Source: Echinarachnius parma (Eukaryota; Echinodermata; Echinoidea; Clypeasteroida; Echinarachniidae). From it: 64,000 bases of DNA. The DNA lies in NCBI GenBank assembly GCA_037951105.1, contig JBAMJV010009412.1:1-64000 (forward strand), given 5' to 3'. This document shows positions 1 through 64,000 of this stretch, in pieces. The notes under the pieces are model-generated. The model made no database searches and was not told the DNA's origin. It worked only from the letters and a program-made list of their open reading frames with translations. Numbering within the stretch: the first letter of the stretch is position 1; each line of letters starts with the position of its first letter. The position numbers and the translations under genes are program-made.

Positions 1-790
1 GGTAAGTTATTTCTTCTTTGTTTGCAAATGTGATAGTAATTACAATGTAAGACATATGTGACCTTACACCACAAAACGACCAATAAGTCGGGACAACTGA
101 TTTGCTGCTTTTCATAAAACATTAAAATAGAAGTCATTATCTTTAAAATGGTATATCATTCGTCATATTTGGACTAAGCAAACCCTCTCAAAATGAACAC
201 CAAAGATTTGGAATATGGCTGAAGCCTTTTTAAAATAAGGGAGAAACGGACCATTTAAAAGATCAGTTTCCATTAAAGCACTGTAATAAGATCACATTTA
301 TTGGATGAACAAAATATTTTAACATGATTTTTGACGCTCAAAATGTTACAGAAGCTAGATTAAGATATACTCATTCAGGAAATATCAAAATCCTAAATCT
401 CAAATTTTGAACAAAATTTGACTATTTTAGCTAATAAAAGAGAAACTACCACAGCGACATAACGGTCGTTTTGTGGTGTATGGTCACATATTATGTTTTG
501 CCTTGTGGCCCAGTCAGGTAAGTAAAAACAAGATTTTTTTCATATTGAACTGGCCCAAAACCTGAATCTGGTGGCCCCAAACAAAGGAATACATTCTTTT
601 GTATTTGGCTGATGGAAACTGGTAAGTCTTCTTTGTTTTTAAATGTGCTCGTAGTTGCAATGCTAGAAATGTTTATTTTTTGCACTGTGGCCCAGTCGGC
701 GAGTAGAATAAGGATTGTCCATATTCTAGTGGCCCGAAACCCAAATCTGGTAGCCCCAAACAAAGGAAAACGTGACAAATTCTGTTATAT
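1..790. repeat. Diverged direct repeats with GGCCCAGTC core
   Basis: Three similar stretches (1-54 continued at 491-610, then 611-790) share GGTAAGT, TTCTTTGTTT, TGGCCCAGTC (about 505 and 687) and a GGTGGCCCCAAACAAAGG-like end. A further decayed copy lies near 2780-2830 and 3070-3110. The first copy is split by the MITE at 55-490. No coding function is visible; this may be an intronic or UTR tandem array of a gene outside the window. Confidence 0.5.
55..490. mobile_element. MITE with about 27-bp terminal inverted repeats
   Basis: The left end TATGTGACCTTACACCAC and the right end, its reverse complement with one or two differences (GTGGTGTATGGTCACATA), bracket about 436 bp with no open frame. 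A TA on both sides fits a 2-bp target duplication. It sits inside one unit of the flanking direct repeat, which marks it as an insertion. Confidence 0.65.
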
Positions 791-897
791 ATTGAGTTGC
801 CCCTTCAGGCCAGGGATCAATGAAATCAGGTGGCCTGAAGTGAATTTTTACAAGCAGGAGGAGACAGTTCTGTATCTCAATTGTCATTCGACTGCTA

Positions 898-1073
898 CAG
901 TGGAACCTCGTTATAACGAGCATGTTGGGCCCATTGAATTTACCTCCTTATATCAGATGTATTGTTGTATCAGAGCTTAAAAACCACAAAATACATTGAA
1001 CCTGGACCTGTGAAATTACCTCGCTATATCATGTTCCCGATTATAAAGAGCTCATTATATAGAGGTTCCACTG
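898..1073. mobile_element. pogo/Tigger-like MITE
   Basis: The ends CAGTGGAACCTCGTTATAAC and ..ATAGAGGTTCCACTG are inverted repeats flanked by TA on both sides (896-897, 1074-1075). That TIR start and TA duplication are typical of pogo/Tigger-derived non-autonomous elements. At 176 bp it has no coding capacity. Confidence 0.7.
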
Positions 1074-1161
1074 TAGTAACATTGGAACCCTGTATAATAT
1101 GAGGAGCTTGGTTCCATGAATATTACCTTGCTATCTCAGGGTTAACCAAACAAAAGTTCAA

Positions 1162-1329
1162 GGGCCCCGCTGCAGAAAGAGATACAATCGATTGTAAGTT
1201 ACAATTGATTGTAAGTCAGAAAATTTGCACCTTTCAACCGATCAGATATGCGCATTTAGTCACATGATCTGACTTACAATTAATTGTTTACAACTTAATT
1301 TTGATTGTATTTATTTCTGCAACAGGGCC
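1162..1329. mobile_element. MITE, GGGCCCCG-CTGCAGAAAG family
   Basis: The terminal inverted repeats begin GGGCCCCGCTGCAGAAAG and end TTTCTGCAACAGGGCC. The interior contains inverted TTACAATTGATTGTAAGT motifs. A second copy lies at 34264-34414, and a sister subfamily with different outer ends at 49112-49266 and 53281-53429. Confidence 0.7.
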
Positions 1330-2141
1330 AAGGGCTGGTAATAGCAATATTATCTTGGTTGAAGAGGCTTTTGATAGTATCAAAGCTCTTCATAACGAGG
1401 TTCCATCTGATCTCTACCACTGTCACCGTTTTAGGGCCAATAAAGACCAAATAATCTTTGATGTGGTCTGAATGAGACTCCCATTGCAAGGGAAACCCAG
1501 TTTGATAACGGGGACTTGCAGACATTGATGATGGATAAAGATTCATGGTGTTGCATTGTGAACTCAATCTTGGATGGTGTCTGCTTAGTAGTAGTAGTAG
1601 TACAGTACCTTTCTAGATAGGCTATTACTAAACTAGCATGAGGTAAATTCCCCACATTTCTGTCTGTTCATTGTTTATTTTGTTTGCATAATATTTTATA
1701 GTCACGTTTTTGAACAAATTTATGTTTTATTATTTATCATGTGTTGTGTTGTCACTTCTTATGTTTTTTGTGTGTGTTTTGTAATGTACATTAAAAAAGA
1801 ACTTGATAAAATTCATTGTCGTTTCTGATGAGCTTTATTTGTCCTCGCCTCTTAGCTTGTCTGACTGAAGTCATTCATGTTAATATGAAATAACTTAATG
1901 TATGTTTTTTTTTAGCCCGACATTGTCTAATCGTCACTTTCAATTTAACCTTTTTAGTCCATCCTAAAACTGATGATTTTGAAGTTGTATTTCATCAGAT
2001 GTGTATTTTGAATTTTTGTTAAATTGAGCTTTCATGTACAAGCACGATATACACATACACTGATACACACAAATCATACATCTAGACAAACAATGAGAAA
2101 CTCTCACAGACAGTACATTCATGTCAAGAACATGTTCTATG
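1330..2141. other. No gene seen
   Basis: AT-rich sequence with short poly-T stretches and no supported exon. A (TAG)n-like run lies near 1590. Confidence 0.5.
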
Positions 2142-2525
2142 TAATACGTGAGGTTTGCGGTTGCACCATGTGAGATGGGTGGTGAGTCCTGAAAAGGACT
2201 ATGGTAGTCCTAGAAAGGACTGTTGTTAGTCCTAGAAAGGACTGTTGGTGTAGTCCTGAAAAAGGACTGTTGGTATTCTTTCTAGGAGAGTTCTAAAAAG
2301 GACAGTTGGTACTACCACTGTCCTTTTTAGGACTCTCCTAGAAAGAAAGGACTACCAATAGTTCTTTTTAGAACTCTCCTAGAAAGAATACCAAGTCCTT
2401 TTTCAGGACTACACCAACAGTCCTTTCTAGGACTAACAACAGTCGTTTCTAGGACTACCATAGTCCTTTTCAGGACTCACCAATCCACCCATCTCACATG
2501 GTGCAACCGCAAACCTCACGTATTA
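2142..2525. repeat. 384-bp palindromic foldback built from AGTCC/GGACT modules
   Basis: The sequence from TAATACGTGAGGTTTGCGG is mirrored, with few mismatches, by CCGCAAACCTCACGTATTA at the right end. Between them are repeated modules such as AGTCCTAGAAAGGACT, which are themselves short palindromes. The strand could fold into one long hairpin. It is probably a foldback-type DNA element; no coding frame is present. Confidence 0.75.
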
Positions 2526-2842
2526 TATACACCACCATGGAAACCGATACTTACAAGCAACATTTATGTTCTATGTAGCTATAATTTTGTTTTCATTTTC
2601 ATATGTCTTTGTTTATATTTTACCAGCCTAAAGTCATGTTTTGTATTGGATTCCCTAAATTATTACAAATGGAAATCACATTGAACATACAGCACATATG
2701 TCCTTTTGAGCTTGAAGCAATACTGAATTAACCTGTCCCCTACTAGATTTTACGATCCCTTTGGACAGTGTTAGAAATTCACTTTTTTTGCCCAGTCAGG
2801 CAGCAACTAAAAACAAATCTTTTCAAATTCTAGCCACCAAAT

Positions 2843-3060
2843 GGCCCTATATTCATAAAAACCCGCTAGCTTAGTTTCAAGCTAAGTCTATTTCGAATGA
2901 TATGGTTTAGCGAGTAATGAAAACAATTTCCTTGTCTCCACTAGGGTTAGCTGGTAACAAGCTTTAGCAACTAAAAGATCATGTGTATAGTACCTAGCCA
3001 TGTCATCAAAAATAGACTTAGCATGAAACTAAGCTAGTGGGCTTTTATGAATATGGGCCC
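2843..3060. mobile_element. MITE, GGCCCTATATTCATAAAA family
   Basis: Inverted ends GGCCCTATATTCATAAAA and TTTTATGAATATGGGCCC extend inward through GCTAGCTTAGTTTCA and TGAAACTAAGCTAG. The element is 218 bp and non-coding. Confidence 0.7.
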
Positions 3061-3533
3061 TGAAAGCTTAATATGGTGGCCTCAAAAAATAAAGGAAAAC
3101 AAATGTTATATTTAGTCGCCCAGTGGAACCACCACTCAAAAATAATATTCTTATAAATGAAAGGTAATTGTTTTGGTAGTGCATTCCGCCTACAAGTTCA
3201 GAAAAAAAAAGCTTCCAGACAAATAATATAATTTGAAAACTCATCACCACCTTCGTGACTCTATTGTCTCCAAACCGACATGGGTATGAGGCCCTGATGG
3301 TTCTGTAAATGTTGGTGATCAATTGAATTGTTTATGAATTACACAACCATTTGCAAAGTGCTGTCAATCTATTCAATATCAAATGCTGGTACTAAAACCT
3401 ATAAGACTTGTTCTTTGCGTGGTGGTCCCCTTAAAGAATGCATTTGCCATTGCAAATGATGTAACATGGGTAGCATAATCTACTTAACGCCCTTCTCAGT
3501 CTAGCCAGACGATGTGCTTGATCTTGCAGAATA

Positions 3534-3814
3534 CAGTGGAACCTTGTTATAGTGACAACTTTTGGGACCATGTGAATTACCTTGTTAAACACTGTTAAAC
3601 AGTGGAACTTCTTTATAACAAGCTCTGATTAATATAACAAGGTACCTGATATAGCGAGGTAATTTCAAAGGTCCATGTTTTATGTATTTTAAAGCCCTGA
3701 CACAAGAAATCTGATGTAATGAGGTAATTTCAATGGGCTTGGATCAGCAAAATGATCTTGTTATAAAAGATGTTGAATTGTTATATTAGAGGTCCTTTTA
3801 ACAAGGTTTCACTG
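3534..3814. mobile_element. pogo-like MITE, possibly composite
   Basis: It starts CAGTGGAACCTTGTTATAG, ends AACAAGGTTTCACTG and is flanked by TA. An internal CAGTGGAACTTCTTTATAAC near 3600 suggests one copy inserted in or fused with another of the same family. Confidence 0.6.
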
Positions 3815-4606
3815 TATGGGAGTATGGTGTGCTGTCTTGTACTACTATTTACTGCTAATAACAGAAAGAACAAATAGGTTTGTATATTTACAGAATGTTT
3901 TATTTTTTCTCTTGATTATAAACGACATTTCAGATAAGGTAACTAACGAGTAAGGGCTGTGGAATAGAAGAGTATACATGTTGTTAATTTATATACCTAG
4001 GCAAATATAGCCTAAAGCTTGGACAGTCAATGTTCAGTACAATAAATCAATAGTTTCATTATTACAGTTCTAGAAACGGGGCATTGTTTGTTGCCCCAAC
4101 CAATAAATGTACTGCTTTGTACAAATAAAAATACAATATAAACATGGCACAACACTAGCAACTGCCCAATTGCCCAGGGCAAGAAAAGATTCATGTCAGG
4201 CAAGTAAAATTTCATAAATGGGGCAACTAGCTTTTTAGTACAACTACAAGAGACATATTTAAAGGGTACAACCACCCAAAACTAATATTCTGATTATAGA
4301 AAGGTAACATGTTTAGTATTCCATTCCAATTCCATCAACAAATTCACAAAAATATGTTTTCAGAAAAAAACCATATATAATTGGAAAACGCATCACCATT
4401 CTAAAGCATGCGTTCATGCGGTCTGAATTGCGAAGACTACTGCGTGCGGAGCAAGCGCATCGCCCGGGATTCTATTGCCTACAAACCTAAACGTACGCGT
4501 GAAGAGCATTGGCGCACTCGCAAACCAGGAAATAGTAGTGGTTCCGTAAGTGGTGGAAATTAATTGCTTTGTTTATGAATTACACAACCCTTTGCAAAAT
4601 GTTGGG

Positions 4607-5136
4607 TACCGTAAAACTCCGTGTATAAGACGCACTTTTTTCCCGTCGGAAAATTTTCAAAGTGGGGGGTGTGTCTTATACACAGGTACAGCCAAAAAAA
4701 AAAATAAAAAATAAATTTAATGCATATTAAACTGGTCTATGGCATGACAAGAGCTTGATATAAGAGGGAACATTTATCAAAATATACCTTTTTCCTACAT
4801 AAATTATAGTGGTTAGCAAAACAAAATGCAAGTTTTTAAGCAGTAACACTGCTACTAATTGAATATTCGGATATTCATGAGTAGCAGCACTCATTTAATA
4901 TTCAATTTTCTAAACAGTGGTTATACATTTTTCTCAACAAAAAAGTTATTAATGAATTTAGTATTTTGCATATTTAATGAGCATTGCTACCTCATGAATA
5001 TATGAATATTCATGAAAAAAAAAATCAAAAAAAAAAAAAAAAAAAAAAAGTTTTTTTAATTTTTTTAATTTTTTTAATAGAAAGTTGGGGGTGCGTTTTA
5101 TACACGAGTGCGTCTTATACACGGAGTTTTACGGTA
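4607..5136. mobile_element. TIR element, ACCGTAAAACTCCGTGTATA family
   Basis: The ends TACCGTAAAACTCCGTGTAT and ATACACGGAGTTTTACGGTA are nearly perfect inverted repeats that include GACGCAC/GTGCGTC inward. The interior has a second shorter inverted pair of ATTCATGAGTAGCA-like sequence and a long poly-A/poly-T section (about 5017-5080). No transposase frame is present, so it is non-autonomous. Confidence 0.7.
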
Positions 5137-6250
5137 TCTATTTGCCCGGTGGTCCCCTTTAATTCCTTATGTATAGTATAAGCAGATTGAGCGACCTAGC
5201 GCAATTTATTTTTAAAAATTCATGGTTTTACTTGCCTAAATTGGCAAGTAGGAAAAATGGTGCGGAGGCTTGATAAAGAAGTGACCTACCTCTATTGGGT
5301 CCTTGCAAGTCACACTGTAGCAAATAAAAAGGCATTTCAAATCATATCGACCTGATTTTTTAAAGAAAAATTAATAAAACACAGAACTTTTGATCAGCAT
5401 GTTAATTCTGTGGCTACAAAAGTTAAATGCCAGTTTCTTCTCAAAAGAAAAGATAATACAGCGGAGCCTTGTTAACAAAATTGCATGAAGGATAAATACC
5501 AATCTTCAGCCTCAATCAACTTATCAACTTAAAAAAATGTTTTTGTGGCACATTCAGTAGCCTAGATAGGCAGTCATGTGCCCCCAAATAAATTGGAATG
5601 TTTCAAACAAAAACAACAAAACACAGAAGAATACAGTAAATACTTTTAGCATGCTCTCCTAATACCGAGCCACTGTTTGCATTTATCATAGATATAAATA
5701 TACATTATTTCTCTCAATAGTCAAATGTATTATTCACTTGATTATCAACATTCATATGTTCAAATATATATATCACAAAATATGATGTCAAGCATAAAAG
5801 TTAGAGATGGAAAAAAAATTGAATAAATTTGTTCGGACACCCATCTCTCTATCATCCATGTTTCCATCAACTAAAGTTGAGCATGATATTACCTCTACAA
5901 CTGTAAATATGGCACCAGGATTTCTTAAGTGGAAGTGGAGGTGGAAGGCATACATACAGGGGGCAATGCATTAAAAAAAGGGGGGGGGTGATTGGTAAAA
6001 AAAGGCATACAAGCATTTTGTGTGTGTATGCCTCTAGTGCTCTCTCCTGGCACTGCCACTGTAACTGCTCTATTTTTCCATCCAAATTATCATAATTAGA
6101 AAAGACAAGGCTGGAAAATTTAGTCATTAGCCTTTGTGTGTAAAATGGATCAACAATAAAGTTATTCTATTACTAATTACATATGGAGCTGATTAATCCA
6201 TCATAACCACATCAGTTTAAAAGAGGATTCATGAACCATTCAAACCTGTC
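5137..6250. other. No gene seen
   Basis: AT-rich DNA. A partial pogo-like end (CAGCGGAGCCTTGTTAAC) lies near 5460 and a short G run near 5980. No exon is supported. Confidence 0.5.
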
Positions 6251-6474
6251 TAATGCCCTCCGCAGATAGAGCCGACTCAACCCGATCTGACTGGTTTTCA
6301 GTCGGTTTTGCTCAGTCGTAGCTGTTCAACATGTCGAATCGGCCTCGAATGAGCTCCGACTGGCTCTTGATCAGCAAAACAGGAGTCCCGACTCCTGAGG
6401 CAACGTATACTGAGCTGAACCGACTGAAAACCAGTCGGATCGGGTCGAGTTGGCTCTGTGTTCGGAGGGCATTA
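6251..6474. mobile_element. GC-richer MITE, TAATGCCCTCCG family
   Basis: TAATGCCCTCCG at the left is mirrored by CGGAGGGCATTA at the right. The inverted repeats continue through GAGCCGACTCAACCCGATC and GGTTTTCAGTCGG. The 224-bp unit is almost entirely a stem. Confidence 0.7.
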
Positions 6475-6636
6475 GGGAGACAGAAATGGTGGTCTTAATC
6501 AGCAGGATGTCTCTAGACCGGTTCATTAAATATGTAAACTGCATTCAAGGAAGTCAAGATTAATTGTCTGTATCTATAGCCAGGTGGTCTTTATATACAG
6601 TTGGTCACTATCTAGAGCAGATTTGACCGTTTATGG

Positions 6637-6690
6637 TATTCTTGTGCAGAATGAGTTGTGCTAGTTGAGCATTGATACTGTCAGTTAGAC
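6637..6690 (-). repeat. Decayed partial copy of the last coding exon of ZBED gene 1
   Basis: On the minus strand this stretch reads like the final codons of the gene just upstream (CTCAACT..TCTGCACAAGAA). It lies about 100 bp past the stop codon, with substitutions and small indels. It is a duplicated coding end now in the 3' UTR or flank. Confidence 0.5.
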
Positions 6691-6790
6691 ACTGGGAGCT
6701 ATGGGAGTAGCAGCAGATATATAATATACAGTATGCCTTTCCCTTTGGCCAGCTTTGCCTGTCTGGAACATGCTCACAATGCATACAATT

Positions 6791-9700
6791 TTACATGAAG
6801 AGCATGATGTTCTTGTGCAGAAAGAGTTGAGCATCAACGTTCTTGACAGATTCAAGTCGTTTACGATTCTCCATGGCCGTTTTGACCTCATCGGGTAGAC
6901 AAAGTGGAGTAGCGGCCGCTGGCACACAGAGGATTCCTTTGGCTAGCTTAGCAAGTCCTGGGAACCGACTCTCGTTCAGCTGCCACCAGTTGAGAGGATC
7001 CGTCTCCCGCGAGACCGGTCGCTCCAGACGAAAGAGATCAATCTCATCCTCAGGCTTGATCTGCTTCTTGTTGAATTCGTCTTCACCGAGTAGAGCGAAG
7101 AAGGCAGAATCTTCCTGCGATTCAACAGTGGTCTTTTCTGATTCCTTGGGAAGATCGGCAAGGTGCTGCTTCAGCTCTTCTATGACCGGAATCCTGTCCT
7201 CGTCGGAAAGAAAGCGAAGATGGTGGAAGCGTGGATCGACCGCAGAAGCCTGCATCATGAGGGAGCTTGGGAGTATCTCATTAAGCTCGCATCGAGCCTG
7301 GAGCTCTGTCTTCAAAGTGTTGAGGAAAATCTGGCCGTCTTCGGAGAGTTCATCTGCTGAGCAATGGGCATCAATGTTCTGCATCACCCCCTGGATCACA
7401 GGCAACCAGCAAGACAGGGATTTGTTCCTGGCATCCCCCATCACAGCAATGGCCGCCTTGACGCACTGCAACGCCTGTACCATCTCGTGCAGAAGCTTCC
7501 ACTGCTGTTCTGTCAGGTTCTGCTCCTTGTCCTCCAGGACTTGGCTGATGGGCTCCTGCATCTCAGCCAGCTGGCCTATCATGGTGAAGATCATCTCCCA
7601 CCGGCTAGATGCGTCGCACAAGACGAACATGGGCGCCTGCTTTTGCTGCTGCACAGATGCGCACAGTGCATCTAAGGTCTCCTTATGGACGATCAGATGC
7701 GAGATAAGCCGCTCCGCTGCGATGATGAGACTCGACACAGGTGGAACACTGAGAGCATTCTGCACTGATATTCCCAACAACTCTCCTGTGCACGGCCTGC
7801 ATTCCCAGCTCATGAATGCACAGATTGCCTTGAGGACCCGGAGCCGCTCTGTGATGTCTGATAGAGGGTATCCACATTCTGTGCCATAGACCACACCAAC
7901 GACAGCTCCAAGGGAGATGTTGCACTCCAGGCAAAGGGTCCTCATCTTGTGGGAAACATCTTCATCTGTAGTATTACCACCGATCTGGAATTAGATGAAT
8001 AGAAAACAAACAAAAGAAAAGAAAAGGTAAACTAAAGTTTTATAATTGAGCTGTTATCATGCTATTTTGTATTCTGAAACAAATACCTAATTGTGTGGGT
8101 AAAATCTTGTTCTGTAGTATTGCTCGTGATAGAAGATGAAACACGGTTCAGACAAGAGTAAAAGGCAGTTTCATCACTGATCATTTTTTTAAAGGTCAAC
8201 CTCTATATGACTCGCATACATTTCTAATTTTTCAAGAATTTGTTCTTGATTTTGTATTTTGCCACTGGTCTATTATAAAGAACATGAAAAACTAGATGGA
8301 TCTTCGACTGCGCGCAGTCGAAATGATGCCTCCGCTATCACGCGATTTTTATATCAAGCCCAAATTAACATGCACTGAATTAATTCTGTAAACTCAATTT
8401 TGATGGTAATTCATCAACCGGATCTTGAGATATCACAATTAAAAGCTATTTTTGCATATATAATGAGTCCTGTGACCTTGACTTTTGACCTTATGACCCC
8501 AAAATTGTATTTCTACATTGGCTCCCTAAGATACATTCAGGTACCAAGTGTGAATTCATTTCTTGAGTTTTTACAACTATAAGCTATTTCGCATTATATA
8601 TGAATTGTGACCTTGAACTCTGACCTCATGCCCCCAAAATTGTATGGCTACATTGGCTCGCTAAGATATAGGCAGGTACCAAGTTTGATTGAAATCTGAC
8701 ATTGTTCTTGAGATTTTGCCAAATCTATTTTAGCATATCTATATAGAGTCCTGTGACCTTGACCTTTGACCTCATGACCCCAAAATTGTATGGCTTCATT
8801 GGCTCCTTAAGATACATACACATGTACAATTTTGATTGAATTCTGACATTCAGTTCTTGATATTTTGCTATTACAAGCTATTTTGGCAAAGTGCCCTTGA
8901 CCTTTGACCCCCAAAATCTAATCAGATCATTGTCACCCCAATATGTACACTCATACCAAGTTTGAAATTGATCAGTCAACCGGTTCTTGAGATATCGCGT
9001 GAACGAAAATGGGACGTACATGTACGTACGGACGGACAACCCGAAAACATAATGCCTCCGGCAACTTCGTTGGCGGAGGCATAAAAAAAACAAATTTTAA
9101 GTAACATCATTTTTTGCTTGGAGGTAAATTCCTTTCATTTTAGAATGAGTTGAACACTATAGAATTACCTCAATGGTGCCAATGATCCAACTCTCATACT
9201 TCCAGTCCTTCGTGATGAGGTTTGCTGTCAGGGTAATGTAATTCCTGTGGTTGAAGTCCGTCCAGAGGTCACAGGTCAGGCCAATCTTCTGATCATCGAC
9301 TGCAAATCGTGCCCCCAACTTCTCTCTCCCTTCATTCACTCGATTGCTTAGTAGATCTTCAAGAACAGCCTATGATAGGAACAAAATAATTAAAAGATTA
9401 ATATAAAAACAGTACAGAAGTCCAATAATTGCACATATCTTCCTCCTCATACAGTAGTAATTGCTTAGTAAGTAGATCTTTGATGAAGAAAATAATCAGA
9501 GGCAATCTCTTCTCTCCTATGTCCTCTGATCATCAGCTGCAAAAACGTGCCCCCTTCCATCAGCAGATGTACAAGAATATTCTGCAACAGGAAATTGTTT
9601 TAAACACATTGAAAACTATACTGTATACACAATACAAATATGTTTGTTTATAAATTATTACCTGCAAAACATTGCTCTCTCCCTTCCTTCAGGCTATAGC

Positions 9701-12700
9701 TTAGTAATCTTTAAGAATAGCCTGTAAAGAGAGAATTTTTTGGGAATAATTCTGAGAACCATACAAAAGCCACCAAAATTTGTTTTATAATCTGAAAAAT
9801 GTGCCCTAAACTCCTCTTTGCCTTCCTTCATTCTGGTGATTAGTAGATCTTTGAGAGAACAGCCTAATACAGGGTGGCCCCCCAAAAAAACGGAACGAGG
9901 CTCTTCCCAAAATATAATAACAAAATTATTATGTTCATCGGATGGGATAGGGTGTCCTTTCCAATGAAAAACGATACCAAGAACGGTCATTTTGGTCGTG
10001 TAGTTTTTGTGTTAGGGCGCTGTGAGTGACAACATGGCAGGTTCCAATTTTTGTCATTTTTTACCAAGTCAGTGTCTGATAAATCGCACTTACTGCCTGT
10101 CATCGCATCGAACAACAAACTTATAATTAAAATGTTTATAAAATTACAATCAGTAAGCATGGTAAGAATAGAAATAAACAAATAAAACAATCATAAGACA
10201 AGACAGAACAAAACAAACACATGATGAACTGCAGGAACCTGAACATGCTGAAGATTGTGAGGAATGACAATGCAGAAGGAGAAGAGTTGAGAAGCAGGCA
10301 ACAGTTGGAATATATTTATGCAAGTAGCATTACTGAAGAAGAAAAAATGTTTTCATATAAATAAAAACAAAATGCTGTCTTATTCTTAGTGCATAAATTC
10401 ATCATAATATATATTTAAAATACAGTCAAACCCATCTATAGTGGCCACCCAAGGGAGACAAGAAATGTGGCCACTGTGTCTGTAGACAGGTAACCTCTCT
10501 ATATAGACAGGTTCAATTACACTGTTTTTCTCTGCAAGGGATCACTTTGAGTGGCCACTATAGGCAGGTTGGCTGCTATAGACAGATGGCCGCTACGACA
10601 GGTTTGACTGTACAATCTTATAAGTTATATTGCTTGTTAAGCTAAGAAGAATAAGAATTAGACATACAATTACAATACAATTACAATACAAATTGTAATT
10701 AATTATGGTCGATAATTCAATGTTTTTTTTTTAATGACCATTATTCAGTGGGGGAGCAAGCACCAAATAAGCAGGTACCTGCGAATATGCAGGTACCTGC
10801 AAATTCGCAGGTTTTAAGTCGTAAAAACTGCCACAATTAACAAGGTCAACCTGCATATTTGCAGGTTGAAAACAGATACTAGTCTGTAGCTCCTTAAGTC
10901 TTGAAAACCGCACTTTCTAACATAGTTCATTGGAAAGCACATACAATTTTACCCCAGTATGCAGTTTAAAAAAAAAATTACGTGTCTAATTTTCATTAGA
11001 GGGCTGAAAACACGAGACTATCATGATCGGTATGATCGATCGGCAGAGCAGCGGGCGCGATCGCGATCGCAGTGTTGAAGCTAGCAGGCTAGCTTTACTC
11101 ATCAGCTGGGCCACGTAACCTGCAAATATGCAGGTTTGGCTCGCGAGTGTTTATGACCTAACTTACGGCGCAAATGCAGGTAAAAGTCCCCTGGTACTGA
11201 TTGATTTTACGACCTCATCATCTGAATAATTTTTTTTCTGTTAGTGTTAAATTGAAGAGGGCAAGCACAGCTAGCCTAAGGATTGTTTATGCGTATGCTT
11301 TGGTACGTGGGAATGAGATATTATTGGGACATATTAGGTGTGAGTGTGTGTGTGTGTGTGTGAGTGAGTGGGAGGGGGGGGGGGGGATGTGGTAAAGGAT
11401 ACATGATCGGTGATAAGTATTACTTACAACTAGCTGTACCCGCGGAAATCCGCGGGTTTTTTGTGAGAGAAAGGCGATGATGATATAGCGATACTTTAAA
11501 ACTTTATTATTCCCAAAGTCATCACTTAAAGGTAGCGTTGAGTATTGGTATTTCCCGAAGTGCCCCTGATAATTGTTTGTAAGATACGGAAGAACTAACT
11601 GTCAAATTTGAAAGAACAAACAATTTTAATGACAGAATAAACTTTATTTGATCAAAATCGGTTCAGAAACGGATGAAATATCCAGACCATAAAAATATTT
11701 GTATTAAAAAATTCTTCACCGGGGGAAGGTTGTTGATGATAATCTCTATTGAATCATTATTTTAACAAAACTTTAAATGCACACTTTTGTATGAAAATGG
11801 TCAAAACCAATCACTCTTTTAGAGAGCGCCCTCTTGAGTTGCAACGACTTTTTATGAATGATAACAGAGGATTTACTTAGTCGTTTGTAATTGTGTATAC
11901 TTTTCGAGCATGGTGAAGTTTTAACTATTATTTTGTACCGTAATGGTGCAGGTTTTGATTACTAAAGTTAAGTTTAACCAATACTCAACTATCCCTTTAA
12001 ATAGTATACTATAGGACAAAATAAACACGGGCGACTCAATCCCGCCCCACAACACGTCGGGGCCCCGTCCAACGATGTCATCCGGTCAATGTATTACATT
12101 AGATACAGTTCACTATATAATATGCTCGTGTACTTGCTAATAAAGTAGCTTTGCCGCTCCACCCCACCCCCCCCCCCCCCCCTCCCTCGACCACAATTGC
12201 CTGCATGACACATAACCCCGTGTCCCCTAAGCTTTTCATATCCACACTAAATTCTTCGGCGTATATATATTTTGTCCTATTCTTGTCAAACCAGATGATG
12301 AATGTTCTTTGAAGGGAATAGTAGCCGTCTATATGCCTACATGTATTGCATAATAAATGAGCAGATACCTCCCACATCCATTCTCCCCCCCCCCCCCCCC
12401 CGGGCCCCCAGACGTCTTCTCTGGTATAGTACAAATGTAGTAGCTTCCACTGATTCACGACTGGCATAATACAATAATCTTACCGCAAGTTGGCGAGGTT
12501 GTATAATCGTGTATGGAGCGAATGAGCAAAAGAGTGACCATTGTCGATGGTCAGTGAGCTATGCAAACAAACTCCGCTACGGCGGGGTGATTAAGAAGAC
12601 TCCGTGGCTTAATACACAATGCACAGCCTTCTACCTGAGTGTTATCGAGCGCAGCTAAATTGAAGCTGTTGTCATTTTATCGTTACTGCCTTTGCAAAAA

Positions 12701-15700
12701 CGATGCCAAACGGGAATAGCGATCATTACCATACCATCCGCCTAATATAAAAATTGATATTTTTTAAAACCTGGGTAGTTTTGCAACGTGTAAAATTCAG
12801 AAGGCTTTCTCAATATAATATTCGTTTTATCGACTCCGTTTTATATTCGTCGAACAAAGTTGCGGCGATAAATCGTTAGTCAGTGCTCGGCGCCTTAACT
12901 TTAGCAACCGGCATTGCTGACTTTCCCTTTTCTTCGATCTGGAGGACGACCACGGGGCGGGGGCGACTCGCGAATACCTTATTGTCCTCCGCAAAACGTA
13001 TATCCTTCGATCCCGACGGTCGGGGAGTCGCCGAATTCTCGGGGTGAGGATATCTCGAGTGGGACACATTTGGGGGATTGAAGCTTACCGTATTAATATA
13101 ATAGATGTATTCATTATATGTTTATCTATTATATTAATACGGTAAGCTTCAACCCCCCCAAATGCCTCCCACTCGAGATATCCTCACCCCGAGAATTCGG
13201 CGACTCCCCGACCGTCGGGATCGAAGGATATACGCTTTGCGGAGGACAATAAGGTATTCCCGAGTCGCTCCCGCCCCGTGGTCGTCCTCCAGATCGAAGA
13301 AAAGGGAAAGTCAGCAATGCGGTTGCTAAAGTTAAGGCGCCGAGCAATGACTACCGATTTACCGCCGCAACTTTGTTTGACGAATATAAAACGGAGTTTA
13401 AAAAGCAAGATATATATTACGAAACAATTCAAAGTTTACGAGTTGCAAAACTGTCCAGTTTTGGATGAATATAAATTATTATTATCACGCAAATGGTCCA
13501 TATGATCCGTAAGTTTGAAATTGACAACGCACTGTAACGACAACGAGTGTAATAGTAGCTTAGTTCAATAGTTTCGTCATCGTTGTTTTGCGTGTGTTAT
13601 TCGCGAGCCCACATGCTTTGTACACAGCTGAGCGAGCGAGCTAATCCTTTTGTACACGGTGCAATTGTGCATTGAAGTGAATATAGAACGGGGGGAACCA
13701 TGCTTGAGGGGAGTTTCTTTCGTATTTATATATTGACCAGGGCATCGGCTAATCTTGCTAAAATCGCTCCATGGTATAATGTGCAATATCGCCACCCTGT
13801 GACAAGATGTGTTACAACACGCACAATGAAAGAAGGATATACCATCTCGCATACCATCTCGCAATCCGCTCAGGATTGATAATACAAAATGATTATAAAG
13901 AGTGTCATTTTATTAAATGCATGAAGAGACAGCTGTAAGCGTTTCCTCCATCGCAATATATCCCCGGGTTTCACATTATGATAAACGTATAACAAGGGAT
14001 GATACTGAAATTGGAAATCAAACTTTTAGGACAAAATCCTGCAGATTTGGAAAAGGGGAAAAGGCGATCACCCCCCCCCCCCCCCCCTACCTGCCTACTA
14101 TCTTCGCAACAAAAAATAAAACAACGAAAACGCATCAAGCGCATGTTTTTGTATTTGATAAGTTTGTCATGCATACAATTTCATCGTATTTTCATTATTA
14201 TAATTATTTGTAACATTTAAACAGAGTGTACCGGGGATATCCGATGGGTCGGGTTTATCATGTTCACTGAAAGGATGTATCGCAATGACATGTGCAAAAG
14301 AGCGGGGTGGGGGAGGGGTAGCACGCCTGTGTCTCTTTTGTTTTGAAACCATGTGGATAGGGACGTTTTAAATTAGTTTCAGAGGTCGTTGTGTTCTTAA
14401 AATCGTGATGGCTTTTCACTGAAAAAAAAAAACCCCGCGGATTAGAAGACACGAGGTTATGTGCCAGGCAATTGGACTCGCGGGGAGGGGGGGGGGGGCA
14501 GCGGCGAAGCTACTATATTATCAAGAACACGAATGTAGTGGACCATAATTATGAAATATGGGGGATAACTTTGCATGGGTACTGAAACCATCATGATTTT
14601 GTTATACATTGGCCGGATGTATATTGTTGACCAGGGCCCCGACGGGTTGTGGGGCGGGATTTAGTTGCCCGTGTCTATTTTGTCTCACTATTTAAAATGA
14701 TGGCTATGGGAATAGTATAGTTTTAAAGTGTCGTTATGTCGTTATCGCCTTTCTCTCACACAAACCCGCGGATTTCCGCGGGTACAGCTAGTGTTTAATA
14801 TTCAAGAAGTGTATTTCTTTCGTTATTTGACTATTTTATTATCATGTTACAATTTAGTCCATACATGTTGATGACATGTTTTTAATATTCAAGTGCATTT
14901 ATTTCGTTATTCGTATTAGTATTCTGTATCATTAATTCGATAAGGTGGAAAATGAATAAATTGAATCAATGAATTCAATCAAGTATGTAAGGTGATTAAT
15001 ACTACTTCATCTATCATTCAAATTCTAATTGTTCTGTTCTCTGATCATGAATAAAAAGTTCACATTGAAAACATATATATGTATACTCGAGCCTCAATAA
15101 TCTATATAAATTCTGAAAGAGTATGACCAAGGATATTCCTATATTTGTACATTATTTTGTACCCCTATTTTGTGCCTCACACTCTATGTAGTTTTGGGTC
15201 TTGGCCTTTGACCCTTGGTAGCCACAGTTTTATGGCCTTGGCTAACTGGTATGTTCATCGATATGATGTGTACATGTACTTGTTCAGCAAGATGCAACGC
15301 AAGTGGTACTGTACACTGGACACTGTATGACTATGAATATGCCCTTTTCCCTTTGGTGGAGAGAGGCTGTGCAAATGTATTGTATGTCATTTGATTTAAA
15401 ATAGTGTTGCACATACCCATGATACCGGTAAACGTTATCATTTTGAATATGGCTCTAGTTTTTGTTAACATGTCAAAAAGCTTAACGGCACTTTGAGGGT
15501 ATATCATTTCATATTCAGTAATAACTTTCATGTTAATTTAGTTTAGAAAAATAAATGAATATCTTTACTACTCCTTATGTTTCTTTATTTGATTTATCTT
15601 TTTCTCTTGCATTCAGGTAATTGGCACACAGACAAATATCAGCAATGGTCGTCTCTACATTATTTTACATACAAACATGCATGTTGTTCCTTTAGATTTA

Positions 15701-18700
15701 TTATTTTGTTAATTGTTAACAATTTTGGATTGTTGATACTAACAGTTTTGTTCATACTCATTTACAGTTATTTATTTCACAAATATAATTGCTGACACTT
15801 CAGTATTTGCCAATTCAATTCCTTTCATATTTGCTTTCACAATGTTTCATTATGCAAATTTGTTTTCTGTTTTTAAACTCCTGTCAATTGCTAACAAATA
15901 ACCTTTTAAATTCTCAAACAGAATTGCATTTGCCTACGATGCTTTTGGGCTGGTTTTTATTTAAAAATACATTGTTGCACAAACTTAAATTTAATTGGAT
16001 GCTTCACATTTCCTAATGACTAAGTTTCCACTTTTGAAATGCATTACATGTACATTGAGTTTTATTGACAAGTTCATAGTTTTAAGACTAAACCTATATT
16101 TCTAAATGTACCAAACACAATTTCAAGATTCTACAGTCAACATGTCAATGAACTTTGGTTGCTCTATGGTGTGAATGAATTAATTAATTAAATAATTATG
16201 TACAATAAAGTAGTTATACAACTCTAGAACAAGTCCATTCTTTAGCACACCAATAACTTAAACTCCCTCCAGAGTCCAGATTATGTTGCAGTTGTCTTGC
16301 AATTATTCTAGTTGCTTTGCACTAAGTCCAATACCTGGAGAAATTAGGAAAATAAAATAAAACAGGAGACTATTTAATAATTTATTTTATATTTATATGT
16401 CTCTACTTATTATAAAAAGGTACATTATTAAAACAGTAACAGAAATAAAATTCACATTATCAATGAACTTGATAATGATATCAATAAAAATTGCTTTACA
16501 TGTAATAAACTACCCTGCTCACGGACAAAACAAAGCCAGCCCAACAATACGTATACCGAAAAGTATAATAAATCTGAAGTGAAGAAAGAAATGCTTCCGA
16601 CTTGCTTTATCAGACATTGACGTTTTCGAGTTCAAAGTAAATTCCAAACAAAATATCGGTCAATATTTCTGTAGATTATACTTTCATTATAGCATGATAT
16701 GTCATATCATCGGAGAATAATACAATTTACGATGAAAACATCGACAATAAATGACGCAATTTTGAGAATGTTTGCGGGCAATTAGACCTAGAGAGCGCGC
16801 GCGGGCTCATTCACAACATATTATTGTACCGTATGTGCATGCGACTGAGATTTCGGGGGGGGGGGGGGGGGTTCGTCTTCGTTCATGCTAGAAAATCAGT
16901 GTTATCGAGTTCAAAATGCATTCCAAACAAAACATCAATGAATATTTCCATAGTTTGCACCTTTATTATAGCATGAGATTCCAAATCATCGAGGGAAAAG
17001 GACAATTTACGATCTAAACTAATGACGCATTTTTGTTGTTGTGACAACGATCGTGCGGACATCGCTGTTAAAAAAACATCAACGAAATGGACATGGCGAT
17101 TATCACAACGGGTTATTACAACAGACGGAATAATAAAAATTCACTTTCATCTTTCAGAAATTTAACGTAAAATACATTTGAAACTATTATTAATTCTACT
17201 ATAGGTGTTGATAATATAAGCCAGATGTTTGAACACCAGGAAAGAATTCATTACAAACGAAATGCCGATAACATTCACAATCACCCCTTACGAAAGTGGA
17301 ATGTCTCGTTATCAGTAAAGCAATTTTCATTGATATCACTATCAAACAGGCCTGCTATCAAAGGGGTAGTTCAGTTTTGATAGAGGGAGCGCTGCACAAC
17401 ACAATTTTGTTGTGAGGTAATAACAAACCGAGTGTCAAATTTGAAAGAGCATGCAATTTAAATTGCAGAATAAACGTTATTTAGTCAAAATCGGTTCAGA
17501 AATGACTGAAATGTCAATAACTATATCGGATCGTATATTTATTTGGTAAGCACTTCGGGCTCCCATTCTCTGTGATTAGCATCCTAACCCTATCATGCCT
17601 ATAGGATACCTGTAAAGTGTAAGATATTGCACAAAATTACATTTGAGACTTCAATCCTATATATCAATATCATATGTAATTTTTTGTCGAAAAAAAAGCG
17701 TCGTAAGAACTAGTCCACTCCAATTTGGACCGTGGCAAATTTATTTTATCCCAGTTTGGACAGTGGTGAATTTATTTTATCCCTGCCCGCTCTTGCCTGC
17801 TAGAAGGAGACTAAATAAGATCTGACTATTTGTGTCGGTCGATCAGTCGACTTCAACAATGATCACGGTCTATAAACAAATAAGATAAAGAAAGATACCC
17901 TTAATTAACATCAGAATATAACATAATCCTCTATCTCCCCCCAAGTCTTTGGTGCCAAAAAACCGAAAGTCTAACAGTGCGACAAAGACTTAAGATATGA
18001 CTCAATGATCAACGACAAGTATAACAATGTAAGAACAAGAAACGTAAACGCGAACCAGGCTAAAACGAAACCTAACACATGACGGAAGGTCATCAAAGAA
18101 CTACCAAAACAATAAATGCAATAGCCAAATATCATGTTAAAAGTCCAAGACATAGGGCAAATCGTTCGAGTGTCAATGTCACATGTCATAATCTGAGTGC
18201 CAGGCGGGTTTGGCTGGGCGACGGGTAGATCGCCTAGAAGGAGCACTGGCCGGTCTGGGGGGCTGGGAAGGCGACAACGGAGGGTTAACACCGACGGGCG
18301 TTAGCGGCCGCAACTGCGTGTCGACAGACGAGGGGACAGGATCAACCACAGATGGGCGAAGAGGACGACGGGGCGTGCCATGGACCATTCCAGAAGAAGC
18401 GGCAGGGGTCGTTGGCGTTGCCCGGGCAGGGGGCATGACAGGTCCCGGCGGGCTGGTGGCAGGGGTGTCAGGGCACGTCAACGGTGGCGGCAGGGCTGTC
18501 GCAGGGCCGGAAGCGGGATCCCCAGGCCGATCAGTAGGACGCGGCAGGGCCCCAAGGTCTGGCCGCAGGATGGGCTGCCGAGTACCCTGACGAGGTGTGG
18601 CAAAGTCACCGTCCATCACCAAGGGAGGGGGTCGTGGGTACACTGGAACGTACTGTCTCAGGAACTTCCTGTTCCGTAGTGTAACTCTCCCGGAGCCGTC

Positions 18701-21700
18701 GACGCGGATCACGTATTGGTCGAACTGGCGTACTTCGACCACTACCCGTCTTGTCCCATTTAAGGGGGTGGGAACCCATCTGGTTCTGTACGCGGACATG
18801 GTCACCAACCGTAAGGGGCGGAAGTCGCTTGGTGTGCTCCGACCAGCGTTCAGCGCTTCTCATGTGGCGATTGCGCAGCGCATCTTCCCGAGCCGCGAAG
18901 GTCTCGCACCAAGTGCGGTGAGGCTCATATTTGCCGGGCGCAACCGGGATGAAGTCCCGAATAGGATGACCGAATACGCACATGGCGGGGGAGAGCTTGG
19001 TGTCCCTGTCAGGCGTGTTCCTGTACTGAAGCATCGCACGTTGGAATGCGTCAGTGTCAAGGGCACCGGTAGGGCTGGTGTTGTCCAGGAGAAGGCGCTT
19101 GACCGTCTTCACACCCACTTCTGCGCGACAGTTGCTATGGGGGTATGCCACGGAGGAGAGGCGATGATGGATACCCCAGTCCTGGAGGAATCGACGTGTG
19201 GCTGCTGCCGTAAATTCAGGGCCACCATCTGAGGCCAGCTCGTCAGGGATGCCGAATGTGACAAAGATGCGTCGCAGGCAAGCGGTGAGGCCATCTGCGC
19301 CGTGGGTAGACCTCTCAACGATCGGCCAGTTGGAGTATCGGTCGACGACGACCAAGTAATTGCAGCCTTTGTAATGGAAGAAGTCGGCACAAATACATTG
19401 GAATGGGTAGACCGGGGACGTCAGCGGAGTTGGCGGCGAACTAGGGTTGGACGGCGCGATCCGATTGCAATGGTCGCACCTAGCACGAAGGGTGGAGATG
19501 GCAGGTGTGATGCCAGGCCAGAAGACAGATGCCTCTGCCCCGGCAGTCATGGAGGTGACCCCCTGGTGGGCAGCATGAAGGTGGGTCAGCACTTCCTCCC
19601 TGAGAGAAGGGGGGATAACCACGCGGTCCTTGTAAAGCACAACTCCGTCAACTGTATAGAGATCGTCCCGAAACTGGAAGTAGTCACGGAGGGGGCCTGG
19701 GAGTTCATGGCGGAAGGCTGGCAGGCCGGACTCGACGAAGCCAACGAGGGAATGCATGTCCTCGTCGCTGGCTGTAGCAGTACGCACCCTGTCCCACGTG
19801 ACAGATTTGAGGCGAAGGGAGTCCAGGGAGGACACGGAAGACGAGAGGATACCTGATTCGATGGCGTCAGCATCCGTGTCAGCGCGAAAGCCAGCCATGA
19901 GTGTCGTGGGTTCTGTCAAGTTGTTTGGGGGAGGACCAATGGTCGCGACATCGTCAGGCAGGTGAAGCTTCAGAGGCGCACCAGTCGGGTGACGTGAGAG
20001 ACAGTCTGTTGCACGGTGTCGGACACCTGGGACATGGACGATCCGGAACCTGTATCGCAGGGTTTTCTCTTTCAAGTTCCTCAGACGGGGGTTGGGGATG
20101 TCTGCCAGGGAGCGGTCAGTGAGGATCTTCAAGAGGGGCTTGTGGTCGACAGCAAGGATGAGGTCCTCACATCCAAGTACGAAGTATCTGGCCTTGTCTA
20201 GGGCATCAGCCACGGCGAGGGCCTCGCCTTCGATCGGAGCATAGCGCGATTCAGCGGCGTGCGTGAACCTGCTGCCTACAAGCGTGATTTGCCATCCCGT
20301 GGGACAACAAAATGGTTCCGAGGAATTGCAGGTGCAGTGTTTCTGGAGAAGCCAGAAGCCAATGCCATGCTTTGACCAATCTGTAGCCAGGCAAGTGGGC
20401 TTGCTCGGGTCAAAGATCCTCACACCCTCTTCGATTTCATTGGCGATGATGGCTTTGGAGTCATCAAAGGCACTCTGGAGGGCCTCGTCCCACGTGAAGG
20501 CTGTGGCAGGCTTCAGGAGCTGGCGGAACGGCAGCATCTTTGCAGTCATGCTGAAGGCATAGGACACTTGGTTGACAAGCCCGAACCAAGAGCGCACGTC
20601 GGTGATGTTCTTTGGTGTCGGGAAGTCCAGGATGGCCTGTAAGTATTTCTTGCATGGACGGACATTGTCGGGGGTGATCTCAAATCCAGCAAACTCAACA
20701 ACATCTGCGCCCAGCACGAACTTGTCAGGGTTGAGGGTTACGCCATTCCGACCGCAGACATCCAGCCACTCGACAGCTTGGAAGTAGCTATCCGCCAATG
20801 TGTCCGCCCATAGCAGGACGTCATCCACACATTTGGTTTTGTTGTGAATCTCCGCACGACATTTTAAAATTCATCATTAAGAAGAACTTCTTGCCATTTT
20901 AAAGTGTAACAATTCGTCGTTTTAAGGAGTTTCATGGGGAAAAAACATCAAATCGTACCCAAAGGAGTGTCAAGACAAGATACAAGACCGAAGAAGAGGG
21001 TTGACCGTGATCATAAATAAGATCTGACTATTTGTGTCGGTCGATCAGTCGACTTCAACAATGATCACGGTCTATAAACAAATAAGATAAAGAAAGATAC
21101 CCTTAATTAACATCAGAATATAACATAATCCTCTAGAGACAAACCCCACACATCCACTTAACGAGATTGATCTACTGGGCAGCTCATTCACGTAAGTGGA
21201 TATATGTGGGGTTTGTTGCCTTTTAGCAGGCAAGAGCGGGCAGGGATAAAATAAATTCACCACTGTCCAAACTGGACTATAGCCATGAACTGACAATCGA
21301 CATTACATCTTTGTAAACAATTTTACCCCTACCATATCAGAATTCAGCGATATGATACATTGTATCAATATGAAAATATAAACTAATATTTTCCTAATCA
21401 TATTGCCTAAAAAAGAAAACGAGACCTTTTCTCAAGCCGATGGTTACGAAAAATAATAATCACGAAATGCACACAAACATGGTGTTATTTCCGCTATTAA
21501 AAGGGACTTATCATTGTCCAAATCCTCAAAATCAAATGTGAATTCTAGCGGTTCCCTCATACCTTGTTGATTCGTATTAACAATAAAACAATGGGACCGG
21601 TTTCGGTTTTTCAAATTTCCCTTTCGTTACAAAGATATATGTACGATTGAAGTGTTCAGATAGTAAATTATCCGTTGGATTTTCGAAACCGTGTACAAAG

Positions 21701-24700
21701 TGAGTGCAGTGAGTTAGTAAATATATCTTTGCATTTTTGCTCATTCCTCAGCCATATAACATCCCTTTACATTGAAATGTTCACACAACACCCAGTGGAC
21801 ATATCAGATAACAATAATACAATATATTGCATCAATCATTCATTACTTTTAGCACATGTCAACAAAGTTAATATATCCCTTTAAAGGGACTTAGTAACAT
21901 TGCCCGAATCCTCGAAATCCAATTGAAATTCTAGCGCTTCCCTCAGTAGTTTTGGTAAGGCTGAACCTGTCCTGTCCTGCACAGTAACATTACAAACTTG
22001 TATTTGTTTTTTATTTTATTCATTTATATCCCCACCATGCTCGAAAGGTACATACAAAAATATAAAACAAACGACTATTAGTAAAAAGCCTGTTATCATT
22101 CAAAAATCGCCATTACTGAACACAAGAAGGCGCTCTGTAATAAGGCATCAGTTTCAACCATTTTTCATACAAAATTATGCATGTGATGTTTTGTTGTCAA
22201 ATGACTATTTAAAAACCGCTTTTGACATTTAAAAAAAAGTTTGTTAAAATTGTTTTTGTATTTTACGATCGGATATATTTCAGCCATTTCTGAACCGATT
22301 TTGACCGAATAAAGTTTATTCTGCCATCTGCATGTTCTTTCAAATTTGACACTCAGTTTGTTAATTACCTCACAACAAAAATTGTGTTGTGCAGCGCTCC
22401 CTCTACCAAAACTGAACTACCCCTTTGATCGTGATATCAAATTGCTTTACTGATAACAAGACATTCCACTTTCGTAAGGGGGTGATTGTGAATGTTATTG
22501 GCATTTCGTTTGTAATGAATTCTTCCCTGGTGTTCAAACATCTGGCTTATATTAGCAAAACATATAGTAGAATTAATAATAGTTTCAAATGTATTTTAAG
22601 TTAAATTTCTGAAAGATGAAAGTGAATTTTTAGTATTCCGTATGTTGTAATAACCCGTTCTGATAATCGCCGTGTCCATTTCGTTGATGTTTTTTTAACA
22701 TGCAGCGATGCCCGCACGATCGTTGTCTCAACAACGAAGATGCTTCATTAAATTAGATCGTAAATTGATCTTACTCCTCGATGATTTGGAATCTCATGCT
22801 ATAATAAAGGTGCAAACTATGGAAATATTCATTGATGTTTTGTTTGGAATGCATTTTGAACTCGATAACACTGATTTTCTAGCATGAACGAAGACGAACC
22901 CCCCCCCCCCCCCCCGAAATCTCAGTCGCATGCACATACGGTACAATAATATGTTGTGAATGAGCCCGCGCGCGCTCTCTAGGTCTAATTGCCCGCATAC
23001 ATTCTCAAAATTGCGTCATTTATTGTTGATGTTTTCATCGTTTTTTAATTGTATTATTCTCCGATGATATGACATATCATGCTATAATTAAAGTGTAATC
23101 TACAGAAATATTGACCGATATTTTGTTTGGAATTTACTTTGAACTCGAAAAACGTCAATGTCTGATAAAGCAAGTCGGAAGCATTTCTTTCTTCACTTCA
23201 GATTGATTACTTTTCGGTATACGTATTGTTGGGCTGGCTTCGTTTTGTCCGTGAGCAGGCCAGCAGGGTAGTTTATTACATGTAAAGCAATGTTTTATTG
23301 ATATCATTATCAAGTTCATTTTAATTTAAGTCTGTGCGCATTGACAATGTGAATTTTATTACTATTAATGTTTTTAAAATGTACCTTTTTATAATAAGTA
23401 GAGACACATAAACATAAAATAAATTATTAAATACATGTATACAGTCTCCTGTTTTATTTTATTTTCCTAATTTCTCCAGGTATTGGACTTGGTGCAAATC
23501 AACTAGGATAACTGCAAGACAACTGCAACATAATCTGGACTCTGGAGGGAGTTTAAGTTATTGGTGTGCTAAAGAATGGACTTGTTCTAGAGTTGTATAA
23601 CTACTTTATTGTACATAATTATTTCATGAATTAATTCATACACACCATAGAGCAACCAAAGTTCATTGACATGTTGACTGTAGAATTTTGAAATTGTGTT
23701 TAGTACATTTAGAAATAAGTATAACATAGGTTTAGTCTTAAAACTATGAACTTGTCAATAAAACTCGATGTACATATAATGCATTTCAAAAGTGGAAACT
23801 TAGTCATTAGGAAATGTGAAGCATCCAATTAAATTTAAGTTTGTGCAACAATGTATTTTAAAATAAAAAACAGCCCAAAAGCATCGTAGGCAAATGCAAT
23901 TCTGTTTGAGAATTTAAAAGGTTATTTGTTAGCAATTAACAGGAGTTTAAAAACAGAAAACAAATTTGCATAATGAAACATTGTGAAAGCAAATAATGAA
24001 AGGAATTGAATTGGCAAATACTGAAGTGTCAGCAATTATATTTGTAAAATAAATAACTAAATGAGTATGAACAAAACTGTTAGTATCAACAATCCAAAAT
24101 TGTTAACAATTAACAAAAAAATAAATCTAAAGGAACAACATGCATGTTTGTATGAAAAATAATGTAGAGACGACCATTGCTGAGATTTGTCTGTGTGCCA
24201 ATTACCTGAATGCAAGAGAAAAAGATAAATCAAATAAAGAAACATTAGGAATAGTAAAGATCTTCATTTATTTTTCTAAATTAAATTAACATGAAAGTTA
24301 CTGAATTTGTGACATACATGTACATATACAATGTACATGTACACATGATATCAATGAACATACCAGTTAGCCAAGGCCATAAAACTGTGGCTACCAAGGG
24401 TCAAAGGCCAAGACCCAAAACTACATAGAGTGTGAGGCACAAAATAGGGGTACAAAATAATGTACAAATATAGGAATATCCTTGGTCATACTCTTTCAGA
24501 ATTTATATAGATTATTGAGGCTTGAGTATACATATAATATATATGTTTTCAATGTGAACTTTTTATTCATGATCAGAGAACAGAACAATTACAATTTGAA
24601 TGCTAGATGAAGTAGTATTAATCACATTACATACTTGATTCATTGATTCAATTTATTCATTTTCCACATAATCAAATTAATGATACAGAATACTAATACG

Positions 24701-26407
24701 AATAACGAAATAAATGCACATGAATATTAAAAACATGTCATAAACATGTATGGACTAAATTGTAACATGATAATAAAATAGTCAAATAACAAAAGAAATA
24801 CACTTCTTGAATATTAAACATAAATATATAATGAATACATTGTAAGTATTAGTACTTATCACCGATCATGTATCCTTTACCACATCCCCCCCCCCCCCCC
24901 CCGCCTCCCACTCACTCACACACACACACACACACTCACACCTAATATGTCCCAATAATATCTCATTCCCACGTACCAAAGCATACGCATAAACAATCCT
25001 TAGGCTAGCTGTGCTTGCCCTCTTCAATTTAACACTAACAGAAAAAAATGTATTCAGATGATGAGGTCGTAAAATCAATCAGTACCAGGGGACTTTTACC
25101 TGCATTTGCGCCGTAAGTTAGGTCATAAACACTCGCGAGCCAAACCTGCATATTTGCAGGTTACGTGGCCCAGCTGATGAGTAAAGCTAGCCTGCTAGCT
25201 TCAACACTGCGATCGCGATCGCGCCCGCTGCTCTGCCGATCGATCATACCGATCATGATAGTCTCGTGTTTTCAGCCCTCTAATGAAAATTAGACACGTA
25301 ATTTTTTTTTTAAACTGCATACTGGGGTAAAATTGTATGTGCTTTCCAATGAACTATGTTAGAAAGTGCGGTTTTCAAGACTTAAGGAGCTACAGACTAG
25401 TATCTGTTTTCAACCTGCAAATATGCAGGTTGACCTTGTTAATTGTGGCAGTTTTTACGACTTAAAACCTGCGAATTTGCAGGTACCTGCATATTCGCAG
25501 GTACCTGCTTATTTGGTGCTTGCTCCCCCACTGTTATTGTATGTTCATTGTCCACTGATAATTGACATTGTATGAATTGATTATAGTTCTAGTAGCTCTA
25601 GTAGTACTACTAGTTGTATGATTAATTGTAAATGTACAAGGCCCTAAAATAATATAATACAAATTTTAAAAATACCTTTGTTGGAATTGGACATCCCCTC
25701 TGAACATCGTCAAGTAGCGCCCGGAATCCGGCCCCTTCCACGATGCTAACCGGCAACAAATCCTCCACTAACATCCTGAAAATCTTGTTGGTCAGTACAG
25801 AGGGGGCTCTAGTTTCAAAGTTGGCAGTCGGCTTCCTTTTCTTGAACAGTGTTGTTTCGCCCATGAAGAATTTATCACCACTTGCATTCGAAGGCGAGCC
25901 GATGGCGCTGCAGCTGTAGCTCTTCGATTTCTTTGACTTCTTCCTCGCCGGCGCGGCCCCGTGCGCTGACCCGCGCTTACCGGGTTCGTTCCCAAACTCC
26001 GCTGCCTCATTTCCTTGGATTTCTGTCAGCTCTTCCCCATTAAACCCATCCTCGTGCCCACCTTGCTCTCCTCCATTCGTCCCATACGAGTCATTTAAAC
26101 CGTGTTTAGGTCTACCTCGGTATGGCTTACTTTTCGGTTTGTACAGATCGGAGTGACGGCTGATAAGATGATTTCGAAGATTCGATGTTCCACTACGACT
26201 TGAAGCGGTTAGCAGCAAACCGCACAACTTGCAGGAAACTTGACGCGTATTCGGCTCGCGGGTCATGAATTTCCAAACATCCGATCGGCGATTGCTTCCA
26301 TGGGTGCCGCTTTTTACATGCTGATGTTCGTTAATTTGCGGAGTTTCCAGCTCGGTGGTGACTTCACCGATCTCTTGAATAGCAGCAAGCTCCATCTTTA
26401 TATCCAT
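6791..26407 (-). CDS. BED zinc finger, hAT-derived protein (ZBED-like gene 1)
   Basis: Three exons, 26407-25676, 9369-9169 and 7984-6791, join in phase 0 to give 708 residues. ATG at 26407 (MDIKMEL) is the first ATG in frame. Residues 42-85 form a BED finger (VWKF; C59, C62, H80, H85). A basic, Ser/Gly/Glu-rich linker (PARKKSKKSKS) follows, then DLLPVSIVEGAGF, the usual start of the hAT body. Exon 2 has CDLWTD (D278), the position of the first catalytic Asp. Where an active hAT enzyme has TDNA the protein reads VVYGTEC. The dimerisation motif begins at DPLNWWQLNESRFP (640), but the SER.FS segment after LCVPA is missing. Known: BED proteins bind DNA, and many are domesticated hAT transposases. 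Inferred: a DNA-binding nuclear protein without transposase activity. Intron 1 (16.3 kb) contains the giant palindromic element. Donors and acceptors are GT/AG (AAAG|GTAT, ATAG|GCTG, CCAG|ATCG). Confidence 0.85.
8315..9082. repeat. Repeat element with TGACCTTGACCT modules, in intron 2 of ZBED gene 1
   Basis: Four to five units of about 130-150 bp share GACCTTGACCTTTGACC, CCCCAAAATTGTATGGC and GGCTCCTTAAGATACAT. The block starts near GCGCAGTCGAAATGATGCC and ends CGTTGGCGGAGGCATAA, a terminal sequence common in marine-invertebrate repeats. It contains several TGACCT half-sites: TGACCTTGA at 8473 and 8608, TGACCTTTGACCT at 8760 and TGACCTTTGACCC at 8898. No coding frame. Confidence 0.65.
9455..9872 (-). 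repeat. Decayed tandem copies of the 5' half of ZBED gene 1 exon 2
   Basis: Upstream of exon 2 (9369-9169) the intron contains at least three eroded partial copies of its acceptor side: about 9455-9600, 9661-9726 and 9776-9872. Each keeps pieces such as TTAGTAGATCTT, ATCATCxxCTGCAAA or CTCTCCCTTCCTTCA (plus-strand reading), plus the AACAGCCTAT-like acceptor. All have indels that destroy the frame. They look like local tandem duplications of an exon edge. Confidence 0.6.
9873..10422. other. Intron sequence, possible single end of an unknown repeat
   Basis: From 9873 the sequence CAGGGTGGCCCCCCAAAAAA resembles the end of a dispersed element, but no matching far end was found. The rest, to 10422, is featureless AT-rich intron. 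Confidence 0.3.
10423..10610. mobile_element. pogo-like MITE, CAGTCAAACCC family
   Basis: CAGTCAAACCCATCTATAG at the left and ACAGGTTTGACTG at the right are inverted and flanked by TA on both sides. The interior repeats TGGCCACT and ATAGACAGGT motifs typical of such elements. 188 bp, non-coding. Confidence 0.7.
10778..11134. promoter_or_regulatory. Left subterminal palindromic boxes CCTGC-N6-GCAGG
   Basis: Four 16-bp boxes, at 10778-10793, 10796-10811, 10850-10865 and 11119-11134, all fit CCTGC[AG/T]AT..GCAGG, for example CCTGCGAATATGCAGG. The first two are separated by only TA. Subterminal repeats near element ends usually bind transposase; that role is inferred here. Confidence 0.6.
11430..13105 (-). 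mobile_element. Non-autonomous Helitron, left copy
   Basis: Read on the minus strand it starts TCTATTATATTAATACGG at 13105. It ends with the GC hairpin CCCGCGGATTTCCGCGGG (11439-11456, minus strand) five bases before CTAG (11430-11433). TC start, 3' hairpin and CTRR end are the Helitron hallmarks. It inserted between A and T without target duplication: host ..ATACA and TTGTAAG flank it. No Rep/helicase frame is present. A secondary 470-bp insertion (about 11526-11998) interrupts it relative to its partner at 13125-14791. Confidence 0.85.
11526..11998. mobile_element. Small element inside the left Helitron
   Basis: This block is absent from the otherwise matching right Helitron. Its ends are imperfect inverted repeats: AAAGGTAGCGTTGAGTATTGG at the left against CCAATACTCAACTATCCCTTT at the right. 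Related sequence (GAACCGATTTTGA..AATAAA, CTTTCAAATTTGACA) recurs in the giant element's arms near 17350-17560 and 21950-22440, and at 58900-59060. Confidence 0.6.
13125..14791 (+). mobile_element. Non-autonomous Helitron, right copy
   Basis: It starts TCTATTATATTAATACGG at 13125 directly after host A. It ends with hairpin CCCGCGGATTTCCGCGGG (14765-14782), TACAG and CTAG (14788-14791) before host T. It is homologous to the minus-strand copy at 11430-13105 and faces it head to head; only 19 bp of host sequence (13106-13124) lie between the two 5' ends. It contains poly-C and poly-G runs and no replicase gene. Confidence 0.85.
14792..17802. repeat. Left arm of the giant element, inner part
   Basis: Mirror image of about 21224-24820: GTTTAATATTCAAGAAGTG, the TGACCCTTGGTAGCCACAG stretch, the CTCCAGAGTCCAGATTATG stretch and a 17-nt G run (16855-16871) all reappear inverted in the right arm. 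Short open frames here have inverted counterparts with differing lengths and no recognisable product. Confidence 0.75.
17812..17933 (-). repeat. 3' LTR of the Gypsy element
   Basis: 122 bp matching 21014-21135 base for base as far as read by eye. Adjacent on the internal side is the polypurine tract at 17934-17942 (minus-strand GGGGGGAGA). Confidence 0.8.
18179..20865 (-). pseudogene. Gypsy pol remnant: RT end, RNase H, integrase
   Basis: The open frame enters just before the reverse-transcriptase active-site motif, read as KCVDDVLLWAD. A stop codon about 14 codons upstream of that motif marks a deletion junction. RNase H follows (TDWSKHGIGF; EGEALAVADALDKARYF; DHKPLL; ATDCLSRHP). Next come the integrase HHCC finger (HLHAAHQG..CDHC) and an integrase core with D..D..E in ICADFF, SDGGPEF and NCRAEVGVKTVK. 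Near 18745 the frame shifts: one frame has WDKTG and the other continues VVVEVRQFDQYVIRVDGSGR, the normal C-terminal integrase continuation, into a proline-rich tail ending HSDYDM at 18179. A truncated gene with one frameshift, not a host gene. GC content is higher than in the surrounding DNA. Confidence 0.85.
21014..21135 (-). repeat. 5' LTR of the Gypsy element
   Basis: 122 bp, the partner of 17812-17933. No clear tRNA primer-binding site was recognised in the bases that follow it on the minus strand (21013 downward). Confidence 0.8.
21224..25533. repeat. Right arm of the giant element
   Basis: About 4.3 kb, inverted relative to 10746-17802. It lacks the Helitron pair (empty site at about 24820-24842). 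It carries about 600 bp not seen in the left arm, mainly 21490-22260. That section includes two CTTTAAAGGGACTTA.. short repeats and sequence similar to the small element inside the left Helitron. A poly-C run (22901-22914) mirrors the left arm's G run. Confidence 0.75.
25145..25501. promoter_or_regulatory. Right subterminal palindromic boxes CCTGC-N6-GCAGG
   Basis: Boxes at 25145-25160, 25414-25429, 25468-25483 and 25486-25501 mirror the four on the left side of the element in order and spacing. Confidence 0.6.
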
Positions 26408-26830
26408 CAGCACTTTCAAAGAGGATGAAATCGGCAGATTAGAGGCTATTTGCTAGAGAAAAATCGACTCTTTCGGGCTTTTCTGTGTCGGATATAGGTC
26501 CGGTACGGTACGCGGTATGTAATATGCACACACGTACACGTATAGAATTATACGGGTAGTGTATAGTATGCGCCGCATGCAATATCCGGCGCGCGATATA
26601 TCGCGACCCTTCCGCGGCCGCGCAGCTTTTAGGTTCCATCATCCATAGAGCTAGCTATATGGTTCCATCCATCCCCATAAATAATGATGGCGCTGGCGCT
26701 GGCATTGTCGATGTCGGATATTCATCCGCGCGGCATGCACGCGGCATGGCATGCAATTTACATCCGGTTACTCGCACCGGCCATCGCTCTTGATTGATCT
26801 TTCTCCGGGCAGCAAAGCAAACGGAGGGCC
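26408..26830 (-). promoter_or_regulatory. CpG-rich upstream region of ZBED gene 1
   Basis: Immediately 5' of the start codon the otherwise AT-rich DNA becomes rich in CG dinucleotides (CCGCGGCCGCGC, GGCGCGCGATATATCGCG). CpG-rich upstream patches are also seen at ZBED genes 2 and 3. A promoter is inferred from position and composition only. Confidence 0.4.
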
Positions 26831-27208
26831 GGAGGGGGGCCGGAGGGGGGTACAGGAGGAGCTAGGGGGGAGGGTAATGGACGAATTGTGTCACCGATAT
26901 ATTATATAATTTAGTCTCCCCAATTTTACAGTCGTGTATTTACATTCCTGATTAGAAAATGCAAATGAAGGGGAGTACTGTATTGAATACGTCGGGGCCG
27001 GGGCCCTGGGGTACGGTGCAGTACTCTCCCCTCCGAAAACAAAACAAATATATCAATTATGCAGAGTATGGTGGGGCAGATTGGGAACAAAATGCGGGAC
27101 AAAATGATGCCGTAAGCAATAACCACATTGTTTATATTTCCGGGGGAGGCAACATGTAATCCGTGCAGACACAAAGTTATAACATATGTCCATTGATAAC
27201 AAGATTAA

Positions 27209-29770
27209 AGGGAATCACCAATCCACCATTATAGAAACAATCAAAGTAAAATAAGTAATAATCAGCGTAAGCAAGGTCAACAACAGCCATGGTTCGATAT
27301 TGAATGTAGGGAAGCTCGGAAAGAATATTTGAATGTTAAAAATAGATGGAAGAGAAAGGTAAAATTGTTAAGGAACTCTGATGTTCCTGTTGATTCAGGA
27401 GATTATGATGAGGCAGGGAAATCTTATAGGAACTTGTTACGTTTTAAAAAGAGGTTATATTCTCAGAATTTGAATAAATTATTGCGTTCCTTGCGGACAA
27501 ACAATCCTAAGGAATATTGGCAGCTATTGAATGATAAGAAAGGACACAAAGGAAAAGATATGGGAAATTTTTTATTGAAGGATTTTGTAGATCATTTTAG
27601 TCGCTTAAGTTATAGGGAGGTTGATGAACCGGAACCCCCAATTGTTATGCAAGAGTTGTCTCAGGCAAATGTTTGTCTCGATGTTCCTATTACTTTGAAT
27701 GAAGTTGAGATGATGATTAAGAAGCTTAAGAATACTAAAGCGTGTGGAAGGGATTCTATTAGAAATGAGTTTCTTAAAAGTTGCTCACCGGAGATTCTCC
27801 AGGTTGTAGTAAAGTTTTTTAATGTTGTATTGGATTCTGGTATTGTCCCAACTGAATGGTGTATTGGGATAATAATTCCTATATTTAAGAATAAGGGCGA
27901 GAATGCAAACCCTGATAATTATAGAGGCATTACGTTATTGAGTTGCCTAGGTAAATTGTTTACATCAATTTTAAATTATAGGATCACCCAGTTCTTTGAG
28001 GATGAAAGTTTGTTAGGAGAAGAACAAGCTGGCTTCCGGTCGAATTATTCAACCACTGATAATGTGTATGTTTTAAAGTCTATAATTGATGTTTATTTAC
28101 AAAATTCAAAACGCCTTTATTGTGCATTTATTGATTATAAGAAAGCCTTTGATTTGATTGATCGTGCAGCACTGTGGGTCAAAATGTTTAGAATAGGAGT
28201 AAAAGGAAAGATTTTTAATGTTATAAGAAATATGTATAGGTGTGCTAAATCGTGTGTTGCTAACAAGGGAGAGATGTCTGATTTATTTACATGCAATATT
28301 GGAGTGCGTCAAGGTGAAAACCTGTCACCTCTCTTGTTTGCTATTTATTTGAATGATTTTCGACAATCTATTGGAAACTCGTGCAAGGGATTGGAGTTTT
28401 TGAATACTATTATTAAAAATAGGTTGCCTTTTGATGATGTTGAAATGTATAAGGATTTATTTTCGTTATTATATGCTGATGATACTATTATTTTGGCAGA
28501 AACTCCTGAAGAATTGCAAAAAGCTCTAAATGCAGTGAAAGTTTATTGTGATACTTGGCACCTAACTGTTAATGCCAGCAAAACGAAAATTGTTGTTTTC
28601 TCACGTGGGAAAGTTAGAAGAATTCCGGAATTTGTTTATGATGGTGGTGTACTGGAAGTTGTTTATGACTTTGTATATTTAGGGGTGACATTTAATTATA
28701 ATGGTAATTTTAAAAAGGCAATTGCTAAACAGGTCACACAAGCTAGAAAGGCAATGTATAGTATGTTAGTAAAGGCAAAGAGGTTGCATTTATCTGTTGA
28801 TACACAATGCCATTTATTTGACCACTTAGTTTTGCCAGTTCTATTATATGGTGCTGAGGTCTGGGGCTATGAGTGTATAGATCAACTTGAAGTTTTTCAA
28901 AGAAAATTTTTAAGAACAATATTGTTTGTAAATAAGTGTACACCTGACTGCATGGTTTATGGGGAAACGGGACGTGGTAAAATATTGGATAAAATTAAGT
29001 GTAGAATGATTGGATATTGGGTTAGGCTAGTTAAGGGGAAGCAATCAAAGTATTCATTGATTCTTTTCAAATGTCTTTTGAAGTCCCAAGCTGAAGCACA
29101 AAGTGTAAATAATATTAAGTCACAATGGGTTGAGTTCCTTGCAAACAGTTTCGATCTCGCAGGACTCGGGAACGTTTGGCGAGCCCAAGGAGAAGGATAT
29201 AGTGCTGCCTGGATTATGAATACTATGAAAATTAGGCTTTCTGACATTTCTTGTCAGGAATGGAGTGCAGCTACCTGGTCAAATAGAATTTGCACTAACT
29301 ATAGGATGTTTAAGAATAAGTACTTGCATATACTATGTCAGAAAGAAGCAATAGCTTTAAGTAAGTTTAGATGCAGATCACATAGATTACCAGTCAATAA
29401 AGGCAGATTTGATACAAATGTAGTACATGACCTGCAATGCCCACTCTGTACGTCAATAGACATTGGTGATGAATTTCATTATATTTTTGTATGCCCATTC
29501 TTTCAAAATGAGAGAAAGAAGTATATACCAAATAATTTGTGTGGTAGTAGCTTAAGACCAAGTGCATTGCACATGGATAAGATTTTTAATACAGTTCATA
29601 CTTGCCAGTTGAAGAAATTAGCCAAATTCGTTACCATAATTATGTCACATTTTTCTAAAGAGCCAAGGGTAGTTAGTAACCCTGTAAATGACATCCCGCA
29701 AGTGAGTAATATTATTAGGCACACTCGTAGCGGTAGGAGGGTGAATTGCCCAGTTCGCCTTGATCTGTAA
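27209..29770 (+). CDS. LINE (non-LTR retrotransposon) reverse transcriptase, 5'-truncated
   Basis: One uninterrupted frame of about 850 codons ends TAA at 29770. A TAA at 27206 closes the frame upstream. The N-terminal part has the linker PWFDIECREARKEY that normally follows the endonuclease, which is absent. Reverse-transcriptase motifs follow in order: NYRGITLLSCLGKLF, EEQAGFRSNYST, AFIDYKKAFDLID, GVRQGENLSPLLF, and LLYADDTIIL with the catalytic YADD near 28472-28483. The thumb and linker come next, then a C-terminal CCHC-type knuckle (CPLC..DEFHYIFVCPFF). The size fits the second ORF of a CR1/Jockey-like LINE without its front. The frame is intact and so probably a recent insertion, but without an endonuclease it is not autonomous. 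Codon use is strongly A/T-ending. Confidence 0.9.
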   Translation, partial: RESPIHHYRNNQSKISNNQRKQGQQQPWFDIECREARKEYLNVKNRWKRKVKLLRNSDVPVDSGDYDEAGKSYRNLLRFKKRLYSQNLNKLLRSLRTNNPKEYWQLLNDKKGHKGKDMGNFLLKDFVDHFSRLSYREVDEPEPPIVMQELSQANVCLDVPITLNEVEMMIKKLKNTKACGRDSIRNEFLKSCSPEILQVVVKFFNVVLDSGIVPTEWCIGIIIPIFKNKGENANPDNYRGITLLSCLGKLFTSILNYRITQFFEDESLLGEEQAGFRSNYSTTDNVYVLKSIIDVYLQNSKRLYCAFIDYKKAFDLIDRAALWVKMFRIGVKGKIFNVIRNMYRCAKSCVANKGEMSDLFTCNIGVRQGENLSPLLFAIYLNDFRQSIGNSCKGLEFLNTIIKNRLPFDDVEMYKDLFSLLYADDTIILAETPEELQKALNAVKVYCDTWHLTVNASKTKIVVFSRGKVRRIPEFVYDGGVLEVVYDFVYLGVTFNYNGNFKKAIAKQVTQARKAMYSMLVKAKRLHLSVDTQCHLFDHLVLPVLLYGAEVWGYECIDQLEVFQRKFLRTILFVNKCTPDCMVYGETGRGKILDKIKCRMIGYWVRLVKGKQSKYSLILFKCLLKSQAEAQSVNNIKSQWVEFLANSFDLAGLGNVWRAQGEGYSAAWIMNTMKIRLSDISCQEWSAATWSNRICTNYRMFKNKYLHILCQKEAIALSKFRCRSHRLPVNKGRFDTNVVHDLQCPLCTSIDIGDEFHYIFVCPFFQNERKKYIPNNLCGSSLRPSALHMDKIFNTVHTCQLKKLAKFVTIIMSHFSKEPRVVSNPVNDIPQVSNIIRHTRSGRRVNCPVRLDL

Positions 29771-30024
29771 ATATGTTCATTTGTTCATAATTATATTATC
29801 ACATGTTTATCATTGTTCAGTTCATGTTTTTTTTGTTCATTGTTCATATTATATTACCATGATTATGTTTATCATTGTTCATATTATCACATGTTTATCA
29901 TTGTTATACTATTGTTATATTTATACTATGTAAATATGTTTGTACTCTCATACCCCGAGAGGGGGTCGATAGAGTCAATAAAAATCTTACAAAAATCTTA
30001 CAAAATCCGATCCTTATGTACAAT
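29771..30024 (+). other. LINE 3' region and tail
   Basis: After the stop codon the sequence repeats TGTTCATTGTTCATATTAT / ATGTTTATCATTG motifs, then ends with the tandem tail ATCTTACAAAA (about 29983-30008). Short 3' tandem tails of this kind are usual for LINE insertions. Confidence 0.55.
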
Positions 30025-30060
30025 CATGGAAGTAGGAGTTTGCAAACTCCTACTTCCATG
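30025..30060. repeat. 36-bp perfect palindrome
   Basis: CATGGAAGTAGGAGTTTG is followed at once by its exact reverse complement with no spacer. It lies just past the LINE tail. Confidence 0.85.
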
Positions 30061-31311
30061 GTACAATACTTGTATTGATAATGTAATTAAATAAGTTATT
30101 AATTCCACCAACAACCATGAACACTAAGCGCGGTTTGGTATATATATATAGACGCAACATTATGCTTACGTATCCCGCCTTTGATGACGATTCATACGGT
30201 CAGTTGGAAAACATGACAGCCTCCAGTGGTCATTAAAAACATATGATTATAGTGGTCTCAAAATATTAATAGAAATACCCAAGGGGGAATGAATATATAC
30301 GACTAAGTAAATCATTATCATTAACAGCAACAACAAAATGCCAGCGTTTGGCTTCCCTGTAAACAGGCCGAGTAACTTCATAATAAGACAAAATTAATAA
30401 TTGAAAACCGTTAAACTAAAAAATCTCTGAAGGGACCCCATAGAAGATCAGCCATGTGTACAGTAGACGGCGCTGAATGGGCCTATCCCTCCGAATCCAT
30501 TGTATTTATATTAAGTGAATTATGTACTATTTTTTCCTATTCTAAACAACATACCGCAAATGTAAAGTGAGTTTGGAAAATGGAAAAGTATGACTATAAA
30601 GAAAATTTTAAAAATAGGAAGTTTCCCAGAGTTTTATTACATGCCTTTCAATTCTTTAACATTATTGATTTGATGTCCTCGATTATAAGTCAAAGGTGGT
30701 TCTTGGGGGTTCTTGAAGGCTGTCAATTTGTCAAGCAAATGAGTTTGCCAAGTCGTGAAAGTTATGAACAATCACCGTATATCGCGATCATAATCACCGC
30801 GCATCATCATCATCGCTTTTAAATTGCAACGAAAATCAAGCTGATATTACGACCCAAGCTAGCTAGACCGAAAATCAGTCTCTATACTTTGACGGTTGTT
30901 CACTTTATACCGCTCCATATAGAGAGTATCGAAGTAATATTGATAAAAGAAACCCCAATGTACTATACAGAGTCGGTTATTTCCGAGCTAGCTAACGCGA
31001 CGTCGATACTTGTCATTGCTACTAAATTCCACACACAAAGTAATTTGGCTATATAGTAATATATCTTCATCAAATTTGCGACAACGTACGTCGACGCTGA
31101 TTGGGATCGATCGCGCATATATGAATTATTTCGATTCGGATCGATCCCATATAGGACACGACCAGTTCAACATCGATTGTGGTGACTTAATTTTTTTTTA
31201 TATGATCGATTGATAACGGGATTATGAGCAATTTGATTGGTTGAAAGTTTGGTTGTACATACATGTACATGGTAGAGTTCTATGGTTGGCGGACCTTGAC
31301 ACCAACAGTAT
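30061..31311. other. No gene seen
   Basis: Unique-looking AT-rich DNA with several GATCGAT-rich stretches near 31090-31210. No exon is supported. Confidence 0.45.
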
Positions 31312-31465
31312 TAGTGGCGTAGCGCATGGTGGGGGGGGGGGGGGGGTAATTATTGGGGGCACAACCCTATGTATTTCTTTATTTCATGAAGGTTTCCCCC
31401 TATCATTTTTAAATATTTTTGTCAAATTAATTGGATGAGGCCACATGCCCCGACGTTACGCCACT
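31312..31465. mobile_element. MITE of the AGTGGCGTAGC family with poly-G
   Basis: AGTGGCGTAGC at the left and GTTACGCCACT at the right are inverted ends. A 16-nt G run lies just inside the left end (31331-31346). Related copies lie at 45354-45561 and, less well preserved, at 33568-33884. Confidence 0.6.
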
Positions 31466-31479
31466 GGACAGTGTAGTAG

Positions 31480-32120
31480 GGCGGGCCGAGGGGGATCACA
31501 TGAGGAAGAGATTTTTCCAGTGGGGGTGGGGGTTGGGGGGGGCTTACTTTTTTCTCCATGGGGCCCAGGCTTTTACAAACAAATAGGGCCTTCATCATAT
31601 AAAGTAGATGTCTGAAAATTATCAAATGGCAGGATTTCGCCTATATCCCATGTCCAAATTATTTGTCCCACATGCATAATATTTGGTGTGGTGGTGGGGT
31701 TACCTGGGGGCGGGGGCTCCAAATGTTTTGCCCCCAGTTGCTTATCCGCTGCTAAAGGATGAAGAGGGCAGAATGACACAATCATATTCCCGGCATGATT
31801 TATAATGCAATGATCAGACAGTCAAATCATAATTGGCACCTTTTTTCTTGGCGGGGGGGGGGGGGGGGGGGGGGGGAGAGAAAACCTTTTTTTGTGGGGT
31901 TCGTCAGGAGGCCTTGCATTTTTGTTTTTCACCATTTAAGTGACATCAAATTATTATATTTAGAAATATTTAGAAATGGTACAATTTCCTTGTTCCAAAA
32001 GATTTTTCCTTGCAATCTTCCCCCTGGGAGGGGGGGGGGGGGGGGGGGGGATGGTGCGCACAGAATTGTGTTGGTGCACTATAGGTCAATTTTACACATC
32101 AAAGTTCCCCATGATTAGTA
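31480..32120. repeat. Poly-G rich repeat block
   Basis: Contains G runs of 24 nt (31853-31876) and 21 nt (32030-32050), with shorter GGGGGTGGGGG tracts at 31530-31545. Interspersed GCCCC..GGGGC words resemble the insides of the GGCGTAGC elements. No coding frame is convincing. Confidence 0.6.
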
Positions 32121-32179
32121 TAGAGTGGTGAAGTGTGACGTCATCAAAAATCTTTTCTTTTTTTTTGTTTTTTTTTTTG

Positions 32180-32495
32180 AATTTCCACATTTTAACTTCA
32201 TTTTTTGAAAGAGCATTCAAAATACTGTTAATGCTGAAAATCAATCAAATATGTTAAGTATTGGCTGAGATATGCCCATCCGAATTAATGTTTTTCCAAT
32301 AGGAAATCAGTGTTATATTGCTCTGGTTCGTAACTTTATGGCTTAGAGCAATATAACACTGATTTCCTATTGCAAAACAATATCATTCGGATGGGCATAT
32401 CTCAGCCAATACGATATTAGATTGATTTTCAGCATTTGGACATTCTTTTGTATGCTCTTTCAGAAAATGAAGTTCAAATTGAGAAATGTCACAGC
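32180..32495. mobile_element. Foldback element with about 130-bp arms
   Basis: The left arm runs through AAAGAGCATTCAAAATACTG and GAGATATGCCCATCCGAAT to GAAATCAGTGTTATATTGCTC (ending 32320). The right arm starts GAGCAATATAACACTGATTTC at 32346 and mirrors it. A 25-bp loop separates the arms. Confidence 0.7.
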
Positions 32496-33442
32496 TTCGG
32501 TACTCTGTTGCAGTGAACAAATTTTGTTTGTCGATTAATAACCAGCCGAACATGTAGAGAGAAGAAAAGGAAAAATTCCCTCCCATTGCAGCAAGTTATA
32601 GTTAGCAAACACACAAACACAGACAGTTCACATGGACACTTATGCACACGCACGCACACACACACATATACATGCACACATATTTGCATAATGATGTATC
32701 TATTTAAACAGTCATGGAATGGAAGGGGAGGGTCGCCCTAAATCTCCATTTTTGTTTACACGCCAACAACTCTGGGGTTTAAGATACTATTAAAGGGGAA
32801 TTGTGATTTTGTAAATGGTTCAAAATGAGTTTAAGAAAGATAATCATTTATTAAAGGGATCTAGTAACTTTGTTGACATGTGCAAGTGACAAAAGATGTT
32901 AAAACGTGCACTTGAAGGATCTGATACGTCCATTGAGTGATGTGTGAAAATGTAATTCCTCAAAACTTTCATAATCATTTCCCTACAGCCCGTAGAATCT
33001 TTTGTATCAAGTGCTTATTGCGCTACACATGATATATGCTATCAATTATATTTATTGTTATCAGTAGTAGACTAAAATAAGTTTTAAATAAAATAAAGTA
33101 AATGGATTAAATTCTTATACATTCCAAATTTAATAGTGATAAACGTAACAGAAGTACATGTATTTCAGAAAAAAGGGTTTAGAATTAAATACTTGTCAAC
33201 TAAAATTTCAAGAGCAATGTGCAAGTATTTTATTTCCTCAAACAATTTAATACTATCTTGATAAGAGCAAAGATAATTCAAGAGTTTTTATATAAAACGA
33301 TTTTAACAGAACATGATAGAAATGTACAATACAACTTTTCTGTTGGCAGGGTTATCCTTCAAATATTGACATATATTTACATCTTTAATAAATGAACATT
33401 TAAACATCCCTGCGTCTGTTGAGCTGGTGAAAGTTGAAACTA
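32496..33442. other. No gene seen
   Basis: Holds a short CA-rich stretch at 32600-32670. A CTAGTAACTTTGTTGACATG repeat word near 32870 recurs in other gaps of the window (compare 21840-21900 and 48470). Confidence 0.45.
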
Positions 33443-33547
33443 CGGCGGAACCTCATAACAATGAGCTTGTACCAGTAATACATTATTACTTTTTCATTTA
33501 TAAGACTTGTTTGTTATAACAGAGCTCTTTATAATGAGGTTCCACTG
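33443..33547. mobile_element. Short pogo-like MITE
   Basis: CGGCGGAACCTCATAACAATG and its inverted counterpart ending ATGAGGTTCCACTG are flanked by TA on both sides. About 105 bp. Confidence 0.6.
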
Positions 33548-33567
33548 TAGCCTTTTACTAGTCAAGT

Positions 33568-33884
33568 CCATGGGCGTAGCCGTGTAGGGGCACATTCTTC
33601 TCGGGGGGGGGGGGGGGGGGGGTGGCCCCCGAGGTCTTTTGCACAAATTTTCACCTGACAAGCAAAAAAAAAAAGGGGGGGGGGTTCCCTCTTTGTTTAG
33701 TCCAAAATAACATGTTTTTGCCCAAATATGAGACGGTCTTGCCAGAAAATAACATGACACTGCCAGAATGTAACTTGATTTTGCCTGAATTTCAAGTGCG
33801 TTTTGCCCGAATATGGCCGTTTTCAAAACTCCAGGGGGGCTGCAGCCACCCCAGCCCCGCCTCCTACGCATATGGTGTAGCCCC
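33568..33884. repeat. Poly-G repeat with GGCGTAGC end
   Basis: It starts with GGGCGTAGCCGTGTAGGGG and has a 20-nt G run (33603-33622) and a second 9-nt run near 33677. It ends near CCTACGCATATGGTGTAGCCCC. Several units of GCCAGAAxxTAACxTGAxxxTGCC lie between 33740 and 33800. Confidence 0.5.
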
Positions 33885-34263
33885 ATATAATTATATTCCT
33901 GTTATTGTACATAAACTTTTTTTTGTATTGACAGTGACAGAACATGTTAGAAGTTAACTAGAGGTGGCCCACTAGAGTGGTCACTAGAAATTCAATCTTA
34001 TAAAGGTCATGATAGTGATGTTGCTATTAAATTGATACAATCTTTTGGTCGCAAGATGATCCATTTAGCCACAAAAAACTACAAGTAAGTGGCCAAGCAG
34101 GCCAACAGATACAAATTCCAAGGGCAACCCCTTGATAAAGCGAGGATAACATTTGGCAATTAACCAATTCATTGGTCAAAACACAGCTGCATTTTGTACA
34201 AGTAAAAGAAGTGACACAGAGATTTCCATGTTTAGCAATTTTATCACCTTAAAATACACATCT

Positions 34264-34414
34264 GGGCCCCGTTGCAGAAAGAGATACGATCAATCGTAAG
34301 TTACAACTAATTGTAAGTCAGAAAATTTGCGCATTTCAACCAATCAGATTTGCGCATTTAGTCAGATGATCTTAATTACAATCAATTGCATATCTCTTTC
34401 TGCAATGGGGGCCC
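34264..34414. mobile_element. MITE, GGGCCCCGTTGCAGAAAG family
   Basis: A second copy of the family seen at 1162-1329. Inverted ends GGGCCCCGTTGCAGAAAG and CTTTCTGCAATGGGGGCCC surround the same ACTTACAATTGATTG-type core. Confidence 0.7.
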
Positions 34415-34644
34415 TGATCATTTTGAGAACTTTTTGATTAAATACCATTCAGTCATTCTAACAAGGAAATGCAGGAAAACAGCCAAGATGAAGGGTTTAA
34501 CCCATTCCGGACTGATTGATTTTGCTATGACATGCATTCTCCTGAATGGGTTAATAACAATTTCAGTGATTAATAAGCTTAAGAAAAAAAACTTGTTCAA
34601 ATGTAGGCTTTCCCATTTGATCATCTTGCAAAGTATAAAATGTG

Positions 34645-35190
34645 TGATTTAAGCATTCCGATGATCATAACAAAGCTGCGCATAGACCAAGTACAACTCA
34701 AAGGACTGTTCAGTGTTTCTTTGGATAATCAATTAAAATCAGTCAATCAATTGTTCAAGTTCTTTTGCAGAGTAAGAGTACAAATTAAAGAACTGTTCAT
34801 TTTTTCAGATACAAAATTAAAATCAGTAAATCAATTGATCAAAAACTTCAGAGTCACAGAGTCATTGAATTTTCTTGGATCTCTGTAGGCTTCCATTCTG
34901 CAAAGCAAATATATATTGAGTTTATTTCAGCATTCCATGATAACTAAGCTGCGCGTTATACAACTTAAAGAACTGACACTGTTTCTTTGGATAACAAATT
35001 TAAATCAGTCAATCAATTGTTCAATATCTTTTCAGAGTTACTGAGTTGTCTTGATCATTCTGCAGTTTAAGCATTCAGATTATCATAAAAAAGCTGCAAA
35101 GAGTAAGAACTGTTCAGTGTTTCTTTGGATAAAAATTCAAATCAGTAAATCCATTGTTCAAGATTTGTTCAGAGTCACAGAGTTGTCTTG
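34645..35190 (-). repeat. Tandem repeats in the 3' UTR of ZBED gene 2
   Basis: Four diverged units of about 130-160 bp (plus-strand words AAGCATTCCGATGATCATAA, AGAACTGTTCAGTGTTTCTTT, AATCAGTCAATCAATTGTTC, CAGAGTCACAGAGTTGTCTT) run up to the stop codon at 35196. The array therefore begins directly after the coding sequence. Confidence 0.7.
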
Positions 35191-35195
35191 GACCT

Positions 35196-37793
35196 CTATC
35201 TCTGGAGAAGAGACAGATTTTGATTCAAGAAGATCAGTGGGCCAGCCACCACCTTCTCCAGGAGAGCTCTCTTCATGTCTCTCCTTGACAACCCAGAGGT
35301 GACGTCATCTACTGGTTGCGCTATGGCAGGCAAGGAGAGAAACTGTCTGGCTACTTCTGCGAGCTGAGGGAAGCGTCCTTTGTTCACCCTCCACCAGTCC
35401 AGGGGGCAGCTATCATGCCTCAGGGCGGGGAACCCTACGTAGTTGGAGATCTCAGAATCCACATCTTGCTTGTCCTGCGCATATTCCTCTGCACCACCAA
35501 ACAAACAAAGGAATGGGGTGGCATCGGTGGATTCTGCCATCGGGCCACTTCCTCCTGCCGATTCATCGCCAGCATTTGATGCAGCGACTCCTTTCAGTGC
35601 ATCGAAGACGTCGACTTTGTCCTCCTCGGCTATGAATTTCAGTTTCTTGAAGCGGGGGTCGAGCATAGCTGCAAGCATCGGTACTGATGACGGGAGGATG
35701 GCAGTGAGGTCCCACTTCTCCCTGACTTCCTTTCCAATGGCCTTTAGGAACTTATCGATGGCAGAGTCCCGATCATGATTTGCATCCTCGCAATGCTGCA
35801 GGATACTGTGGACGACCGGCAGAAGACATGACACTGACCCTGTTTTGGCTTTGCTCAGGACGGTCAGGGCAGCTTTCAGGATCTGAAGTGAGTTGGCCAA
35901 CATCTCGGCTAACTCCCACTGGTCTGTGCTGAGACACGTCTCATCAGCCTTGATTGTCGTGTCATAGTCATTGACCTTCTCAATCAGGGGCCTCAGTTCT
36001 ACAAACTGATGGTTAAAATGGAAAAAAATATATATATATTATACATAATATCTTTTCTTTGATGACGATAAAAATTAAATCTTTACAAATAGTATAAAAG
36101 CAGTAGTTATTGAATTAATTTTGACCCACTAATCATCAAAATGTGCTCTTGAGGAAAATGGCATTTAAATGGTTATTTGAGATGAAATAGGACATGAGAA
36201 CCTAAAATTAAAATTATTATCTGCAATCCAGCCATAAGGGACACTCCTATTATTTTGGTAGCTTTTGATCAGACCTTACACTACTTAATTAGGGGACAAA
36301 TGCTCTGTATGACACTGCAATTAGGCAGGGAGTACTCTACCTGTATTAACATGTCTGCTTTGGTGATCCAGCTACCACCATCTCCTTCCACCAGTTCTAT
36401 CGTAGGATTCAGTTTGTAGTAGCTGTCTGTATCTCGGAATTCCTGCATCAACTTGCTTGCTTCCTCATCATTGATCAGGTAGTTCACGGTCTGCCCGACT
36501 TGCTCGATCAGCTTCCTCACTTCGGGAATCACAAAGGCAGTCTGGACACACAGCTCCAGCTTCTCCGCGGCACAGCTCATCGATTCGCAACTTAACATCA
36601 CCCCGACCCGCTCAGTCTGTACCCTGAGCATCCCTTGACGACATATCACTGCGACCAGTCTTTCTGGAGGAAGATCATACTGGAGTAGCAGCGTCCGAAT
36701 GTGTTGGCAGATCTCTGGTCCATTGGCTTTGTGTTGGGTCAGGTGGTTTGTGCCCAGGACGTAACTTCTGCTTTCCCAGTTGCTTGTGAGGTACTGCACA
36801 GTGATTGTGACGTAAGCTTCTTGGTCACTTCCTTTCCACACATCGTAGACGACTGAGAAATGTGTGGCTTCCTTGGCTAGGGTATCCCTCAGCTTGAACT
36901 GCAAAACAAAAATTCAAGGAAAGTAATATGGTATGTTTTAAATGCATGCTTTCTGGAGAGATATGACACTTGTCATTTTTAGTGTGATGACTATATAATC
37001 AAGAGAGGATAAGATTGATGTCAATACAAACAATTGGGGAGGGAATCAAACTAAAACAATTTTTGGTTGTTTACTGTCCAGAACAATTATTTCCACACAA
37101 AAAATCAACTACCGACAGTCAGTAGATCTGGAGAGAAGTTGGTCAAAAGAGAAAATCATAGTAAATGAACGTTAAATAAGTAAAATTAACCTGGGTAACA
37201 AAAGAAATTTCATCTATGTAGGTAGTACCAAGAAATTTACCTTGCACTGTTCATGCAAGCCCAGAATCCTCCTCTGGAAGCTCTCTGCCTTGGGCATCTG
37301 GTAGACGGGTTCCAGGAAGCTGGTGTACCCCGTGAATCCCTCCGAGGTGACAAACTCCAGCGACTGGAGGCCCTTGATCATCATCTGCAGGATTTGCTCC
37401 GTGATCATCCCACCGTCGCTCTCATTTCTCGAACCCTGGACAATGAAGCGCTTCTTGAGGAACCCGGACATCTGTGTCTGGCTGACGACTCTTGAGACTG
37501 ATGGAGGAGTTGCTGGTGCCTCGTCGCTTGTTCCTTCAGGATCTCTGGTTGCCGTGAACACCGAGGATGTCGAGGCTTGAGTTGGAGTACTAATGAATGG
37601 ACTGGCCATGTCTCTCTTTTCAGTCTTTATCTTCTTTTGGGGAAGGCGTTTCTTGTAAGGTTTCCTCGGTATTGGTTTCCCATTCTTAAAAACCTTTGCT
37701 GATGGTCCACTCACCTACAAGTAAAAAGGGAACAAAAGTAAACATATTAGTGTGGGCCATGTGCTGTGTAGTGTGTGGCCTGTGTGTTTGAGT

Positions 37794-37824
<31 letters not shown>

Positions 37825-38937
37825 GGAGTACCTCAGGGTGATTTAGCACCCAAACTCCAAAATGCAAACAAACAAGTCTCCATAAATTGACATTGTATTA
37901 TGTGTGCAAGACAATTTTGAAATAAATCACATTTTTTGTTTAACACGGCAATTCCATTACATTATGCCTGATAATGGCATAATACTTGACAATCAATATT
38001 CCTTATTTTTCAAACAAGCAAAATAAAATGTGTTCATACTAGACTACTAGTGAATATAAATAAGTAAATATAATACAATTTGGATATAATTGCTCACATG
38101 ACAAGATGTTTGAATAGGCTTTTAAAAGTTTTAGTTCTCTACACTCTACAGATCCTGACAAAATTGTCACTGATTATTCCAGCATTCTCTACCAAAGTGT
38201 GCCCACGACTTGGCATTCATAACTAAACTGAAAGTAAAAGTAGTCCTTCAGACATAGAGCATCGGTTCTTTTATGTCATGCATGCCAAATCGTGGGAATA
38301 CTTTTTGAGAGTGCCATTATTCCTTTCATATTCATGCTCATCCCACTTCACAATGTTATTTCATTGTTACTGTTGGACAATTTTTTTTTTTAGTCATGCT
38401 GGCCTGGAATTCGTAAATCTGTAAATTGATGATACAATTACACATTAAAAGTTTGAAATATTTAATTCTATAATCCTAAATTACTAATTTGTAGATCACA
38501 TGATATGATACATAAATGATGTAACCATATTGCCAGGTCATTCATTCATTCATTAATTTACAAAAATGACGCCTGCTGAGTGAAGCAGCCAAACAATGGA
38601 TCAACCTCTACCAAAATAACAACACGGCCGGATGTCAGAGAATCCAGACTATACACACACTTACATACACACACGTGCAATTCAAGTCACACACTTGCAT
38701 TTTAGTACTTGCCTCGAATTCGGGCATCTCGTGCGCCGCCGTGAGATGGTATCGCAGGTTCGTTGTACCGCCCGTGTAAGCCAGAATCTTTTCGCAGGAA
38801 CGACATTGGGCCCGTCGTGTCTGCCTGTTAAGCTCGAAGAACTGCCAAACTGACGACCTCTTGTCCAGCACTTTCCCGCTGCTCCCAGCGAAGGGATTGC
38901 TCCTCCTTGGTTTGACGGGACTCTTCTTGGGGGCCAT
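35196..38937 (-). CDS. BED zinc finger, hAT-derived protein (ZBED-like gene 2)
   Basis: Four exons, 38937-38713, 37714-37241, 36898-36341 and 36005-35196, all join in phase 0 to give 688 residues. Exon 1 is one BED finger (VWQF; C45, C48, H64, H69 in YTGGTTNLRYHLTAAH). Exon 2 starts SGPSAKVFK, followed by a Lys/Arg-rich stretch and a Ser/Thr/Pro linker. Exon 3 carries VVYDVWKG (D252), the first-Asp position; the second-Asp region reads VAVICRQGM in place of a TDNA motif. Exon 4 has the dimerisation segment CPLDWWRVNKGRFPQLAEVA (619 on) but QPVDDVTSG where SER.FS is expected. Intron 1 has a GC donor (GAG|GCAAGT). The layout is closest to ZBED gene 3, with two fewer introns. Inferred: a domesticated, catalytically inactive DNA-binding protein. 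ZBED family assignment is firm; one-to-one orthology is not claimed. Confidence 0.88.
37794..37823 (+). repeat. 30-nt poly-G run in intron 1 of ZBED gene 2
   Basis: Thirty consecutive G on the plus strand (C on the transcribed RNA), about 80 bp upstream of the exon 2 acceptor in the transcript's direction. The longest of many such runs in this window. Confidence 0.85.
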
Positions 38938-39080
38938 TTTCAAAATTCGCAGAAAATTAGCAGAAAATATGATCGATTAACACAGCTTTCGACTAGGGAT
39001 CGCCTCACGTGTAAAGTCTATGCAAAAATAATGGCGCCGATTATACACGCGCACGCCGCGCGCGCGGGCGCGCCGTAATC
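38938..39080 (-). promoter_or_regulatory. CpG-rich upstream region of ZBED gene 2
   Basis: Dense CG runs (CGCGCACGCCGCGCGCGCGG, GGCGCGCCG) lie 60-140 bp 5' of the start codon, in otherwise AT-rich DNA. Promoter role inferred. Confidence 0.4.
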
Positions 39081-39979
39081 GACCATGCATTTATACGGCT
39101 GCACTGCGTTTAGCGTACCCACGCTTCGATCGTACATAATCCACATTACGTTATCGATTCATCCCGTGCATGTCATGCAGTGCAAAGAAAACAATTTTAA
39201 AGGATATATATATCTAGGGATAGGGGATATCCTGATATTATTTACTGTTGAGTCCATTATTTTACGATTTTCTTCAATGGCGTCGAAAAGAGAAGTCGGG
39301 GAGTATTGAAATTGCAGTTTAAATTTATCTTTTTTTTTAAAACGTAAAATACAAAACAAAGTGTAATGTATGTTGGTACAAAATTACAATCCACTTAGAA
39401 ATATAATGCAAAAACAAACTGTGTGAATGGAATGTGGAGACAGCTAGGAAAGACATATGGAATAGTTTATATATTTAGTCTACTTTGAGGTAGTAAATGA
39501 AAATAACAAGAGTTTTGAGTATTATGTGAATGTATTTCATCATTTAAAAAAATTATTCTAAAAAACTGGGGATGAAGTTATTTAAAATATGGCTAACCCA
39601 ACATTATTACAAATATCTAAAACATTTTCAACTCCAAAAATAAGGGTTTAGTATAATCAAAATAATCAGCATGTAACATTGTAATACAGTAACGATTTTG
39701 TGTAAATTAAAATTAAAAGTTGAAGATACCCAGGCAAAATACACAAGGAGATATGGTGTTATTAATAACTTATTAATCATAATCAAAATACTCTTAGGAA
39801 AATTGTTTAGATTTATCTAAAATACAGATACCTTTCGAATTGTGTGTGCCAATGAGATCAATGGGCTCCTTCCAAGATCATGGTTACATGATCGATGTAA
39901 TCGATATGATATGATCGATATGAAACAATTATTGTATCATAATCGATTAATTTATATATGAGTGTATAGTATTTACTAA
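39081..39979. other. No gene seen
   Basis: AT-rich spacer between ZBED gene 2 and the decayed LINE. Only short chance frames. Confidence 0.45.
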
Positions 39980-42280
39980 TAAGTTAATCAGAAATTAACC
40001 AATAAATTATGTTTTATAATTCGTCATTGAAATTAATAGTGAAAATGGGATAAAGATCAGATCACTCGTGTCATCTGCATAATTATAAATGTATTGTATG
40101 ATATTTTGAGATGCATGACAACTTTTAGTAATATATACTCCGCAAAAAAAGAAACTGGACACTTGTATGAGACCAAATATTTCGTATTCATTAACGATAA
40201 AATATATGATATTGTATATCAAATTAAAGATACAATTACCCTCTTCAATATTCGCATAAATTCCAGATGAAATCATTCATGCATGACTTGTCACGGTCAA
40301 TTAACCACACCAAGGTCTGTTTTCAAAAATAGCAAAAATGGAACATCCACACAACCATATAAATGTTGATAAGCATAATCTAAAACGCTATATTCATGAG
40401 ATGGCATATTTTTTCATTACAAATGTGACCTTTTCTATCTTCATCTCAATAAAGAGTATAAATGAAGACAAATTGTAAACGTTATAGGTGGTATTTTAAT
40501 CAAAAAGTAACAAAATGGGGAATTCCATGGCAAAGCTTTATTAGTAAAAACCACAGTTTGTGCCCTTATGTCAGCATGAAAATGGTATAAATTCTTCTCA
40601 AGAATTCTACCGTAGTCCAAAGATCTTCAAAACCTGAAGTCACCCTTGGTCAAACAGTTGGGCAGTCTTTAACATGCCATTTCTCTAGGTAAATATGGTT
40701 AAAATTGCAGGGGACACATGAAATAGACAAGCTTCATGCCTCTAATACAGACCAGTATGATAATGCTCTCATAACCTGGCCCTGTTTTATTGACAAATTT
40801 GTATTTCCAGAGTTTGTTCATAACAATAAAGTTGAATAATGTCATAATTTAGTTGCCCCGCTCATCTTGTTTTAAGTGAAACGCTTACTATCATTTCAGT
40901 CGAATGGTGTGGTCCCTCATTGTTTTGCTATTTTTGAAAACAGACCTTGCTATTGTTAATTGACCATGGCATTTCATGCATGAACGATTACACCTTTAAG
41001 TTATACCCTGCATGTAGAGGACTAAATTCCCTTTAATTTGATATATGATCATGTACACTTTATCGTACATTAGTATGAAATATTTCAACTTATACAAGTG
41101 TCCAGTTTCTTTTTTTGCGGAGTATATATAAGGGGACCGGGAATAGATCCCTGGGGCAATTCACATCGTAACAATTAGACCCACAAACAGTCACATCTAC
41201 ATTTACGAATTGTTAAATAATTGTTTGATACTATCAGCTTCTAGTTTATTAACAAAACCGAATGATCTTAGCCTTCTTAGGTATCAACAGCTTTCACTCA
41301 AACCATGGGATAAGCCAATTAAAGTTTCCTTACGATTTGTTACTTGTGTTAACCTTATGAAAACAAATCAGAGAATGATTTGTACCACATGTGCACAAAT
41401 AAATATCTTTAACAAAATATAAAATTATGTATTGCACTGATTTACAAACGTTATAAGTGAATTAAAATCAAAGTTTCAAACAATACAAAATAATATAGAT
41501 CAGTAATTATTAATCCAGTCAGTCAATTCAGGTAAAACTTTAGCTATTTTTTGTAGTATTTATACTTTAAATATTGGTATTGGTATTTTTTTTCCGGGCG
41601 CACACCGTATTAGTTGTATTATTTTCCGTTCTGCACTTAGAAACATCAGTATGAAGCGCTATATAAATATTATGTATTATGTATTATTATTATTATTATT
41701 TTAATCCATTCGGAAATATACCAATGCAGCCATACTCGTTGAAGAATAAAAAAATATAACATAAATGATACAAAATTATATGCATTACTTGTTTGCCTCG
41801 GAATAGAATTTCTAGATTGGTGGCGCAATATAAATGCTAGTCTATTACTATTATCATAATCGATTACAATCAAAACATATATTTCATCAAAACCAGTACT
41901 TGATCGATTCTTCATATAACAAACAATATCGATAATTTCTTTGGTGGATATTGGAACAAAAATGCAGATGGCTGATTACTTATTAAATATTGCACATTAT
42001 TATCATTATTAATTGTACAATGCTTAAAATCCTGCATATTTTGTATCAATGAAGGGCCAATATTTACCCAAAATTATTTAGCCATATCATTACTATTGAT
42101 ATTTGATCGATCATTAACAATAAGTTTGTCAATATAATGTTGTTTTGTTCTTTTATCCATAGCTTTTGCTTCCAAGTTTGCCTCATATTTTTTGGCACAT
42201 TTTAGAAAATAATTATGATAGTATTTATTTTTTATCCTTTTCACTTCCCTATTAAATTTGAGTGACTGAAAAGTTTATAT
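39980..42280 (-). pseudogene. Decayed LINE reverse transcriptase
   Basis: Minus-strand fragments appear in the right order. About 42270-42060 reads REVKRIKNKYYHNYFLKCAK then AK(stop)FWVNIG, resembling the region just before an RT domain. About 41220-41130 reads QFVNVDVTVCG, then in a shifted frame LPQGSIPGPL, which is the QGS..GPL motif. About 40107-40040 reads YIYNYADDTSDLIF, the catalytic YADD. Stops and frameshifts separate them, and a TIR element (40137-41123) lies exactly between the last two motifs. Family-level assignment (CR1/L2-like) is a guess. Confidence 0.5.
40137..41123. mobile_element. 987-bp TIR element inserted in the decayed LINE
   Basis: The ends ACTCCGCAAAAAAAGAAACT and CAGTTTCTTTTTTTGCGGAGT are inverted and flanked by TATATA. 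The inverted homology continues inward for about 200 bp (AACAGACCTT, TTCATGCATGA). No transposase frame is visible, so it is non-autonomous. Confidence 0.75.
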
Positions 42281-43859
42281 GATTAAAGATTCATGTCGGC
42301 CCTAATATTACAATTATTATAACGTATAGATGCAGTGCAATAATGATTGATGGTTTGATCGATTGTGGAAAACAAATGACTGCTGAAAGATCGACATTAT
42401 TGTTTTATTGTGTGACTGTGTGTATAGTCATCATTTTGATATTGTAAATACAGCAACATATTTTTCATAAGTAATTTTAACTTGCATATAATTAATGCTG
42501 CTAAATTATGGACAAATATTATAGCGCCAATTATATCACCATTCGTATTTGTAATAAGTTATATACAATTTGTTTTCTTCAAAGTTGTGTCAATGATCAG
42601 TAATTCCATCTCTCTTTAGTTTCGATTTGATTTCTGTTGCGTTTTCGTTACTCCCTGTAAAAACAGCATTAGCCGACTTTGGACCATGACCAGAAAATCA
42701 CTCTATTATGTGGTCGTTTCTTAGTAGTTAGAGAGGCTGCGTCTGGCGTAGTCAGAAAACCCGACTCTATTATATGGGGCTGACTTTTATCGGACTTTTG
42801 AAATAATTCAACCAACCGTCGAGTAGAATCCATATAGAGACTGATTTTTCGGTCTACGTCTGGCGCTGGTCGTATATGAAAGAAGAACCCCAGCATTTAG
42901 AGTAGTTTATTTCTGACTAAATAACTTGACTATAACTGATATTATGCTATCTGTAATTGTTTTGTATCTGTATACAGGGCGAGGTTGCCTACCCTGTATT
43001 TTTAAAAGAAGACATGAATAAATAAATAAATAAATAATATAACTTTCAGATTTTGTGTGTAGTGTCCGCATTTACACAATTATTTAACTGGAATTAAAAT
43101 GTTTCCTTTCCACCTTTTCTGGATAAACATCGATATTTACGATCAGAAGTTTTCTCGCGCAATTTAGAGGGATCTTAGATCCCTAGTTTTTGCACATGTC
43201 AACAAATTTACTAGACTAGTAAGTTTGGTGACAGTATGCAAAAACTAGCAAATGGTTTCTGTGATCCGATAATTATGAAGGGTGATGCGTGAAAGTTGAA
43301 TGTATGAATGGATGTTATATGGCCGACTGGCCGAGTAAAAAATGCTAACTCATACACAGGTTGAAAGTCGGACCTTGTATAAGGGGGATCAAATCCGAGC
43401 ACTTCAGTTATACCGATATCTTTATATCGAAAGAGAATTAGCTTAAAACCGAAACACGTTCCATGCTTTTATTGACACATTAAAACGAAGTATATGAGAA
43501 CAGCTAGCTAGAGTATGAATTGTTGTTGATTGTAACAATGTTAAGCAGATCACGACACTAATCGCGAAACTAATTTGAGACGTAACCATAATTGATATTC
43601 GCATAATTATTATACTTTCTGTTAATTTGTTTGTTCTCTTTTACATTATATAGCCAGGATTTACTTTTAACTTCCCAGAAAGATTAATTTTGTATTCAAG
43701 CCGGACTTGAATAAGTGACAGTAACTTTTGGATTTAGAATTTATTCCAAAGGAGTTACTTTTTAAATCTAGGCGGGACTTAGGAAGACGAACATTTCTTT
43801 GGATTAAACTTCAAGTTGATTAAGTTTTGAAAGTTTGTTTGTTTATTTATTTATCTCAG
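42281..43859. other. Spacer with a LINE-like 3' tail
   Basis: The sequence ATACAGGGCGAGGTTGCCTA followed by (AAAT)n at 43015-43038 looks like the 3' end of a plus-strand LINE. Otherwise no exon is recognised. Earlier exons of the downstream UBA gene were not found here and may lie farther upstream. Confidence 0.35.
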
Positions 43860-45922
43860 GGTGAAGATCGAGCTGTACGAACAGATGATAAGCATGGGAT
43901 TTCCCCGTGCAACGGCGGGAGCCGCCCTGAAACAAACCAACAACGATTTGCACGCGGCACTGAAGGTGATCGAGGAGCACCCAGAATTACTCTCCCTCCC
44001 GGATAATGAGGCAGACCCGACCTGGAACGGACCAATCACGGATCAGATGCTTGCCCAGGTAAAGATTTTGTTTTCTTTTTGTTTGTTTGTTTGCTTGCTG
44101 TTTGTTGTTTACTTCTTTATGATGATCGATTGACAATCATACATCAGCCAAGATTATAGAGACTGATCATTTATTCACTAATTTATTATTTCTTTTTATG
44201 TGCTTAATATATTTAATTTCTTTATTCTGAAGATCGATTTATAATCATACTTCTGCTACGGTAAGAGTCAGATTATTTATTCATAAATTAACTACATATT
44301 ATCGGCAAGCAAATATCAAGGGCCACGAATTAACAACCCGATTACTCCCTCTCCCGGATAATGAGGCAGACCCGACCTGGAACGAACCAATCACAGATCA
44401 GATGCTTGCCCAGGTTAAGATTTTGTTTTCTCTTAGTCTGCTTTGTTGTTTTTCATTTTACCGCTTTGTTCTCAAGATCGATCATCATCCCGTTGTTCTG
44501 AAGATCGATTCACAATCGTGATTTAGCCGTGGTTTGAAATTATAGTCGAAATATAAGTTAATATTGAACATTAATTTGTTTCTTTTCCCCTTTGTTTTCT
44601 TTTTGGGGTTCGTATTTTACTTGCTTGGTAACCTCTTTCAGTGTTCTAAAGATCAATTCATCCCCGATTTATAATGATGCGAAAATACTGCTGAAAACTG
44701 CATATCTACTTTAATAATGCCGGGTAATAAAATGAGAGTCAATTAAGATAGGACCTAAATTTTCGATCGTAGCAGAATCTTCTTCAGAGGTTATAATCGT
44801 ACTTCAGACATGATTGTAGTCTAATCAATATTCATGTTTATTAGAAATATATATATCATTCTTTTGCAGGTAACTGAGCTTGGATTTGATGTTGATGTTG
44901 TTGCAAGAGAGGCGTTAAGACGCTTTGCTGGATCGATCCAGAAGGCTATTGAGAGATTGGTAGCTAGCGGCGGGATACTACCTCCCATCCCTTCAACTTC
45001 ATCTCAAGGGGGAGCAAGCTCAAACTCAAACTCAAATTAATTCCACCATTATACATGTGTAATTATATATATTATTTACTTTTATTTTCTTACAAATAAT
45101 TCTTTGTTTGTTATTTGTTGCAATGTTTATTCAAAATAGTATTTATGCACTATATTTGATTGTAGGTAACTGAGCTTGGATTTGATGTTGATATTGCAAG
45201 AGATGCGCTAAGACGCTTTGCAGGATCGATCCAGAAGGCTATCGAGAGATTGGTAGCTAGCGGCGGGATACTACCTCCCATCCCTTCAACTTCAGTCCAG
45301 CGGGGAGCAAGCTCAAACTCAACAGGTATCTTTTTCATGTACAAAGTTACATAAGTGGCATAGCTACGTGGGGGGGGGGGGGGGGGAGGGGGTGGGGGGA
45401 CAGGGGGCACATGCCCCCTGAATAATTTGAGAAAAACACAAAAAAGTGTAAAATCATATTAAAATAAAGAAATACATAGTGTGCCAACTCGCCCAATATA
45501 TCACATGCCCCCCCCCCCCCCCCCCCCACACACACAATGAAGCAGATCACTCTACGCCACTGATTTACATTTTTATTTTGTAGTTAAATACTGATGCATA
45601 AGTTACATTTTCCTTGGAGAAAGACTGAAATAACACTTTTGGAAAATTCTATGAAGCTAATGAACCTGGTGTACCATACAAAAAAGGCGAAATCTTGTAG
45701 GCAAGGGGTTAAGCTTAGGCTCTCCTTGAACAAGATGATACATGTTGACTTGTTTTTCATATCCTAGGTGAGGCCCTAACCGATGAGCAGAAGCAAGCGA
45801 TCGAGGAGGTATTGCCCGACATACCAGACCACGAGGAGGATTACCTGGACATTACTCTGGATGAGGAAGCATCATTTATTGAGGAGTACAAAGCCAGGAT
45901 AGCTTCTGCATCACATGTATAG
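43860..45922 (+). CDS. UBA-domain protein, 3' exons (NUB1-like)
   Basis: Three exons with consistent phases: 43860-44058 (acceptor CTCAG|G, donor CAG|GTAAAG), 45166-45325 (TGTAG|GTAACT to AACAG|GTATCT) and 45768-45922 (CCTAG|GTGAGG to TAG). They encode about 170 residues. The first UBA domain is LYEQMISMGFPRATAGAALKQ..LHAALKVI; the second is VTELGFDVDIARDALRRFAGSIQKAIERLV. The tail is acidic (DHEEDYLDITLDEEASFIEEY). Paired UBA domains followed by an EEDYLD..L tail recall NUB1, which delivers NEDD8- and FAT10-linked proteins to the proteasome; this identification is from memory. The real start is upstream: 43861 is an internal codon behind a splice acceptor. The nearest poly-A signals are at 48318 and 48356, giving a long 3' UTR full of repeats. 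An alternative exon 44870-45040 precedes 45166-45325. Confidence 0.65.
44337..44413 (+). repeat. Copy of the 3' end of the first UBA exon with its donor
   Basis: Repeats the last 70 or so bases of exon 43860-44058 (CCCGGATAATGAGGCAGACC..CTTGCCCAG) and the following intron bases. The donor now reads CAG|GTTAAG. It lacks its own acceptor and part of the UBA domain. Confidence 0.8.
44870..45040 (+). CDS. Alternative terminal exon of the UBA gene (duplicated second UBA exon)
   Basis: Acceptor TTGCAG|GTAACTGAG and coding VTELGFDVDVVAREALRRFA.. match the exon at 45166-45325 closely. This copy has no donor: after SSNSNSN it runs into TAA at 45038-45040. If joined to 44058 (both phase 0) it would give a shorter protein lacking the acidic EEDYLD tail. 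If skipped, the 45166 copy gives the full tail. The two could be alternative 3' ends, or this copy could be inert. Confidence 0.6.
   Translation, partial: VTELGFDVDVVAREALRRFAGSIQKAIERLVASGGILPPIPSTSSQGGASSNSNSN
45354..45561. mobile_element. MITE of the AGTGGCRTAGC family in an intron of the UBA gene
   Basis: Ends AAGTGGCATAGCTACG and CTACGCCACT are inverted. Just inside are a 17-nt class G run (about 45370-45386) and, at the other end, a poly-C run (about 45510-45527), so the runs are mirror-paired too. Confidence 0.65.
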
Positions 45923-46250
45923 GGGAGACTGGACTTGACTCTGAATGAGGAAGCATAATTTATTGCGGAGTACAGAGCAAGGATAGCTTAGAACTAAATC
46001 ACATGTATAGGGGAGACTCATCGAGTGGTATTTATATCGATGGGGAGACTAGACATTACTCTGAATGAGGAAGCATCTTTTTTTGAGGAGTACAAAGCAA
46101 GAATAGCTTAGAACTACATTACATGTATAGGGGAGACTCATCGAGTGGGTATATATCCATGGGGAAACTGGACATTACTCTGAATGAGGAAGCATAATTT
46201 ATTGCGGAGTACAGAGCAAGGATAGCTTCTACGTCACATGTATAGGGGAT
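45840..46250 (+). repeat. Tandem copies of the coding end of the UBA gene
   Basis: The last coding segment (GACATTACTCTG.ATGAGGAAGCAT..GAGTACAAAGC.AGGATAGC..ACATGTATAGGGG) recurs three times after the stop codon. GAGGAAGCAT starts at 45863 (coding), 45947, 46067 and 46186, so later units are about 120 bp. The copies carry stops or differences and belong to the 3' UTR. Confidence 0.8.
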
Positions 46251-46299
46251 TAATTGAGACTAGGCAGTTTCATATTTTCCGCCATGGATCAAACTCAAA

Positions 46300-47190
46300 G
46301 CCGGAAATATTGTTCACTATGTTCAGTATGTACTACAAAGAAATGTAGTTGAAAAGTGAAAACTTTTAAGAGATGATCAACTCAAAAGAATCTTCTAATT
46401 CTTAGAAGATTAAGGGAAGTAGCCCGAGATGAGAGAAATATTTGTTTGTTATGGACTACAAAGAAATGTAGTTGAGAAGAAACACTTTAGGATGGTCAAA
46501 CTAAAACAAGTCTTTCATCGCCTTAGAATAGAAAAGAAGGATAGTCTTTTAGTTTCCTCTTCTTTTTAGTGTGCATGCAAATATGTATTTGATTACTGAG
46601 CCCCAGATATGATCAAATACAAAGAATATATTTCTGGAAGATTGAGGGGAGTATGGAGGGGAGTAGCCAGAGATGAGAGAAATATTCTGTTTATTATACA
46701 CTACAGAGAAATGTAGTTGAGAAGTGAACATTTCAGGATGGTCAAACTAAAACAAGTATTTTGTTGCCTTTTAATTTTTGTTTCTTTTTAATGTGCATGT
46801 GAATATGTGTTTGGTTACTGATGAGACCCAAATGTGATCAAATGCAAAGAATCTATTTCTGGAAGACTGAGGGGAGTAGCCAGAGATGAGAGAAATATTT
46901 TGTTCATCATGGACTACAAAGAAATGTAGTTGAGAAGTGAACATTTCAGGATGGTCAAATATAAGTCTTTCATTGCTTCGGAATAGAAAATGATAGCTTT
47001 TTTGATATTTCTTTTTAATGTGCATGCAAATATGTGTTTGGTTACTGATGAGACCCAAATGTGATCAAATGCAAAGAATCTATTCCTGGAAGACTGAGGG
47101 GAGTAGCCAGAGATGAAAGAAATATTGTATTGAAATAATGTTTAATGTGGACTACCAAGAAATGCAGTTGAAAAGTGGAAAAAATGACTG
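46300..47190 (+). repeat. About 210-245-bp tandem repeats in the 3' UTR of the UBA gene
   Basis: Four units contain AGTAGCC.GAGATGAGAGAAAT (about 46420, 46664, 46876, 47102) and an ACTACAAAGAAATGTAGTT word able to form a 6-bp hairpin stem (ACTACA/TGTAGT). They also share a GTGCATGCAAATATGTGTTTG word. The units diverge moderately. Confidence 0.7.
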
Positions 47191-47719
47191 ATGGTTAAAC
47201 TTTATTCGTTCATGTCTCCTTAGATCAAGATTAAAGTTCCTAAATTAAGTTCTTCCATCGCTCGATGGCTCGATGGTCTTTATCTGTGCAATCTGTTCCG
47301 CTGCACTGCAAAATTTGGTTTGACTGTACTTTGTATATCCTAACTTTTTATGTCACATGATGTAATTTAATGTACCTCCTCCAATATTGTCAAGTTATAT
47401 GACGATATTGTACTAGGATGAAGCAATATGTGCCATTTTCCTTATACGTATATGGCTGAAACAAACATGCATATGACATTAAATTTGTATATGTATGTTA
47501 CTGCATTATTTACATGTTTACAGTATCAAATGAAATATTGATTTATAGCCAACTTAAATTGTAGATGAAGAAATCTTATATGTAGTTTTAAGTTTTGTAC
47601 CTTAAAAAAAAAATGAAAACGACAATTATTTATTATATGTACACTGTACTTATCTTTACCCAGATCTTTCATAGGAATACGGGTGCCTTAATGCAAAAAT
47701 AACCAAACATGATTATACA

Positions 47720-47961
47720 GAGTGTAGCTCAATTCCAAAAGGCACTAAATCCACTTTTTCGACTTTGGAGAAAAGCAGGTATCTTTGTGCACATGCCTAT
47801 GGGAATATGAAAATGAAATGTTCCATATGTTGATTTTGATTGTGGAATTTGTCCTAACATTTGGATTTCTAGATAGCTACGTAGCTTATTAATGTACTGA
47901 TATTGTCAACTCAATTTTTATGGAAAGTGGATTTAGCGCCTTTTGGAACTAAGCTCTCGAG
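47720..47961. mobile_element. MITE with GTAGCTCAATTCCAAAAGGC ends
   Basis: The left end GAGTGTAGCTCAATTCC, continuing AAAAGGCACTAAATCCACTTT, is mirrored by AAAGTGGATTTAGCGCCTTTT and GGAACTAAGCTCTC on the right. It lies in the 3' UTR region of the UBA gene. Confidence 0.65.
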
Positions 47962-48317
47962 TCTCGATAATGAAGCAACTATAGTGAAGCGATACCTACA
48001 TAATGCAACAATATTGGTTAGGGATCAGAACTGCAATGATGCAATCACAATCACAATTTTTTGCAATTGATATCAATTTTTTGTAAAGGGTTGGTCAAGT
48101 TGTGCCAATACCCATGAATCTAGTTGTCCATGTCCATGTAATGTTCAGCATAATATATATCCATGGGATAATCATTAGCCTTTAAAAGGCCATCTGGCCT
48201 ATGTTAGTTCCACCACTTTACTGATGTACATGTATGTATTTTAATGATTTCGCTCGATGTTTTGTTTGTAACTTTTTATCAGAATGTGGAAATGAAATAA
48301 CTGTTATGTAGGTCAAC

Positions 48318-48361
48318 AATAAATGTTCAGGGATGGATGATATTTTGTTAAATGTAATAAA
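48318..48361 (+). terminator. Candidate poly-A signals of the UBA gene
   Basis: AATAAA occurs at 48318-48323 and 48356-48361 in a stretch followed by TGTCTTTTCATTGTTTGTGTG, a T/G-rich downstream context. No transcript evidence. Confidence 0.35.
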
Positions 48362-48532
48362 TAAAATATCAAACTAATACCAGTTGTCTTTTCATTGTTT
48401 GTGTGTGCATGGAGTGGGAAATAGGGCAATGAAAGAAAGAAACTGAAATGCATTAAAGTGACCCATTATCTTTGTCAAATTCAACCAACATAACTTTGAA
48501 CTTTCACACACTTCTCTTGTACCTTTTTGTTA

Positions 48533-48788
48533 GGCTAATAAGAATGGTAACAGAAGAATTAAATGGGTTTTTATATTTCAAATGTCCCCCTTATTATAGA
48601 GATATTTATGATTGAATTAAAAAATATTCCAGAATGCTTTTCAATTGTATTTCCAAACTAGGCTAATAAGAATGGTAACAGAAGAATTAAATGGGTTTTT
48701 ATATTTCAAATGTCCCCCTTATTATAGAGATATTTATGATTGAATTAAAAAATATTCCAGAATGCTTTTCAATTGTATTTCCAAACTA
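48533..48788. repeat. 128-bp tandem duplication
   Basis: The 128-bp unit beginning GGCTAATAAGAATGGTAACA at 48533 is repeated directly at 48661 with no difference seen by eye, which indicates a very recent duplication. Part of it (CAGAAGAATTAAATGGGTTT) belongs to a dispersed repeat also seen near 49690. Confidence 0.85.
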
Positions 48789-50929
48789 GGCCACTTGAAA
48801 AACAGTTAGTGTTGAGTCATAACGTAGTGACATAATAAAAATGACATAAAAATAGAAGCAACACCGTCTTTACTGTTTCAATAACAATTTAATCGTAAAA
48901 GATAAATAGCTGTGCGACGTTGACAAAAACATCACATTGTTAGGTCATAGGTCATTGGGAATGATCTAAACTAAAGGCAAAACGCCAACAAACCAGTTGC
49001 TGTGTAAAAGTAAAAATCAGGGCTAGACTTCATCAAATACACTGGTAGTTAAATACAACTTGACATAATTGCATCATGTGCATTACAGTAGATCTCATTA
49101 GAGAGCTCACAGGGTGTTGCATAAAGAGTTGCAATCAAACGCAAAGTTGCAATTAATTGCAAGTCAGAAAATGTGCATAAAAGCGCAAATCTGATTGGAT
49201 AAAATATGCATATTTTCTGACTTGCAATCTTTGAGATTGATTTCAATTCTTTATGCAACACCCCCCTGATATAGCAATACCCTCTATAACAAGGTATTTT
49301 TTAATTTTCCCATGGTCCTTGTTATAATAAGTTGAAATTCTGTGGTAGTTTATGTACACTTGTTTAAGTGTCAAGCTGTATCTAATTAACACTGTACTTG
49401 GATTCAGGAATACATTTATCTAGTACTTCGCTAGGGTTAGAAATTTACTGATCTCTTATCAAATCATATCTTCCATTTTGATTTCAGTAAAACAAACATC
49501 AGTCATTTCACAATATGGTAAAATGTCCATTAAATGGACATTGATGGACGGTTGATTGATCAAATTTTGATCAATCAACCGATTCCCATGTCTGGCTGTT
49601 TAATTTACTTCATTATGTAAAGTGATCCATTAACTTTGTCCAAAAAAAAAAAAAAATCACTTGGATCGTTCAACCATCTCTGTAACAGAAGAATGAAATT
49701 GGTTTCGATTTTTGATTTTGCAAATGTCTCCCTAATCATAAAGATATGTACAAAGATATTTCATTGTAGTCAAAATCAAGGGCAGTAGGCAATGAAATCT
49801 GACATCAATTTTTACCCTTTTCACTAGATAAATACATGTAGTGTTCCTTTTCTATGAAACAATCACGCATCATTCAGATGAATTTAACAATGATATTGCT
49901 ACACCGTACATGATTGAAGTCTCAAATATATCTTTTGGGAAAATCGTATGAAGTTAATAGATCACTTTCACTGAATACTGGCCTAGTAAAGAGGACATTC
50001 TGACAAGAATAAATATTTGTCGTTTTTTTTACAACAAAGTCATGTTCAAGGTAAGAAAAGAGAAAGTTTGTTTAACTATTAATATCAAAATAGTTTCTAG
50101 ACATGCTGACAGTCCTTGAAATTCAAACCAATGTTTCATATATTCTGGCTGGTATATCAATGATTAAAAATAAACATCTCAGAAAAATGAACAAGAAACT
50201 CAAAATTTAAACTAACTAGCTCGCCTGGCTAGTTTTAAAAGAGTTAAGTGCGAACCCTGAACATGTTTCTATCATTTACCATTTCCTTGTAGATTTGGCT
50301 ATGATCTAATTCATAAGTCCTTAAGATTTAACAGAATGATCCATATGACATTTTTGGAGAGTTTTTCTTAAATAATATATTATGTTTTTATAATTATATT
50401 ATCAAGAAGTTTAGAAAAAAATACATAATATTTAGTAAAGTTTCTTACAATTTACAAAAAGAGGCAAGGCACATAGACACATATTATCTCATTGTTATTT
50501 AACATATATACACATTTAAAATAGTCCAATCTTGGAATTCTGATTCAAAATTTTAAAAGAGAAATCTGGATATCACAGGGCAGAAATTGGAATGGTGGAT
50601 ATTTTCTAGTTCACAATAACAAGATTATTTACTTCTATTGACAACATCGTGTAAACAAGAAAGGAAATTAACATGGAACAAAACACTAGTTATGCCCTTT
50701 TCAGGACTTGAAACTAGCAATAGTCTGCAAAAATTGGGCCACTACTGTAACTCAACAAAAAATATGATAATTTGCTGTTTTACTGCGAAAATCTGTAAAT
50801 ATATCCAGACAGGGCATTTTTGTCACAGTTGTGCACTACTTCCAGTCTTCCGTCACAAATTGTGTTGTGATAGCACTACAGCTAAAGAATTATGTATATA
50901 TATATCAACTTTCTCAATCTGAAGGTAAA
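48789..50929. other. Spacer, no gene seen
   Basis: AT-rich DNA with one MITE (49112-49266), a decayed repeat of the CATTAACTTTGTC type near 49625 and a poly-A run near 49645. No exon is supported. Confidence 0.45.
49112..49266. mobile_element. MITE, GGGTGTTGCATAAAGAGTTGC family
   Basis: Inverted ends GGGTGTTGCATAAAGAGTTG and CTTTATGCAACACCCCCC with a CAAGTCAGAAAATGTGC core. A close relative lies at 53281-53429. The core resembles that of the GGGCCCC..GCAGAAAG elements. Confidence 0.7.
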
Positions 50930-51075
50930 TTTGAGACAAGAGAAGGGATTCCTTGCAATGGAAAATGCATTCAGCATCAATCAGACAGGCATGAAGTATG
51001 CAATGGAAGATGGATTCAATGTGAACTAGATAGGCATCAAGGATGCATTGGAAAACAAATTGAGTTGACCAGTTA
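50930..51075 (-). repeat. About 50-bp minisatellite in the 3' UTR of ZBED gene 3
   Basis: About three diverged units sharing TGCAATGGAA.ATG.ATTCA and AGATAGGCATCAAGGATGCATT words lie within 180 bp past the stop codon (51106). Confidence 0.55.
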
Positions 51076-51105
51076 TTGCATGAAAAACAACAGCTTCTAC
51101 AGCAG

Positions 51106-54100
51106 TCACGATAGTATCGACCAGTTTTTGTGAAGGAAGATAAGTGGGGCTGCCGTCTCCTCTTCCAACAGCGCTCTCTTCATGTCCATTTTTGACGTCC
51201 CAGTGACGATGTCTCCCCAGTCTTGCGCAATCGCTGGAACAGCAAGGTAACACCGTGCGATCTTCGCTAGCTCTGGGAACTTGCCCTGGTTCATGCGCCA
51301 CCAGTCCAACGGGCACATGTCCCGCGCAAGGGGCGGATGCGAGAGGTACGTCGAGACCTCCGTGTCGGTGTTGCCGGGCTTCGCGTTAAACTCGTCCTCG
51401 CCGAAGAGACACAGGAACGGGGAGACGTTGCTGGAGGACTGGTCGTCCACCTCAGCATGCTGGGTGGAGTTAGCCGTCACCAGGTGCTTCAGGGCGTCGA
51501 TGACATCCAGCTTATCCTCGTCAGCGATGAACTTGAGTTGCTTGAAGCGCGGGTCGAGCAGCGACGACAGCATAGTGACGGACGACGGCATGATGGCGTT
51601 GAGGTCCCACTTGTCGCGGACTTCCTTCGCGATCACGGACAGGAACTCGCTGATGGGCGAGCCGTCGTCTTCCCTCCCCTCGCAGTGCTGCAGCATGCTG
51701 TGGACCACGGGTAACAGACACGCCACCGACCCGCTCTTGGTGTCGCTCAGCACCGTCAGTGCTGCCTTGAAGACCTGCAGGGACTGGGCCAGGTGGGTTA
51801 CCATGTCCCACTGGTCTTCCGTCAGGTAGGGCTGCTGGTTCTTATCATCCAGTAGCTTCACGGTGTCGACCACATCTCGAAGAGCCACAGCCTATCAATG
51901 GTGGGCAAGGAGAAGAAATAAATAGCTTTCATTAGTACATAGTCTACGGTCTATAGCCGACCTCTTGTAACCCCTTTGATCTTATATATCCAGGCTTTAC
52001 AGTTTTGCACAGCCTCTTCAGCATTCGTAAAGCCATCTCAATAATTTCCTTTATGCCATATCTTTACACTAACAAGTTCATTTGATTCTGTGAATAGTCA
52101 ATCCTGGTGACTATTAAAATTACCTTGTTATTTGGATGGACAAAATAAATACTATAATTGACAATTTGGATGGAAAATTAAATGTTCTATGAGGGTTTGT
52201 TTTATCACAGCTCTTTACAACAAGCTCTTGAGTTATGATTTCTGTGTTCATGAGTCCCGGGGCTCGCCCTTAGCAGTGGCCCGGGTGCCAATGGCCACCG
52301 TAAATTTAATTTGGCCATAAGAAAATCTTGTATAATTGTTAGGATCTACAGCACAAAAGTCTGGTAGGAGTCTGTCTAATGTCACTGTCATTCTCAACAT
52401 TTTGTCCACCTGAAAAAAAAGTTGAGTTTGAATCTTACCTTGATCAATGTATCAGCGGTGCTCAGCCACGCTCCCTTAGGGTTCTTGTCAAAGTCAATGA
52501 AATTCTTGTTCTCCAGTTTGGCAGTGGAAAACATGGCTTTGGCTTCCTCGTTTTGGTGGAGGTAGGACACGAGTTTGACCAGGTCTTCAATGGTTTCTTT
52601 GATCCTTGGAGTCTGCAGACCCAGCTGGACACACTGCTCCAGCTTCTCAGCTGCACAACTCATGCTGTCACAGAGCAGGTTGCTTCCCACCTAGTAGAAA
52701 CAACACAAGAAGATTAGAAATACTTGTTCTCCAGTTTGGCAGTGGAAAACATGGCTTTGGCTTCCTCGTTCTGGAGCAGGTACAACACCAGTTTGACCAG
52801 GTCTTCAATGGTTTCTTTGATCCTTGGGGTCTGCAGTCCTAGCTGGACACACTGCTCCAGCTTCTCAGCTGCACAACTCATGCTGTCGCAGAGCAGGTTG
52901 CTTCCCACCTAGTAGAAACATAAGAATATTAGAAATACTTCAATTTGGCAGTGGGAAACATGGCTTTGGCTTTGTTGTTCTCGAGTAGGTAGGACAAGTC
53001 TGACTAGGTCTTTGATGGTTCCTTTGAGTTCTGCAGACCTAGCTGGACACACTGCTCCAGAGCAGGTAGCTTCCCACCTAGAAACAACACAAGAGACTTT
53101 GGAATGCGTCAATAGGAAAAGGGCACACCAAGATATTAGAATAAGATAAGGACTCTAGTTTGACTAGTTCACCTAGTGTCTCTTTATCTGGATTGTATCT
53201 CATCTACAAACAACACAAGTTAGATGAAATGCTTTACTACAATACAGTTCGACCTAGATCTATTTCAGGTTGTACACCTGGGGGGTGTTGCATAAAGAGT
53301 TGCAAGTAATCACAAAGTTGCATTGATTCGCAAGTCAGAAAATGCTCCTAAATGGGCAATTCTGATTGGCCCAAGTGCACATGTTTTCTGACTTGCGATC
53401 AATCCCAACTCTTTATGCAACACCCCCCTGTTTGAGCAATGATTGAATAATTACATATGCTTTACTACAATACAGTTCAATCTATATATTTCAGGTAGAA
53501 CACCAGCTTGAGCCATGATTGACTCATTACAAATGCAGAGACGCGAGTAGAAACCAACGTACTTTACCTTGCCAACTTGCGCACCCTTCAGCATTCCTTG
53601 GCGGTTCATGACGGCTGTAATGCTCTCGAGGGAGAGCTGGTACTGGCTCAGCAGGTTACGTATACACAGGCTGAGTTCGCTGCAGGACGGCTTGATGGAG
53701 AGGCGATCCGTGCCCAGAACCCACGACTCTCTCGTCCACTGGTTGGTCAAGTAGTGGATGGTCAGCGTCATGTAGTTGCTCTTGTCACAGCCTGCCCACA
53801 CGTCGAACATCAGACCAAAGTTCTTGGCATCTTTGTTCAGGCATATCTTCAGCTTTTCCTGCAAAAAAAAGGGAGGAGAATCTTTAAATTCAAGTACAAA
53901 ATGATGCACTGTTATTAATGAATGAAATATTATGATCTCAACAAATATTGGTAATGATTTTTCTTTAGTTTAAGGTGCAACTTTTTTTAAAGAAGATTTT
54001 CTTTTTGTTATCAAACTTTAATGTATCTATCGTGGAAAGAGTTATTCAATTCATACCACCAGCCCGATCCTGTTCATATTTCACTGTGTATCGCATGCAA

Positions 54101-56908
54101 CATACTTGTGAATTCTGGCATGTGAACAAACCTAGCAAAGCCTTAGATGTATTGAACTAAATTAGTGACAAATTATGCTATACCTTCATCATTAACCAGA
54201 CTCGCAGAGGGGAACATGATACTAAATGACATAATCATAACAATGTTTTTAACAAAATATAATTCATCAGTGACTAACCAACCTGTGCCTCTTCGTATTT
54301 CACCATGAGTGTGTCGCGTGCAACACACTTGGGAATCATGGCGTACCCTGGTTCCAGCATCTGAACGAATCGTGTGAAGCCCTCATCTTCGACCAGCCCC
54401 ACGGGGAGGAGGCTCTGGGCCAGCATCATCACCAGACTGGAGTTGACCTGAAAAGAGAAATTTAAAGAAGATTTTGCATGTTATTAAAAAAATAGCCCTC
54501 GTTACATATCACTGGATAGCACTGACAGACGCCTGACGGAGGGCCAAATTTTCAATCCGTTCGTCTTCTTTTCTTGTCTGTTTTTTTGTTCGGCGAATGC
54601 GTTCCTTGTCAGGCGATATAGCTGGCAGGAATGTTTTGTGCATGAAGCAATGCCAATGGAGACGACCTTCACCACCAGATTATTTGTTTTCGCATATTTT
54701 CTATCCCTTTGAGGCATTTTGAGCTGACCAGTGATACGTGACAAGAGCTTAACGTGTCAAATTGAACTAATATTATTAGAAGCCAAGTGCCTTTTACAAT
54801 TCGATCAACACAGTCTTATTGATTAATAATAATAATAATGGTGGCTACTTGCAAGAATCCACTTGATCCAGTACATTATACAAGATAACATGAATAGCTT
54901 TAAGATCCTTTTTCTACAATCAACACAATTGGTATTACAAGCCAAGTGCCTTTTACTATACAATTACAACACACTGTCTTATAAATCTATTTTGTGCATT
55001 TCAATCAAATCAACAGTTCTAATTCTAGACGACTATTGTGACTATTGTGACTATCTAGAGTGGACTAACGATCGGCACTCATGTGTTAATGAACCTCTCT
55101 AAAGACCACCCGATTATAAAGATCCCCTTTTCTGTTTCCTTTCAGTGGTCTTTACCTAGACAGATTTGACCATACTTTATATTTTCAATTTACCTGAAGC
55201 GTTCTTTCAGGGACACACACTCCTGATTTGGAAGAGACATAAACCGCCCCCATGGCGCTAACCGCCCCAGCACTCCGGGCTGCCTTCGTTGGGGTCAACG
55301 CCCCACCCTTCACGTTCATCCGGAAGGTCGGCAGCTTGCTGCGCTTCTTGACGTTTGGCTTCCATGCTAGTGCTGGACTAGCTTCTTTGTACACCCTCGC
55401 TGATGGCCCTGCGACCTGTGAAGTAGTATAGAAACATTCAATTTACATCAATATTAAAAATGTACAATTACGTCCACCCTAAATATTATTCGGAAGATCG
55501 GCACTCGGCAGCTTGCTGCACCATTTGACGTTTTGCTTCCATACTGCCGGACTAGCTTCTTTTTAGTTAACAGTTTTACATCCGTCACCCTCTCTGAAGG
55601 CCCTGCAACCTTTGTTTGGAAGAGTGGAGTAGTATATATTACTATTATTTAGAACACAAACATTCAATAAGACAATATCAATAACCCAAATTGATTTACC
55701 AACCCCACCCACAATTACATCGAGCAGCTGAATAGTAGTGAATGCACAAACAGTACACAAGTCAAAACATTAACAAGAAGGTATCTACAGACTTTATCTA
55801 CTCTCTAGACTAGAAAATGTAGAATTATAATTACCAATAATTCAATGACAATATGACATTGTCAATGACAATGACAATGACATGCGTGGACTGTCGCCGC
55901 GCTGTTAAGTTATTGAACAGTACTACCCCCAGTAGGCCAACAGTTGACTATAAATCAAGTTATTTACTGTCTGACAACTCATACTCATTCATAGACATAA
56001 GAATTAAGATTCTAAATCTAGAAAGTATAGACCTATTATTAATCATTTTCTTCCTCAATCTTCTCACACAAGCACAGACACAGTCACACTCACACTCACA
56101 CTCACAGACACAGTGGTCACAAACCACAATCTATCATATCAGTTATCACACATTGACTGTCAAAATAATGCCAATGACCATGTCCATGAAATTGAAGGCA
56201 TGATCATTCATAGACATAAGAATTAATATTCTAAATCTAGAAAGTATAGACCTATTATTAATCATTTTCTTCCTCAATCTTCTCACACAAGCACAGACAC
56301 AGTCACACTCACAGTACACACTCGATGCACACTCACAGACAGTGGTCACAAACCACAATCTATCATATCAGTTATCACACATTGACTGTCAAAATAATGC
56401 CAATGACCATGTCCATGAAATTGAAGGCATGATGATGATGACTGTCATTGAATTTGATGATTGAATTCAGTGACACAGGTCACAGTTTACAAGAATTTGA
56501 GGAGATACCGGTACCAACGTGCGTGCATGCGATATGCATCGATGTAACACACACCCCTCGATTTTCAATTCCGATCCCAGGGTCGAGATAAATAATCATG
56601 ATGTAATTAAAGGTACCGATAGCCACCATCGATATTTGCGATATAGCTGAACATACCTCGAACTCTTGCATGTGATGAGCGGCAGTGAGATGATACCGTA
56701 AATTCGTCGTTCCGCCAGTGTACTTCATGGTTTTGTTACAAAGCGTACAGCGAGCGATTCTGGCATCTCTATCGCATGTAATAAATTGCCACACGTTGGA
56801 ACGGTTCGCATTTTGTCTTCTTGGACTCGAACCAGATCCTCGAGAATTTTTCGGACTCTTCGTAGGAGTTTGATGATCTTCTTGCGAAACTTCTGGTTCT
56901 TCTTCCAT
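51106..56908 (-). CDS. BED zinc finger, hAT-derived protein (ZBED-like gene 3)
   Basis: Six exons, 56908-56657, 55415-55194, 54447-54283, 53858-53568, 52690-52439 and 51891-51106, all phase 0 with GT/AG borders, give 655 residues. ATG at 56908 (MEEEPEV) is the first in frame. Exon 1 is a BED finger (VWQF; C54, C57, H73, H78) with the same YTGGTTNLRYHLTAAH as gene 2. Exon 2 starts VAGPSARVYK, parallel to SGPSAKVFK of gene 2. Exon 3 reads LLPVGLVEDEGFTRFVQMLEP. Exon 4 reads LMFDVWAGCD (D232) and TAVMNRQGM in place of the TDNA region. Exon 5 reads CDSMSCAAEKLEQCVQLGL. Exon 6 has CPLDWWRMNQGKFPELAKIA (587 on) but QDWGDIVTG where SER.FS should be. GC-rich codon use in exon 6 contrasts with the AT-rich surroundings. 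Inferred: a domesticated DNA-binding protein and the closest paralogue of gene 2. Confidence 0.88.
52720..53085 (-). repeat. Two extra partial copies of exon 5 of ZBED gene 3
   Basis: A copy starting at 52908 has the same acceptor (CTAG|GTGGGAAGC) and 62 matching codons as far as LENK. It then runs into a copied stretch of intron without a donor. A more eroded copy lies at about 52930-53085. Period about 220 bp. Only the 52690-52439 copy is complete and has a donor. Confidence 0.8.
53281..53429. mobile_element. MITE, GGGTGTTGCATAAAGAGTTGC family, in intron 4 of ZBED gene 3
   Basis: Inverted ends GGGGGGTGTTGCATAAAGAG and CTCTTTATGCAACACCCCCC. Same family as 49112-49266. Confidence 0.7.
54058..54120 (-). 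repeat. Eroded copy of the 3' end of exon 3 of ZBED gene 3
   Basis: Plus-strand words CATATTTCACTGTGTATCGC and ATGCAACATACTTGTGAATT align with the donor-side end of exon 54447-54283. The copy lies in the following intron. Confidence 0.5.
55489..55612 (-). repeat. Eroded copy of exon 2 of ZBED gene 3
   Basis: Plus-strand GGAAGATCGGCACTCGGCAG, GACGTTTTGCTTCCAT and GACTAGCTTCTTT match parts of exon 55415-55194, just upstream of it in the gene's direction. An insertion near 55565 and indels break the frame. Confidence 0.6.
55975..56430. repeat. Two-unit tandem duplication in intron 1 of ZBED gene 3
   Basis: A unit of about 220 bp (ATAGACATAAGAATTAAGAT.. to ..ATTGAAGGCATGATGATG) occurs twice. 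Each contains a CACAGACACAGTCACACTCA microsatellite of differing length. Confidence 0.75.
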
Positions 56909-57420
56909 TGTAAAAGGATGATTTTTGTCGGTAAAAATATCGATCAAATTTCCGATCTGTCGGTCTCACGAAACTCGCCGTCTATTTATATCGGTACATA
57001 CAAATGCGCGCTATCGCGCTACACACGATAACGATATGCATACGGGCGTTGCGCTACCTAATCTGGTATCAAAGTTTACAATTTTTACAGATGTTTTTTA
57101 CTTTAAGATAATAAAATTAATTTGTAATTACAATTTTGTTGACATGTAATTTTGTGTTATATTACCATAAAGTTTACAAAATTGTATTAATGATTTTTTC
57201 ACTTTTATAAAGGATAGATTGACAAATTATTTGTCAAATAAATATCGTAAAATGCTGCGTGATAACTCTAACGTTCTGGAATCGTGCGCGCGCAGTGACC
57301 GGTCAAATAATATCGCCTCTGCAATAAAAATCGCTCGCAGAGTTCTATTCTGCGATATCAGATGAGGACTAGCGGCCGCGGATGCGATCACGGTGAGCGC
57401 GCGCGCGGGGCCAGCTGGTG
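56909..57420 (-). promoter_or_regulatory. Upstream region of ZBED gene 3 with CpG patches
   Basis: CG-rich stretches (CGTGCGCGCGCAGTGACCGG at about 57284; GCGCGCGCGCGGGG at about 57397) lie several hundred bp 5' of the start codon, separated by AT-rich sequence. Promoter role inferred. Confidence 0.35.
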
Positions 57421-57445
57421 GCGGAGCTACGGATAGGCTAGGGCC

Positions 57446-57494
57446 GGTGGGGAGGGGAGGGGAGGGGAGGGGTGGGGGGGGGGGGTGGGGGGGA
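57446..57494 (+). repeat. G-rich (GGGGA)n tract
   Basis: Repeated GGGGAGGGGAGGGG followed by runs of 12 and 7 G on the plus strand. The pattern fits the usual G-quadruplex rule several times over. Confidence 0.75.
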
Positions 57495-58189
57495 CGCCCC
57501 CATGATTTGCCTCAAAACAATAAAAACCTGTGTACAAAATCTATGTAAATCTGTATAATATTAAGGAAGCATATGTTTCAATTGGTGCGATGGTAAACAA
57601 TTAATTGTAGCAAACTTATGTACATTCATAATAACGTCATAATACTAAAATTAACAGGATTCAAATTCAACCTTATTTGGTAGGACCATCATCACCATTT
57701 TCAATATGCATACGGAGCATAGATCATAGATGTACTGTACAATTTTATATAAGGAGTGTAATCGATTGCTATAAAGATTACAAGGCAAGCTAAATTGAGG
57801 AAAAGTTACATAAAAAACAGCAAAAGTAGCAATAAGTGTCGAAGTTGTAGACGTGGATAAGATGTATAATTTTATGAAAATAAGCTAGATAAATACTTAT
57901 ATATTTATATATATTATGACAGAAGAAGGGTGGCACAGAAATATTGCACTTGATGATAGATGACCCAGTTGTCAAATGGGTGTTCAATCAGAAGTTCACT
58001 TTGTTATTGACTTGTACTGAGTTATTCTTTTTCATATCCATTTCGTTAATGAGTTAATAGAAGTCATCAACATTGCAAATACTAGATTTAAGTTGAGTAT
58101 GTCTTGTAAAGACTGAGATATTAGCAAAATTTGCATCTATGGCATAAAGGTACGGGATGAACGCAAATTATTCGATTCGAGTTCTAGAT
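57495..58189. other. No gene seen
   Basis: AT-rich spacer without a supported exon. Confidence 0.45.
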
Positions 58190-58575
58190 TAATTTCTATG
58201 CAACTGCTTAGCTATATGAAAGAGAAATTTTGCATTTATATATCTCTGCGAGACAAAATTAATCACAAAGGCATAAGACAGAAAACAAAGGCCAAAGACA
58301 TTATGGAGAAAGTAAGTAAGATAATCAAAGTGGAGATGGGCTGGGCATGTATACTTCAGGACAATATAGATGGGCATTTCAATGGCAACCAAGGAAGGGA
58401 AAGAGAAGAAGAGGAAGGCAAAAGAAAAGATGGAGAGATGAACTAACAAAAATACATGGGAACGGCAACATGACCCAGGATAACTAGAGATAGAAGAGAA
58501 TGGAAATGTCATGAGGAGAGCTTTGTCCAACGTGCGGCCGAACTATATGGCCCAATAGATAGATAAATAGTTAAC
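58190..58575 (+). pseudogene. 3' fragment of a decayed LINE
   Basis: One frame reads IRQKTKAKDIMEKVSK then MGWACILQDN. A shifted frame continues RRGRQKKRWRDELTKIHG, then REWKCHEESFVQRAAELYG. This is the usual C-terminal sequence of RTE/Jockey-type LINE proteins (K..WAGH..R; GR...RW.DE; W....EAF). It ends in a (GATA)n-like tail at 58556-58570. Confidence 0.6.
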
Positions 58576-59074
58576 ATATCATTATTTTATTATGGTATTA
58601 TGCTGGCTTGTTTTGTTGATAGCAATGTTTATATAACTCATTACATTGATTTCTGGTCAAACAGAATTTTAGTAACTAAAACTTGTCATAATGTAATTTA
58701 TCATTAAAAACGGTTAATGATGCTTGAATGGTAGACAAACATATTATATACGGCCAAGTTAAAGTCCCGTTTTCAAAAAGTACCTGTTAACACAAAAGTG
58801 CGCTCTCCAGAGACCTCACGTTTTAACAATTAAAACCAAATCAAAATATGTGAATGTGATGTTTGGTAAATATAATGACCATTTTGGTATATTTTCAGAA
58901 ATGTAGGATTTATAAACGTTGAATAAAAGTTGGTCCCCAGCATTTATTCCGATCAGATGTATCTATGGATATTTCAGTAGTTTCTGGACCGATTTTGATG
59001 AAATAAATTTGCTTTTGTCATTTGATGAAAATCGGTTCAGAAACAGCTGGAATATCGATTATCTCCTACTCTAC

Positions 59075-60165
59075 CATAACCACCACCACCACTATGACCA
59101 TCACCATCACCACAACCTACACCAACCAATTCCAACTGCCTCAGGGCGCCTTAACCACTTTCACAACCAATGTGAATTAAACCATCACAATCATCATCGC
59201 AACCACAGCCACCACACACTAACATCTACTCCCATTACCACCACCACCTTCATCGCTATACCACATATATCACCCTCACTACCACAACCATTACCACCAC
59301 CACCTTCATCGCTATACCTCATATATCACCCTCACTACCACAACCATTACCAACACCACCTTCATCGCTATACCACATATATCACCCTCACTACCACCAC
59401 TATACCACCACCACCGTAATCACTACACCACCAATATCACCATTACAACCACCACCACGACCACCATCACAACCATTACCACCACCACCATAATTACTAT
59501 ACCACCAATATCACCATTCCTACCACTACCACCACCACCACAACCACCACCACCGTAATTACTATACCACCAATATCACCATTACTACCACTACCACCAT
59601 CACCACAACCATTACCACCACCACCATAATTACTATACCACCAATATCACCATTACTACCACTACCACCATCACCACCACCACCTCCACTATCACCACCA
59701 CCACCTCCACTATCACTACCACAACCGTTACCACCACCACCACCACCACCACCACCATCAATATACCACCAATATAAACATCACTATCACCACCGCAATC
59801 TTCATCACTATACCACCAATATCACCCTCACCACCTTCATCATTATACCACCAATATCACCCTCGCTACCATCACCGCTTCCACCACCAATATGCTACTA
59901 TTACCAGCATCGCCATCAATGCAACTACCCCACATTCCACTATCATCACCACCACCATACACTTTCACCCTGCCACCTTCATTACCACCAATCTTACAAT
60001 CACTACCATGCACCATCACCACTGCAACCATGCCTCTTATCTATTATCATTACCAACCATTCACAACTACCAGCATCACCATTACATGTACCATCAAAAC
60101 CACTACCACTACCACCACCACTGCAACCATATCTAACACTATTACCAAACGTCTAAAACTATGCT
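59075..60165. repeat. 1.1-kb CAC/CAT/CCA-rich satellite block
   Basis: The plus strand is almost free of G and built from CAC, CAT, CCA and ACT triplets. Longer units of about 45-70 bp (for example CTATACCACCAATATCACCA) are repeated at least eight times. Open frames through it (His-rich or Thr/Pro-rich) reflect composition, not genes. Confidence 0.85.
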
Positions 60166-61244
60166 CCACTCTCATAATTACCATAACGTGTTCCATTACT
60201 ATTATCGCTTTAAAAAAAAACCACACACACACACAAACAACCTCCATTTATAAGATAAAGAGAACTAGGTACACTGAGGATTTTAATGATCAATTTTATT
60301 TGTTTTACATGTACATAATACAATTCAAATGATAGAATTTGATACAATAATTCCACCATCTATCTTATTCACACATAATCATTATCAATCTTCCATTCTT
60401 CCAAGTACAATACGATTTTCATGAGGCTATTATATCTGAATATTTACATTGTACAGTTTTACATAATGCATACATGTCCATACTTCAAATGGGAATTCAA
60501 GTTTATGATCAAAGATCAAAATAAGTAAAGGAAAACAAATGGTAAGATGCTGTGTAATGTAAGTTTTGTGCAAAATTGGCAACACATGGAAACCCCATTC
60601 ATACACAATTTTTAAGAACTATACAATTAATCCACTACAAATGTAGAGTATTGTCTTGATGAAATAAAAACATAACAATTTTTGTTGTTTTCTGGTATGT
60701 CTTCTAAAACATACTATCCTCCTTGTGCCAGCCAAAATTCGAAAGTTTGGGGATTATTGGTATGAACAAAAATACCTTTTAAGAGCTAGTCTGAGAAGAT
60801 TGAAACTTTTAAAAAAATGTTAGCGGAATTATATCGTTTTTAAGGGCTCCAAATAATCAACGGTCAACGCATCCTTTTAATTAGTCTAGCAACCGCATTA
60901 CCATTATTTTAGTTTGTGCCTGTACTTGATGTTCACAAACCAAATATAAGTTTATTTGACATTTTTAAAAACAGTTTTTGCGTGTGGCAAAATGGTCAGA
61001 AGAATCCACTTTGACAAATTTGGGAGTACCAACCCAAACTGCATCAAGCCAAACAACATCCTAATACCAGACCAAACTATATCCGAAAGTGGCATAGCCG
61101 GGGAGGCACCAACCTGCGAGTGCGTAAGCCCAAGCTGTTCTGGGCCTGCAGATGAGTCAGATGAGTCATGTTTTGAGGTGTAATCTCTGTTTGTTACCTT
61201 TTCTTAAATAGCAGTTTAGGAAAAGTTACAGGAAAACATTAAAA
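60166..61244. other. Spacer with one doubtful plus-strand frame
   Basis: Mostly AT-rich. The frame 60956-61183 (75 codons, ending ADESDESCFEV) follows a possible acceptor (AAAAACAG) but has no recognised domain. It is probably chance; a terminal exon of an unknown gene cannot be excluded. Confidence 0.3.
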
Positions 61245-62189
61245 ACTAATGGTCCCACACATGATCTTTTATGTGGGTCAGATACATCATTGAAAATTAA
61301 TAACTAGTTTACAGTCCTTTGGATTGGAAGGAATCATAATTAAGACCAGTCCCACACATAGGTTTTCCCGTTAGCATGGTCCATAAACTTACACAATTAA
61401 AAAAGAACACAGATAAACATTTTAAGCCTACATATGTTAGATTGGAACAGTCCCGTTAAAATAGTTTGATAAACAGGTTCTTATATTAGCAAAGATCACA
61501 ATACTTGTCCCAGTCAAGCAAGAATAATGCATGTCCAAAACATCTACGTTGGCATAAATCGGTATACTAGTCCCATCCATGGGCTCTTTATGTTGGCATA
61601 GTGACAGTCCCGTTCATAGGTTCTTGTGTTGGCATAGATAAAACTACTGGTCCCATTCATAGGCTCTCCCGTTGGCATAAATGATAAGCTCTCACCACTC
61701 TCAAACAGCTTGCAGTTGTAAGGAATACATTCCCTTGGAGTAAACTCTCCCTAAACATAAAGGAAATCTTGCCTAGCAAGAATAGTAATATTAGTCCCAA
61801 ACAAAGGTTCTCCTCCTGACAAAAATAATTCCACTAGTCCCACATACAGGGTCTTGTGTTGACATATAAATAATTACACTAGTCCCATACACGCAATCTT
61901 GTGTTGGCATAGATCATTATAATAGTCCCATACACAGGCTTTCATATTGACAATGATCATTATGCTAGTCCCCATTCACTGGATCTTGCGTTGATATATC
62001 TCATTATACTTACTAGTCCCGTATGTGGGATCTTGTGTTGACATATGGATCATTATGATAGTCCTGATCATAGACACTCCTTTTGACAAAGATCATTATA
62101 TTAGTCCCATTCATAGGCTCTTGTGTTGATATACATGCAGATCATTTCATTTCATTAGTCCCACTCATAGGCTCTCCTGTTTGCATGGA
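61245..62189 (-). repeat. About 45-bp tandem array, 3' UTR of CDC27
   Basis: About fifteen diverged units fit AGTCCCATxCATAGGCTCTTGTGTTGxCATAGATCATTAT (plus strand). The array abuts the stop codon at 62190-62192; the last unit runs into the coding end (CATGGATCATAAGCTTTC). Confidence 0.75.
61683..61752 (-). repeat. Decayed copy of the end of the last CDC27 exon
   Basis: Plus-strand GATAAGCTCTCACCACTCTC..CAGTTGTAAGG..AGTAAACTCTCCCT aligns with 62190-62260 of the terminal exon, with indels that break the frame. It is embedded in the 45-bp array. Confidence 0.65.
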
Positions 62190-63519
62190 TCATAAGCTTT
62201 CGTCACTCTCATTTGCTTGTAGTTGCATGTCCTCCCCTTCCAGTAAACTTTCCCTGGACATGTCTCCTAGTGGATCCGACTCCTCCCCAATATCTACAAA
62301 AAAAAAACAAAGTAAATAAAACAAATTTGGTCAGGTTTTTGCAAAATAATTAATTAATAATTTTCAGGTTTCTTTATCATTATGTTCTTTGCAAATGCAT
62401 CATTAACGGCCATTTTGACTGACAAAGGCTCTCTGATATATTGCACTCAATAGAGCTATTTGGCTGTTGGGATTGGTCTTGGACTCCAGGCTAAGACTAC
62501 GATCTAGACCAAGACCCAAAACCGACTGTAACAAAGACTCTTACCCTGGATGGTGGTATCTTCCTGAGCCAAGGCTACCACTGCTGGTTCGTCATCATCA
62601 GGGAGATAGTGTTTGTCCAGAGAACCTTTCATCTGGATGTTGGCATTGGTTTCTAATCAAGACTAAGAGTAAGACCTAGACCTAGACTACAACAATGTTT
62701 CTTACCCTGGTTTGTTGTATCAGCCGGAGCCAAGGCTGCGACTGCTGGTTCGTCATCATCTGGGTGATAGTGTTTGTCCAGAGTCCCTTTAATCTGGCTG
62801 TTGGCATTGGTCTTCTAATCAAGACTAAGAGTAAGCCCTAGACCTAGACTACAACAATGTTTCTTACCCTGGTTTGTGGTATCAGGCTGCCACTGCTGGT
62901 TTGTCATCATCTGGGAGATAGTGCTTGTCTAGAGACTCTTTAATCTGGCTGTCCCCATTGGTTTAGGACCCTAGACTAAGACCGAGACCACAACTACAAC
63001 AATTATTCTTACCATGGTTTGTGGTATCTGCCGGAGCCAAGGCTGCCACTGCTGGTTCGTCATCATCTGGGAGATAGTGTATGTCCAGAGAACCGTTAAT
63101 CTGGCTGTTGGCATTGGTCTTGTACTCAAGACCAAGAGTACAAGACCAAGACCAAGCCCTAGACCTAGACTACAACAATTATTCTTACCATGGTTTATGG
63201 TATCATCCGGAGCCAAGGCTGCCACTGCTGGTTCGTCATCATCTGGGAGATAGTGTATGTCCAGAGAACCGTTAATCTGGCTGTTGGCATTGGTCTTGTA
63301 CTCAAGACCAAGCCCTAGACCTAGACTACAACAATTATTCTTACCCTGGTTTGTGGTATCAGCCGGAGCCAAGGCTGCAACTGCTGGTTCGTCATCATCT
63401 GGCAGATAGTGCTTGTCCAGAGCCTCCTTGATCTGGCTGTTTGCTCCCTTGGGGTCAAGGTCCAGAGCCCAGGAGAAATTGGCTAAGGCTTGGTGAGTCT
63501 GGCCCAACTTCTTGTACAC
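62190..63519 (-). CDS. CDC27: CDC27 / APC3, last two exons (anaphase-promoting complex)
   Basis: The penultimate exon (63519-63345, acceptor GCAG|GTG, donor G|GTAAGA) encodes VYKKLGQTHQALANFSWALD then a segment beginning LDPKGANSQIKEALDKHYLP. This is the final TPR helix region and tail characteristic of CDC27. The last exon (62293-62190, acceptor GTAG|AT) completes a split GAT codon and ends ..EDMQLQANESDESL. Phases match (1 base + 2 bases). CDC27 is a TPR scaffold subunit of the anaphase-promoting complex, binding the IR tails of activators and driving mitotic ubiquitylation. The N-terminal and main TPR parts lie beyond 64000. Between the two exons are five more copies of the exon edge and donor. 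If the 63189 donor were used, the first intervening copy (156 bp, a multiple of three) would be read in frame and add 52 residues with a second DIHYLPDDDEPAVAALAP block. Confidence 0.88.
62545..63425 (-). repeat. Six-fold tandem array of the CDC27 exon edge and splice donor
   Basis: The unit holds the last 70 or so bases of the penultimate exon and about 90 bases of intron (minus GGTAAGAATAATTG and a TCTTGGTCTAGG-type purine/pyrimidine stretch). The exon-side ends, each followed by GTAAG, are at 63345 (true exon), 63189, 63013, 62868, 62706 and 62545. Spacings are 156, 176, 145, 162 and 161 bp. The copy ending at 62868 lacks about 12 bases of coding-like sequence. Confidence 0.85.
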
Positions 63520-63564
63520 CTGCAACAACAAAATAATAATAAATAATAATAGACAATAATACAT

Positions 63565-63900
63565 AATAAAATAATGTATTTATATAGCGATTAACACAGG
63601 GTTTCTAAGGGCTGTAGCATCACGTCATCGGGTACAGATCAAACTGCGCAATTATCTTGTGCACCATCTCAATTCCCTAAGGAGCACACTAGCCAAAGTT
63701 GCTCAGGGCACTACAGGCTAATTAACACCCGACCAAGTGCCCATTTATACTCCTTGGTAGAGAGCAGCAATGTGGATTAAATGTCTTGCTGAAGGAAATA
63801 AATGCCAAGACATCAAATAGTTTAGAACTTGTTGGCTCCCGTGATTGTTAGTCAAGCGTTTATCCAATCGTGCCACAACAACTCCACAAATATATGGGAA
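63565..63900 (-). repeat. SINE-like repeat in the CDC27 intron
   Basis: The end nearest the exon reads AATGTATTTATATAGCGATT, the inverse of the GCGCTATATAAAT tail common to many invertebrate SINEs. The other end has a tRNA-like GTGATTGTTAGTCAAGCGTT..CCAATCGTGCCAC segment, with GTCTTGCTGAAGG between. Partial GCGCTATATAAAT / GCGCAATATAAAT tails also occur near 41658 and 41822. Confidence 0.45.
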
Positions 63901-64000
63901 AATATCTTTAGCATAATAGATCTGCGTAATAGAACGGGACACAAGTACAGAACCAGCTGCTTCGTAGAGGCATAACGATTCTAATGATAAAAGTGGTGTT

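Follow-up and report, generated by a model that had tools for sequence, protein, structure and literature searches.

On the minus strand of the 64-kb window (the whole stretch of DNA analysed, 64,000 nucleotides), three diverged multi-exon ZBED/hAT-like genes lie in a row between 6791 and 56965. Their BED exons are found near 56.7, 38.8 and 26.2 kb, and the exons for the hAT C-terminal dimerisation domain at about 51.1, 35.2 and 6.8 kb. The C-terminal exons share 31–54% identity among the three genes. The BED exon of the third gene closes at a GT donor (25675/25676) and the next exon, recognised by similarity (9327–9175), stands behind an AG acceptor (9370/9369), delimiting an intron of 16,306 bp, 91% of which is spanned by a 14.8-kb element with inverted arms. 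According to this gene model, predicted from the similarity between the three copies, the element would sit within the intron of the third gene, and it accounts for one intron of ~16 kb in the source genome. To judge from its genes, the window is presumably animal DNA. Several other features were recorded in it. An 853-aa open frame beside the element (27209–29770) matches RVT_1 (E = 8e-37) and is presumably LINE-like, and a 218-bp tandem unit (52424–53060) lies over a ZBED-like gene exon, which tblastn finds at 52424–52690 and 52717–52908. A CAC/CCA-rich tandem repeat tract with long plus-strand open frames occupies 58916–60332, while 156-bp tandem repeats (62458–63579) fall within a TPR-like frame, with a TPR_1 match below the cut-off and what we take to be a resemblance to CDC27. 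Another foldback, small (about 400 bp) and containing 22-bp repeats, is found at 2133–2534; one of its arm pairs matches at 99% over 89 bp, the other at 94% over 50 bp. At gathering scores Rfam returned no match for the whole window, nor did ARAGORN run with the bacterial code.

Self-comparison placed the outer ends of the inverted arms exactly at 10746 and 25533, where the initial annotation had set them. The left arm starts at 10746 (plus strand) with the letters CAGTGGGGGAGCAAGCACC, the reverse complement of which closes the element, and the right arm ends at 25533 (minus strand) with the letters GGTGCTTGCTCCCCCACTG. The exact ends of 19 bp described in that annotation do match, but the terminal repeat is far longer, running for 483 bp from both ends without a mismatch. 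When searched with up to three mismatches, the 19-bp end occurred at two sites in the 64-kb window, namely the two outer ends, with no further copies, and two matches were obtained in 0 of 100 shuffled controls. Viral contigs gave no match to the 19-bp end. The first 16 bp of the element had at least 119 matching stretches in genome contigs; the matches listed come from prokaryote records, many of them of Streptomyces, and are taken as coincidence.

Directly outside the arms, TTATT is present on both sides (10741–10745 and 25534–25538) and is presumed to be a target duplication, as had been proposed. The motif is short and A+T-rich, and equal flanking 5-mers are expected by chance with a probability of 0.0015 on the basis of the window outside the element, or 0.0044 on that of the local flanks, figures that refer to a duplication length not set in advance. 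At E ≤ 1e-4, BLAST matched the flanks (10600–10745 and 25534–25700) to no other part of the window, so that a comparison with an empty site through the paralogous ZBED-like introns failed.

Near the left end, a subterminal array (10771–11181) contains ten ACCTGC/GCAGGT half-sites, with a mirror set at the right end. Eight of the ten are paired in four 18-bp dyads of the form ACCTGC-N6-GCAGGT, at 10777, 10795, 10849 and 11118. The concentration is marked, with ten half-sites in the left terminal 440 bp against 22 in the other 63,120 bp of the window, beyond the two termini; in 5000 first-order simulations, a terminal stretch of 440 bp held 0.24 half-sites on average and three at most. The dyads are presumed to be transposase-binding sites. 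THAP-domain sites within the long terminal inverted repeats (TIRs) of the transposon Galileo are the topic of a published study (PMC3688188).

The arms comprise an outer left part (10746–11429, plus strand), the first 483 bp of which are mirrored exactly at the right end, an inner left part (14792–17539, plus strand), and a right arm free of Helitron interruptions (22263–25533, minus strand). With gaps counted, self-comparison returned inverted matches of 98.1% (10746–11429/24840–25533), 95.4% (14792–15283/24328–24820) and 91.9% (15510–17512/22277–24309). The initial annotation had proposed aligning the arms to measure their identity; globally aligned over 3145 bp, they agree at 681/686 positions in the outer block, 475/487 in the middle and 1900/1972 in the inner one, corresponding to identities of 99.3, 97.5 and 96.4% from the ends inward when gaps are excluded. 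The arms thus differ by 89 substitutions (5 + 12 + 72), besides indels and private insertions. The ends are more alike than the interior (5/686 vs. 72/1972 substitutions, Fisher p = 1.6e-5), the difference between outer and middle blocks being less clear (5/686 vs. 12/487, p = 0.023); conversion, selection or chance could also be sources of the extra identity. A stretch of ~208 bp within 15284–15509 of the left arm is absent from the right arm. An internal duplication (16622–16739/16901–17019, 78%) is common to both arms and is therefore probably older than the mirroring. Net of two Helitrons and a long terminal repeat (LTR) retrotransposon, and with the central non-matching stretches included, the lengths on the two sides of the LTR insertion are 3723 bp (left) and 4398 bp (right), in agreement with the arm lengths of ~3.7–4.3 kb given earlier.

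The left arm is interrupted by two head-to-head inserts, one of 1676 bp on the minus strand (Helitron 1, 11430–13105) and one of 1667 bp on the plus strand (Helitron 2, 13125–14791), both of which begin with TCTATTATATTAATACGG and close with a CCGCGG hairpin and CTAG. Helitrons are defined by a 5' TC and a 3' hairpin followed by CTRR, and insert between A and T without duplicating the target. Judged against the uninterrupted target in the right arm (24820–24840), both inserts conform to this definition. Each insertion point falls between A and T, and the flanks together with the intervening 19 bp of target correspond by eye to an unbroken stretch of the right arm, apart from one difference in the 19 bp; both inserts are thus later arrivals. 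The two Helitrons are alike over their first 373 bp (88.6%), their last 101 bp (87.1%) and two shorter inner stretches (85.9 and 72.4%), and no match between them was found outside these four stretches. Being related and 19 bp apart, they jointly mimic a palindromic element of 3.3 kb (11430–14791). Interpretation of that span as a single 3.3-kb inverted-repeat transposon was rejected, as the 19 bp between its halves are right-arm sequence, save for the one difference.

An LTR retrotransposon on the minus strand (17812–21135), with a GAGAC duplication on both sides, is inserted in the centre. Its LTRs are identical, very short (122 bp) and have ends of the TA...TA type. A minus-strand frame of 754 aa carries RNase H, H2C2 and integrase domains, and the element's two longest minus-strand frames gave no match to gag or RVT_1; we infer an element of the Ty3/gypsy type. 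The LTR contains a site complementary to the 11 bases that follow the 5' LTR (minus strand), which suggests that the element may be self-priming. Self-priming elements of this kind include Tf1.

The earlier description of the 14.8-kb span as lacking a gene of its own holds for the arms, though not for the span as a whole, which contains the 754-aa frame of the inserted LTR element. With that element and the Helitrons excluded, stop-free stretches in the arms and centre reach at most 101 aa. Of the 56 such stretches with a length of 45 aa or more, 10 (not in every case the longest) were compared with Pfam and had no match above the curated cut-offs, the sole sub-threshold match being FixQ (E = 0.035, 14.5 bits against the 29 needed), and tblastn with the translations of eight hAT-like exons of the window found no match inside 10746–25533 at E ≤ 1e-3. 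Neither search showed a trace of a transposase in the parts of the arms that it covered.

The arms had been described as almost meeting around a loop of ~90 bp. Arm homology ceases at about 17539/22263, and the long arms are separated by two non-matching stretches, a left one of 179 bp (17540–17718), for which the right arm showed no counterpart, and a right one of 986 bp (21277–22262), which holds the rest of a repeat, here called repeat M, and other dispersed repeats; no mutual match was found between the two stretches. Between them lies a small palindrome, about 230 bp in all, which the LTR element splits into a left half with a 31-bp tandem unit (17719–17811, plus strand) and a right half (21136–21276, minus strand). 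When this palindrome is closed by eye, its loop measures about 32 bp; near-contact of the arms is therefore one of two readings, and the loop of ~90 bp is not secure. No clear target duplication of the small palindrome itself was established. Repeat M is present in the left arm as a truncated copy from about 17357 that ends where arm homology ends, and on the right it continues past that point; it also occurs inside Helitron 1 (11593–11915 vs. 22033–22358, 70%).

One way to account for this centre is that the transposon was an almost complete palindrome from the start, one arm having been mirrored all the way to the centre around a loop of ~32 bp, and that its asymmetry arose through later deletions and insertions. 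The short arms beside the LTR insertion point (17751–17807/21219–21275, 98.2% over 57 bp) reach almost to the centre by eye and have diverged about as much as the long arms, which speaks for this account. It nevertheless requires at least two further events for the stretches without a match (17540–17718 and 21277–22262), where insertion of a palindromic miniature element (MITE) in the centre requires one, and it sits poorly with the truncation of repeat M on the left at the very point where homology ends. We regard it as a possible but minority explanation. The preferred sequence of events, which is not proved, begins with a long-TIR element having a middle of ~1.2 kb, which then received a palindromic MITE and finally the LTR element; the small palindrome may accordingly be a later insertion, and this order is favoured because it is the simpler one.

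Taken as a whole, the 14.8-kb unit is probably a non-autonomous, foldback-like TIR DNA transposon, most likely hAT5-like, whose arms would have been made by copying one half onto the other. Mirrored arms, sharp CAGTG...CACTG ends, the TTATT pair and dense terminal dyads are all observed, so that this one locus displays both the sharp-ended terminal inverted repeats and the target duplication of a TIR transposon, and its build is that of a foldback, with very long TIRs, a variable middle and no apparent coding capacity. The mirrored sharp ends, TTATT and very long terminal repeats support, from a single locus, the original view that a foldback-like element moved as a unit. A relation to the hAT superfamily is probable because of the CAGTG ends and the 5-bp duplication, and the family is possibly an undescribed one. 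In the mechanism envisaged, repair of an excision gap would most likely have copied one half onto the other by a template switch, as proposed for Galileo, generating the long arms. Of the two halves, the right one was probably the source, since its copy of repeat M runs beyond the end of arm homology and the left copy breaks off there. Another element would later have provided the transposase that bound the subterminal dyads and cut at the ends, and insertion of the unit into the intron of the ZBED/hAT-like gene would have duplicated TTATT; both Helitrons and the LTR retrotransposon would have arrived afterwards.

Three further explanations were weighed against transposition as a unit. That the locus is an inverted segmental duplication which never moved, with TTATT a coincidence, appears unlikely; it is compatible with a single known locus and a flank match of 5 bp only, but both ends stop at the same base and carry transposon-like termini with dyad arrays, and the chance of the TTATT pair is 0.0015–0.0044. 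Two independent insertions of one ~3.7-kb element in opposite orientation would find a precedent in the Helitrons of the left arm, which show that head-to-head pairs occur at this locus; yet with up to three mismatches the 19-bp outer end was matched by no inner end, the 64 kb holding the two outer ends only, and we consider this origin quite improbable. Long inverted repeats are difficult for assembly, but a mirrored join is the least credible account of all, because the arms differ by the 89 substitutions over 3145 aligned bp, indels and private insertions, the Helitrons are confined to one arm with their target intact in the other, and the window contains no undetermined bases (N).

The element looks like a new example of a build, and of an arm length, already published. 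The closest parallel in architecture is offered by the long-TIR copies of Galileo (P superfamily), which, as far as they are described, are likewise gene-less, with two multi-kb arms, transposable-element insertions shared by both arms, and ends more conserved than the remainder. Copy 112 of Drosophila willistoni, for instance, is 9021 bp long, has TIRs of 4246 and 4680 bp, lacks a transposase and contains one inserted transposable element (PMC4168063), and it weakens the claim of the initial annotation that foldbacks of this length are rare. In the same account, insertions of transposable elements become part of both TIRs, TIR ends are more conserved, and defective copies are produced through gap repair with template switching (PMC4168063). 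Galileo differs in its duplications, which are of 7 bp and in three copies of 8 bp (PMC4168063), against 5 bp here, and in the P-type transposase of its relatives. Mirrored arms of such size can seed inversions, as is known for Galileo.

Tetris, which its authors placed in Mutator, has TIRs of up to 1735 bp, duplications of 8–10 bp and few complete copies (PMC4079207). It resembles the present element, as do other foldbacks, in its long TIRs, variable middle and non-autonomous state, and differs in its shorter arms and in a duplication longer than the 5 bp found here. CACTA elements start with CACTA/CACTG, end with TAGTG/CAGTG and make 3-bp duplications (PMC10741241), unlike the element, which starts with CAGTG, ends with CACTG and is flanked by 5 bp. 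A 5-bp duplication had been held to match no familiar superfamily, but this length is reported for hAT5, a named hAT group (Kapitonov and Jurka 2007, cited in PMC12730594), for ProtoRAG (PMC7481187) and for TDD-4/TDD-5 (PMC2836005). ProtoRAG has it in common with the element, although its TIR begins CACTATG (PMC7481187), compared with CAGTGGG here. Short TIRs and duplications of 8 bp are usual among hAT elements (PMC10741241, PMC3942097), in contrast to the kb-long arms and 5 bp of this element; the primer overlapping the TIR of the hAT element BuT2 nonetheless opens with CAGTG (PMC3942097), an end of the same type, and hAT5 agrees in duplication length. The 5-bp duplication therefore argues against the Galileo and Mutator foldbacks as families and is consistent with hAT5. 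A more speculative and rather doubtful extension is that a foldback lineage exists within hAT5, independent of the Mutator and P-type foldbacks, which would move ~8 kb of mostly mirrored DNA via 18-bp dyads and have its arms renewed from the ends inward by half-copying. Should the element indeed prove to be a foldback of the hAT5 group, the repair route proposed for Galileo would be generating mirrored arms of several kb in a further transposase superfamily.
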